A stretch of 64,000 bases of DNA from NCBI GenBank assembly GCA_030141605.1, contig JAQGDQ010000494.1:1-64000 (forward strand). The letters are read 5' to 3'. The notes beneath the pieces are model-generated. The model had not been told where the DNA came from. It saw nothing but the letters and a program-made list of their open reading frames with translations, and ran no database searches. The number at the start of each line of letters is the position of its first letter. Position 1 is the stretch's first letter. This stretch comes from Tubiluchus corallicola (Eukaryota > Priapulida > Priapulimorpha > Priapulimorphida > Tubiluchidae). Shown here piece by piece: positions 1 to 64,000 of the stretch. A program made the translations under genes and the position numbers.

Positions 1-890
1 CATCACACCACACTGCACCACACCATACCACTGCACTGCGCCACCCACACACCACACCACACCACCCACACCAAAATACTCCACCACATCACACCGCACT
101 GCACCACAACACCAACCCACCCACACACCACGCCACCCACCTCCATACCACACTACCCACACCACCATCATCATCATCATCATCAACATCATGATCACCA
201 TGTGAGGTGGTGGATTTGATGTGGTGTGGTGGTGGTGTGCTTTGTGTGTTGTGCTATGGATGGTGTGGTGGGGTGATAAGGTGTGTGGGGTGTGGTGTGG
301 GTAGTGTGGTATGGAGTGGGTGGCGTGGTGTGTGGGTGGGTTGGTGTTGTGGTGCAGTGCGGTGTGATGTGGTGGAGTATTTTGGTGTGGGTGGTGTGGT
401 GTGGTGTGTGGGTGGTGCAGTGCAGTGGTATGGTGTGGTGCAGTGTGGTGTGATGTGGTGGAGTCGTATGGTGTGGGTGATGTGGTGTGGTAGGTGCGGT
501 GTGTTGCAGTGGTATGGTGTGGTGCAGTGTGGTGTGGTGTGATGTAGTGGAGTGGTATGGTGTGGGTGGTGTGGTGTGTAGGTGGGTGGGTGGTGTGGTG
601 CAGTGTGGTGTTATGGTGTGGTGCTGTGCGGTGTGATGTGGTGGAGTATTATGGTGTGGGTGGTGTGGTGTGGTGCGTGGGTGGTGCAGTGGTATGGTGT
701 GGTGCAGTGTGGTGTGATGTGGTGGAGTGGTATGGTGTGGGTGGTGTGGTGTGTAGGTGGTATGGTGTGGTGTGGTGCACTGTGGTGGTATTGTGTGGTG
801 CAGTGTGGTGCGATGAGGTGGAGTGGTATGGTGTGGTGGAGTGTGGTGTGATGAGGTGGAGTGGTGTGGTGTGGGTTGTGTGTTGATTTG
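1..890. repeat. GT/GGT-rich minisatellite with long inverted repeat
   Basis: The first ~170 bases are built from CCACAC/CACCA units and the bases from ~190 on from GTGGTG units, so the strand bias flips around a short CAT-repeat spacer at 165-200. Positions 1-165 read in reverse complement match 292-457 almost base for base, with about one indel. This makes a long hairpin-capable inverted repeat. The many ORFs here are low-complexity and not genes. Confidence 0.9.
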
Positions 891-921
891 TGCACAAAAT
901 TCTTTTTGTGGGGTTTGGCTA

Positions 922-1045
<124 letters not shown>

Positions 1046-1429
1046 TATTGCTGAAAATGTTACAGCAGCCAATTTTATTTGTTTTCAGGAAAGATAAAGT
1101 CTCTGTCCATATAACCTACTTGTGATATTAAATTATAAGCTGCCGGTTCGACTGTATTAAATCCTAAGCATCTTTGCCCTACAAATAGAAGGCAGCACCC
1201 GTACATATTGTATATAAACAAGCACATTTGTGCTGCTACTACTACAGTACAGTACAATTGTTGTAATTTATACTGTACTGCACTTGCACAGTGGGTATAA
1301 TATTTGATTCATCTTGCATTATGTTATGACACAACATGATGCTGTGGATGGAGCTTTACTAACAGTGAACTATAAAAAATGAATAAAGTCGCTGATTTTA
1401 CCTTACTTTATATAACTTTTGGCCCTCAA

Positions 1430-1575
1430 CTTACCTTGCCTTGCCTTGCCTTGTCTTGTCTTGTCTTGTCTTGCCTTGCCTTGCCTTGCCTTGCCTTGCC
1501 TTGCCTTACTTAATCTACTTAATCTAGTTACCTTGCCTAGCCTTACCTTACTTAATCTAGTTACCTTACCTTAGT
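1430..1575. repeat. (CCTTG)n-type pentanucleotide repeat
   Basis: Runs of CCTTG and TCTTG units degrade into CCTTA units toward 1570. From 1575 to 2170 the DNA is a diffuse, diverged repeat in which CTGGTCAGTTTGCTTCTTA-like phrases recur every 25-35 bases. I see no exon there. Confidence 0.85.
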
Positions 1576-1579
1576 TTGA

Positions 1580-2165
1580 ATTTTAACCTTGACCAGTTTG
1601 CTGCTTAGTTAAGGCTGGTCAGTGTGCTGATTAACACTGGTCGGTTAGCTACTTATTCATGGTAAGATTGTAATCAATGTGCTTATTAACTGGGCACTGA
1701 GTTTCTAAAACCTGGTCAAGTTGCTTCTTTACCGTGGTCAGCAATTTTGTTCTCAGCTTGGTCAGTTTGTTTCTTGTCATTTTCATTGTGCTTCTCAACT
1801 TTGTTCACTTAGCTCGTTAACTTGATCAGGTTATTTATTAACCTGGTCAGTTTGCTTCTTAGTTCTGGTCGGTTTGTTTGCTAACACTAGTTCATCTTTT
1901 GTTCTTACATTTCGTTGCTTAACCATATCCAGTTAGCTTTTTAACTTTTCTTGCTTAATCTTCATCAGTTTGGATCTTAACTTGGTCGATTTGCTTTTTA
2001 ACCTGGTCAGTCTGTTTCTTAGCCTGGCCATTTTGTTTCTTAGCCTGGTCAGTTTGCTTGTTAATTTGTTCAAGGTTCATTTTGTTTCTTAACCGATGTC
2101 ATTGTTCTGAACCTTGATAATTTAGCTCCTTAACCTGATGAAATTCCTTAACCTGGTCAGTTACA
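1580..2165. repeat. degenerate tandem repeat (TTAACCTGGTCAGTTTGCTT-like)
   Basis: Diverged copies of a phrase close to TTAACCTGGTCAGTTTGCTT recur throughout this intronic stretch just upstream of the 2188 splice acceptor. No coding potential is visible. Confidence 0.6.
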
Positions 2166-2187
2166 TGGTCACATAAAATTTTATCAG

Positions 2188-2384
2188 GTTTGAGTATAGA
2201 ATGCGTTGATTTCAACACGTCATACTACAGTGGGGAAACGGAAGTGTTTCCGGAAGAGGTTACCACGGAAGGACCACCCCCCGAGGCTGGAACAATGGCA
2301 TGGTTTCCCAAACGAGGCATCATCGATTACATAAAAATACACGATCTCTTTACACAGGATATGCAACAGGTTACGGTGTGTCAG
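2188..2384 (+). CDS. pentraxin gene exon a
   Basis: The acceptor TTATCAG is at 2181-2187 and the donor CAG|GTAAAA is at 2384/2385. It encodes 65 whole codons after a 2-nt phase carry and ends QQVTVCQ, the first core strand of the pentraxin domain. The exon's last 17 bases are the first part of a 46-bp tandem repeat that continues into the intron. Confidence 0.85.
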
Positions 2385-5300
2385 GTAAAAAGCAAAATAC
2401 GCAAGTTTCTCTGAGGTTACAATGTGTCAAATAAAAAGCAAAATATGCAACCTTTTCAGAGGTTGCTGTGTGTCACGTAAAGAGCAAAATGTGCAAGCTT
2501 GACTGGGATTACAATGTGTCAAATAAAAAGCAAAATCTGCAACCTTGACTGAGGTTACAATGTGTAGGGTAAAAAGCAAAATATGCAAGCTTGTTTGAGG
2601 TTACAATGTGTCAAATAAAAAGCAAAATATGCAGACTTATCTGAGATGAATTCTGTCAGATATAAGCTAAAATTCAGCTAAATCGTTTTAAAATAGAGCT
2701 TTACATAACAATAATCAGCTAAATTTTAGCTTACATCAGACAGGCTCACCTCAGACAAGTTTGCATATTTTGCTTCACTAACAGTATCACTTCTCTATAT
2801 ATTCAAACCGTGCTAGTAAAACCCGATTCACACTTCACCATTAACCTGGGACAAGCTCAAAGTCAGGTAAAGGCCTTACAATTAATCCCCTCCGTCTGTC
2901 TTGAACCTCCCATCTTCTATGTGAACATGGAATCCTGGTGAAATTCAAGGACACATAGTCAATCTCTTTAGCTGAAAGGTCTGTCATTATTAAAGGAAAA
3001 CCGGACGATTGTTTAGACTCAATCTCATTTTAATTTACTGTCCAAAATATAAGTTTACTTGCCTGTAAAAGTTAACAATTGTTCCTTACATTTAAATAAT
3101 AAGCTTAGAAAGGTAATTAACGGCAATCGAACACAGCTATTGCTTACGTAAGAAACTAACCACAGTTTGTGCAATGGCAGGCATCTTCCCTGCGCGTCAA
3201 GCACGTTTGCGTAAGCGAAGATTGCTATAAGATATTGATGTGATGTCACGAAAATGAACCCTACGTCACACAGACGAACACTGCAGTTCATGATCATGCT
3301 TATCATGGTGCCTCGCCTATTTGGCGGCCACGCGAATGTGACAAAAAGGCGCCATGGTCACTCTTAGTTGATTCGCTGAGCCGCGCGTAGCTTTCAAAGT
3401 TTAACGAAATTTAACTATCTGAGGTAATTATTATTTAATCTAAGCACTGATTTAAAAAAACTGTTGTAGTTTTCAATATTTTAGAGCATTCTTTATTCTG
3501 AAGTAATGTTTACACAATCTTTATTATTATTATTATTATTATTACATTCAGTACAATATAATGACATTAAGCACACAATGACATCAAAATGTATTAAATT
3601 GGTAAGTTTCATACACAATCGTTATCATAAAAGAATAATTGTACTGCAGTGGGCTAGAGAAGCAAAGGCTTGTATAAGCCCACTGTCATGTGAACCCGAT
3701 AAAAATGGATGAGTGAACAAAAAAAGAACTGGGAGAAAGGTTAGATCACACAGGAAGAGTAGAAGGATTTGTTAGTGGAAATGGTAGGAAGAAAGATAAT
3801 AGATTGCGAGGTTTTCCAGTAAACGAACTTTTTCATCTATTTCTCATCAATCATTTCGTGTCCTATTCTCAAGGAAATGTTGTCTCTGTTTTGGATGTAA
3901 GATAGCCACATGCCAGCCACATCTGCTTTCAAAGCTCTGACACGTACTGCATATATAATACGTTTCACCTCATAATTTTAATGATGGACCCATTGGCTGG
4001 GCCACATCGCAGATCTACCTGTTGTAAAAACAATTGAATTTTAGGCTCTAATATATTCACTATGGTAAAGGAGACATAGCTTTGCATGTTTTGGAAGAGC
4101 ACGAACTGGGCACTCTCTGTCTGTATTTCTCTTGTGAACAATAAACCGCAGCATCTCTGACGCGACAAAGAAAACTGGACACAAGATTCCATTATAATCG
4201 ACAGCAAATGATATTGAGATTGTTGACGGGTTCAGATATTCTTGTCTTCACAGGACTGGCTCTACTATTAGGCGAACTATGCAGTTGCCTTGGCCGCCAA
4301 ATTTTGGGGTAGGAGGGGCGCCAGGGTCTGTAAGAAACTTTGTAATTTTAAATTTAGCATAAGTAATAACCTAATGCACGTGAAATTGCTTAAAAGTATA
4401 CTTCACAAATTAAATGAAACAAAAACTTCGATTTACCTTCCTGTCAAAATGTTTGAGTCATGCATGGAAGTCATGGACGCTAGCAAATGTCTTCCTGGAG
4501 CAAAACACTTTCTACTTTTGGTTTAGCTGGTTTTCTGAGATTTAGTCATTTCCCGCAGATACCCAGGTCGAACAATGGCGTCGTAAATTCAATTAACGCA
4601 AGCTGTAGATAGGCAATTGACTACTCTTAATGCTGTACAGTGGACTCTCGTTACAAGAATCACACGTATAAGAATCAGCTCGATATAAGAATCAAAATCG
4701 CGTTTCCCGAATTGATTCGGCATTTTCCTAGTGAAAATCCGCTCGTATAAGAATCACCCTTCTTTCGATAGTAGAATCAATTTTGGCGCCAACTCCATTG
4801 TCTCTCACGCCCTGCTTACAAGGTTCTGCGCAGTGGGCGTGGCGGAAAAAAAATTATGTGCATTAAAAAATTTTTAAGGCAATTCTCGCATCATGAAATA
4901 TTTACCCAACCATGAAATGAAAACATTAGTCTAGTAATTTTTAGGTCCTTTTTAGGCCAGAAAAACATTATGCTGTTTCATGTCGTTTCTAGCGTAATTT
5001 CGGAAAATAAACAATTTTTATGTGCATAAAATTTTTTTAAAGCAATTCTGTGTCATGCTCGTTATAAGAATCGCTTGTTATAAGAATCACTTTGCCTTCT
5101 CCCGAGGTGATTCTTATAACGAGAGTCCACTGTACATGTATAAACCTAACACGCAGTTACCATTATATTCTATTATTTGTAAATTTTAATATTCCGAGCT
5201 ATGATGATATTACATAAAACATAACAGGATCGTTTATATATGGGCCGAACAGAACTACCTAATGATACAATAGATAAATTGTACGTTTACTCTGCATATC

Positions 5301-8300
5301 ACAATTCTGTTATATGGATTAACAAATAATTGTCTTTCTATCTTTTATATCATTTCATATATGAGCTTCATTCATTACATCATTCCATTTTAAGCACTAA
5401 TGTTTTTTTTATCACGATTCACTTTAAATTTTCAGATTATTTTCATTACTTTTTTTGTATCACTGTGTGGGACAATCTAACAAGCCCTGCTTTTTGATTG
5501 CCCGCAACACATTTACCTTCGTATATAGGTGAACAGTGTTTGAGGCTTTTCCTGTGCAGTATTTCTTATTTGTATTATGTTCATTGTAGGCCCTTTCACT
5601 AGATATTGTATATGTAACCATTGTAAATGTGTAATATGAAATAAATGACTTATGACTTATATGGTACAAATTATGTTTTGTATTATGAAATCAACATCTT
5701 TTACCATTTTGAAGGACTTTTATTGGATTTTATACCTCTGCATACTGTATTTTTTAGTGATGTGTCTTGTGTTTTTATGTTTTGTAGACACACTGGTTTG
5801 TGTGTATGTGTGTATAGATGAAAATATTTTATTAATTTCTATCATAATTTTGTGGTGTGGTTGATTGTTTTTTCACCGTCTAATGAAGTGCAACAATTCG
5901 TTTTTGCAGTGGCTAAAGATAGAGACAAATGAAACCAATGTCATACTTTTTTCATATGATATCCGAGTAGATGGAACGGAACGTGACAACGAATTCATGG
6001 TGATGACTTCTGATGATGATATCAATATCTGGGTAGGAGGTTTATCGACGTAAGTAAGCTAACTTTATTATTGATTTTAATTCAGCAAGGGAGAGATGTA
6101 ATACGATAAAAAAGCCATTGCATTCTTATTTGGAGAGCCGCCATGCTCTCTCAATGCGAACCCAAACCTAAAACGAAATGACACATCGCTGACACCAGGA
6201 ATATTAAGCTGTCTTACTCCAGCTGGGATAAAAGAATTCAGAAATCTGTTAGTTTTGCAAATAGGACTTTTATACCTGACAGATTCCAGTTTGGCAAAAC
6301 TTGATGTGAAAAGGTAAAATGAGCCATTAATAATAATAGACTTTGATTTTTGATTGTTTTTTAAAGGATCTTCCAGATTAGGTACTTCACTGTCATATAT
6401 ATATATGTCATATCATATCATATCATATCATATCATATCATATCATATCATATCATATCATATCATATCATATCATATCATATCATATCATATCATATCA
6501 TATCATATCATATCATATATCATATCATATATTAATGATAGTCATTTACCTGTATTTAATAATAAGGAAGTCAATGGTGTATTAACCAGTCAATTGTCTT
6601 TTTTGTGATTCTATTTTTAATACTGTGCCAATGGTCTAAATTTTAATTTTCTCTTTTTATTTTGTTTTTACTTCAATTTTTTTACTACTGGCACTTAGAA
6701 ACATTTATAGTTAAAACACCACAACTTTATTTAAACTTTTAATTTACATAGTTAAAAAATCATGTCAAACGTTTCGACAGAGCTACTGCTGTCATTATCA
6801 GTGGCAATTTTTTACAAACATACAACCAGTTTATATAGACAGAGCCTGCAAACAGTGAACTATGCATTAATTTAGTGCATAATTTACTGTATCAATTTCC
6901 TTTCTACTTATCTGCTTAATCATTGCCTATTTGGCTTCTGTTAAATACACAATTAGTGCATAACTAGCAAAGGCCCCGCAAAAGATTTTGCGTAAAAAAC
7001 CACGTATAAGCAATAACACGCGAACATCCTACACAGTCCTCATGTATAACGCAAAGCCCGTAACATCCTGCCTACTTACCTAACGCAAAACCTGTACTCG
7101 TGCCTACTGTATGTTTAACTAACGCAAAGCAGCTTTTTGCTGAATTAAAGTTATAGAGACAGAGTACAATGGATGACGTCAGCACAATGGAATGCGGTCA
7201 ACACGGTTTTCTAAGCGAAAAATGTCGAAATTTGCGGAAATTAAAACACGTAATTAACTCGTTGATACTCCTCTCGGTGGACCTGCCTTAACATATACCC
7301 CACATCATCGTGTAGCCCTGTCCTTCCTCTTTCTGATGAGCTATATATCTCATTCCTAGAGTCCCACCGGGCGACGCTAGAACGTTTTTCCCGCATGCTG
7401 TTTGGTCAAAATTTCGAAAAAATCGCGAGTTGGGTCCGGGAAAACGCCCGTTGCGGGGCGCCTTGGCCCTCTCGGAAATTCTAAATATGCCTACTACACC
7501 CACCACTGAACGGGCTATCTATTCATACCCAGTACCCCCCTCGGCCCGTTCCCGTTCTCTACATCTCAGCCGTATAACTTTTGCAAAAAACGGCCGAAAA
7601 AGGGCCATTTTTGGGGGTTTTTCGCCTCCCCCTCCTCCCGGTGGGCCCGATTCGAAAAATAAACCATCAATGGCACGACACTAGATCGAGACCTTTCGTT
7701 TGATATATAGATCGCCGCAAGTGGTGCCCTCGTCCGGGCTGTAGCCTCGAATCTTATATATATATATAAATAAATTAAGCCCATACCAAGAATATTAATA
7801 TAAGAGTATAGATGTTCGATGCTGTAGGCTCTGCCTATTTAAACTGGTTGTATGTTTGTAAAAATTTACCACTGATGATGACAGCAGTAGCTTTGTCGAA
7901 ACGTTTGACATGATTTCTAACTATGTAAATTAAAAGTTATAATAAAAGTTGTGGTGCTTTAACTATACATGTTTTTGCTTGCTTTTGTTGTAAATTATGT
8001 ACGTAACAAATGGTATTACTATAAAACCATACACTTAGATGTCGTTATGCAACATGGCGCCTATTTTTTCCTAACGACAAATTATAGAACTTATGACAGA
8101 AATGGCGCCCAATTTATTCTCTCCTCTCATCGCCTACATTCCATCTTTGTTCATATAACCTTCTCTACTCTTTCACATTGTAAGTGGTGACATGTTAAAG
8201 GAGAACAGGATGATTTTTCAATTCTCCCAAATTTTTCGAGTACGGTATGAAGCATACATTTTATCACCAATAATACTCGAAAAGCATTTCTGATAGTAGT

Positions 8301-11300
8301 TAATAAATCAAAATCTTAATTAACGGCGGACGAGCTTATTATTGCAATGGAACATAATTTTCCATAGCAGAAATATTCCACGCAAAAATGTTTCACGTGT
8401 TTGTGAAAGCGAAAATTGAAGTACAGTGCTACTGTAAGATATTCAATGTGTTGTACTTAAGACAAAAATTCAATGTCAAATTTACCGATGTGCTCGCGCA
8501 TGAGCTCTCGAACGTGTGCAGTGCATCACAAACGAAAACCTGTGAACCGAGGGGTACAGCACCTGTTTTTGTGCAACGCGTTTCCGAAATCTAGTGCCCG
8601 TCTAATTAGCGAAATACATGTAACAGCGAAGAACTAGTGATGCAAATGCGAAATTGTGTTTGTCTGGTAATAATTCTTTCACGTAAGTCATTTATAAAAA
8701 AATATTATGGTATGTTTCCTTTCAATATTTTAAAGAGCAGATTGTTTTGACCTACAGTTTAAGATTGGGTCCGGTTTTTCTTCGATAACTAGAGAAATTG
8801 GTCGTTACACATTTTTATCCTATTGGATTATAGGAAAGGATTTTAAGCTTGAGCATTAGTTGTTTACCGTACATACATGGCAAATTATTTCATTTGATTT
8901 TCAGACAAGCCACGGGTGCACGGGCTCCTTTCAAAGACAACCAGTGGCATTATATTTGCTTTGGCGTTGATTTGACTGCAAACACGTACACAGTGGTTGT
9001 GGATAACATGATAAGTAAGTTTTAATAATTAAACATACAAAATGTAGTGCTAAAGTGCGTACACAGTGGTTGTGGATAACACGATAAGTAAGTTTTAATA
9101 ATTAAACATACAAAATGTAGTGCTAAAGTGTGAGTACACAGTGCTTGTGGATAACATGATAAGTAAGTTTCAATAATTAAACATACAAAATGTAGTGCTA
9201 AAGTGAGTACACAGTGGTTGTGGATAACATGATAAGTAAGTTTTAATAATTAAACATACAAAATGTAGTGCTAAAGTGCGTACACAGTGGTTGTGGATAA
9301 CATGATAAGTAAGTTTTAATAATTAAACATACAAAATGTAGTGCTAAAGTGAGTACACAGTGGTTGTGGATAATATGGTGAGTAAGTTTTAATAATTAAA
9401 CATATTCAAAAATGTAGTGCTAAAGTGAGTACACAGTAGCTGTGGATAATATGGTGAGTAAGTTTTAATAATTAAACATATACAAAAATGTAGTGCTAAA
9501 GTGAGTACACAGTGCTTGTGGATAACGTGATAAGTAAGTTTTAATAATTAAACATACAAAATGTAGTGCTAAAGTGAAAGTAAAAACACGTGGCGGCAGG
9601 ACCGGTAATTCAACTCAATTCAGTTCAATTCAATAGGTTTATTTCGCAATAAACAAGTTCTTGTACATCACAAGTACACTAGTAATTAATTTGTGTCAAT
9701 ACAATAAAATTAGGATATAATTCATGTATTCCGCACTAGAGACCTGAGAACTAGCTTACGTTAGGTCATAGGTTAAGTGTATCAGACAACACATTTGTGT
9801 ACACTTGACAACGCCTCGCAGCCCATGCTATTGTAACAGTAATTAAGAAAAGAGGCAAAATGCTAGCAATGGAACTACGAATAAACACTTTTACTTGTGC
9901 CATACTGGTGTTGCCTCGGCAATATTCATTCATGCTTGGAAGTGGTGCTGACAAGCGACTGGCATAGCAGTGTCTAGTTTTTTTATAGATAACTGCTGTG
10001 TTTACCTGTCTTGAACGCAGATTTCTTTTATTTTAGAATTTTACCTGCCCAATGTCTATACTAGACGTAATGGGCATATGATGATGATGGTGATGATGAC
10101 AATGATGACGATGTCGATGATGATGATGATGATGATGACGATATTCATTCAGTTTGCATTTCATATGAATAAATGCAGACATTTTCTTTTCAACATGGAA
10201 TAGATAATCTGGAATTTTGATCATATTATTTACAATAACAGCAATATTTCAATCGCTGGCCTAATTTGAAATCAGAGTCTAACGGGAATCGAAGATGACC
10301 ATAGTGACAGGGATAAAAGGTCAGTTTGGGGGGTTGTCATTCCTTTGATGAGCTCGATGGTGACTGACTAGGCCAATTCTGGCCTGGAAACTTCTTTGGC
10401 ATTTGGCACAGGTGAGGCTGGGTGTTTGAACCTGTTGTTGGGCAGTGTCACATGCCTTGCGTCTCCTGCGCTTCTCCTCTGCCTCCTCAATTCCTTTCGC
10501 CTCTGCTGTCTTAGCCCCTGAGGTGATGGCACTCCGCCATGCCGAGCGATCTTGTGCAAGGGTTTCCATTGAGCGGATATCCATTGTATCCATAATTGTA
10601 CGCGGAATTTGTACGTAAATCGAATTTACTGGATAAGTGTTTTTGCAGCTAGACAGTTAGTGTTCAGCTTTATCGAAATAAATATAATAGAAAGAGTCAT
10701 CAATCATCAGCAGTGGGCGTGGCGGAAAAAAATTATGTGCATTAAAATTTTTTAAGGCAATTCTGGCATCATGAAATATTTACCCAACCATGAAATGAAA
10801 ACATTAGTCTAGTAATTTTAGGACCTTTTTAGGCCAGAAAAACATTATGCTGTTTCATGTCGTTTCTAGCGTAATTTCGGGACATAAATAATTTTTATGT
10901 GCATAAAAATTTTTTAAAGCAATTCTGTGTCATGCTCGTTATAAGAATCGCTTGTTATAAGAATCACTTTGCCTTCTCCCGAGGTGATTCTTATAACGAG
11001 AGTCCACTGTACTACATTTCGTTTTTGGTGTGTATTCCTCCGCAGAACAAATGCACTATTTACTGTAAATGGTAATTTTTATGATTTGTAATATTCTTTT
11101 AATGTCAGAATTAATATTTTTAATATATTTTTATACGTTTTGTGATTTTTTACGCAAATTCAAATCTATACATTACTGTACAATACGTACTACGCATGTG
11201 CAAACATACTTTAGTCGGAGTACCGCAAAAACCCGCGAAACAGCGAAAATACCGCGTTAAATATTTTACATTAGTATTTTTGAAAACCCGCGAAACAGCG

Positions 11301-14005
11301 AGTCCGCGATAAATGAACCGCGAAGTAGTCAGGGAACACTGTATATTGTAATGTATGTAACAATGCATTATATTATGCCATATATAATAATTATGGCATA
11401 CTGGAAATAAACGAAACTAAACTACCAAAACTTGCAAATCTTGAACTTGCAGATCAAGGGGACGGTAACTGGGGTTCGGTCAACGAGATTAGATCGACCA
11501 TGGATCCAGAAGATAGATGTGCGATACTGGGTCAGGACCAGACACAAGTTGGAACGGGATTTACACTGTCCCAGAGCTTTGTGGGAATGATGACAAACGT
11601 GGTAATCTTCGACAGCCTACTAACCACCGGCGAAATAGGTGAGTTCTTCAAAGTGTCATTCCATCTATTGTAGGCATTGAGGTATCAACATTTAACAAAG
11701 CATTCCACACACTTTTATCTGCAGCTAACAGCGTAAGTTCTTCTACTCCTAGAGATAGATTTGGTTGAAATTGTTGAACATCTTTATTTATCTTAGCTAT
11801 CCAAGTTGTTTTTGGCTTGCCAGGTGGTTTTTTGCAAGGTTTTAAGACTTCCTTTAAGGCGATTCTTACTGGTGATTCATTTGGTAATCTTAGAAGATGT
11901 CCTAGCCATCTTAATCATTGGATTTTGTGTTTTGAACTCCAAGAAATTTCTTTCGTTCTGCTGTATAAATCATCATTTTTAATTATATTTGGGCATCTTG
12001 TCTTTAAAACTTTCCTAAGAAGACTTCTACGAAATGTGTCAATCTGCCTTTCTTGAATAATCGCTAAACGCCATGTTTCACTGCTGTACATAAGTATGCT
12101 GGTTTCGTAAGCATTAAATAATCGAAGTCTTACGTTAAGACCTAATTTCTTGATAGTTAATACATTCTTGTGTTGAAGAAACGCATGCATTGCTTGTTGC
12201 TTTCTACTTTTAATATCATCTTCGGTGCTTAGAAACGGGTGACTTAAATTACTAAATTTAAATTGTTGTTTTTTTATTGAAATTGAAATTGAAGTTGATT
12301 TTTTCTGTAATTTACAAATGTACAGTAACCACTTCCAGTCTACAGTAGGAAAGGGTGCAATAGTTGAATAGCATACAGGTAAGTAAGGCCTAATTTCTTG
12401 TAATGAGTGAAAAGGGTGGGGATAGTAAGCCGATCAAAAGGTCATCAAAGCAACCATCATTTTAATGTGTTAAAATAGTAAATGATGACAGGCGGCACTA
12501 ATGAGCAATGAGGTATAGACAATAAATTAATTTAACCAGCTTGATTTCCTAAATCAGTAGTTTCTAAACAAAAACTGAGGTAATTAACATATAATTTTAT
12601 GTATATTTGCAGCTAAATTGTTAAATGAATGTTTGATTTAACAATATTTTAATTTATACAATGACACAAAAAAAGCACTAAGTATATCTTAAGCAATGAT
12701 ATGCGATCCTTGGGAATCTTCTGTAAATTATAAAAACACAAACAAAATATAAATGACAATATTCATGAGTTTAATGTTGTGTGGTAATTATTTATAAAAA
12801 ATCAGAGTTTAGAAGGAACTGCTTTTAGAATCTAATTTTATATCACTTTATTTTGTCTGCCATCTTGGTATTTCCAATCTCGACAAGACTAGGAACCGTG
12901 TTCAGTTCATGGAATTTTCTAGATGCACAAGTTAGTTGTGACAATTTCGACAAAAATGGAAGATCCTTTCAAGGAGTGGCAACGTGGATTTCCAAGATGA
13001 CAAACAACCCAGAACGAACCACAATAATTTTTTTTACTTCAGATTCTGTCAGAATATCATTTCAAGATCCTTTCACTAAGTGACAACACATTGAGGGCAC
13101 AAAAACCAATCAAGTAACGCCCAGAGGTTCATTCAACTTTTCTAGACGTGAATTTCCAAGATGGCAAACAACCCAGAACGAACTACAATAAAATTTTTCA
13201 CTTCAGATTCTGTTTGACTATGGCTTCATGTACCCTCGACAAAAACAGGCCAAAATCGGGTTTGGCACTTTTGAAATAGATGTATAAATCCAAGATGGCG
13301 CCTACCGGGGCCACAAAAAATCTGTTACATTTCCTAAACCATCAGGCCAAGGTGAAAAGTATGAAGATAGGAAGTATGCTAATCCCGGGTCTCGTGTTCA
13401 AATCCCGACTGGTCCTGAAATTTTCAGCGTCTCCTTTCTTTCAACGTATTATTCCCATGGATAATAGTTATTATGAAATAAATGTTTAATAGTTTACGAA
13501 TGGTCTGGCATTCACGGTCATAATCGTTAATTGCCAGCTATTTTGAAAAAAAATTCCCCTTGTTTATTTTGTGTTTACCTTGTTAATGATATTTAATAAT
13601 CGAAAGTCTCTAATTTCAGGTACCATGTATCAAAGCAGCATTAATAACTTCTGCAGTCTTGAAGGCAATGTCTTCACCTGGGATCCCACTTTTGAAAACA
13701 TGACCCTCTACAGTATCATCAAAGAAAGGCAATGGCTACCGAACACGTGTCCAGATGGGACAGTCGATGCAGCAATGCTAATGGGAACGAGCACCGGATC
13801 GTACCGGCCAGTGGAAGCACCGGTCGTGGAGACGCAAAATGTCACATTCTGTTATGCAACTCTGTCGGAGGAGCAGTTGGATTTTCTGTTGTACTTCGTG
13901 CGCAACACAGCAGCACTGATGTTGAAGATCAGCAACAAGTTTTACGAGCTGCAACAGCACGTGAATAGATGGTTTCCCATATTTAAACTGAGTCTCGTCC
14001 ACTAA
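2188..14005 (+). CDS. pentraxin (LamG-fold) domain protein, 3' part of gene, five exons
   Basis: Exons 2188-2384, 5910-6049, 8905-9014, 11453-11638 and 13620-14005 join with matching phases into one frame ending in TAA. Each junction has AG/GT signals. The translation follows a pentraxin domain: an early strand region ending QQVTVCQ-WLKIET, a core WHYICFGVD, the calcium-loop motif GQDQ within an AILGQDQTQVGTGF segment, and QSFVGMMTNVVIFDSLLTTGEIG near the domain end. Family knowledge: pentraxin domains are extracellular, Ca-dependent ligand binders found in secreted pentraxins and in adhesion GPCRs. The frame enters 2188 with two nucleotides carried from an earlier codon, so upstream exons exist that I could not find. 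The last ~100 residues, including FLLYFVRNTAALML, are not pentraxin and I do not recognise them. An alternative donor (CAC|GTGAAT, 13961) could continue the protein instead of stopping, which would fit a longer multidomain receptor. Confidence 0.82.
2368..2645 (+). repeat. 46-bp tandem repeat seeded on exon a splice donor, ~6 copies
   Basis: Unit 1 (2368-2413) contains the last codons of the exon, its CAG|GTAAAA donor and the first intron bases. Five more units follow in the intron. Most have lost the donor (CAAATAAA), but units 3 and 5 still have CACGTAAAG and GGGTAAAA. Confidence 0.85.
2988..3520 (+). mobile_element. MITE with TTAA-type end (family 2)
   Basis: It begins TTAAAGGAAAACCGGACGAT. 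Homologous copies are found reversed at about 37095-37580 and truncated at about 63767-64000. The TTAA terminus and short imperfect inverted ends suggest a non-autonomous piggyBac-type element. No transposase is present. Confidence 0.6.
3519..3545. repeat. (TTA)n microsatellite
   Basis: A short run of TTA triplets abuts the family-2 MITE. The following intron stretch, 3550-4630, shows no exon or recognisable repeat. Confidence 0.85.
4636..5135. mobile_element. pogo/Tigger-like MITE
   Basis: The ends TACAGTGGACTCTCGTTA and its complement TAACGAGAGTCCACTGTA form terminal inverted repeats flanked by TA. The interior has further short inverted ATAAGAATCAC segments and no transposase. A 5'-truncated copy lies at 10712-11011. 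Confidence 0.8.
5465..5665 (+). mobile_element. LINE-type 3' end fragment
   Basis: This segment ends AATAAATGACTTATGACTTAT, a short-repeat tail typical of CR1/L2-type LINE 3' ends. A reverse-complement copy spans about 57650-57885. No RT coding is left. Confidence 0.5.
5910..6049 (+). CDS. pentraxin gene exon b
   Basis: The acceptor TTTTTGCAG precedes 5910 and the donor GAC|GTAAGT is at 6049/6050. It encodes WLKIETNETNVILFSYDI followed by an acidic segment and WVGGLST. It begins in phase 0 from exon a and ends in phase 2. Confidence 0.87.
6405..6535. repeat. (TCATA)n microsatellite
   Basis: About 24 tandem ATATC/TCATA pentamers. The HIISY-repeat ORF over it is an artefact. Confidence 0.97.
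6711..7970. mobile_element. foldback element with ~141-bp inverted arms (Penelope-like ends?)
   Basis: Positions 6711-6851 are the near-perfect reverse complement of 7828-7970. Each arm, read outward, holds CTGATGA, a GACA/TGTC stem, then GAAACG, resembling a hammerhead ribozyme core. Similar inverted pseudo-LTRs with such cores are known in Penelope-like elements. A single arm recurs at 36122-36275. No RT is visible inside. Confidence 0.7.
7285..7760. other. GC-rich insert inside the foldback element
   Basis: About 470 bases are much richer in G+C and CpG than all flanking DNA, with CCGGGCG, GGGCGCC and GGTGGGCCCG blocks. Short ORFs on both strands look non-coding. I do not recognise the source. 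Confidence 0.5.
8193..8800 (+). mobile_element. MITE family 1, copy A (TTAA ends)
   Basis: It starts TTAAAGGAGAACAGGATGAT and ends near GGTCCGGTTTTTCTT. Copies of this ~620-bp sequence also lie at about 21597-22195 (-), 27036-27665 (+), 40602-41228 (+) and, internally deleted, 63323-63690 (+). Its ORFs are short and not conserved between copies. Confidence 0.75.
8905..9014 (+). CDS. pentraxin gene exon c
   Basis: The acceptor TTTTCAG precedes 8905 and the donor ATAA|GTAAGT is at 9014/9015. It encodes TQATGARAPFKDNQWHYICF then GVDLTANTYTVVVDNMI, including the conserved pentraxin W-H-x-I-C motif. The final 29 bases are the start of a 73-bp tandem repeat. Confidence 0.88.
8986..9575 (+). repeat. 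73-bp tandem repeat seeded on exon c splice donor, ~8 copies
   Basis: Each unit repeats the codons for YTVVVDNMI, the donor (TAAGTAAG or GTGAGTAAG) and ~40 intron bases. All copies keep a usable-looking donor. The unit has in-frame TAA codons after the donor, so read-through would terminate. Confidence 0.92.
9600..9975 (-). mobile_element. LINE-type 3' end fragment
   Basis: Read on the minus strand, the segment ends in AATAAACCTATTGAATTGAA-like tail repeats. Its body (a GGGCTGCGAGG...GTCAAGTGTACAC region) recurs at about 60535-60590 on the plus strand. It is probably the 3' region of a LINE. Confidence 0.5.
10077..10140. repeat. (GAT)n microsatellite
   Basis: Imperfect GATGAT/GACGAT triplets. 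The His-rich ORF is an artefact. Confidence 0.9.
10321..10620 (-). pseudogene. C-terminal fragment of a non-LTR retrotransposon ORF2
   Basis: The minus-strand ORF reads LAQDRSAWR, then EEAEEKRRRRKACDTAQQQ, a single C2H2-like motif (C-AKC-QRSF...H-HRAH) and a stop. This layout (AQDR.AWR, basic EEKRRRRK segment, one zinc finger) is the recurrent tail of RT-endonuclease polyproteins of LINEs. The RT itself is missing, so this is a 5'-truncated insertion in the pentraxin intron. Confidence 0.7.
10712..11011. mobile_element. truncated copy of the pogo/Tigger-like MITE
   Basis: The sequence from GGGCGTGGCGGAAAAA to AGAGTCCACTGTA matches 4830-5135 closely. The left end is missing. Confidence 0.8.
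11215..11345. mobile_element. end fragment of a second pogo-like element
   Basis: It carries CCGCGAAACAGCGA repeats and terminates AGTCAGGGAACACTGTA, a CAGTGTTCCCTGA-type inverted-repeat end. The partner end was not found. Confidence 0.4.
11453..11638 (+). CDS. pentraxin gene exon d
   Basis: The acceptor CTTGCAG precedes 11453 and the donor ATAG|GTGAGT is at 11638/11639. It encodes the diagnostic calcium-loop segment AILGQDQTQVGTGF followed by SQSFVGMMTNVVIFDSLL, matching the end of pentraxin domains. Confidence 0.92.
11690..12240 (-). pseudogene. 3' fragment of a non-LTR retrotransposon reverse transcriptase
   Basis: Minus-strand frames give LRLFNAYETSILMYSSETWR and then, after frame breaks, RWLGHLLRLPNESPVRIAL and KPPGKPKTTW. 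These are typical of LINE RT C-termini (Y.S.ETW and the RWLGH.LR segment). It is frame-broken, 5'-truncated and intronic. Confidence 0.75.
12950..13220. repeat. dispersed direct duplication in last intron
   Basis: A ~65-base phrase containing TTTCCAAGATG...CAAACAACCCAGAACGAAC occurs at about 12987-13050 and again at 13149-13215. I see no gene in 12250-13600 apart from this. Confidence 0.6.
13620..14005 (+). CDS. pentraxin gene terminal exon e
   Basis: The acceptor TAATTTCAG is followed by GTMYQSSINNFCSLEGNVF, the final pentraxin strand, then an unrecognised ~100-residue tail and TAA at 14003-14005. The last nine codons and the stop are the first unit of the 37-bp array. The hydrophobic stretch FLLYFVRNTAALML is short for a membrane span. 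Confidence 0.8.
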
Positions 14006-15582
14006 TTGTACGCCAATATTTAAACTGACTCTCATCCACTAATTGTATACCAATATTTAAACTGAGTCCCATCCACTAATTGTATACCAATATTTAAACT
14101 GAGTCTCATCCACTAATTGTACACCAATATTTAAACTGAGTCTCGTCCACTAATTGTACACCAATATTTAAACTGAGTCTCGTCCACTAATTGTACACCA
14201 ATATTTAAACTGAGTCTCATCCACTAATTGTACACCAATATTTAAACTGAGTCTCGTCCACTAATTGTACAACAACATTTAAACTGAGTCTCATCCAGTA
14301 ATTGCACACCAATATTTAAACTGAGTCTCATCAACTAATTGTACACCAACATTTAAACTGAGTCTCATCCACTAATTGTACACCAATATTTAAACTGAGT
14401 CTCGTCCACTAATTGTACACCAATATTTAAACTGAGTCTCATCCACTAATTGTACACCAATATTTAAGCCGAGTCTCGTCAACTAATTGTACAACAACAT
14501 TTAAACTGAGTCCCATCCAGTAATTGCACACCAATATTTAAACTGAGTCTCATCAACTAATTGTACACCAACATTTAAACTGAGTCTCAACCAGTAATTG
14601 TACACCAATGTTTAAACTGAGTCTCGTCCACTAATTGTACACCAATATTTAAACTGAGTCTCATCCACTAATTGTACAACAACATTTAAACTGAGTCTCA
14701 TCCACTAATTGTATACCAATATTTAAACTGAGTCTCATCCACTAATTGTATACCAATATTTAAACTGAGTCTCATCCACTAATTGTATACCAACATTTAA
14801 ACTGAGTCTCATCCACTAATTGTACACCAATATTTAAACTGAGTCTCGTCAACTAATTGTACGCCAATATTTAAACTGAGTCTCGTCCACTAATTGTACA
14901 CCAATATGTAAACTGAGTCTCGTCCACTAATTGTACACCAATATGTAAACTGAGTCTCATCCACTAATTGTACATCAATATGTAAACTGAGTCTCGTCCA
15001 CTAATTGTACACCAATATGTAAACTGAGTCTCGTCCACTAATTGTGCACCAATATGTAAACTGAGTCTCATCCACTAATTGTACGCCAATATTTAAACTG
15101 AGTCTCGTCCACTAATTGTACACCAATATGTAAACTGAGTCTCGTTCACTAATTGTACACCAACATTTAAACTGAGTCTCATGCACTAATTGTATACCAA
15201 TATTTAAACTGAGTCTCATCCACTAATTGTATACCAATATTTAAACTGAGTCTCATCCACTAATTGTATACCAACATTTAAACTGAGTCTCATCCACTAA
15301 TTGTACACCAATATTTAAACTGAGTCTCATCCACTAATTGTACACCAACATTTAAACTGAGTCTCGTCCACTAATTGTATACCAACATTTAAACTGAGTC
15401 TCATCCACAAATTCTACGCCAATATTTAAACTGAGTCTCATCCACTAATTGCACACCAATATTTAAACTGAGTCTCATCCACTAATTGTATACCAATATT
15501 TAAACTGAGTCTCATCCACTAATTGTATACCAATATTTAAACTGACTCTCATCCACTAATTGTACACTAATATTTAAACAGT
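13976..15582 (+). repeat. 37-bp tandem repeat, ~43 copies, holding the stop codon and 3'UTR
   Basis: The unit is close to CCAATATTTAAACTGAGTCT followed by CATCCACTAATTGTACA. Unit 1 encodes PIFKLSLVH and the TAA stop. The other ~42 units follow without a break. The downstream poly(A) signal places the array in the transcript's 3'UTR. Confidence 0.96.
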
Positions 15583-15665
15583 GTATTGTCTTTTAACGCA
15601 AAAGTCAAATCTCCGGGAAGTTGAGCTTATTGTAATATTTGAGAAAAATGTTAGAAAGTTTCAGC

Positions 15666-15671
15666 AATAAA
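15666..15671 (+). terminator. poly(A) signal of pentraxin gene
   Basis: AATAAA lies about 85 bases past the 37-bp array and is the first good plus-strand signal after the stop codon. Confidence 0.55.
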
Positions 15672-15699
15672 ATTATAATAAGCGCCTCATGTGATTAGC

Positions 15700-16560
15700 A
15701 AAATCAATTTTAAGTGGCCGTCACTTTAAACTTGGGCATGATCATTTTAAACGAAAAATGGCGTCATCTTTTTACCGTGCAATATAAACAGTTATTCTGC
15801 CAGGTGCTGCAGCAATCTTTTTTTTACTTATAGAGCGAAATCTATAAACTAGGTAACCCACCTGGTACCTACTGTATGCTCGCAAGTTTACATGTGTATG
15901 TGAAAGTCAAAAGTCTGTAAATTAATTACATTACGCAATCAGGGTATACTACTTGGACATTTTGCGGTGTAATCCTGTGGGTTAAAGCTATGCAACCACT
16001 ATCTTGGTCATAATTGTTCAAATGACTAATTTTTACATAAACACAGTTAAATACAACGCTAGAATAACTGAACTTCTGAGTGAACTGTAGAAATTTCTCA
16101 ACTCGTACCTTCATTACAGCTTGCCTTCACAGCATTCACGCTGCCCTGCTGTCACCAGCTTACGTCATTTTTTTTCAAATATGCCGGCAGAAACGTTCTA
16201 TTGGCAGGAGATAAAAAATATTTAAATTTTTTTTACATTTTTAAGCAAAGCATTCTATGCACATATCTTGAGTGTGATTTCAATATTTTTAATTGTATAT
16301 TAAAATGTAATAAGTGTTGTTCGAGGGTTGGTTCTTCCTTTAGCAACATCAGTGCAGCACAATACAGTCCTTGATAACAACTTTTGCGCCTTTAAGCTGT
16401 AGTCCGTAAGTGTAGAAATGTTTCCGTTCCGTTTCCATTTTTCCTATGGTATCGGAATCCTGAAAGCGAGCACAAAAATACCTGTAGAGTTGCAAGAAGA
16501 TTTACAAAATTTATAAAGTTAAGTAGGCTAGTTCTCTTTCTAGCAACGCATGCAATGTTT
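15700..16560. other. intergenic stretch, nothing recognised
   Basis: This is AT-rich DNA without exons, RNA genes or clear repeats. The only ORF is 62 residues and has no recognisable content. Confidence 0.5.
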
Positions 16561-16564
16561 CAAT

Positions 16565-17166
16565 ACAGTGGCGGCTCGTAGCTAAAATTAGTGGGGGCGC
16601 TGCTGCTTCAGAAACTTTTTAGCCATTGTTTTAATACTGTGTAAAACGTAACAAGCTTATGCAATTTTAATGTTGTAATTATATTTGAAATCAGGTGTTG
16701 ATCAACCTCTTTTCTTAACTGCAACTTTTTCATGGAAAGACAAACTGTGTTGAAAAATTAAGCTGTTGTAATTCACTTACAGTCACATAACTTATTTCTT
16801 GGGGATGTAAGGCGTCCATTATTAAATAATTTATGTTTTAAGCACATACGCGACGCTAAGCTTACACTTTATCATATCCAAGAATATGATGGTACACGGT
16901 AAGCACGTGGCAATTGATACTGTGTTAGAGACAGTACTTTCCTACCTAGCAACAGATGCTAGCGTATAACGCTAGCGTACAGCATGCGCACAACAGCCAA
17001 ATGCAACGTTGCTTGGGCTGTGACGCAAATTGTACTTCGTGTTCCGGTTCCGTACAAGTATAAAGAAAGAATTAAAGAAAGAAGACTTATTATATTGAAT
17101 ATTATCGATAATATTAAGTGAGAATAGGGGTGCTGCAGTACCACAGTACCTATACATGGGCTGCCA
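16565..17166. mobile_element. MITE with CAGTGGCGGCTCGT-type ends
   Basis: The left end CAGTGGCGGCTCGTAG mirrors the right end ATGGGCTGCCACTG. The internal part, from TGGTACACGGTAAGCACGTG to the TATTATCGATAATATT palindrome, recurs at 25475-25756. The ends resemble hAT-type elements. Target duplications are unclear. Confidence 0.65.
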
Positions 17167-17517
17167 CTGATTTCAAAGCAATAATTTATAAGTTGGATCA
17201 AGAAGCAGCGCTTGACCGAAAGACTTAGATAAGTTAGAAAAATAAATGCAAAGCCTTATGGGTAAAGTGATCATGACGTCACTGACCAACAATCCGTAAA
17301 TGCTGTCAAGATGTTTGTTTGTTAAAATACTAAATAATATATATTAAATTATGTTAATGTTATTCCATTTTAGGTGTTCATATTCATGGTTCATATGGTA
17401 TATGGGCTAAAATTGTTATTTAATGTGGAAATAAAATGTTATATAATAAAAAGTACTATTCTTGAGTTTTTTTTTGCAAAATATAACTGTTTTTACGGAA
17501 ATGGTTTTAATTTTCTC

Positions 17518-17592
17518 GTGTTGCTGAGTTGGTGAATATATTGTAGCGAAGTCTGTCAAGAGGTCCAGGGTTCAATTCCGGATCATTCAAAC
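17518..17592 (+). repeat. tRNA-like (possible SINE head)
   Basis: TTGCTGAGTTGGT resembles a Pol III A box and GGGTTCAATTCC, about 45 bases later, a B box. The acceptor stem does not close convincingly, so I regard it as tRNA-derived rather than a functional tRNA. Confidence 0.35.
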
Positions 17593-18140
17593 CATGTTGC
17601 AGGTAAAAAAATCAACCCAGAAATATAAAGTTAAATCGGAAATTGAAGTGCGGACTTGCCAGAATCATTTCATGAGATCCTCGTCGTTGAACGCGATTAC
17701 GGAACAGGTCCTTAGGTGTACCAATACCGAAACGACAGTGCTAAACTATGCCAGCTACTTATACCTGCTATGCAGTGCTGATATGCAATGGCTTCGTAAT
17801 GGATCGAACCATCACAGGGTAGGTGGGGGGAGGGGGTTTGGAAATAAATGGTGTTTCTCCCACGTAACAATATCATTATTTTTAGAGAAACTTTATTGTT
17901 GGATTGCGTTATCTGGTACACTTAGCCTTCGACCTTTTTTTAAGATGATTATCAACTGCTAGAAATGTGAAAAGGTTTATTATGCAACTTACTATCTGTA
18001 CAATTCAACCAAATTGCAGGTTTTTTTACTTTCATGGATCATAATTATCAATTGTACGGAATGATGGAAGAAATGAAACTGTCAAAGATACTGATGCTAC
18101 TGAACACATTTCGCTAAGCTCTAAAAAAGCTAATAGAGCT

Positions 18141-19150
18141 AAAATTTATCTCGATAATCATGCTGAGCATTTAGGAAAACAAAGTTTGCAGGAATTCTCC
18201 TGTGATTACTACCAGATGGCGCTCCTTGAAAAACTTTAAAATTTATCTCGATAATCATGCTGTGCATTTAGGAATTTAACTTAAACAAAGTTTGCAGGAA
18301 TTCTCCTGTGATTACTACCAGATGGCGCTCCTTGAAAAACTTTAAAATTTATCTCGATAATCATGCTGTACATTTAGGAAAACAGTTTGCAGGAATTCTC
18401 CTGCGATTACTACCAGATGGCGCTCCTTGAAAAACTTTAAAATTTATCTTGATAATCATGCTGTGCATTTAGGAAAACAGTTTGCAGGAATTCTCCTGCG
18501 ATTACTACCAGATGGCGTTCCTTGAAAAACTTTAAAATTTATCTCGATAATCATGTTGTGCATTTAGGAAAACAGTTTGCAGGAATTCTCCTGCGATTAC
18601 TACCAGATGGCGTTCCTTGAAAAACTTTAAAATTTATCTCGATAATCATGCTGTGCATTTAGGAAAACAAAGTTTGCAGGAATTCTCCTGTGATTACTAC
18701 CAGATGGCGCTACTTGAAAAACTTTAAAATTTATCTCGATAATCGTGCTGTGCATTTAGGAATTTCACTTAAACAAAGTTTGCAGGAATTCTCCTGCAAT
18801 TACTACCAGATGGTGCTCCTTGAAAAACTTTAAAGCTTGTCTCGATAATCATGCTGTGCATTTAAGAATTTAACTTAAACAAAGTTTGCAGGAATTCTCC
18901 TGCGATTACTACCAGATGGCGCTCCTTGAAAAACTTTAAAATTTATCTTGATAATCATGCTGTGCATTTAGGAATTTAACTTAAACAAAGTTTGCAGGAA
19001 TTCTCCTGCGATTACTACCAGATGGCGCTCCTTGAAAAACTTTAAAATTTATCTTGATAATCATGCTGTGCATTTAGGAATTTAACTTAAACAAAGTTTG
19101 CAGGAATTCTCCTGCAATTACTACCAGATGGCACTCCTTGAAAAACTTTG
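18141..19150. repeat. 94-106-bp tandem repeat, 10 copies, with CTCF-like motif and hairpin
   Basis: Each unit has AAAATTTATCTCGATAATCA, a variable AATTTAACTTAAACA insert, the 6-bp-stem hairpin GCAGGAATTCTCCTGC and the motif CTACCAGATGGCGC. Motif copies start at 18209, 18315, 18410, 18505, 18600, 18697, 18803, 18909, 19015 and 19121, all on the plus strand. The array lies between the convergent pentraxin and Tudor genes. Confidence 0.93.
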
Positions 19151-19263
19151 AAAGAGGATAAATTCACTGTTTGTTCTATTAGGGGAAAAACTGCTGAAAA
19201 ATGACAAGGCGGGGGAACAAGTTAAAACCAAAAAGCAACAACATTGTATAAACAACTCAGAAT

Positions 19264-19269
19264 TTTATT
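19264..19269 (-). terminator. poly(A) signal of Tudor gene
   Basis: The minus-strand AATAAA here is the only one I found between the Tudor stop codon (20466) and the CTCF-like array. It would give a ~1.2-kb 3'UTR. Confidence 0.5.
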
Positions 19270-19316
19270 TGAACCAGAACATTTTTTATACAATCTATTA
19301 TACACACAAATGCTTG

Positions 19317-19505
19317 GTAACCAACCGAATTCTTGCCCCTGCTCAGCATACACAGGTCCGGTAACTAACCGAATTCTTGCCTTTGCTCAGCATACATGGA
19401 TCCGGTAACCAACCAAATTCTCGCCTTTTCTCAGCAAACATGGGTCCGGTAACTAACCGAATTCTTGCCTTTGCTCAGCATACATGGGTCCGGTAACTAA
19501 CCAAA
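19317..19505. repeat. 44-bp tandem repeat, ~4 copies, Tudor 3'UTR
   Basis: The unit GGTAACTAACCGAATTCTTG...CAGCATACATGGGTCC is repeated with few changes inside the predicted 3'UTR. Confidence 0.88.
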
Positions 19506-20465
19506 TTCGCACCATCGCGTGGCAAGGTTTGTCTCCAGCTGCTGAACGTTCGCAGTGTAAAATAAACGGCGGGATTTTCCAAGAGAAATACTTGATAAAT
19601 ACAACATAAAGGTTAATGCACACTTACAGCTTTTTACATGGTTACGCTTATACAAGAACACAAGAAAAGGGTAGAAAAGCACTAAGAAATGCATGTGTTT
19701 ACCAAATGCTTATATTTTCACCACAGAAGCCCTGGGTTTTTTTCGCAGAAAGTAAATGTTCACTTTTTGGTAGATAAGCAAGTTAAATTTGTGCAATACG
19801 AAGGCTGTGCGGACAGACAGCACTGACTTGCAAAGTGCACGTGCAATTGCTTGCAAGGTAAACCAAGCGCAGGTAAACAAATGCACTTGGGAAAATAAAT
19901 GAACACTTTGTTCAGGTGGAAAAAAATTCAAATTTTACATCTCAATAAATTTATAAATGCCAGGAAAAGGACTAGGTATTTTGAACGTTATATCACATTG
20001 TACATAAAAAACTAGGACAAAGCAGGAAGAACGTCGAAAAGAACGATAACAGAACTAGATAGTGGTGGAAAACCTCAGCCAGTGGTGCAGTAGCTCAAAA
20101 AATCAAAACAGTCTTATCGTACAAAACTTACACAATACATGCTACAAGTGACTTCTAAACTGAACAAGAAGTGAACTTAGTAAGGCCATTTTCCACCCTC
20201 ATCTCTCTCCCAGTTCTTCTGGTGCATCATCGCCATTGTGAAAAAAAATGCAAAAATTTAATTACGTTTCTAATCCTGCGAAACGGAAACGGCGGAGATA
20301 CGAATGCCTATAAAACACGGCAACGGTTTTTCTCTTTAACATAAATTCAGTACTTGATAACACAGGACAGCATATTATAAAAACCAAGCCGTCGTCACAT
20401 GGCCGGCATGATAAAGCCAACAAGTTCACTCTAAATGTTGAACTTATGAACGTTCTTCCGATGCA

Positions 20466-20503
20466 TCAGTTACTGGCAAATTCGCTACTGCCTTGTTCGG
20501 TAC
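20466..20503 (-). CDS. Tudor gene terminal coding exon
   Basis: The acceptor TTTTTTTCTAG precedes 20503. With the carried G it encodes [12 protein letters not shown] and stops at TGA (20466-20468). It is the only nearby exon that closes the frame and makes the total length divisible by three. Confidence 0.8.
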
Positions 20504-23500
20504 CTAGAAAAAAACAATGCACTTGTGAACATAAACAAGAAACGTGAGAAGATGAACAAGAGCATGTGAACACGAACAAAAATTTGTGAATCTGAACAAA
20601 GACTTGTGGACATGAACAAGAATTTGTGAACACGAACAAACAGTAACTTCTGAACACGAATAAGAACTTTTGAACATGGACAAGAACTTGTGAACATGAA
20701 AAAGGAACATGTGAACATGAACAAGAACTTACGAATACGAAAAAGAACTTGTGAACATAAACAAGAACTTGCAAATGTGTGTGAAGGTGCTGAGAATGAC
20801 AAGTCTGTTAACAATGAACTGCTTCGCTTTTCAACAGTGTCACTATTACATGTAGCACAATTTAATCAATTATGGCACAATTTTCTACACATCAATTATG
20901 GCACAATTTTCTACACATCAATTATGGCAGAATTTGCTACACATCAATCATGGCACAATTTCCTACACATCAATATGGTGCAATTTCCTACACATGAATT
21001 ATGGCACAATTTTCTCCACATCAATTATGGCACAATTTCCTACACATCAATTACGGCACAATTTCCTACACATCAATTACGGCACAATTTCCTACACATC
21101 AATTACGGCAGAATTTCCTACACATCAATTATGTCACAATTTCCTACACATCAATTATGGCACAATTTTCTACACATCAATTATGGCACAATTTCCTACA
21201 CATCAATTATGGCAGAATTTCCTACACATCAGTTATGTCACAATTTCCTACACATCAATTATGTCACAATTTGCTACACATCAATTATGACACGATCCCT
21301 TACACATCAATTATGTCACAATTTCGTACAGACCAATTACCCATGGGGCAATGTTTTAATTTGGATGAATGTTCAAATTCAATGCGAACAAATTTTTTTA
21401 ATTCAAATTCAATTAAAATTATAGGCTTGCAACTTCGCAACTACTACATACATTCTTTATCATTAAAAGGTTTGAAACATCATGAGCACAATTTAGCTGT
21501 AATTTCTCTGCGCAATTTTCAAATAAATGATTAGTGTTTTTACTGCAGAATCAAGCAATGTGCATTATCTTTGTGAGAAACTGCCTTTTTTGAAGCAAAA
21601 CGGGACCCAACCTTAAAAGTGTAGGTCAAAACAATCTACTGTTTAAAATATTGAAAGGAAATATACTATTTTTTCATAAATGACTTACGAGAAAGAACTA
21701 CTAGCACACAAATATGATTTAGAGTTCACGCCACTAGTTGTTCGCTGTTACATGCATTTTGCCATTCACTAGTTAGAAATGCATTGAACAAAAAACAGGT
21801 ACTGTGCCTCTCAGTTCAGATGTTTTAGTTTGTGACAAACTGCACACTATACACATTCTACAGCTTGTGCGTGCACACAGCGATAAATTTGAAATTTGAA
21901 TGTTTATCTTAAAAATTGCCTAGTTTTAATACAACACACTGAATATCTTACAGTAGCACTGAACTTCAATTTTCGCTTTCGTAAACACATGCAACACGCT
22001 TAGGGAATATTTTTGCTGTTGAAAATGATGGTAATTTGTGATGTCATCACTAGTAGGCCTCGCCCGCCGTTATTTAAGTTTTTAATCTATTATTTAATTA
22101 TCAGAAACTTTTTTGCAGTATTAACTGTGTTAAAATGTTCACTTTTTAACGGACTTGAAAATGGGATAGTATATGAAAAATCATCCTGTCTTCGTTATCA
22201 TTATCTTCCTTTAATGATTCAAAAATTTAATCTAAAATCTTTTAAACTGAACCCGAATGCAATTTGGATTCGAAATCTTGAAATTTGGTTTGATTCTAGT
22301 TTGAAAATTAAAAATTTCATTCGATTCGAATTTCCTTTCCGGTTGAGAATAGCTCACCGTTAGCAAGCGCAGCTCAAAACACGCCAAGCGAAGCCAAAAA
22401 GAAAGTCAAATTTTTTTTACTAATTCCAGACAATGCAGAAAACCTAGTTGTTCAACTTTAGTAGCACGAACGAATCCACTTACCATTGACGGAGCCGACA
22501 ACGTGTTCCTGAGCGTAACCGCTCTTTACAAGTTCCTCTGCTACGTCCGCGTCGGTTTCCGCATCCACAAGCGACACTTCGTACTGATGCAAGCCAGCTT
22601 TCGTGTCGGAAATCTGAGATAAGCAAAAACAATTTACTTAGTAACGACAAAGACTGACACGTCTGCATAAAATTACCATCAAAATACGTTGTTACTAGCA
22701 ACAAGTAAAATAAACAAAAACTTGTTAGCATGTACTTCTATGCAGGTACACTCATATCTCGGTTTGCCGGACAAAAGTGGGGAGACGTCGGTCAAAATTT
22801 GTCCATATTTACCGATGCTAAGCAAATATAGTAGGCGCCGTGTATTAGACTCACGGTAATGTAGAATCAATTGCCTAATTGTCTCAAAAATGTTTAGTAC
22901 GGGCCGCTTCGATGCAAAAGTATATACAAACTGTTGGCAATTCACCCAAATAACTCTGCATAATTGACTCTATGTTTTTACTCTATAACTGATTCTGATT
23001 AAACCAGTAAACATGCTGACATACAAGCTACACACGTGTCGTAACACGCTGCTTGGTTACACTGACGTAATGATGTAAACAAAGTGACGGCCTGCCAACT
23101 AGCGGTCAGCTCGTGAAGCAACCGACGGTGTCCGTAAGTATGGGGGACTGTATTTTGTCCTGTATTTATAATAACTGTATAGAAAAGTATATAACCTCCC
23201 AGTATTATAGAAACCTTTGGCAATTGACTCAAATAACACCGCATAAGTGACTTTATATTACTGACTCTACAACTGACTCTGATTAAACCACTTAAATATG
23301 GTGACATACAAGCTACACATGTCTTGGTTACACTGACATAATGATGTAAACAAAGTGACGGTCCGCCAACTACCGGTCAGCATGGACTGTGTCAGTAGGT
23401 ATGCGGACTTTTTAATGGTCCAGATTTTGTCCGAATCTTCCGGGTCCGACAAACCAAAATTTTGAGTGTAGTCTGGTTTATTGCATTTTTAAATTATATG

Positions 23501-26500
23501 ACATTGTAAACAAAAGCTAGAAACAGAATGCATATCTAAACAATGTTTTTACTAAATGCATGATTTATTTTGCAACAAAATTTCGTCTATTCCAAATTTA
23601 AATTTTGAACGTTTAAATATTTGTGTGGCTTTTAAAACTAGCATACATGCTAAACGACTACACTGCACCAGCTCAATGGTAACAAAAATGAAATTTGTCT
23701 TAAACAGATAATTATAGATCGATTTATAGATAGACAGGCAGACACATAGGTCGATAGACATACAGATAGGTGGACTTACTATCAGAAACCCTCTATAAAC
23801 CATTATGGCATTATAATGAGACACATTAGACATTTTGTTTTGCTAAAAATTTGTGCATTAAGCAAGGTTGGTATTATTTGGTATTAAGAGCATTAAGTGG
23901 CATTATAGGGAGGGCAAGGGGAGGGGGGGGTTACAACAAGGTTTAAAATGCTTTAAAAAGCATTAGTCTACAACACCCTTTACTATATGCCAACAGATGG
24001 CAACACAAACTGTGCATGCCATTAGAGCAGTAAAGTGTAAATAACATCACTACTGCCACCTATTAAATTTAATAAGAGCAAAATCCAATTAGACGCACCC
24101 TCTGAATAGTTGCCCTGAGTAATTTTCCCTGCACTAGTTCTTCAAACCGGTGTTGAAGTTTCTCTTCCTGATCGCCAGGCGGCGCAGTAATACCAGCTAA
24201 ACTACACTGGAAAGCCTGCATGGAATAAAAGACATCAAAATCAGTAGTGAAAATAACTTTTTACCTTGGTGGGTGGATCATGGGGTGAGCGGGGATAGTT
24301 TCAGTTATTTTTTGTAAAGTACTAAGTCCTTCGTATGTGCTTATTAGTAATACTACAGCGTTCCCTTTTCCAAGCAGGGTTACCGTAGCAGCATCTTCTC
24401 TGCAGCATCGTCTCCTCTTTATACAAAGAGGTGTCTCCTTTTCCCATTGCTACTTTTAAAAATAAACCAAACACATTTCTTTTTGAACAAATATAACGCA
24501 TTTTAGTAAAACATTAATGTAATCATGAATAAAACCAAACTCTTTCTTCTAACTTCCTATATATTTCTAATGAATAGTTCCTATGATTTCTGCAACCTGT
24601 ATGGAACTTGCATTTACCTGTACAGAACTTGCATTTACCTGTACGGTACTTGCATTCACCTGTACGGAACTTGCATTCACCTGTATGGAACTTGCATTTA
24701 CCTGTACAGAACTTGCATTTACCTGTACGGAACTTGCATTCACCTGTACAGAACTTGCATTTATCTGTACAGCACTTGCATTTAGCAGTATGGAAATTGC
24801 ATTTACCTGTACAGAACTTGCATTTACCTGTACGGAACTTGCGTTTACCCGTACAGAACTTGCATTTACCTGTACAGCACTTGCATTTACCTGTACAGAA
24901 CTTGCATTTATCTGTACAGCACTTGCATTTAGCTGTACGGAACTTGCGTTTACCCGTACAGAACTTGCATTTACCTGTACAGCACTTGCATTTAGCTGTA
25001 CTGAACTTGCATTTATCTGTACAGCAGTTGTATTTACCTGTACAGAACTTGCATTTATCTGTACAGCACTTGCATTTACCTGTACAGAACTTGCATTTAT
25101 CTGTACAGCAGTTGTATTTACCTGTACAGCAGTTGTATTTACCTGTACGGAACTAGCGGAAAAGTCTGCCTGTGGTTTCAACAGTCTTGACTTGTGTACT
25201 CTGGCTGTCGTGCCGTAGTCGACGAAGCGGACATCTGCATCTTCGTCTGACACGTCAGTTATAACACTTCTGTACCTGTAATGAGCGAATACGGTTGTTC
25301 AGGGTACGCGGATATTTACAAAAACCTCCACAATAAATAAATGTGAAAGGACAAGAAACTTCAGTACATAAACTAAAAAATAATGGCAATGATGCGCTTA
25401 ATAAACTTGATAAAATCCTAAACAAAAAATATTTTTGCTTACTAATAGCCTAAATTCTTGCAGTTCAAACTTGACCATTCATGGTAAGTACGTGACAACT
25501 GACAACAAACTGTGTGAGCGACAGTACTTTCTCTACCTGGGCTCAGACGTGTGCGCATGGCCGCATGCACACAAAAGCCAAACACCGCATTGTTGGGCTG
25601 TGAAGCAAAAAGTACTGCCATCACGAGCTCTGACTCCGTACAAGTATAAAGAAAGAACTAAAGAAAAAAGACTTATGATATTGAATATAATCGATAATAT
25701 TGACAGAAGGTAGGAGGTGCTGCAGTTCCACAATATCCATACATGAGCCGCCACTAGCATGGTTACAAAGTCACACCCCCGCAGGATACAAATATTACCA
25801 GAATACAGGATACCGAAATTGTAACCAGGACAGATGAGAAATAAGAGAGAATTTTGGCGACCCATCGCAGGCATTAAAAGCAATTTTAATCTGATCAAAG
25901 TGCAGAGGTGAGGGAGCAAACTAGATTAACTGATACAAGGTGTATACATAACCAAGCATGGCTAGCAGACGGATAATTGTCAATGGTCTAATGTCTCGTC
26001 ATCGTACCGGATTTGTGACTGAAAATTAACCCAGTTCTCGGGCTTTAAACACCTTTGTATGTTAAAAAGACTCAGACGCTAAATGTTATATTCAGATTGC
26101 AAACTGCTGAACACTGTTAGAAAAAAAGTGCCAAGTCATCTCTCAGTAATTGCTTAAACAATAGTAAGTTAAAAGTGTACTACCTATAATGTCTTATCAA
26201 TAGAGGTCACTAAAAATGCATAACATACTACCGCTAGCACTGTTGACAGTGGTGTCGCCATCTAGTAAGATTAAACTGAAATAACGGGAGCTAGCTTATC
26301 TTTAAAAATTTAAATCATCAATATTTCTTAAAAGCCTTTAAACTTACGACACCCACCAGTCGTTACTCTCGCCGTACGGTGCAACGCAGGACCTCCCGAC
26401 AGACGGATCTTCCAGGATGTCGCCGCCCTTGCTGCAATAATCCTGCAACTGTTCTTCCAGCACCGGATTGCAGCCTCGTGACGAAGCCAGCTGACACCAG

Positions 26501-29500
26501 AACTCCTGGCATGTTTGCAGCGATGCACCGGGCACATAGACGTCCAGGGTCGTTCTGACCTCAAACTTTGGAATTATGTAAGCTGTAAAAAAGGATAAGT
26601 TGAACAACATGAGTCAGACGTGTGCCTGTGATGTACAGTAAACTAGGTATAACTCAAACACCTTGGGGAAAATTTGTTCAAGCTATGCGAAAGTACGAGT
26701 TAGACAATGTTCATAAGCAAACAACAATTTTTAAGAATAATCAAAAATAAAATGACTGTCCACCTATTGTAGTCTGAGTAGCATGGTTCATAGAATTAAT
26801 AATAATAATATTGTGATTTACATTAAACCACGTTCATTAAGCCATGTTGTGTTCAGCATTCTACTAAGGTAATACAAGAAATCTTTAGCATTTTGGCTGA
26901 AGTCGTAATGTGGTACACACTTTCGCAAAGGAGTTCTCGCTTGGGAAATTCAAGACAAGAGGGGTAATTTCAATCAGATTGTTAAGAATTCTACTAAGAA
27001 TTCGGTTCGAGTTATTCGTGTTAGCGAATGTTTGATAAAGGAAAAAAAGGACTGACTTTCCATATATTAGGCCATTTTCAAGTCTGATAAAAAGTATACA
27101 TTCTAACACCAGCAATACTGCAAAAACATTTCTGATAATTAAATAATAGATTAAAGACTTAATTAATGGCGAGCGAGCCCAACTATTGATGGCATCACAA
27201 CCTAACTTCATTTTCAACAGCAAAAATATTCCACTAGCGTGTTGCACGTGCTTGCAAAACCGAAAATTAAAGTGCAGTACTACTGTAACATATTCAGTGT
27301 GTTGTACTAAAACTAGGCAAGTTTTAAGATAAAAACTCAAATTTCAAGTTTACCACTGTGCTCACGCATGAGCTGTGGAACGTGTGCTGTTAGTCACAAC
27401 CAACATATCTGAAGCGAGAGGTACAGCACCTGTTTTTTGTGTAATGCATTTCCGAAATGCAGGCACTAGTGCCCGTCTAACTAGCGAATAGCGAAATGCA
27501 TGTAACAGCGAAGAACTAGTGGCGCGAACGTGAAATAGTGTTTGTGTGGTAATAATTCTTTCATGTAAGTCATTTTTTAAAAAAAATAGTATGTTTCCTT
27601 TCGATATTTTAAAGAGAATGTTTTGGTCTGCAGTTTAACATTTGGTCCAGTTTTGCTTTAAAGGGAAAAACTAGAGAAAAAATCCTTCCACAAGATCTCT
27701 TTGAGGTACGCAAGAATTCGAGTTATACCAGTTTGTGTTATACGTACTTTACTGTACTTCATTACTGTTGTGGAGTTTATTCTGGAATATTCCATAGTAT
27801 AGTAGAACAATCGTCTTACCTTGTAGAACAGGGGTGTGCAAATTATCTGACTAGCCGGGCCGCATTAAACTTTCCTGCAATTCCTCCGGGCCACAGGCAG
27901 TTTGATCAAGGAGCCAAGTACAGAAAGGCCTAATAACGATTTTTTGCATCCGATCTGTGCACATAATTACTACTACACTCAAGAAACTATTTTAGAAGTT
28001 ATTAAAATTTATATTACAAACCATATATTTCTACTTTCAGGACAAATAGTGGTAATTTCATTACAATGCATATTAGTAATGTGTATCACACAGTCTGTGT
28101 AGTACAGTGACATTAAGCTACAACCGTCTTGTAAGGGTTAATGGCATCCGATCTAGTAGAAAAAACTACCTGCACTATCTTTGGGATCGTGGCACGAACT
28201 TCAGCTGGACACACTCAATTAATCGCCCGGGCCGCACTTTCATTAGGTTGACAAATCTCTTCGCGGGCAGCCCAAATTCTCTCGGCGGGCTGCCGTGGCC
28301 CTCGGGCCGCAATTTGCACACCCCTGTTGTAGAAGTTTCGAGAATTTTCTATTTCTAGATTGTTCTTTTGCACTGATATATAAGTTGGACCTGGCCACTG
28401 GAGTTTATTCTCTTGTATCCTCGTATTCTCAGATTCTCAGGTACGTTTCACGTTTCCAGATTATCACATTTACTGTAAACATTTCGCATTCCTTCATACT
28501 TTTGTGTTGTAGAATTCTCGTATAATAAACTAGTTTAATTTGACAATGTGTTTTCTGGTTTTCTCTACAAGCCTTCGAGAGAAACAAAACACAACAATTA
28601 CATTTTCTCATTATCTGCTCAGCACTGCCAACTGCTACAATAAAGATCAGGGACATCTGTCAGTGTCTGTCCTCTATCAGTAACGACCTATATTCAGCTC
28701 CTGCCACAACCATCAAGTATAGCAGCTGGTTCCATTATGGAGTTTACACGAGAGCAACGCAGGTTGAATCTGACCACAAATCAATTAGCCAATAACAATG
28801 GCGGCATTCGTGCACTGCTAGGTGTCTCTTGTGTCGGCTGACAATACTGTCGATCTGTTGGATTATGTCCCCGGTGTGAGAGTAGCATGCAGTAGACAAT
28901 AACGCAGAATATTTTTGCATTAGTATTTAAGTCTGCTCGTATTCAGCACTACGAATTGGTTACAAAAACATGGTGAATAAACGGAGATGCCTTTGCGACA
29001 TTACTTCATTTTTATTGCTAGTGAACACTAGGGGTGAGCATTCTCTACCAGAAAGCGAATTCGAATCGAACCGAATTTGTGACTTTCGAATTCGAATCGA
29101 ACCGAACTTCAGTGTTTCGAATTCGAATTGAGCTTGAACGACTTTCGAACAAGTTTTCGAACCACCATTAAAAATTAGTCTTACAAAGATCATGCATAAT
29201 ACTAGATTTTGTTCTGCAATAAAACAAATAGTACCGTATTTTCCCGTGTATAAGAGACCCTTGTGTATAAGAGACCCCTTCAATTTTTAGGCAAAAATTC
29301 TGGAAAAAAGTTTTTTCAGACGGACATTTTTAGAGGGTAGAGTACAACTTTTTTCAACTCAGTGCGGTACTGAAAACAAAATAAAACCAGTTAATGTGTT
29401 GTAGAAAAAGAGTTCTGGTATATACTAAAGTGCGTACCTGCAAACCTGTAACAGGAAAAGAGAAAACGAAGAGATAATGCCTGTGTCACGATGCTTGTAT

Positions 29501-30754
29501 TGCTTACAACCACTTCATAGTCGAACGCGACACGCAAAACAGTTGTAGAGCACTTATTTCTTTAAAATCATTAGTGTCACAATTTATGCATCTTATTGAA
29601 AAGACTTACTCCCATGTATAAGAGACCCCCTATTTTTAAAGTGAAAATTCTGAGCAAAAAAGGGTCTCTTATACACGGGAAAATACGGTAATTTCTTTAA
29701 AATTGTGCGCAGGATTCACAGCTAAATTATGCTAATTGCATGATGTTTCAATCGTTTTAATGATCAGGAACATACGTGATTGAAGTGCTGAATTATTCGA
29801 ATCTATAGTTTTGGACATGAATGGAGTTCGAACTAAAAAAACTCGTTCGAATCGAATTCGAACGTTCGATGCTCACCCCTAGTGAACACAAAATAACAAA
29901 AACAAAACATCACAACTGTCACCCTGAGCAGCCGACATTACTTCCACCTCTATAACAACTAACTAACAAGGTCAAAATCCAGTTACAGAACACAGGTGAG
30001 AAGCCAACCTGGCGCTTAAATTAAAATCGGCAGGCGGGTCATAACAAATTGGCATTGGGAAACTAAGACATTCGTCGGTTTGAGGAATGTTATAAATATT
30101 TGGTCTTTTGGCACCAAAGTTTGACAACAGAGTATTAACGCTCATTGCTACCATTTTCTGCCCATATTTATTTGTGGTCTCATATCTATATCGGACATAC
30201 ATTGAGCTGACAATCACAGAAAACAATAACTTGGTGATCTAAAGTGTTTTGGCAGTTTTGTAGCATTTTTACCCCATTGTGCATTAGGAATTTACCCTAA
30301 TGAACATTCCACTTGCCTAACGTAGCGTGCAGCTAATTTGTTTGACACGTGGGCACAATAGGACAAGCCTGTGCTGAAGTCGACTAGTCGTGATCGTTGT
30401 TAATAAGGTGTTAATAAGGTTAATAAGCTATTTTGCACAATAGCGAACAATGCGGGTTGCATACGAATTCAGCATACGTGGCCTTCGTGTAAATTCCATA
30501 TATGGTTAAGTGTGGAATCGCAACTTCTGAAGAACTGTATAAAAAGTAAAAGGATGAGAATATGTGTTAAAATACCAATAATTGATTCAGAGATTGAATG
30601 TTGTTGTTGTTTATCACAGGTGCTTGTTTGTTCGTCCTCTGCAGTGTCCACTTCTTCCAACCCGTCTCCCAGGGCTTCCCGATCCTGCTGTAAAAAATGA
30701 AATGCACGGAATTCTTACATAGTTGTTGTCACCTTAGCGGAGAGAAAAAGAGAA

Positions 30755-30851
<97 letters not shown>

Positions 30852-33800
30852 AGAGAGTTAGACTGAGAGAGAGAGAGCTAATTTCGTCAATATTTAACTG
30901 GATTGTTCCATCAAGCTGCCACTATTGACAATTCTGCATGATTCAGTAGCCAAAACTAAAAACTAACCTCGCCAATTTGTTTGGGAGATTTCACTTCTTC
31001 TGATTGCACGCTCTCTGATGCAACAAGTTCCTCGATCACATCGTCTCCCCTGCCATCAGCTAAACCACTGGGGCGTTCCTTTTCGAACGGCGTACCGTCA
31101 GAGATCAGAGATTGTTCAGATACGTCGCTGTGAGAATGAGGATCGATAAGGGAGGCATCTGCGTAATCGTCGTCGACATTTGGAGAAGACTGGGAAGACG
31201 GAATGCCACTATCACAAGCTGCCTGCTGAAAAGACGTCTTTCCATAATCATCTCCGTCATTGTCATCGTCATCCTTCAGGTCATTGTCAGCGCCTTGGCT
31301 AGATGGACTGGCCCCTGAACCATCTGGTGGAGAACGATTAGAACAAGAGTATGGCATTTGAAATGCACTAGCATTTGCTATTTCGGAGCAGACAGACACG
31401 TCTAGAGCAGGTTCCAGCCTCATGTTTGATTCCACACAGGTGACCAAGTCGGCCAGGTCTTCTTCATGTTGTGATATCATGCCCTGGATGTCTTCCGGCT
31501 GTGCAAAGTCGGAATTTCCCTCCTCGACTTCTGCATCTTTTGCCTCGATGACTTGTCGATCTTCTGGCTGTGTCGAAGTGGCCACATCTGATTCAGGAGG
31601 TGAAATACTCGCATCTTTAAAGAGTTCTTCACTTGGCCGTAGTTGATGCGAGTCTTCCGGGGGTGAATCTGGTGGGGAAGAAGCCACATCTTCATCATTC
31701 AGATTACCCAAATCAGTTGTAAGTAACTCCCCCCTTCTATCGTCTTTCCTGTCTTCTTCGGTTTCTGAACTAATATCTGCTTCAGCATCTTGACTGGCAG
31801 TCTCTAACTCAGCTGCTACAGCTTCTTCAAGATTCTGACAGCTTTCTGTGGCTTCATCATCTTCGACAGCTGCATCAACGACAACTCGAGTTTCAGTTTT
31901 TGAACGCAAGTCGGCACCCGACATCTCAGAGTCTAAGTGTTTACCGACTTCTATATCCACTGCAACTTCTTGCTTTAAACCTGATGGCAACAAACCCAAT
32001 TCGTCTTCCGTTGAAAATACCCGTTCATCTTCAGTTGGAAGTTCCAAGTCATCTTCGGCTGGAGATGCTGCATCTTCTTCCTCTGGAGATGCCGCATCAT
32101 CTTTGGTTGGAGATGCCCTGTCGTCTTCAGTTGGTGATGCCTGGTCGTGCTGTATATTTTGTCTGTCTTCAGGCTGACAGTCTGGAGCATATTCATCATA
32201 TGCTTCTATGTCACCCATTGTATCTGGCAGTCGTTTAACCTGGGCAATGCTTTCACCTTCAACTTCGTCTTCGTCTGCCAACAGGTCATCTGGAAGAGGA
32301 ACTTCAAGAGGAAATACTTCGTTCACGATTCGTTGTGCGCCCTCTCGTCCCGCATCCCGCTCGGATTCTGTAAGCTGAGCCTGCTCGTCAGAATCGGCCA
32401 GCACCTCAAAACTTGCAACGACGTTGGTAAGCAGCCGAATCTGGGCTCTTATATCAGAAAGGCAACTGGCCATTTCAGCCTCAGCTTGCTCCTCCTCGTC
32501 CCGCTGTTGGTGCGATTCTCTAGGCTCAAAATTTACCTTTTCCTCAACACTGGACACATCGCCAGCTGCACTCAGATCAACTGGACTGGGTGTAGTTCCC
32601 TCAGCTTCCTGCAAAGATGTCACAGTAATGTCCTTATCACTTTCCACCACAGCGTCATCGGCAGAAGAAGCTCTGGCAGAAAGACCCCTCTCTGACTCCG
32701 CTAACTGCTCATCTTGGTTTGAGTCGTCTAGCGACTCAGGTGAATCGACTTCGGATTTCCTAATTGCCTCTGCGAGCTCTTGATCGCCAAAAGACTCTTT
32801 CAACATATGCCGATAAACATCTGGGCCTTCCACATCTTCTGAATAGCGGTCGTCATCGTAGTCAGCTTGCACTTCAGCATTTTCTAAATCTTCGGCTAGA
32901 TCTTCATCGTCGAGCAGCTTGTCAAAAGCAGATCCTTTCAACTCGTCCTCCACCTCGTTAGTGGAAAACTGATCTTCGGTATCTAGTTGCTGTATCATCT
33001 CTTTCAACTCTCGATCCAACTCTTCATCGCTAAGCACTTCCTTAAAATCTGACTCATCCAAATCGGCTTCCACCACGTTACTGGGAAGCTGGTCTTCCAT
33101 CTCCGGTACACTGGGCTCAGCAACCACGTCTTCCTCAAATCGATGTTTATCTACGAGCATATCCTTCACGTTTTCTTCAGTGGTTTCGTCCTCCTTTTCC
33201 TGATAGTCCAAGGTCTGGTCTACTTCTGTCTTCTCTTCTGTAGCGGAAACCTCGGAATCGTACTGGGCATTCTCGTCACCTTCTTCGGCGCTGTCAAACT
33301 CCAATTCGTCGTCAGACTTGCTTTCATTTGGCGTTTCTTTGTCGTTCAGTTCCTGTAAGGTATCGGCAAATTCCTCCTCCGTACTCGCCACCGATTCGTT
33401 CATATTCCCTTCGTTCTCATCAACAATATTATCGTCTCCAAATTCAGCATCTGCTGGCGGCAAATCTGTTTTGACGCCCAAATTCAAAACGTCAGTTGCT
33501 GACTTTTGCTCGAAGCCAATCGCTAGTCCTTCTTTTACCATGATATTTTCCACAGACTCTGAACTGCCTTCGGTGATATCTACAACCGGCACTATTGCGT
33601 CGCATACTACATTTATTACAAGTGCCTTTTCTGCCGTCAGTTCTTCAAACCTTTCAATCGCGGAAGCTGTCCAGCTGTCACCAGGCGGAGCAATGTTTGC
33701 TCTACACCGAATAGCTAGTGCCTGCTCTTTGAGCAAATTATCTGGAATGCCTACAATGTTCTCCGTGTTCACCCGCTCGCTGTTTCCGTAATCCACAAAC

Positions 33801-36800
33801 TGAACGAGCACCCTGTCAGCAATCTTGGTAACTTCAGCTCTGTACCACGTCTGATACTCGGTTGATTTCGCCAGGCACGCAGCGCCGATAGTGGGAGAAA
33901 CACAAGGCCTCGACTTAGAACAGTACACCTCGACTTGTCGACTCAGATCTCCTAGTAAGTCCTCCTGCCTGGAAAGGTGAATCCAGAAACAGCCAGGATC
34001 TAAAGAGTATGACACGAAACAGTCTTCTTCACCGGAAAGCTGCTGGTATTTAAACACGCGAGAGGAGGTGACTTCCTCATCAAAAGCGGAAGTGTCTCCT
34101 ACAGCTGTAACTGGTTCAACGTGTTTGGCTTCTTCTGCTGTAACCGGTTCAACATTGGATACAGCTTCATCGATGAGGTTCAGGCTTTCGTCTTTCAACA
34201 AAGCTTCGTTAACGTTCACTTCACCGCCGTCCGAAACATCAAATAGCGTAACGCACAACCTACAATAAATCAATAATTGAGGTTTTTCAAGTGCTATAAA
34301 AGAAATTGAAACAGGTGAAGGTAGTCCCAAGATAATGCCCAAAAAATTTCTCTTTAGTTTTAAACATAACAATGGGAGATTTTTTTCTATAGTACGATTA
34401 TTTTACACATCACCAGACGGCGCCACCAGACAAGTTACAAAATGAACATTAATACTTATTTGTAGCTTATTTGAAGACAAACATGAAACAAAATTAGAAG
34501 TTTCTAATAATGGCATTTCAGCCCCCTTCTTTCAGGCAGTTCTAAATGATCACTTGGTTTGGTCACCTAGCCACACAAACTGAAGACTTTGAATTATTTT
34601 CCACCAATAAATACAGTCAATAGACATAGCTAACACTACTATTTGAAAACTTTTTTATTTTTTAAATTCATTCCATATCGAAATATAACAAGGCGTATAT
34701 TATCTGCTTATAACGAGTTTTAGGGGATGTCCAAAATTTTCTTGCTACAACGTTATAAACCTCGTTATAAGCAGATTAGACTGTAACAGCATTTATTAAT
34801 TACATACCGATGTGGACTGGATAAACCACACATAGCAAAACATGGAAAATAAACAATTACACCTACATTTACAAGTGATCTATCCGAAAATTTTGTAGCA
34901 CAGCTATATATAATGACGCTGGTACATTTCTAGAATATTTCTAATGCAACTAACAAAAACATTGTCACTTTCACAAGTTATAATTATAGGTGATATAATA
35001 TAAAGCTCACAGGTTCGAACCCAGGCTTGTGCTGATTTATTACATTTTTTTCTTCCTTTCCATCAAGATTAATACAGAAATTTTAGTTAAACAGAAATAT
35101 AAAAATAATAAATGTTGTTTAACTCCTTCAGGACAGTAAGCGTTTGCTGCATTTGCATGAGTTCGTGAAAAACTGCTCCAGCTAAACAGCGATTACATTA
35201 TATTTGATCATTTTTATAGGTTTGTACTCCTCACACAATGGATTTTCATGCAAAATTATATGTGAAATACATTTCCTTACCTTAGAAAATTTAAAATCCA
35301 TTTTTGAATCGAAAAAATTGAAAAAAGCTTTCAGTAACTGCAGTGTTTGCACTGTAACAATGTACAGTATCACTTGCGTGAAATCAGCTAATGCAGAAAA
35401 TTTCAACTATTCAGACACAACACACTAATAAACTTTGGCATCAAGTTAACTCTATATTTAAGGAGAAATTCCTGTTAAAAGATGAACTGACCTTAATATG
35501 TCTGATCGGTTGGTTTTTCCTGGAATAGTAGTAGAACATTGTACAGCTTGGGCTGTAGCAAGCAGGCAATCAAAAAATAGTGTGTACGATCACGCAAGTA
35601 TACACCAGATCACGCTACTGAATAGGCTAAGTTGGAGTGCCTGAAGAGGGCGTGTTTTGCTAATTTTATCCAATTAAATCACTTAGAAATGTTTAAACAA
35701 ATAGCATGATTGGATAGCCAAGATTCTCCTGGATAGAACAGTACCTAATTTGTAATCATTTAGTTATGTATGTGCTCATACAGTAGCAGAAAAGTCTTAG
35801 GTCTTATAAGACGTATTTTGGATGATGCGGCCCTGAAGGAATTAATTCCATCATTAACCAACAATCTTGCAAACAATGAATCCCACCTATCATCATCCTT
35901 TTCATCGACCAGGACCAGTAGGAGGTTTTTGCTGGTGAGAGTTTTAAAAGCGTCTGTTGATTCCGGGTTCACTACGCTTATACCGGACAAACTGCATTGG
36001 ACTGCTTGTGGCGCCAGCTCAGCGTACTCTGGTAGCAGCGTCCGCAGCTGTGTGATATGTACAATGTCAACCGTGCCTAAAATAAGGCAACGAGAATTCA
36101 ATGTTTTTATTACAGGCGCTTAAAAACATTTGTAGTTAAAGCACCACAACTTTATTAAAACTTTTAGTTTACATAGTCAAAAAATTATGCTAAACGTTTC
36201 GACAGAGCTACTGCTGTCATCATCAGTGGTAAATTTTTACAAACATACGACCAGTTTATATGGGCAGAGCCTACAGTATAGAATATTATGCACTAATTAC
36301 GTACTTAACAGAAGACCAGTAGAAAAGAAATAGATACAGTAAATTAAGCACTAATTATGTACTTAACAGAAGACCAGTAGAAAAAAATTGATATAGTAAA
36401 TTGTCACTAATTATGTACTGATCAAATATGTAGACTAAATATGATTAAGCAGACTAGTAGAAAAGAAATTGATACAGTAACAAATAGCTAAGTGTCTGAG
36501 AATCAAGTTCAAATCCAGCATTAATGACCATTTTTGTGCCTCTGGCCACAACCTGATTTTATAAAAATCAACATTGTGATCAGAGCTACAAATAACTAGG
36601 CTCATTAATAAAAGAAAGTTTATCTATGTGCCCTAATAAGCCTTCTCTTAATGTGCAAAGCAGTTCAATTTCTTTAGCCTGCATCCAAGAATGGCGAATG
36701 CAAAAATTACAAGGCAGAGTAAGAGTAAACTACTAATCTGCCAGTCCCAGAAAGAATAAGGAGTGATCCCTGAGAGCACATTTCGGGAAAAGGGATAGAA

Positions 36801-38008
36801 AAGGCTTAAAGAAAAAAAATAAGGAATAAGAATGACTCACCTATATCAACGAAGAACACTTCAACTTTGCTAGGAGAAAGCCGCTTTAAGACACGACCTC
36901 TGTGCCACAAGCCATCCTCTTCATGTTTTATAGCGCAACAGGTCCCTGTGTTATAATCACAATTGATTCACTCAATAAGAAAACCATAAAAAGGTTAAAG
37001 CAAAAGAACACATTTCACACACAAAGCTTAAAAATTCTTGCATCACTTACATGCTGTCTTATTGGATACTGAGCTCTTAATAACAGTAACGTTTTTCAGA
37101 TTGTCTGAACATTAGTTCAGAATAAAGAATGCTCTAAACTATTGAAAACTACAATAGCTTTTTTTAAATCAAAGCTTAGATGAAATAATAATTACGTCGG
37201 ATACTCAAATTTCGTTAAACTTTCAAAGCTGGCTCAGTGAATCTACTAAGATTGGCGGCGACGCTTTTTTGTCACGTTCACGTGTTCGACAAATAGAAGG
37301 CGGTACCGTGATAACCACGATCATGACCTGCAGTGTTAGTTTCATGACATCATACGATGTAAAGTCCATTTTTCGTGACATCACGTGTTTAAGCAGTACT
37401 GTAACACTTATGCAAATGTGCTTGACGTGCAAGGGAAGATGCCTACTAAGCAATAGCTGTGTTCGGTTGCCGTTAATTAACTTTCTAAGCTAATTATTTT
37501 ATAGGCAAGAAAATGTTTATTTTGGACAGTAGATTAAAATGAGATTAAGTCTAAGCAATCGTCCAGTCTTCCTTTAAATAACTAAGCATTTTCTTTTCCA
37601 ATTACTTAAAGTCTCTCGAACAGGTAAGCATAAAGCTAAGTAATATAACTTTACGTGGGAAGCTTTCTGAAACATAAACTACGATTTCCTTTTGTTCTTT
37701 AAGTATTGCACTGACTTGGCAACTACTTATACCAAACACAACGTCAAACCAGCATCCACAGCAGTCATAAAGTAACTTTTGGCAACACACTAGCAAAAGT
37801 TATAACAATCTTACCTGTGTTTGCATTTCCAAGTCTGAGCTGTTTTTCGGTCAAACTGTCATAGTATTCGTTCAGGGCTTGCATAACTGTATCCAACTTG
37901 GGAGAAAATTCACACATCTGGATCCAAAACTTTGAAACATCTGAAATTGCAGCATTGTAAGAACAGCAGCAGCAACAACAGCAACTGCAGCAGCAGCAGC
38001 AACAACAA

Positions 38009-38040
<32 letters not shown>

Positions 38041-38073
38041 ACAGCAATGACAACGACACAACAACAACAACAA

Positions 38074-38105
<32 letters not shown>

Positions 38106-41100
38106 ACGACACAACAATGACGACAACAACAAGAACAATAACAACGACAACAACAACAAAAGCATTGCTAACAAGATAATGAATATTGTGCAAGGTGAAC
38201 AATATATTGATTTTTTTTATTTTTAGCTCAGCTCTCATTGTTATTTTGTAAGACTTTAAAGCACAAGAAAGCACTCTTCATAATAAAGCTTAAAAGATTC
38301 CTCCTGAAATTTTATATCACCTCATTGCTGTTCATACAGGGATTGCATTCGCAGTAACACTGCATAAAACTTGAAAATTTAAATTCCCGCAATGACCGTC
38401 AGGCACAGCCATTTTCAGGTAAGTCGTTTGAGTTACGCTAGTCGCTTGTCAGTACCACTTTTGAATCAATATGGGAATTCAATACATACCTTCAATATGG
38501 GAAATCACCACGTCTGCAAAATCGCCGACATTTACATCTAAGAAGATGATGGGGTAAGCGGCAACGGGAGCAGATTTTGGCAGCGATGACGATCGCGTTG
38601 TGCTAGATTCACTACCTGACCTGTCGCTGCCACCTGTTGTTGGATTTGCGAACTTTTGAGAGATCAGTTCGTGTGCGACGTTTTTACCTTTCACTGTGTC
38701 AATGTCCACAAGGTAAGTGTCTAAACAAGAAATAATAAATAAATAAACAAATAAATCCTTAAATAAACAATTATATTAACTGCTACTTCTTAAATGTTTC
38801 GCATTCCGGAAAAAAATTTTCCTAACACAAAACAACACAGTAATACAATTAACTGGTAACAAAACTATTTGAATTGAGTTCACTCACAGTAATAACTCTG
38901 TATGGGATTCAATAAAAATGAGAAATACAAAAGAACAGAAGATCAATATGCCCTTAAGTCTCAGAAAGTAATGTTTATTTTCTCCGATAGTTTTCATCCC
39001 TCAGTAAAGACCCTCGTGGTAAAATCAGAAAATCTGAAAAGAACTGCTGCACTAGTGCTGCCATCTTCAGGGACTGCAAGGGCCTCAGAGATCAATCCAA
39101 TGGCATCTTGCATTGAGAGAAACTCTCTTACAGCCCATGAGTGATTCAGAGCACCTTGTTGAAAAACCACATTGTTATAAGCCAAGGAACAGTGTGGTCC
39201 ATACAGGTGCTCTGTATTGCCCATGAACTTCAGTTTCTAACGTTATTTCCTCATTTCTAAAGTTACAATCGTCGCCATAGCAACAGAGTTTCAATTAAAA
39301 ATAAATAAAAAGAAAATTGTCAAAGGCCCCTTTTGGTTGATGTAACGGCTTGCTGAGATTGAAGAAAAATTAAGAAAATTAGAAATCAAAGTGTGCAGGG
39401 ACTTTTGAGACACCCTGTACTTTCCTAAAGAAAAAAAATGTCTGCATTTGAAACTGGATTCGAAATTGGATAAATTCATTAAAACTGCTTACTCTCAAAC
39501 TTGGCGTAGAAAGTGCACACGGATTCATCTCCGAACAGATCCGCGAGGAACGAGTGAGTGGGCGTGGCCCAACGGTGACCGGCCGGTTTCACGCCCTTCA
39601 GGCGACAGCTAATAGCCTGTCGTGGCAACAGCAAGAACTCGGTCTTAATCTGAAAATGTCAACATAATCACACAGAACGTCTGCACCAAGTTGAGCACTG
39701 CTGAATCCGCTCAGTAACTGCTCAGGCAGTTAAATTCTGTTTATTTTTTTATAAATAATTACCACACAACACTAAACTCATGAATATTGTCATTTATACT
39801 TTGTTTTTGTTTTGATAATTTGTAGAAGATTCCCAAGTATCGCATATCATTGCTTAAGTGCTTTTTTCTGTCATTGTAAAAGTTATAACATTGTTAAATG
39901 AAACGTTCATTTAACATAATACATATATACATATATACATAAAATTATATGTTAATTGTCTCACTTTTTGTTTAAAAACTACTAACAAATAAGATTAAGC
40001 CTAGTAGAAATATATCTGTCACTCGCATCATATTAAAAAAAAACATCCCACACCAGCTACGCCACACGACACCACCCACGCGACGCCACCGGCACCTCGC
40101 CACAAAACAACAGCCAGCAGCAATAAAAAATGTTTTGCACAATGTTGAAACTGAGTGAGAGATACAAAACACAATCACTGATGATCAATAATGCAGGAAC
40201 ATTCTACATAATCTTTGCTTTCTGCTCCCGACACGATGACAATAAATCAATTATGCGCAAGCATTCCACGTGGTATTTGCACATTTCTCTCAAAATGAGG
40301 GCAATAACCTGGCTGTTATCAGACGCCTATTTACAATTGATAAGGAGTCCAAATTATGTTATTCAAATAGACAAAGCTGTCAGTTTATACTGTCTAACGT
40401 GAAAACAAGTAAATATATAAGCAGACGTTAATACCATCACCGGCTGCTCTGTTCAATAATAAATATTTCCATAAATTGTAAAACACATAGACTAATTTCA
40501 AGTGTAAAATTTTTTTATGTGAAGAATGTATAATGCATACTTTTTTGTTCATTGCAATGCAGAAGTGCATTTTCTATGTTTTGAAGTGTAATAAAGGAAA
40601 TCTTAAAGGAAGACAGGATGATTTTTCATATACTACCCCATTTTCAAGTCCCACTAAAAGTATACATTTTAAGACAATTAATACTGCAAAGTGTTTCTGG
40701 TAATTAAATAATAGATTAAAAATTTAATTAACAACAGGCGAGCCCAACTATTGATGACATCACAAACTAACATAATTTTCAACAACGAAAATATTCTATG
40801 AGCGTGTTGCACGTGCTTGCGAAAGCGATAATTAAAGTTCAGTGCTACTGTAAGATATTCAATGTGTTGTACTAAAACTAGGCAAGTTTTAAGATAAAAA
40901 TTCAAATTTCAAATTTCCCGATGTGCTCACGCGTGAGCTGTCGAACATGCGTAGTTCGTCACAAACTAACACATCTGAACTGAGAGGTACAGCATCTGTT
41001 TTTTGTACAATGCAAGTAGGAAATGCAGGCACTAGTACCCGTCTAACTAGCGAATGGTGAAATGCATGTAACAGCGAAGAACTAGTGGCGCAAACGCAAA

Positions 41101-44100
41101 ATTGTGTTTGTGTGGTAATAATTCTTTCACGTAAGTCATTTTTGAAAAAGTAGTATGTTGCCTTTCAATATTTTAAAGAGTAGATTGTGTTGACCTAGAA
41201 TTTAAGATTTGGTCCGGTTTTTCTTTAAATCTTATAGCAATCAGCTTATCGGTACCTAATTGCACGGGATGCTGACGGGTTACTAGCTGAATCGGAAGCT
41301 GGGAAACAAATTTCTGGAAAATTTGTAGTTATGTGCATCAATTTCCACCAGGGAACGTTTCCTTAATGAGACTGTTTCATCTACTAAATCAACATGGACA
41401 TACATTGTCTCAGACAATGACACAAACTTTCCAGTTAACTTGTACCTATGCAATAATTAGAAATTACCTGTTTTAGTTCGCGAAGCGTTCTCGTATCTGT
41501 GTTACCATAATCCACAAATAACACTTGAATGGCGTCGCCACTGATGCTGATGATCTAAATAGTAAAAAAAGACGTTAATTCAGTCAGACAGTACATATGT
41601 TACCTTAAGCAAACCAGGTAATTAACTAATGAAGAACTTACCTGTGCTCCACATCAGATTCTGTATATATAAAATAAAGCATAATTGTACGTTAGCTAAA
41701 GGTAGGATGTTAAAGGATAAAGATTTGGTGATATGATACTTTTTTCCAAAGACGGGACATCGATAATTTGTTCATCAGACGACACAATACGATAAACTAT
41801 TTTGACCAATAAATACAATACTGGACGTGTGGTTAGTTATCGTGCAAAGAGTCTCGGTGTATGGCAACACCGTATTTTTATAAGCTGTTTACTTATAAAT
41901 AACCTTATAAACAATTCTTTTTATCTTCTTTTTGCATAACGAAGAGTGAACATTTCTATAAGACAGACAGACATGTCTCTAAGACAGAAAGAGAAGCAGC
42001 GATATGCACCAATAATGCGATACAGTAAGTATATTTTTAGAATATTATCAATTTCTAGAATAAAACAAATATGGCCGACAATAAAATACTTCTGATTCTA
42101 CCTAATCGCCCGAGTAATATGTTTTTATCACGCAGTCGGCAGGGTCATATACTTACATCACTCAGTCATATAAAAGCATATTTTTTATTTAATATGTAAA
42201 ACGCAATAATAATTATAACATCGTTCTTTCGGGGAACACAAGACGCCGCCATGTTTTTCCAAGGCTAACTCTTGGTCAGGGTTTCCATTTTGTATGATGC
42301 TCATTGTATTGGAGGCTAAAAAGTAGAGAATTTTCTGCCAAATTGGTGTATTGAAGCCCGAGTAGTGTTGCCGCTTATACCATAATTATCAGAACATACA
42401 CATTCATGATACAAAAAAGAGGCTATACAATAATCGATAATTACACGATAATTTAGTAATGCAAAACTAAAAAAACAAAGCATGAAAAAATGTGCATTGA
42501 AAAAATTTAAAACATTACTGCTAACCAGTGGGAAATAAACAGCTTTGATTTTAACTGATTTTAAATAGTCCACGAATCAGCTTTAGACATTCACAAAAGC
42601 TTTAAATTCTTCCTCCCTCCCTACTGACTCCCTCCTTTTGAGCTCATCAGGTTAAGACAGAAACATTTTTTTGTGGCTGGCCTACGTGTAGTTACATGTA
42701 AACTATACACAAGTTGTAGGTCAAAATTGTAAATAATTACTACTGTATAAAGCTACTTGCTTGAACCACTTGTGATAAAAGTCAGATGACCTGATTTAGA
42801 AAAACAATGCAATAAGATGATCATGTACAAGACTAAATAATGGTAGATGCCCACACTGTATCTCGACACTAGGCGGAGGAGATAGACAAGTCAAGCGACC
42901 CAAAGGCCATGTGTAGAGGAGTAAACCTTCCAAATCACGAGTGGAGTCCCAAAGGTGGACCAGTGCAGCATGCTCACTGACCGAGGCAGCTCCTGCAGCC
43001 AACCTGGTGCCAAACGTATCGCTCCGCTTTCCTTTGGACTACACCAGGGAGGAAGAGAGGGGGTTCCTGTTGTCTGGGCAACTCAGGATCTCTATACACC
43101 TTGCCCAGGCGTGCGCCCTGGAGAGGCCACTCCAGTGGTTCAAGGATCGCACTGCTCAGCCACAGTTGACGCTGCAGCTCCATCAATGTGATCAATAACT
43201 GACTCTCTTGGCGCACACTCCATTGTCTTCCGAGACAGAAGGATGCCAACAACAACAAATAATGGTAATGGCAACAGTTTGCCCACAAAAATGCTTTTGT
43301 TAATTTAGAATAATAATGATAGATAATAATGGTACACAGGAATGAGAAGAAATGGGCAAAATCCTGATACACTAAACAAGTTCACTACCTTTGAAATGTA
43401 AAAACTGCAAATTCACTGCTTTCGTGAGCCAGATGACCCTCGTGGTTCACAAAAAATGTCTAGCAAGTTAACAATTACAACAGCTTACTTGTCAGCAAGT
43501 AATAATACTATTAAATGATAGAATTTTTTACCAATTATTTAGTGATTGTTAAAATTTTAGCAATTGTTAAAAGTCAGCAATAAGTCAGTTATTCAATCAG
43601 TCAGTAAATCACCCAAACTTGTATGCAAAAACACACCATAGGTAATTAAATAATAACGAGCTTACCTGTGCTCTGTACCAGGCTCCGTCTTCGCTGTACT
43701 TGGCAACACATGGCATATTCACCTGCGGCGATTTCAGCGAGTCGGCAGACGATTTGGCTATAGAGGCGTAGTAAGTTTGCAAAGCTAACTTCATCTCTTC
43801 TAACTTGGCTTCATCCCGTGCGAGTTGACAATAGAAGTGGTCCGGGTTGACAACCCAGGAAATGAAGACCCGCTCTTTTTGTCCGCTATTAAAAAGAAGC
43901 ACTTTACAAATCAGCTTAGAGCGAGACCCTACCATATCAATTTCACGAAATGACCGAAACTAGATTAACTGTGGCATGAAAATGAAGTGATTTTAAAATA
44001 TGCGTTACAAGGTGGGTGCATAGCTGAGTGAACAGACGGGTGAATCATTTTGATATTCATTCTTGGCAGTTCATTTGCCATAATGATTCTGTCTGTTTAC

Positions 44101-47100
44101 CCAATCAATAACAACCAATATTCAATATTCAAAGAATCCAAGTTACATATGTGCATCTATCTTTACGAAGAAAGGGAATATTTCAACAAAGTCACATTTG
44201 TAGAGGACAGATTACCATGCTTTATGTGAAAAATAACATTTCTTACCTGTTAATTACAGGTTCTTCGTAGCCCCCTACAACACTGGACCGTGGCGATAGT
44301 GACCTCGACCGATCCAATGAAGATTCCAAGTCATTAGTCGACAGAGCGGCACCCGCCTTGACCATTGCACTTGCGATGTTCTCATTGTTTGTTTCACTCT
44401 CCAGTTCCACCAGGAAGGTGCCATCGGCAGTGGTGGACACTCGCTTGGCTGCCACGTCCGAAAACATGACCATATTTTCAAACTGCTTAATGTCGTCATC
44501 AGACCAGTCGCCGCGTTTCGGCTTGACACCTGCGAGGCTACACTTCAGTGCCTGCTTCGGCAAGAGGAGAAGATCCGATTGGATAGCCTTGATTTCTCTA
44601 CTGTCGACAGTTTCGACGTTCCCATAGTCGACAAACTGTACCTTGACACTCTTTCCCTCAACTGCGATAATTTCGGCCCGGTACCAGTGGTTGTCCTCGC
44701 TGTACCGAGCACAACACGGCATTCCAATGCTGGCATTAGTTATTTCTTCTTCCCTAAATGACAGCTGATTGTAGCGAGATTCTAATTTGGTCATAATCTC
44801 GTCAAGCTTTCTGGTTTCGCTTGAAAGTTGGCAGTAGAATTCCGAAGGAGTCAATAGGTATTCTACAGCCACATTGACAAAGCCAGCACCCATGGGCTGA
44901 GGTACATACTTACGCATTCCTGGTTCCTTCTTCATGGGTTGTTCATCCCAGCTGTTCTCATTCTGATTCACAGCCACGTCTCGACTCAGGAAACTTGAAG
45001 CACCGCCATCTTGCCACGGCAGCTTCTTCGATTTTGTGCCGGCGAAGCTAGAAGCAGCATTTTGAACAGTAAACAATGATGATGATGAAGATGCTGCTCC
45101 CCAAGTCTTGCCGCTCTCAGACTGATCGTCCCAGCCATCTTCATGCGCTTCGCCGACGTGGTTTAACTTAGGTATTGAAAAGTCGGTAAAATTTGGTTTG
45201 GGTTTCCAACTGTCCTGCTTTGGAATGGCACCGAGGCTAGCTGGAGGCAGAGACGATATCATATCCCTGCACTTCTGGCTGACATTGTTGCCCTTTACAT
45301 CTGTCAATTCCATCTTCCAACGATTAGATTCCCAAGATAGACATTTGGCCGTAAAGCTTTTGTTTAACACAAGTTTTTGCACTTTCTCAATTTGTTCAGG
45401 CTGTAAGGTCACATGTTCCAAACCGCTAAGGATTCCAACGACACACTGCTCCGGCAATGTAAAAAACTCGTTACTGATGGCCTTGATCATCCACTTCTTA
45501 ACGAATTCAGTGTTGCCGTAATCGACAAACATTACCTCCACATCACCAGACTTTTTAATACCAACAACCTTTGTGCGATACCACAGATTATCCGCGCTGA
45601 ATTTGCTTACACAAGGTGAACCCAACTTAATATCTGATATTTTAGTTTCAGCACCACCTCTGTTTGTGCAATATGACTGCAGTTCTCGCATTAAATTGAT
45701 CAAGGCGTTATTAGTTGCAGTCATTTGGCAAAAAATCTCATCGGGTCCAACCATATGCGTTACAACCACTTCAAAAGGTTTATTAGTTTCCACTGGTGCA
45801 GGTATATATGAATCTCGCAAAACTTGATTGCTTGCCATGTCACCAGAACTACCACTTGGTGGCATCGAGTTGACCGACACGACATACTTGTTGTTTTCAG
45901 CTTTCGAGAGCACTTTTATCTCGGCTGTCGTATCAGCCATCAGTGTTTCAAACTCTTGATGAGTAAGCCCAGGTGGCATAGAAGACAGCTCACATTCAAC
46001 AGCCTGCTGCGGATAGTCCAGAAACATAGAATTTAGACACATCACAGCATTTTTGAACACACACTCCGTATTCCCATAATCAATGAAACGAATCTGTACT
46101 TGAGTATTATCAACGGATACAACTTTTCCCCTGTACCATTGGTTATCCACAGAAAACTTCACGGCACAGTAGTCATCTATGTGATTGTCTCCATCGGCAA
46201 AAAGCTTTTGCTCAATCGCTTTAGTATAATAATTGTTAAGTTTCTGTAAAAACGTCTCCAGCTCATCTTGACTGAAACGAGTTGGTTGTCCATAGAACTT
46301 TCCCGCAGATTCTATAGCCGATATAAACATGTGTTCTGTCGCATTCAGTGTCGGTTGTGGTATAAGAGCTTTAGGTTTTTCGAAGGTTTCAGCCGTTTTA
46401 GCTCCGAGTAGTTGATTGATGTTTTTGCCCGATATTTTCTCCGTCAGTTCAACAACAGCCATATCATTTGAGCAACGCACAACTCTCATACTAAAAGTGC
46501 ATTCTTCATATTTCTTTAAAATCTTTTCAATGTTGGTGTCGCCAGCAATACCGTGCAAAGAGCAGCGGATGGCCTGCTTTGGGACAGACAGGAATTCCGG
46601 CAGTAACACTTTGATTCGAGATTGGGGCAAGATTTCCCAGTTTCCGTAATCGACATACCGGACCTGGGCCTGGTATCCAGAGATGCTCATAACTTCTGCC
46701 CGATACCAGATTTCGTCTTCCGTGAACTGGCCACAGCACACATCACCCGGGCTGAGATTCTTGGCAAGAGGAACAGGCTTATCTGTGTAGAAATAGTCAA
46801 TTTTTGTCATCAAATCATCCAAGGTATTAATGTCTTTGACGATTTGACAGTAAAAACAGCTGTGCTCGATAGAACTGACTGTCACATCAGCCATGAAGCC
46901 GGGTGAGAGGATACAAGCCGCATAACACTTTACACCACCAGCAGAAGCCTGCGGCGGAATTCCGCTACTTTCGGGTGACTGCAAAGACGATCTGCCGGGG
47001 GCTAATCCGAGCTTCCAACTGATGGAAAGTTCCGAGTTGTTGTTAAAAAGCTCGACGGTGACTTTATCGGCAGCCGTAGTCTTCACAACCATTTTCAGCA

Positions 47101-48163
47101 CGTTTTCGTCCAGTTCATTTTGAAAAGCCTTGGTAATGTTTGGATTTTTCGCATGTTGAGATGCGGCACCAAACAGACTACAATGAACAGCCTGCATCGG
47201 CAAAGCGAGAAATTTCTCCGGAAGAGTTTTCAGTGAAGACTTTGTGACATTCTGCCTATTACCGTAATCAACATAAAGAACGTTGGCTGTATTCCCCGAC
47301 ACTGACAACACTTCTACTCTGTAAAAAAGGCCATCTTCTGAGTATTTGGTGCAGAGATTTGCACCAACTGCAACATTATTAGGAACTCTTTCCATGTCGG
47401 CAAGATTCTCGTAGAAAATATCCATCTCGGCCATCAAGTCATTTAGCTTCGTTTCCTCTGACTGCAGCTGTACGAAAAAGTCGGTCACCGAGTCCACGAA
47501 AGAGACGTACGCCATGTGCGTACTGTCCGGATGAACCACAAGTCTCTGCAGTTTGGTTGGCTGAGAAATTATCCTCCCCAATCTTTGCTCTACGAGCTTC
47601 TCGGCCAAACTCACATCACCGGCTTCATCCGTGAACACGTTTACCACGAAGGTTTGCTGCCCGTCCACGCCGAACTGTCTGCTGATGAACTTCACAAACA
47701 CCTCTTTGTCTTTCACTAACTGCGACACGTATGGGATCACATTGTCGTCCCAAACGTCACTGATAGGAACCACGTCACTTTGAATGCACATTGACGCTTG
47801 CGGCGGTAGAGACTGTAGTTCATTAGTCACGGTGCGTACATCGCAAGCCGGCACGATTTCTGTGTTACCGTAGTCCATGAAAAAGACATCTATCTGACTA
47901 TTTGCCATGTCGATGCCCTGTACCATGGCACGGTACCACTGGTTGTCTTCAGCAAATTTGGCACATACTATTTGGTCTATGCTCAAGAAGTGCATGTTAG
48001 GCGGCAACGAGTTGTCCAACATGTATACGCAACTGTCCATGAGTTCCTCCAGTCTCGTAACGCCGACATCGTCCAGCTGTGACCACAGTATGAGAAACTT
48101 GCGCTTGGTCTCCACGTGCGTCACGTACATTTTAGAAATGCCCTGATCATTCCGAGAAGCCAT
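20466..48163 (-). CDS. giant multi-Tudor protein, Tudor/TDRD6-like, ~3015 aa
   Basis: The 15 coding exons, listed separately, join with matching phases to 9048 nt. The start ATG is at 48163 ([10 protein letters not shown]), preceded by a TTTTTTAG acceptor at 48181, so there is a 5'UTR exon further upstream. Ten Tudor domains are recognised by C-x-K-(F/Y)-x-(E/D)D-x-x-WYR...V-(F/Y)-(V/I)-DYGN blocks. The DYGN-type motifs lie near residues 96, 298, 504, 693, 882, 1179, 1399, 1613, 1834 and 2896. Domains 9 and 10 are separated by ~900 highly acidic, presumably disordered residues. Known of the family: extended Tudor domains bind symmetrically dimethylated arginine of Piwi proteins and scaffold germ granules (nuage, chromatoid body). 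Domain 8 has VDIGT in place of DYGN, and domain 10 has DYGTT. The total exceeds Drosophila Tudor (~2.5 kDa x10^2 class, 11 domains) and human TDRD6 in length. Orthology within the multi-Tudor family is inferred only from layout. Confidence 0.9.
20510..20790. repeat. ~20-bp GAACTTGTGAACATGAACAA repeat beside splice acceptor
   Basis: About 13 diverged units abut the acceptor of the last Tudor exon. On the gene strand they are pyrimidine-rich (TTGTTCATG) and run directly into TTTTTTTCTAG. Confidence 0.85.
20850..21340. repeat. 26-bp tandem repeat, ~19 copies
   Basis: The unit CTACACATCAATTATGGCAC (then AATTTC) is repeated through the last Tudor intron. The long plus-strand ORFs with [14 protein letters not shown] periods arise because three units make 78 nt. 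I do not regard them as genes. Confidence 0.95.
21597..22195 (-). mobile_element. MITE family 1, copy B
   Basis: It is the reverse complement of the family, from GGGACCCAACCTT to GAAAAATCATCCTGTCTTCG, within the last Tudor intron. Confidence 0.75.
22484..22613 (-). CDS. Tudor gene exon (end of Tudor 10)
   Basis: It encodes [20 protein letters not shown] then [20 protein letters not shown], the classical last strand and helix of an extended Tudor domain. The donor is CAATG|GTAAGT. Confidence 0.92.
22747..23470. mobile_element. MITE with TACACTCA ends and internal duplication
   Basis: The left end TACACTCATATCTCGGTTTG and the right end in reverse, TACACTCAAAATTTTGGTTT, share TACACTCA and GGTTTG-CGGAC. 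A ~130-base block (around 22985-23125) is repeated at 23275-23400. Confidence 0.65.
24099..24215 (-). CDS. Tudor gene exon (SN-like part of Tudor 10)
   Basis: Thirty-nine codons in phase 0 give [15 protein letters not shown] then [17 protein letters not shown]. The acceptor is CCATGCAG. The donor AGG|GTGCGT is non-ideal but phase-correct. Confidence 0.88.
24597..25163 (-). repeat. 21-bp tandem repeat of splice donors, ~27 copies
   Basis: Read on the Tudor strand the unit is GTAAATGCAAGTTCCGTACAG, one 21-nt unit coding VNASSVQ. About 19 of 27 units keep the donor core GTAAAT or GTAAAC after CAG/CGG. Eight have ATAAAT or CTAAAT (IN/LN units). No unit breaks the reading frame. Confidence 0.95.
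25143..25275 (-). CDS. Tudor gene exon (Tudor 10 core) ending at first of ~19 tandem donors
   Basis: The acceptor CATTACAG is followed by [20 protein letters not shown] then [12 protein letters not shown]. The exon ends SASSVQ at CAG|GTAAAT (25143/25142), phase 0, matching the next exon's phase. The frame stays open for 27 more 7-residue repeats down to 24567, and donors further inside the array would keep the same phase. Confidence 0.9.
25475..25756 (+). mobile_element. partial copy of the CAGTGGCGGCTCGT-type MITE
   Basis: It matches 16890-17166, including the near-palindrome around TCGATAATATT and the end ATGAGCCGCCACTA. Confidence 0.7.
26348..26582 (-). CDS. Tudor gene exon (N-terminal half of Tudor 10)
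   Basis: It reads [16 protein letters not shown] then [11 protein letters not shown] and [16 protein letters not shown], a Tudor N-terminal part. The donor GTGTC|GTAAGT and acceptor TTTTACAG are clear. Confidence 0.92.
26634..27756. mobile_element. pogo-like element with nested MITE family 1
   Basis: The left end TACAGTAAACTAGGTATAAC and the right end read in reverse, TACAGTAAAGTACGTATAAC, form imperfect TIRs with TA. A family-1 MITE copy at 27036-27665 sits inside. Confidence 0.65.
27036..27665 (+). mobile_element. MITE family 1, copy C
   Basis: It aligns along its length with 40602-41228 and 8193-8800, and is nested in the pogo-like element. Confidence 0.75.
27829..28326. mobile_element. 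hAT-type MITE
   Basis: The terminal repeats CAGGGGTGTGCAAATT are flanked by the exact 8-bp duplication TTGTAGAA (27821-27828 and 28327-28334). No transposase is present. Confidence 0.92.
29029..29881. mobile_element. hAT-type MITE with nested element
   Basis: The terminal repeats TAGGGGTGAGCA are flanked by the exact 8-bp target duplication GTGAACAC. The interior is rich in TTCGAATCGAA. A second MITE is inserted at 29234-29688. A shorter copy of the same family lies at 51806-52130. Confidence 0.9.
29232..29690. mobile_element. pogo/Tc-type MITE nested in the hAT MITE
   Basis: The ends CCGTATTTTCCCGTGTATAA (then GAGACCC) and their exact complement are flanked by TA. The ~27-bp inverted repeats are near perfect, so the insertion is young relative to its host element. 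Confidence 0.9.
30618..30687 (-). CDS. Tudor gene small exon
   Basis: It encodes [20 protein letters not shown] and TST. The acceptor is a tandem CAGCAG (NAGNAG), so a one-codon choice is possible. The assigned donor ACCT|GTGATA is weak. A second phase-compatible donor (TTG|GTATTT, about 45 bases further) is an alternative. Confidence 0.65.
30753..30875. repeat. (GA)n microsatellite
   Basis: About 50 GA dinucleotides interrupted by a poly-G run, inside a Tudor intron. Confidence 0.97.
30968..34259 (-). CDS. Tudor gene giant exon (Tudor 9 and acidic linker)
   Basis: It starts [21 protein letters not shown] and holds Tudor 9 ([12 protein letters not shown]...[12 protein letters not shown]). 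About 850 residues then follow, dominated by Asp, Glu and Ser. They include an imperfect [21 protein letters not shown] repeat near 32030-32140. The signals are ATTGTAG before 34259 and GAG|GTTAGT after 30968. Such a long acidic disordered region is consistent with a condensate scaffold. Confidence 0.92.
34690..34795. mobile_element. short pogo-like end fragment
   Basis: CTGCTTATAACGAG and CTCGTTATAAGCAG form an inverted pair ending AGACTGTA, similar to pogo-type termini. The rest of intron 34260-35880 shows nothing recognisable. Confidence 0.4.
35887..36076 (-). CDS. Tudor gene exon (SN-like part of Tudor 8)
   Basis: It encodes [20 protein letters not shown] then [11 protein letters not shown] and [12 protein letters not shown]. 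The donor GATAG|GTGGGA at 35887/35886 joins in phase to the acceptor at 34260, giving [18 protein letters not shown], the expected end of the fold. Without splicing the frame stays open to a stop at 35760 and reads [17 protein letters not shown]. Confidence 0.83.
36122..36275 (-). mobile_element. solo arm of the foldback/Penelope-like element
   Basis: This matches the arms at 6711-6851 and 7828-7970, including the CTGATGA/GAAACG core with a five-base GACAG/CTGTC stem. It lies 45 bases upstream of an exon. Short diverged repeats of an ATTATGTACTTAACAGAAGA-like phrase follow to ~36490. Confidence 0.75.
36560..36680 (+). mobile_element. LINE C-terminal remnant, copy 1
   Basis: This sequence, GTGATCAGAGCTACAAATAA onward, is a diverged copy of 60790-60895, where it can be read as the end of an RT-type ORF. 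It is intronic. Confidence 0.45.
36841..36945 (-). CDS. Tudor gene exon (Tudor 8 core, degenerate cage)
   Basis: [20 protein letters not shown] then [11 protein letters not shown] occupies the Tudor core, with IG replacing YGN. The donor is ATAG|GTGAGT. Confidence 0.9.
37096..37580 (-). mobile_element. MITE family 2, reversed copy
   Basis: It is the reverse complement of 2988-3510, ending CGTCCAGTCTTCCTTTAA with a TTAA terminus. Confidence 0.65.
37815..37940 (-). CDS. Tudor gene exon (start of Tudor 8)
   Basis: It encodes [19 protein letters not shown] then LNEYYDSL, the F-W-I-Q N-terminal strand typical of extended Tudor domains. The donor is ACAG|GTAAGA. Confidence 0.9.
37962..38162. repeat. 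(CAG/CAA)n trinucleotide tract in Tudor intron
   Basis: About 200 bases of imperfect CAG, CAA and CAACGA triplets start 22 bases from the exon's acceptor. On the transcribed strand it is CTG/TTG, a U-rich tract. Poly-Cys, poly-Leu and poly-Gln-type ORFs here are artefacts. Confidence 0.93.
38490..38720 (-). CDS. Tudor gene exon (end of Tudor 7, linker)
   Basis: It reads [20 protein letters not shown], the end of an SN-like fold, then a Ser/Thr/Gly linker and the start of the next unit ([14 protein letters not shown]). The donor is GAAG|GTATGT. Confidence 0.92.
39493..39649 (-). CDS. Tudor gene exon (SN-like part of Tudor 7)
   Basis: It encodes [18 protein letters not shown], the standard LP-Q-A-x-x-C-x-L block that follows a Tudor core, and then YAKFE. 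The donor is GAGA|GTAAGC. Confidence 0.92.
40602..41228 (+). mobile_element. MITE family 1, copy D
   Basis: A full-length-looking copy from TTAAAGGAAGACAGGATGAT to TTTGGTCCGGTTTTTCTTTAA. Its two ends are imperfect inverse complements with TTAA. Confidence 0.78.
41468..41554 (-). CDS. Tudor gene exon (Tudor 7 core, DYGN)
   Basis: Twenty-nine codons, phase 0 on both sides, give [18 protein letters not shown] followed by [11 protein letters not shown]. The signals are TTTAG and CAG|GTAATT. Confidence 0.93.
42815..43260 (+). mobile_element. GC-richer retroelement 3' fragment
   Basis: The composition differs sharply from the flanking intron. The fragment ends GGATGCCAACAACAACAAAT, the AAC-type tail common to some LINE 3' ends. 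Short ORFs on both strands are not recognisable. Confidence 0.45.
43666..43885 (-). CDS. Tudor gene exon (N-terminal half of Tudor 7)
   Basis: The acceptor TTTTTAATAG and donor ACAG|GTAAGC bound a frame reading [20 protein letters not shown] to [15 protein letters not shown]. The phase joins exactly to the previous exon. Confidence 0.93.
44247..48163 (-). CDS. Tudor gene, first coding exon (Tudor domains 1-6)
   Basis: This very large exon carries six Tudor domains, each with a WYR/FYR strand and a DYGN motif. A low-complexity insert between domains 5 and 6 includes a five-serine run encoded at about 45065-45085. The donor AACAG|GTAAGA is at 44247/44246. It ends in phase 2. Start choice: ATG 48163 is the first in-frame ATG after the acceptor at 48181. 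The upstream in-frame ATG at 48193 would fall in the UTR intron. Confidence 0.93.
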
Positions 48164-48744
48164 GCTCAAACAACGAAAACCTAAAAAACACAAACCTATA
48201 ACATCAGCTTCTAATGTTATATAGCACCTTCTATATCACCACACTCCAAAACAGCAACTCGGACGGACAATTAAAATACTTCTGCTTCCGTCTAATTGCC
48301 CAATTAATACTTCTTTATCATGCACCTGGCCAGGAATTTCATAATTTTTTTTACGTTAAAATACTTACTTGATGTTAACACATATATGCAGTCATATTTT
48401 TCTACGGCTAATTCACGGCCAGGGTTGCCGTTTTCTATGATGCTCATTGTCCTGGAGGTTAAAAAGAATCGAATTTTCTGTCAAATTAGTGTACTAATCC
48501 ATGGCCGAGTAGTGTTACCGTTTATACCATAATTATCAGAACATATGCTCATGATACAAAAAGAGACTATACAATAATTTAGTAAAGCGAGACTAAAAAG
48601 CAAAGGGTGAAAAGGCTTTTCTAATTTTAGTGCTGTAACTAATGTAAACAAATGGTCTGGAAATTAGTATGCTTCAAATAAATGTTTAAACTTATACAGC
48701 TCTCCAAAAATGCTTAACTCAGCAAAAACAGGCTTAGGTGTGTG

Positions 48745-49030
48745 GTAAAAATGCACAGGAAAAACATGGCACGGTAAAAATGGCACAAATGGAAAAGTAG
48801 GTACAAATGGCACAGGTAAAAATGTACAGGAAAAACATGGCACGGTAAAAATGGCACAAATGGAAAAGTATGTACAAATGACACAGGTAAAAATGTACAG
48901 GAAAAACATGGCACGGTAAAAATGGCACAAATGGAAAAGTGGTACAAATGGCACAGGTAAAAACGTACAGGAAAAACATGGCACGGTAAAAATGGCACAA
49001 ATGGAAAAGTAGGTACAAATAGCACATGTA
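48745..49030. repeat. 71-bp tandem repeat, 4 copies, upstream of Tudor gene
   Basis: The unit GGAAAAACATGGCACGGTAA...GGTACAAATGGCACAGG is repeated about 600-870 bases upstream of the Tudor ATG, in the likely promoter or 5'UTR-intron region. Confidence 0.93.
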
Positions 49031-50640
49031 TTACTTTGGATACTGATCATTTCAGTAACAAGAAATAATTAACGTAATTAGTATGCAAAATGTAATATAC
49101 AATAAATGTGGCTTAATAACCTCACTTCTGAATAAAGCGTTTTGATAGTCTGTTAAACATTCTGTACAAGGAAGAACTTCAAAAGGAAACAGCAATGCAA
49201 ACAATTAATCAAGTAGTTTCCATACATTTGTGAACAATGGAAACAATTGCAGTGGGACCAGTACATAACAGACTGAAAGCAGAATCACTATGTTAAGATA
49301 TTACTGATTGTTAGAAAAATGTACTGTTTGCTATTAAATTAGCTAGTGTTCATCACAATGTATATACATATACACCCAGAGTGGTATTGATATTGAAAGT
49401 ACACAAACTGTAGAGTTAATCTATTTGAGCAGCACAATGACAAGTGATATATTTATATATATATTCTAGTACTTGCAGTTATCAGTTACTTACTCTGTTG
49501 TCATTTTTATCAGGATTTATTGTTTTTAATGATTTTTTTAATGATCGTGAAGCTTTTACTACATTTTAAGTCTTTTACATTTTATATATTACTTTTCACG
49601 AGGTGATGAGATATTTTTATTGTTTGTAATTATACCAGTGTGTTTTAGATATAATATCGCGTTTCATTACGTTAATTTTTCGCAAATACTAAATATGAAC
49701 ATTTCTTTGCTTCAGATTCTAATACTAATTTAATGCAAATGAACTCATATTTTACTAAGCATGCCATTTTTTACTGTACCAGTTTTGGATATGCCTTTTT
49801 TAACCTACATTCAAAAGCAAAAACTATCTGTGCAAACTCATAATTTACACCTACAACTTCAGTTGATCAAATGTGTTGTTAAGAAGTGAACAAATGGTCC
49901 AATAGGCATTGGTGAATCATAAAAAATACAAATCATTTGTGCACCTTTAGTGTGTGCCACAGCCATTGTGAAGGAAAGCAGGAATGTACCAAGTATCAGA
50001 AACCTACCTAAATGTAAGTATTTCGAAATATCAGAATAATAATTTTCAAAATAATTCACAATTAAGCATAAATTGGATATCTGATCAAAATTAATCTACT
50101 CTGATAACAGTACATGCATTCTTTATTCATTACTACTTATTATTACAATTGTTATTACTTTATTTATTTAATTTACTTAGCAGTAACAACGTGCATTCTT
50201 TGTTCATCAAAAAAATTAAGTTTTAGCAGTGCGGAAGTACTGCTCATCTAAGTGAGTTGGCATAATCAAATCAGCTGACTGAACTCAATCATTTTTAAAG
50301 ATACTGAACTGTGATAGGGCAAGTTTACCATTAAATTTTATTATTTATATCATATATGCTTTGCCTAGACCTAATCTAAAGCTACGCAATTGGCAATGAT
50401 AAAGTTTAAACACTTAATAAAAGGCGTGAGATGAATTACTTCATGATTAAATAAAAAACGAGAGAGACGCTAAACTCTTAGCAGAATATTCATTCAACGA
50501 TGTTCTTAAGCACTTGTTGAGCATGCGCGAAAGTTTGCCGGGAAACTTATGTCACTGAAGCTTCATCACACTCATACAAAATATGGAAGCATAGTTGAAA
50601 GGATCAAAGACAAAACGCTTTGGTGATTTGGCGGCTTCTA
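49031..50640. other. intergenic, nothing recognised
   Basis: AT-rich DNA between the Tudor 5' end and the small ORF at 50672. I see no exons, RNA genes or repeats. Confidence 0.5.
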
Positions 50641-50671
50641 CATAAAATGGATTTTGTTTTAATATAAAAAT

Positions 50672-50917
50672 ATGCGCACCAGTAGCTACTACACTATAGT
50701 AATTTCGAATTTTTCGGAAAAAAAGCAACAGCCATCAATTCGCAGGCGTCAAGCACCTCCACGCTCTTGCAATTTGCGAACCAAAATGGGGCGCACCGTC
50801 TACAGGGTTCGAGATAGTGTCCAGTGTTCACGACTTGACTCCCAGAGTGTACATCGTACAAATCGTAAAATCAGGAAATGCAGAAGAATGAAATTCAGTG
50901 AATTAAACAAACAATAA
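50672..50917 (+). CDS. small basic hypothetical ORF
   Basis: An 81-residue ORF, rich in Arg/Lys (RRRQAPPRS, RKIRKCRRMKF), has its stop followed by CAATAAATTAC at 50937, a possible poly(A) signal. It could be a small gene, a terminal exon or chance. It has no recognised domain. Confidence 0.2.
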   Translation: MRTSSYYTIVISNFSEKKQQPSIRRRQAPPRSCNLRTKMGRTVYRVRDSVQCSRLDSQSVHRTNRKIRKCRRMKFSELNKQ

Positions 50918-51805
50918 TTAACGTGTTTCTATAATCAATAAATTACTTAAGCATTAAATTTTGTGCTTGTCTCAGTGGCAATTGGCTTGGAAATCATTAT
51001 GTAAGTAGGATATAATCACATATTTAGATGTCCACTCCCTGCAAATAAACCTGTCTGTATAAACACATTTTTTGCATTATAGGTAATTTCTAAAAAAATA
51101 ATAAGTGCCACATATATCCAAATATTGAAGCTTGACCATGCTGGAAATCATTTATTAATTTAGTTGATTTTTTATTTCGTTTCACAGGTGTTTATTATTA
51201 TTTTGAATTATAAAAAGTATGTATTCATGTAAAAAACGCAAAACATTTTAACAGCAGGCAAAACCTACTGAAACTTGGAAGTAAGAATTAGCTGTAATAT
51301 TTGTATTTTAATTCTGCAGCTTTGACAAAACAGCGTGACTTCCCAAAACACTGTATTAAACTTAAGAATTGGCAGCAAAAATATTTTTATATTAAATAAA
51401 ACTGATGGGCCCTTTAACATAAAAAACTTTTGTTGTTAACATAGTATGGTTGATTGTAATTTCGACAGCCGTTGTCTAATGTTTATATTGATGAACAAAT
51501 ACAATTCTTGCTCAAGAATTTAACTAACCAAAAGAGCATTCAGTCACAAAAGTGATAAAAATAACAAACAGTAGATTATAATATCACATGTTCTTTAATT
51601 GTTCAGCAAATTTTACATTACATGAAATAATTAAACACTATTTACAGCACCATTTCTTACTGTATAATTCAATGAATTTCACGCAAAGTTAGTTCACTCA
51701 AAACGTCTCCAGTAAAGCAAAGCTAAAGCTGGGCACCACACTGAATATTCTTATAATCATAATCTAAGAATAAATTCTATTAAGTTATATGATCAGTATG
51801 GCCAT

Positions 51806-52130
51806 TAGGGGTGAGCATTCTCTACTAGAAATCGAATTCAAATTGAGTTTGAAAGATTTTCAAACAAGTTTTTGAACCCTCAGTAAAAAGCCATTTTACA
51901 AAGATCATGCCCGGGCACTATTACTCGATTTTGTTCTGCAGTAAAACCACTAATGTAATTAGATTAAAAATTGTGCACAAAAATCGCTACTAAATTGTGC
52001 TAGTTGCGTGATGTTCAAAATTATTTTAATGATAAAAGAACGTATGCAGTTGAAGTGCTGAATTATTCGAATCTATAATTTTAGGTTTGAATCGAATTCG
52101 AATTAAAAAAACGTGCTCGAATCACCCCTA
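51806..52130. mobile_element. hAT-type MITE, second copy of TAGGGGTGAGCA family
   Basis: It begins TAGGGGTGAGCATTCTCTA and ends TCACCCCTA, with near-identical 8-bp flanks ATGGCCAT and GTGGCCAT. The interior is shorter and more diverged than at 29029. Confidence 0.82.
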
Positions 52131-52176
52131 GTGGCCATGTCAAAAATTAAAAAGACACCACTGGCAGTGGGAGACA

Positions 52177-52700
52177 TACAGGGTGCAACATAAACTTTTG
52201 CTTTGTTACAAATAAGTACAGTACTAGAACAGAAAAATTTATTACAAAGTATCGTTCAAACAATCACGAATCTATCATGACCTCAAATTTAGTATGAAAG
52301 CCACCAGCAACTCGCACAGCCTGCGACCTTGAAGGGTATGATCAGAACAATGACCTTTGAACTCTGGAATTATTTTGTTGCTGAAAAAACTGAATGACTC
52401 TACGGACCTCAACTTCGGTGTCAACCTGGAGCTATCCCGAAAGACAAGTACTCGCTTAGATGATATCCAAGGACATGTCATTGACAAGTATTCCACAGAC
52501 AAGCTTGTGAGACATCTACAAGACATGTCACAATATCTTAAGTTCTGCGAGTTGCTGCTCCAATCATACACCCCATGAGACACCAAATGTCCCACACTAA
52601 ATTTTGAGGGTATGACATTTTTTGTAATTGTGTCAACAATATTTTGATGAAATAAGTTGCGTCAGTACCTCCCTGTCAAAAGCTTATGTACCTCCCTGTA
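52177..52700. mobile_element. mariner-like MITE
   Basis: The left end TACAGGGTGCAACATAAACT and the right end in reverse, TACAGGGAGGTACATAAGCT, form ~25-bp imperfect TIRs with TA. The interior ORF of 73 residues is not recognised as transposase. Confidence 0.6.
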
Positions 52701-53062
52701 CAGACATCAGTCATATAACTATAGTTGTGATTTACTGGCATACAATGAAGTATGCTAGCACTTTCCATCATTTAGGATTAGTGCTTTGGCCTCAATAAGC
52801 AATAGGATTTACTATGTGGCACCCACAAGCATCTATATTGAACAAATGCAACTGAAAATTCAAAACTGCGCGACTTAACAATAAGTCATAATCAAGGTGT
52901 TGTATTGCAAATAAGCACAACATGTGATGAGTTTTCAAGGAGGAAGCCAGAAACAATATCGTATCTTACAGTGACTGTATCTTACAATCCACTTCATCTG
53001 GCATAAATCAAGTGGAGAAACTTAATTAATACTGTCCATTAATGATGCTAGTGAAAAACTGT

Positions 53063-53068
53063 TTTATT
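53063..53068 (-). terminator. poly(A) signal of zinc-finger gene
   Basis: The minus-strand AATAAA is the first after the stop at 54234 once the 92-bp array has passed. It implies a ~1.2-kb 3'UTR made mostly of the repeat. Confidence 0.5.
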
Positions 53069-53221
53069 CTACATGCGGCTGGACAAAAATTCAAGTTAAC
53101 ATGAAAGCCCGTCCACCTGACGAAATCCAGAGTACTAAATGCTGAAGTTGTGGTATCTTAGCGGGAAATAGGATGAGGACCATGTCTCTGGCATAAGTGG
53201 CTTTTAAGTTTGTAAAGCTAT

Positions 53222-54330
53222 AACTTATGCCTGACATACGTACTGGACTGTGCCATCTTCCTGAATCACTTCATGAACGAACTGCACAATCTGATGTTCA
53301 CTGTTAACAAAAGAACTTATGCCTGACATACGTAGTGGACTGCGCCATCTTCCTGAATCACTTCATGAACGAACTGCACAATCTGATGTTCACTGTTAAC
53401 AAAAGAACTTATGCCTGACATACGTAGTGGACTGCACCATCTTCCTGAATCACTTCATGAACGAACTGCACAATCTGATGTTCACTGTTAACAAAAGAAC
53501 TTATGCCTGACATACGTAGTGGACTGCGCCATCTTCCTGAATCACTTCATGAACGAACTGCACAATCTGATGTTCACTGTTAACAAAAGAACTTATGCCT
53601 GACATACGTAGTGGACTGTGCCATCTTCCTGAATCACTTCATGAATGAACTGTGAAATTTGATGTTCATTGCTAACAAAGAACTTATGCCTGGCTTAGGT
53701 ACTGGGCTGTGCCATCTTCCTGAATCACTTCATGAACGAACTGCACAATCTGATGTTCACTGTTAACAAAAGAACTTATGCCTGACATACGTAGTGGACT
53801 GCACCATCTTCCTGAATCACTTCATGAATGAACTGTGAAATTTGATGTTCATTGCTAACAAAGAACTTATGCCTGGCTTAGGTACTGGGCTGTGCCATCT
53901 TCCTGAATCACTTCATGAACGAACTGCACAATCTGATGTTCACTGTTAACAAAAGAACTTATGCCTGACATACGTAGTGGACTGCGCCATCTTCCTGAAT
54001 CACTTCATGAATGAACTGTGAAATTTGATGTTCATTGCTAACAAAGAACTTATGCCTGGCTTAGGTACTGGGCTGTGCCATCTTCCTGAATTACTTCATG
54101 AATGAACTGCACAATCTGATGTTCACTGTTAACAAAAGAACTTATGCCTGACATACGTAGTGGACTGCGCCATCTTCCTGAATCACTTCATGAACGAACT
54201 GCACAATCTGATGTTCACTGTTAACAAAAGAACTTATGCCTGACATACGTAGTGGACTGCGCCATCTTCCTGAATCACTTCATGAATGAACTGTGAAATT
54301 TGATGTTTACTACTAACAACATCATTATCA
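53222..54330 (-). repeat. 92-bp tandem repeat of the terminal coding segment and stop, ~12 copies
   Basis: The first unit on the gene strand encodes FIHEVIQEDGAVHYVCQA and its TAA. About 11 more copies of the same segment, each still spelling VIQEDG and a stop, follow in the 3'UTR. Two variants, A (GAACGAACTGCACAATCTG) and B (GAATGAACTGTGAAATTTG), are interspersed. Confidence 0.95.
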
Positions 54331-55028
54331 TTTTCTGCAACAACATGATCGCTGTCGTTCACCTCTGAGCTATCAATGCTATAACTGTTTACAGCATCGG
54401 TCAGCACCGTGGTGCCGTCGTCAGTCAACACTGCGGTACCGTCCGTAACATAAGAAATAAGATTTGAAACATTGAGACTAGATATGTCAACATGAACGTG
54501 ATCCTTATCTGCCCTAGTCCGGTTAATGTCCGGCTCTTGAAGCTGAACAATATCTCCGTTACTCGTCTGCACAAGATGTATGTGGTCATTTCCGATGACC
54601 TGCGCACTGTTCACAAAATGAATTAAATTTCCCTCGCCGTCCGTAACGACAACACTCTGATCGCTGTCCGCATTCGAGACGTCGATCGACGGCTCGCTCG
54701 GGTCCATGGTGGCATCCTGTTGCACATTTTCATGCTTTACATTTTCCACCTCCGCAGCATCCAGTCCGGAAGTTTCTGCCACCTCGCTTGATATCTCAGC
54801 GGGAAACTGCACTAGAGAAAGTGCTTCTGCTTGCTCTGGCGTCAGCTCCGTCCAGTGTTCACGCGAGGCGTCTTGCAATGTCAAAGTGCCATCAGGTGAC
54901 TGTAAAACGTACTGCACGCCATTTTCACTATTAGTTACCGCGATGGTTTGTTCTTTATCAATGTCGTTTACTGAATGCACCTCTTCAGGTGGTGTCTGTT
55001 CCTTGTAGTGCAATGCGGCCGTGTTGTT
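54234..55028 (-). CDS. zinc-finger gene terminal exon
   Basis: The acceptor TTATTTTAG is followed by NNTAALHYKEQTPPEEVHSV and an acidic region with TPEQAEALSLVQF. The exon ends VIQEDGAVHYVCQA and TAA (54234-54236). Its last ~95 bases are unit 1 of the 92-bp array. Confidence 0.92.
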   Translation of the reverse strand, partial: NNTAALHYKEQTPPEEVHSVNDIDKEQTIAVTNSENGVQYVLQSPDGTLTLQDASREHWTELTPEQAEALSLVQFPAEISSEVAETSGLDAAEVENVKHENVQQDATMDPSEPSIDVSNADSDQSVVVTDGEGNLIHFVNSAQVIGNDHIHLVQTSNGDIVQLQEPDINRTRADKDHVHVDISSLNVSNLISYVTDGTAVLTDDGTTVLTDAVNSYSIDSSEVNDSDHVVAENDNDVVSSKHQISQFIHEVIQEDGAVHYVCQA

Positions 55029-58000
55029 CTAAAATAAAAGCAACATTATTTGATTCAACAGCAAAACTTAAAGAAAGCATGTTATGTTAAAGCATTTTTT
55101 CTTACTTCAGTAGAAGTCTAAATGTGGTCTATACGTAACATTAAATGCAATCATTTGCTAAATTATGATTTTCAACTTTCTTGCTTCTAGATAAACAGTT
55201 TAAAAATGATGTTAGTTAGAAGAACGTGAAAGTATACTGTGTTTACGACTCTATGTAAACTGTATACTGTTTACGACTCTATGCATTTTAACAAACTGCT
55301 GAAAATAGTAATGAAGACAAGTAAGAAACATCTTGATTTTTCCATTCACATCTGACAGCAAGTAGAGCAATTATGGGTTTCATCATTGCACTCGATTAGC
55401 TTGCAGGACACTGAAATATTTCACTTTTTACACAATATTCATTGATTTTGTTACTTGCAGGTAAAGGCAGCTGCTGGATCTATTAAGACGGATTCTTAAG
55501 GTTTGTAGTGATCACATTTCAGTTTTCTAGTGGTCACATTTTAGTACCAAGATCATTTTGGGCTTTGTGCACTTTGGGTAAATTTATCAACTACTTTGTG
55601 CTATTTCATACAGCAAATGAAACATTTCTCATGCTAAACTGGCAGACTTTTCTCAAACAGATTATCTGAATATTTTAACAAAAACAGCCAACATCTTCAA
55701 ATAATTGAAGAAATGTGCTATTTATGCAAACACTGAGCATTGCTTGTACAATTTCACTGCTTAATTGGAACAATAGGTTGCCATGGTGTTTGTAACAAGT
55801 AGCAAACCATCTGCATTGTTTTGATGCAGCGTTTAACAACACAGTGTAGACATTGGAACAATAAGTTGCTATGGTGTCCGTAACAAGCAGCAAGCCATCT
55901 CCATTGTTCTGATGCAGCGTTTAATAACACGGTGTAGACATTGGAACAATAAGTTGCCATGGTGTTCGTAAAAAGCAACAAGCCCTCTGCATTGTTCTGA
56001 TGCAGCATTTAACAACACAGTGTAGACGGACAAATGAGCATTGGTAAAGTTGGCGTTGCCATGGAGACCGAATGGTTTTTTTATCTGCCATCTAGAGGAA
56101 AGCGAAAAGTGTGGAAATTGGGTAATTGCACTATTTGTAGATCTACGTAAGTCATACAGATGCTATACGAGGCCAAAACAGCTTGCTATGCAGTTTACAG
56201 AGCTCTACGCTAATAGGTAACAAATGATTTCTTAAAACAAAAAAGCTTGTTGAGAGCAGTTTTAATCAGCGTCATAGATGGAGCACGTGGCACCCGAGGC
56301 GGCACTCGAGTTTCACATCCTCTTCACCTCCAAAAAAAAATCTTTACACAGGAAAATTTTGGATATGTAGACTATAACAGTGTGCGGTCGCAGTTGTGAA
56401 AAGTTGCAAAGGGAAATTTATAATACCATAAAGTACAAAAGAAAAAAACTGTTTGTGAACAACTAAATAACTTCAAAAGCAGGAAAGAGCATGCTTATAA
56501 ATGCATTGCACAGTTAACGAAAAACGCCTACTGCACTTTGAAAACAACAGCAAACTATGTCGCAAATATTACAACAATATTAAATCACTAATTATCATTT
56601 TCCTTTGTCGCTATCGGTTGGAGCATTTTCATGGAAAGATAAATTGTCCCATCTTTTGCCTTTCTACTGTTCAAAAGAAGAAACTTTTTCGATGGACTTG
56701 AAACGAAGTGCAACCTTCTGAAGTGCAGTCCTGGACAGTATGCACCCTATGCACTCCTTAGCTACATCACAAGTTATAATTGAGTGCTGCACCAAGCTAA
56801 TAAATAAAGCCATAACAAATTTGCCAGAACCAACAACTTCAATTTCAGATACACAATGCCCAAAGAATACTTTGGTGAAAGAAGAATCATTCAGACGCAA
56901 CTGTGTGAGATCATTCACATGTAACTCTATGAAAGCTTACACGTAAAACCGTACTTACTTCATTTTCTAATTCTTGCATAACGAGTGTTTTCGCAACCGG
57001 TACAACGTACGTCTTTTGTCCGCTTCCTAGAGAAACCAAACATGAATTAGCTTAAATATGTGCAGGGGAAATACCCCCGGAGCCCCCAGACAAAGTGATC
57101 CATAATTATCTGCCTAGGTTAGAAACAAAATGGCTAAAAGAATGTCAAAAACATTACCGATTTTGCTTGATTGATTCACATTGTGCCGTCCTTTCTAAGT
57201 CAAGCAATCAGTTATTTCCACTCGCTCATTATAAAGTCGTCTATTTTAATTAGTAATTTTGCATGTAAAAGTAACAGCATGGCAGGAACCTGGCTTGAAT
57301 CATGATGAGTTCCTGTACTGACGAAACTCCTTATCAATTTAGAGATCAAAAGTCTTCCAGACATTAGAAGTAACAATTAATGTTTGAATTCATCTGTTCA
57401 TAGTGTAAGATCATTATCATCGTTAAAAATGTACCCATTTCTGATATCCCCTTTGCTAATCGCGTTCATTTCCACTAAACAACTCCCAGTTTTCCACTCA
57501 ACCTAACGGTTTTTCACTGCACACAACATTGTTAACAAACAACTTACAAACAGTAACTCCTAGCTTAACATTCCTGCACAATGAAAAATAGCTTGCCATT
57601 ACTGGGTGTAGCTCTTACGGTAATTTTCTTGAGAAGCATAACACTTAGTGGATGTGCACAAAAATCATGGATTTCTAGTCATAAGTCAGTTATTTCACAT
57701 TACACATTTGCAATAGTTTCGTGTATAATATATAGTGAAAGGGCCTACAATGAACATAATACAAATAAGCTTTCTATTGTTTCTGCACAAGAAAAGCCTC
57801 ACACACTGTTCACCTATATACAAATATAAATGTGTTGCGGGCAATCAAAAAGCAGGGCTTGTTAGATTGTCCCACACAGTGAAAGAAAAAAGTAATAGAA
57901 ATCTGCGTCGTAAATCTGTATGTGTTCCAAAGTTCTTCGGAACTACATGAATAATAAACTACCACTCACAGAGAACTCTCGAGAGAAAACTCCCTCCGTA

Positions 58001-61000
58001 ACATTACCTTCGGAACGCTTCACCATTTTCATGTTCTTCAAGTCTCCCATGGTCAGCGGCACGATAGTCGCACTGTCCTCGGAGGACGCTTCAATCTTGA
58101 CGAGCATGGGCTTCTCTGCTGTCTTCAGCAGGGCGATGGTTGGAGTCACGCCGCCCTCATCTTTGGAATTGGTTTCTAGACTGCCAAATGAAAGAGACGG
58201 GGAGATCAAAAGTCTGTGGAGAAACCTTACTGTAAGATTTAAAATTTGTTTGCTGTGATAATAGAAAATTCATTACTACAATGATGTCTATAAGACATGT
58301 CTTAAATGTAAAACATCCCAGTAATAGAAAATTCATTACTAGAATGATGTCTATAAGACATGTCTTAAATGTAAAACATCCCAGTAATAGAGAATTCATT
58401 ACTAGAATGATGTCTATAAGACATGTCTTAAATGTGAAACATCCCAGTAATAGAAAATTCATTACTAGAATGATGTCTATAAGACATGTCTTAAATGTAA
58501 AACATCCCAGTAATAGAAAGTTCATTACTAGAATGATGCCTATAAGACATGTCTTAAATGTAAAACATCCCAGTAATAGAACGTTCATTACTAGAATGAT
58601 GTCTATAAGACATGTCTTAAGTGTAAAACATCCCAGTAATAGAAAATTCATTACTAGAATGATGTCTATAAGACATGTCTTAAATGTAAAACATCCCTGT
58701 AATAGAAAATTCATTACTAGAATGATGTCTATAAGACATGTCTTAAATGTAAAACATCCCAGTAATAGAAAGTTCATTACTAGAATGATGTCTATAAGAC
58801 ATGTCTTAAATGTAAAACATCCCAGTAATAGAAAATTCATTACTAGAATGATGTCTATAAGACATGTCTTAAATGTAAAACATCCCTGTAATAGAAAATT
58901 CGTTACTAGAATGATGTCTATAAGACATGTCTTAATTGTAAAACATCCCACTAATAGAAAATTCATTACTAGAATGATGTCTATAAGACATGTCTTAAAT
59001 GTAAAACATCCCACTAATAGAAAATTCATTACTAGAATGATGTCTATAAGACATGTCTTAAATGTAAAACATCCCACTAATAGAAAATTCATTACTAGAA
59101 TGATGTCTATAAGACATGTCTTAAATGTAAAACATCCCAGTAATAGAAAATTCATTACTAGAATGATGTCTATAAGACATGTCTTAAATGTAAAACATTC
59201 CCGTAATAGAAAATTCATTACTAGAAAGATGTCTATAAGACATGTCTTAAATGTAAAACATCCCAGTAATAGAAAATTCATTACTAGAATGATGTCTATA
59301 AGACATGTCTTAAATGTAAAACATCCCAGTAATACAAAGTTCATTACTAGAATGATGTCTATAAGACATGTCTTAAATGTAAAACATCCCAGTAATACAA
59401 AGTTCATTACTAGAATGATGTCTATAAGACATGTCTTAAATGTAAAACATCCCAGTAATAGAAAGTTCATTACTAGAATGATGACTATAAGACATGTCTT
59501 AAATGTAAAACGTTCCAGTAATAGAAAGTTCATTACTAGAATGATGTCTGTAAGACATGTCTTAAATGTGAAACATCCCACTAATAGAAATCTCATTACT
59601 AGAATGATGTCTATAAGACATGTCTTAAATGTAAAACATCCCACTAATAGAAAGTTCATTACTAGAATGATGTCTATAAGACATGTCTTAAATGTGAAAC
59701 ATCCCAGTAATAGAAAATTCATTACTAGAATGATGTCTATAAGACATGTCTTAAATGTGAAACATCCCACTAATAGAAAGTTCATTACTAGAATGATGTC
59801 TATAAGACATGTCTTAAATGTGAAACATTCCCGTAATAGAGAATTCATTACTAGAATGATGCCTATATGACCGTTTCAACATGTTTTGGAAGTAAGGTTT
59901 GTTCAATCCTGTTGCATGCTTACCAATCACTTACTACTTGACTATTGGTGGTACTGAGTTCACCTTGCTGAACCTATAAAAACAAAAAGACAAAAAACAG
60001 ATTCCCTGAATGTAAAATTAGTTTGAAAACGTGAAAGACAGACAACGCTAGTTTTTCGAATTTCAAACTATCAATGAAAGAGCAAACATCTTTCCTGAAC
60101 CAGACAACAATCCCCTGGAACACAGGTGGGAAACGTGAGATATTTTACTAAGTAGAAAAAATGCCTTGCAGAATGTTTACTTAAACATATGAAATGAAAT
60201 ATGCTAGCTAGTGGCGGAAAAAAGTGCAGAACTCTTGATCACAATGTTATAAGAAAATAATCGAATAAGCCTTTTCACAGTTTCGTTCTGTGCATGTGCA
60301 GTTGCTGTAGGTAAATGTACCACAGTGATGCGTCTTAACCACAATCATCAAGTGACATGTGGGCAAAACAAAGCCGACTGCTGCATCAGTTGAGTACCTT
60401 CAGTTGTTTTATGTCGACTTTACGTATTTATACATTAGTCTGTACGTAGAGTGGTTTACTGGCAAGATCTTGCTTGGAAACAATAAAAAATGAACTAAGC
60501 AAGGTTGTAGTTTGCTGTTAAAACTGTTACTATTACAGTAGCTTGGGCTGCGAGGAACTGTCAAGTGTACACAAATGTGGTGTCTAGTACACAACATTTG
60601 AACTTTTCACGATCTTCATCAATCACTGGAACTGTGAAAAGGTTTATTGCTTGAAAATTATGATTTTGGTGTTACAGACGTTTATTTACAAATGCTAAAA
60701 ATATAAATAGCATTACGAATCTAAATTACATCTGGAACTTTAGTTCTCCTCAATCTGGCATTCATGACCATATGACCTTTAATAATTTCAGCATTGTGAC
60801 CAGAGCTACAAATAACTGGGACTCATTAATGAAAGCAAGTTTATCTATGTACCCTAATAAGCCTTCTCTTAATGTACAAAGCAGTTCAATTCCATTAACT
60901 TTTTTTTCTAACTATCTAACCAATTATTTTCAAACATCTAACTATAGTTTTTAGTGGATAGCTTCTTCCTCAGCTGTTTTACTGTATGCTACCTTTAGAT

Positions 61001-61191
61001 TCTATGTGAAAAAATAATCAGTCAGTTTGTATAAGCTGACAGGAAAAAATTTGGAGCGATTATATTTGGAGTCAGATTTTGTATTATGTTATAACCAACT
61101 AATGTAAATATTCTTGTAAATTATTACTAACAAAATTGATGAATTGCATTGTTATAATATGTGTAAGTAAAATCTTATATATATATATAAT

Positions 61192-61227
<36 letters not shown>

Positions 61228-62993
61228 TGCAGCTACACATGCATGTGGTTCTAAAAACAGAGAATATGAGACATGAAACACTGTCATGAGTTTTTTAACA
61301 CATTATTTTAGTTTATACTCACCAGCTGGTCACCTGGATTGGCCAAACTAGAGTTTCCCTTTCTCAGAGCAATGCCGTGGAGAGGATGCGTGCCACGTTT
61401 CATCCTACTGCCGTGCAAGCCCGCGAACACTTTGCTACCGTGAACGTAATTCTCGTGATATCGTAGCGACGTCCGGTTCGCAAAGTCCTGCCCGCATATC
61501 TTACACTGAATCGGAACGCGGCTGTGCGACTTCTGCACGTGGCACACCAGGTTAGACTTTTGATTGAATCCCTTTGAGCAGTGCGGGCAAGCGTACGGGC
61601 GCTCGCCCGTGTGAACGTAAATGTGGTTCTGGAGGTTGGCCTTCAAGTGGAACCCCTTCCCGCAGATTGGGCAAAGATGGCTCTTCACGTCCGTGTGCGT
61701 CTTCCGGTGGGCTAAGAGCGTGGACCGACGGTTGAACGCCATCGGACATTCATTGCAGGCAAAAGGCCGTAAGGTAGAATGAGTAGCCTTGTGCCGGCTT
61801 AGCGTACTGCTTTGTCGGAACGCTTTCCCGCATTGGGAACAAGAATACGGTCTATCCCCGGTGTGAATGACAGTGTGTCTGAACAATAACGCACGAGAGG
61901 GGAATTCTCTCTGACACTGAATGCACACGAAGATTTTACTGCCGTCCACCTTGTTCTGAACGACCATTTCGAACTCGGCACCGCGCTCTTTGAGTGAATG
62001 ACGGGGTCTCGATGGGGCTGGGATAACACCTGAAGTGTCTACCTGAACGACATTTTCTATTTGTTGCGGTATTTCTAACTGGCTACCATTAATTATCGCA
62101 GAATCGTTTATTATCTGCGTCTCTACACCATCGATAATGTGAATTTGTCCGCTTTCCAAAGACGCGAGATTGTTAGACACGGTCATCGCTTCCGCAATTT
62201 GCAAGAGCTCCGCGTCTCCAGTTACCTCCGTGATCTGGGTAATCTCCCATTGCTGTGCGGCATCGTCCACAGCATCAGGCTTCAATCCATTGGTAGAAGA
62301 ATGTCCGCCAAGAATTTGCTCGCCGACTAGAGCTTCTGTATCGGGGGAATGACGTGAATTGCCACCACTGTGCCCAAGCTGTTTACCGACACTGTGCTCC
62401 AACTTTGACAACTCAATTTGTCCCTCCATTACATCGTCGGTCAACACAACGATGTGAGTTTCCTTCTGCTCTTGTGGTGGCAGCTCCAGATGAACTTGTC
62501 CTTCCTTCTTTTCTTGTTCTTCTTTGTTGTACTCCAGCTGGGCAGACGTGTGCGACATGTCGCTTTGTAAATCCTCAACAGGCAGCTCTACAAGCATACA
62601 TTCTGTCAGTTCGTCCTTTTCTGAAACCAACGCAGAACCGGCATCGACACTGTTACTGCTCCAGCTGGTGGAAAAGTCTTCCGCGGCATTGAAAACCAAG
62701 TTCACCGAATCGGCGATACAAACTTGTTGAACATCCTCCGATGACAGCGAGTCGCTGTCCGGCTTTGGAGAAAGAGAAGTCAAATATCGTGGTTTGTGTG
62801 CGGCATGCTTAGGCGGCCGACCTCTTCTTGCTGGGACGTTGCCAACAGCAGGAGAAGGTAGCACTATGGTTTTGCCCGACTTTGATCTCGTACGTGGTAG
62901 CTCGACCTCGGCCACCTTGTATCGGGTAACCTTTGTGGGTGACATCTCCTGAGCTTGGGGTATACTGATCACATTCAACATTGCTTTATCCAT
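54234..62993 (-). CDS. C2H2 zinc-finger, AT-hook nuclear protein, ~918 aa
   Basis: Exons 61323-62993, 59924-59973, 58008-58180, 56959-57026 and 54234-55028 join in phase to 2757 nt. The start is ATG 62993 (MDKAMLNVISIPQ), just after an acceptor at 63010, which implies an upstream 5'UTR exon. A frame continuing from an earlier coding exon is also possible. An AT-hook-like RRGRPPK lies at residues 56-62. Six C2H2 fingers lie at about residues 353-517, with TGDRPYSC and TGERPYAC linkers. Long acidic, hydrophobic-spaced flanks, including NGVQYVLQSPDGTLTLQ near the C-terminus, suggest transactivation segments. It is probably a sequence-specific DNA-binding transcriptional regulator in the nucleus. 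I cannot assign an orthologue. Confidence 0.88.
55765..56030. repeat. 88-bp tandem repeat, 3 copies
   Basis: The unit contains TTGGAACAATAAGTTGCCAT and TTCTGATGCAGCGTTTAACA, in the intron between exons 4 and 5. Confidence 0.88.
56959..57026 (-). CDS. zinc-finger gene exon 4
   Basis: It encodes GSGQKTYVVPVAKTLVMQEL and ENE, with the acceptor TTTCTCTAG and donor GAA|GTAAGT. Confidence 0.88.
57650..57885 (-). mobile_element. LINE-type 3' end fragment, reverse copy
   Basis: It is the reverse complement of 5465-5665 (from GTCATAAGTCAGTTATTTCA to GTTAGATTGTCCCACACAG). Confidence 0.55.
58008..58180 (-). CDS. zinc-finger gene exon 3
   Basis: It encodes LETNSKDEGGVTPTIALLKT, then PMLVKIEASSEDSATIVPLT and GDLKNMKMVKRSE. 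The acceptor is TTTGGCAG and the donor GAAG|GTAATG. Confidence 0.88.
58264..59867. repeat. 63-bp tandem repeat, ~25 copies, with palindrome AAGACATGTCTT
   Basis: The unit holds TGATGTCTATAAGACATGTC then TTAAATGTAAAACATCCCAG and AATTCATTACTAGAA. Because 63 is divisible by three and the unit lacks stops in one frame per strand, both strands show ORFs of >500 residues. I regard these as repeat artefacts within the intron between exons 2 and 3. Confidence 0.96.
59924..59973 (-). CDS. zinc-finger gene exon 2
   Basis: Sixteen codons, VQQGELSTTNSQVVSD, are followed by two carried bases. The signals are TTTATAG and ATTG|GTAAGC. Confidence 0.8.
60420..60600 (+). mobile_element. LINE-type fragment
   Basis: It shares GGGCTGCGAGG...GTCAAGTGTACACAAATGTG with the minus-strand copy at 9600-9975. 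Confidence 0.45.
60765..60960 (+). pseudogene. C-terminal remnant of a LINE reverse transcriptase ORF
   Basis: The plus-strand frame reads FSIVTRATNNWDSLMKASLS and ends LTNYFQTSNYSF. The R-x-x-x-x-W-(N/D)-S-L arrangement before the stop resembles CR1/Jockey-like ORF2 ends. A related copy is at 36560-36680. Confidence 0.5.
61176..61224. repeat. (AT)n microsatellite
   Basis: About 20 AT dinucleotides with a short duplicated flank AATCTTATATAT. Confidence 0.95.
61323..62993 (-). CDS. zinc-finger gene first coding exon
   Basis: It encodes the AT-hook, an acidic region and all six fingers (first FVCIQCQREF, last CKICGQDF...HENYVHG). The acceptor is TATTGCAG at 63011-63018. The donor CTG|GTGAGT is at 61323/61322, phase 0. 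Confidence 0.92.
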
Positions 62994-63322
62994 TTGTGCC
63001 ACAAAGGTCCCTGCAATAGGGAAAAATGAAACAAAATTAAAATAAACACAGAAAACCATCAGCTTACAATAAGATGTGTGAGGTTTGTTAAAGTACGGTA
63101 CCGTTGTAGCCAACAACAGTACAAATGAATCATACCTTCATGTATTAAGATACTTCATCAAAGACCTTCATCATTCAATTCACATCGTTCTTCAGTCATC
63201 AATTCTAAAAGCACAAAACCGTCGATAATAACACTGATGAAAGTTGTTGGAAACGATCATGGCATCTTTTCAAGGAATTATTTTAGAAATGTAACCAAAA
63301 GGAACCAGGCGTTCCTGAACTG

Positions 63323-63690
63323 AAAGGAAGGCAGGAAGATTTTTCATATACTGCCCCATTTTGAAGTCCGATAAAAAGTATACATTTTAGCACAATTAAT
63401 ACTGCAACAAAATCGTTTTTGATAATTAAATAATAGATTAAAAACTTAATAAACAGCGGGAGAGCCCAACTAATGATGGCATCACAAACTAGCATAATTT
63501 TCAACATCAAAAATATTCCAAGAAAGTCTTGCCCGTGTTTACGAAAGCAAAGACTGAAGTACAGTGCCACCGTAAGATATTTGGTGTGTTGTAATAAAAC
63601 TAGTCAAGATTTAAGATAAAAATTCAAATTTCAAAATTTCTGCTGAACTGAGAGATACATCAGCGAAGAGTTAGCGATGCAAATGTGAAA
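63323..63690 (+). mobile_element. MITE family 1, internally deleted copy
   Basis: It begins GAAAGGAAGGCAGGAAGATT and follows the family until about 63640, then jumps to the CAGCGAAGAGTTAGCGATGC part. Confidence 0.65.
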
Positions 63691-63766
63691 TTGTGTTTTA
63701 AAAGTTAGTCCACCCAGACACTTGACTAAATGCTCTAACATAAATTAATACGATCCACGATTGCTT

Positions 63767-64000
63767 AAAGAAAAAGCCAGACAATTGTGTAAACTTTAGT
63801 TCAAAACAAAGTACGCTCTAAAATATTGAAAACTACAACAGCTTTTTTTAGACCATAAGCTTAGATTAAATAACAATTACCTCAGATAGTTAAATTTTAT
63901 TGAACTTTCAAAGCTCAGTGAATCCACTAAGATTAGCAATGGCGCCTTTTTGTTACATTTGCGTTGCCGAAAAATAGGCTCGGTACCGTTATAAGCATGA
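63767..64000 (+). mobile_element. MITE family 2, partial copy at window edge
   Basis: The end TTAAAGAAAAAGCCAGACAA and the following ATTGAAAACTACAACAGC are shared with 37096-37580 and 2988-3510. The copy is cut by the window end. Confidence 0.55.

Follow-up and report, generated by a model that had tools for sequence, protein, structure and literature searches.

Near-identical splice donors in a tandem repeat at the end of a Tudor exon of the priapulid Tubiluchus corallicola

One exon of a multi-Tudor gene in the priapulid Tubiluchus corallicola is followed by a tandem repeat that carries one splice donor after another in a single reading frame. The question raised by this locus is whether such a row sets the length of a protein by donor choice, guards the donor of the exon, or is a by-product of the growth of a repeat at an exon end. 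It is considered here for a stretch of 64,000 nucleotides of contig JAQGDQ010000494.1 (assembly GCA_030141605.1; this whole stretch is called the window, and positions are counted from its first letter) and for related repeats in the remainder of the assembly.

The host gene and the place of the array

The host gene was modelled from profile, alignment and phase evidence as 14 exons of consistent phase on the minus strand, running from 48163 to 22484 (E1-E14, 22484..48163); these exons alone encode 3000 aa without the array and 3182 aa with it. Ten Tudor domains were aligned in the model, six of them in its large exon, and the acidic linker coded by E9 holds a 24-bp in-frame repeat at 32001-32148. 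The first part of Tudor 10 is assigned by homology to E11 (26357..26582, minus strand), its core lies in E12 (25143..25275, minus strand), which ends CAG|GTAAAT at 25143, and its SN-like half starts in E13 (24099..24215, minus strand) with AFQCSLAGI. With PF00567 at 1e-14 (Pfam) and the TDRKH structure 6b57 matched at 1.5e-10 over query residues 15-204, a Tudor core and an SN-like half are found in one domain, the arrangement of an extended Tudor. The neighbouring exons proposed in the first-pass annotation hold in this phase-consistent model, except that E11, which had been ended at 26348, more likely ends at 26357. Two in-frame donors lie 9 nt apart there, 26357 CTG|GTGGGT yielding WYR and 26348 GTC|GTAAGT yielding WWVSYR, and WYR is the form of other Tudors.

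The placement of E12 is supported by its phases and by the way it continues into E13. Splicing at the first donor joins the two exons without a gap against DFLSLPFQ|AIECSLARI of TDRKH (6b57). The point of insertion does separate the core of the domain from its SN-like half, as had been proposed. No inserted residue was found at the array point in any of 104 other Tudor domains aligned, of which 9 belong to the same gene and 95 to 11 homologues that include several close relatives, four being near-copies of one another; the row of Tudor 10 itself was entered array-free and hence carries no weight. Because the array-free join is gapless and none of the 104 domains has an insertion, the first donor is probably the ancestral one. 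The 11 homologues come from a protein database search in which, among candidates of about 1750-5568 aa, those sharing the most words were scored; the three best, from Elysia marginata, Argopecten irradians and Tegillarca granosa, are from molluscs. Candidates of 150-476 and 467-1487 aa gave no match at all (the 467-1487 aa search, like that of about 1750-5568 aa, scored the top word-sharing candidates). A protein of the same species was absent from the candidates in all three length ranges, which says little because the species may be missing from the database.

Directly after exon 25275-25143 follow 26 tandem 21-bp units, from 25142 down to 24597 on the minus strand (24597..25142), without a single indel; TRF reports a period of 21, 26.7 copies and 0% indels at 24595-25154. 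The 27 units initially counted at the exon end agree with this, the 27th being the exon end itself (25163-25143), and the full units after the exon number 26. The consensus unit, GTAAATGCAAGTTCTGTACAG, translates as VNASSVQ. An error of assembly in the copy number or the presence of the array is highly improbable: 21-bp repeats do assemble badly from short reads, but the array has 12 distinct units among its 26, an assembly search places it at one locus, and arrays built in the same way are found at other genes.

The composition of the unit is revealing of its source. The 15 nt at the exon end (25143..25157, minus strand; GCTAGTTCCGTACAG, coding ASSVQ) match the consensus at 13 of 15 positions in a local alignment and the TCC-type units at 14 of 15. 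The right flank shows no homology to the unit: of 500 random base permutations of 24520-24596, a fraction of 0.908 scored as high. Since homology to the unit is seen in the exon tail and is missing from the right flank, the unit is read as exon tail plus intron head, and each of the 26 units as 6 nt of intron head followed by a copy of the exon tail. Should the first donor be used, as the gene model and the gapless array-free join indicate, the intron would span 24216..25142 (minus strand, 927 nt), and its initial 546 nt would be the array. A candidate for a related array elsewhere, on contig C308, was rejected; it matched at 71%, but its 23-bp unit is unrelated. A palindrome, CTGTACAG, lies at the donor in many units of the Tudor array and of two arrays on other contigs, L036 (C161) and L039 (C217), and lengthens to TTACCTGTACAGGTAA in L039.

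Splice signals and coding potential of the units

The exon junction included, GT is kept at 19 of the 27 junctions and 18 are good donors. More specifically, 13 read CAG|GTAAAT, 3 CAG|GTGAAT, 2 CGG|GTAAAC and 1, the last junction, CAG|GTTGCA; in the other 8 the GT is replaced by AT (5) or CT (3). The first-pass annotation was therefore right that many donors are equivalent (18 good, 13 of them identical) and that 19 of 27 junctions keep the dinucleotide, while the motif it gave for those 19 (CAG or CGG before GTAAAT or GTAAAC) fits only 15. Donors are spaced 21 nt apart, or 42 or 63 nt where a GT has been lost. The pairing of CAG|GTAAAT with U1, at -8.3 kcal/mol, falls in the middle of the range spanned by the gene model's 14 donors (-1.5 to -11.0), and it is equalled outside the array by only 4 of 1060 GTs tested in the introns of the gene; the row of donors exceeds chance. 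Copy one gains no advantage from its 9-mer, because this is identical in the 13 CAG|GTAAAT junctions, whose strength the first donor does not exceed.

One function for such a row would be a decoy or buffer, in which the extra donors guard against loss of the first or gather U1 snRNP. The concentration of 18 good donors within 567 nt, compared with 4 of 1060 other intronic GTs, and the genome-wide enrichment of donor motifs in arrays both point in that direction. However, 8 of the 26 units have lost the +1 G, which ranks third in variability after unit positions 13 and 15 (9 each); selection for donors would not be expected to leave such a pattern. A later donor, moreover, still inserts at least 7 residues. 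The buffering of donor loss that had been suggested is accordingly left unsupported by the variable +1 G, and we regard this function as very unlikely. Still less probable, to the point of being scarcely credible, is that each AG|GT serves as acceptor and donor together, a ratchet point from which the intron is removed stepwise. The junctions do read TTCTGTACAG|GTAAAT, and 10 of 26 units reach or exceed the score of the gene's weakest real acceptor (2.0-2.7 against 1.7). The remaining 16 fall below every real acceptor (1.7-11.1), the units have 7-9 pyrimidines in 17 positions against 8-14 in real acceptors, and steps of 21 nt would be too short for introns.

A more direct role would be that of a length-tunable exon, whose downstream donors are substantially used and produce isoforms of Tudor 10 with 7n residues added to the loop that precedes the SN-like half. 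The units are in phase and stop-free, as first noted. The frame is open over all of them and closes nine codons past the array with VAEIIGTIH*, in the post-array sequence (24567..24596, minus strand) that is without unit homology in the shuffle test. The suggestion that this open state speaks for translation did not survive comparison with chance. Of 63 single-nucleotide changes that the unit can undergo, only 1 creates a stop, and 14 random changes leave no stop in 49-68% of trials. A neutral simulation of duplication and mutation, using a simple model that starts from the stop-free consensus, gave 402 stop-free arrays among 600, and 194 among the 297 in which 11-17 distinct variants were present. 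Across the array, four of the six reading frames stay open, and 10 of the 14 other arrays hand-picked in the window have 0% indels, 7 of them having periods that are not multiples of three. An open, indel-free frame was consequently rejected as coding evidence, since stop mutations are rare, stop-free arrays are expected in simulations, other frames are open and indel-free arrays occur out of frame.

The variation among units is similarly close to chance in one respect and less so in another. Four of the 14 distinct variants are synonymous, against 3.6-4.2 expected (P 0.53-0.70), so the excess that use as an exon would be expected to leave is absent; the variants are distributed over codon positions 1, 2 and 3 as 6, 4 and 4. 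The residue changes are more conservative than random, with P from 0.018 to 0.056 (transitions weighted 2, 4 or 8 to 1; uncorrected for three frames), which weakly favours translation. Structure prediction adds nothing to this. AlphaFold 2 folded the exon plus array as a beta-solenoid with a mean pLDDT of 82.3 (64-89 for the first units and 92-98 for later ones, by block), but the antisense frame of the array was also predicted to be all beta, with a mean pLDDT of 87.0 and a best block of 93. Because the antisense control matches it, the predicted solenoid is uninformative and was set aside as coding evidence; confident AlphaFold 2 folds of perfect repeats are a reported artefact (PMC11795689).

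The tunable exon thus has on its side the phase, the 13 identical donors, the conservative changes and the confident fold, and against it the chance expectation for open frames, the synonymous count, the antisense control, the absence of any insertion in 104 other domains and, with little weight, the missing same-species protein. Together with the arrays at other genes, taken up below, this balance makes substantial use of the downstream donors unlikely. Low-level use of later donors may nevertheless occur.

Donor-spanning repeats elsewhere in the genome

The mere presence of a repeat on an exon border is unsurprising in this window. Fifteen arrays of period 20 or more cover 13.4% of it (hand-picked from 55 TRF rows, with a GTG-rich stretch at 201-892 and some two-copy rows left out), and of the 27 exon borders of the Tudor model 3.62 would be expected to fall in them at random, against 1 observed. 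Another of the repeats in the window, a 92-bp array of 12 copies (53222-54319), overlaps the end of a minus-strand open frame at 55028-54237. TAC|GTATGT recurs in several of its units together with an acceptor-like TTCTTTTGTTAACAG, and because the unit carries a stop the array may be a last exon instead.

Counts of donor motifs over the 343.5 Mb assembly, for which the reversed pattern was the only control, set the Tudor array in a wider context. Triples of CAGGTRART separated by 9-39 nt were counted at 779 or more places, compared with at least 64 for the reversed pattern, a 12-fold difference, while the single motif differs only 2-fold (18465 against 9057); triples of CAGGTGAGT number at least 155, against at least 8 reversed. 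These counts cover donor motifs, the acceptor-side counterpart being TTTTNCAGG in triples, and their totals are not numbers of arrays because one long array is counted many times. The best 100 of the 779 places fall on 12 contigs, and extrapolation from these 12 suggests that such arrays are of the order of 100 in the genome. The loci examined were every contig among the best 100 of the 779 and the best 100 of the 155, a non-random set. Removal of copies (the C555 pair and C467/C1517) reduced its 21 stretches to 19 loci; on C357, where two arrays are present, one was examined.

At 7 of these 19 other loci, open frames and splice signals indicate that the array starts 7-36 nt before an exon ends, so that the donor lies within the unit; if a weaker case, C217, is included, the sister arrays at exon ends have about 12 to 56 copies. 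Homology backs the exon at four loci: a PDCL3-like gene in which homology runs across the junction (C5, L034; 1.8e-20; first donor spacing 33 nt), an axonemal dynein (C173, L037; 1.4e-10; 26 nt), a C2H2 finger (C975, L052; 2.8e-17; 23 nt) and a Maestro HEAT-like gene whose match is below the Pfam cut-off (C338, L044; 7.7e-5; 39 nt). For C467/C1517 (L046/L054; 32 nt), C555 (L047/L048; 46 nt) and C1357 (L053; 41 nt) the exon is drawn from open frame and splice signals alone. The same signals define the exon at C217 (L039; 40 nt), the weakest case, with which the array shares only ACAG; this array lies at or just after the exon donor, and TRF starts it 26 nt inside the intron. Pfam returned nothing convincing for the exons of C217, C467, C555 and C1357, and a PDB search nothing convincing for C1357 and nothing for the Maestro peptide. 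The C467 array and its C1517 copy measure 1684 and 1747 bp, with flanks 94-97% identical where compared, and may be an allele or a duplicate of one another.

The other loci are of two kinds. Two contigs, C195 (L038) and C939 (L051), hold paralogous Kunitz-like exons (the match for the C195 piece, at 0.0051 in Pfam, is under its cut-off) with arrays that TRF starts about 25 nt inside the intron; their unit is of a 15-bp GTTTGGTACAGGT type, in 16 and 73 copies. At 9 of the 19 loci (C82, C161, C232, C236, C265, C324, C357, C597 and C679) no clear exon was found by eye.

The spacing of the first two donors keeps the reading frame in 3 of 9 arrays, the Tudor array with its 21 nt included, which is the level expected by chance; reading frame is therefore not what keeps the arrays. 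Use of the second donor would shift the frame or meet a stop in 7 of the 8 sister arrays, a count that weighs against the tunable exon, and read-through of the PDCL3-like array meets TAA at once. Only 2 of the 9, the Tudor array and that of the Maestro HEAT-like gene, combine an in-frame spacing with the absence of stops. In the Maestro array 204 aa can be read from the exon before a stop is met, and this array provides the tunable exon with a second possible example. On the donor strand it occupies 1855-2317 of L044, with a 39-bp unit (VSRHQENPFPITQ), about 12 copies and 11 CAG|GT junctions. It is likely, on this comparison, that the Tudor array belongs to a genomic class of donor-spanning minisatellites whose unit length ignores the reading frame.

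Origin and significance of the array

Arrays that span a donor are already known as a kind, from ABCA7, from boundary repeats and from tandem alternative splice sites (TASS). Human ABCA7 has in intron 18 a VNTR with a 25-bp unit that begins at the exon 18 donor and 23.7 reference copies (PMC5954066). Retention of one unit is put there at 2 +/- 1%, the isoform being subject to decay, so that perhaps more is made than is seen; expansion of the VNTR raises skipping of the following exon. On that account both are tandem arrays at the donor of a coding exon, with GT heading the unit in ABCA7 and kept at 19 of 27 Tudor junctions, 18 of them strong. They differ in that 25 bp shifts the frame where 21 bp keeps it, and in that the ABCA7 VNTR is said to begin with the GT whereas the Tudor unit includes 15 nt of exon. 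In ABCA7 the next-unit donor is used at times; the Tudor array is known from sequence.

Similar comparisons can be made with other systems. TASS are defined as donors of the same type no more than 30 nt apart, and about 99% of clustered sites sit in clusters of 2-5 (PMC8055015). The 21-nt spacing falls within that limit, but losses of GT widen some intervals to 42 or 63 nt, and the Tudor array amounts to several TASS clusters and not one, the longest with 8 GT junctions; the catalogued sites are, in addition, expressed ones. Boundary tandem repeats in human segmental-duplication genes alter exon/intron structure, often with alternative transcripts (PMC2812944), and represent copy-number differences between paralogues, whereas the Tudor array is long and at a single locus. 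Introns have also been gained through tandem duplication of a segment (PMC4974935). In the Tudor gene a segment with AG|GT would likewise have been duplicated, but an old intron has been lengthened and no new one is implied. The duplicated segment in the intron-gain study reportedly contains AGGT. Human coding sequence is reported to be under selection against tandem splice sites that keep the frame (PMC2279118). Passages on the intron repeats of earthworm metallothionein give no sign of donor-spanning units, and the MIR137 VNTR was rejected as a parallel because its two donors lie in the pre-miRNA, outside the repeat. Among the papers listed in a search of the open-licence literature, none described an in-frame donor array of such size or treated donor-spanning minisatellites as a genome-wide class.

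Taken with these precedents, the array appears to be a tolerated consequence of repeat growth and not a built-in control of protein length. We think it probable that it is a donor-spanning minisatellite of the ABCA7 kind, tolerated and perhaps with some in-frame leakage. A 21-bp segment, 15 nt of exon end and 6 nt of intron head, would have been duplicated in tandem into the intron until 26 copies were present, presumably by unequal exchange or slippage. Copy one would keep the exon end and its donor untouched, and the array would be tolerated because of this; its copy number could then drift upwards as long as the first donor remained in use. Predominant use of that donor is what the architecture, the homology and the ABCA7 precedent lead us to expect. 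Minor use of nearby copies would add 7n residues, in frame by chance, so that leakage at the Tudor gene would place 7 residues per unit where no other examined Tudor domain has an insertion.

The genome-wide excess of donors might mean more than passive tolerance. It is a tentative possibility, which we hold to be rather improbable, that splice donors are preferred birthplaces of minisatellites in this lineage, with some 10-50 near-identical donors at each of many genes, and that the in-frame minority, the Tudor and Maestro HEAT-like arrays, gives rise to length-variable protein insertions by donor choice. Identical donors at a set spacing offer a natural experiment on choice by the spliceosome in which position is the main variable, and the occurrence of one architecture both in and out of frame within a single genome offers an internal control for claims of coding repeats. 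If the birth of arrays does not favour donors, they would still be a caution against taking an open repeat for an exon; if it does, they would be a little-noticed source of variation in exon length.
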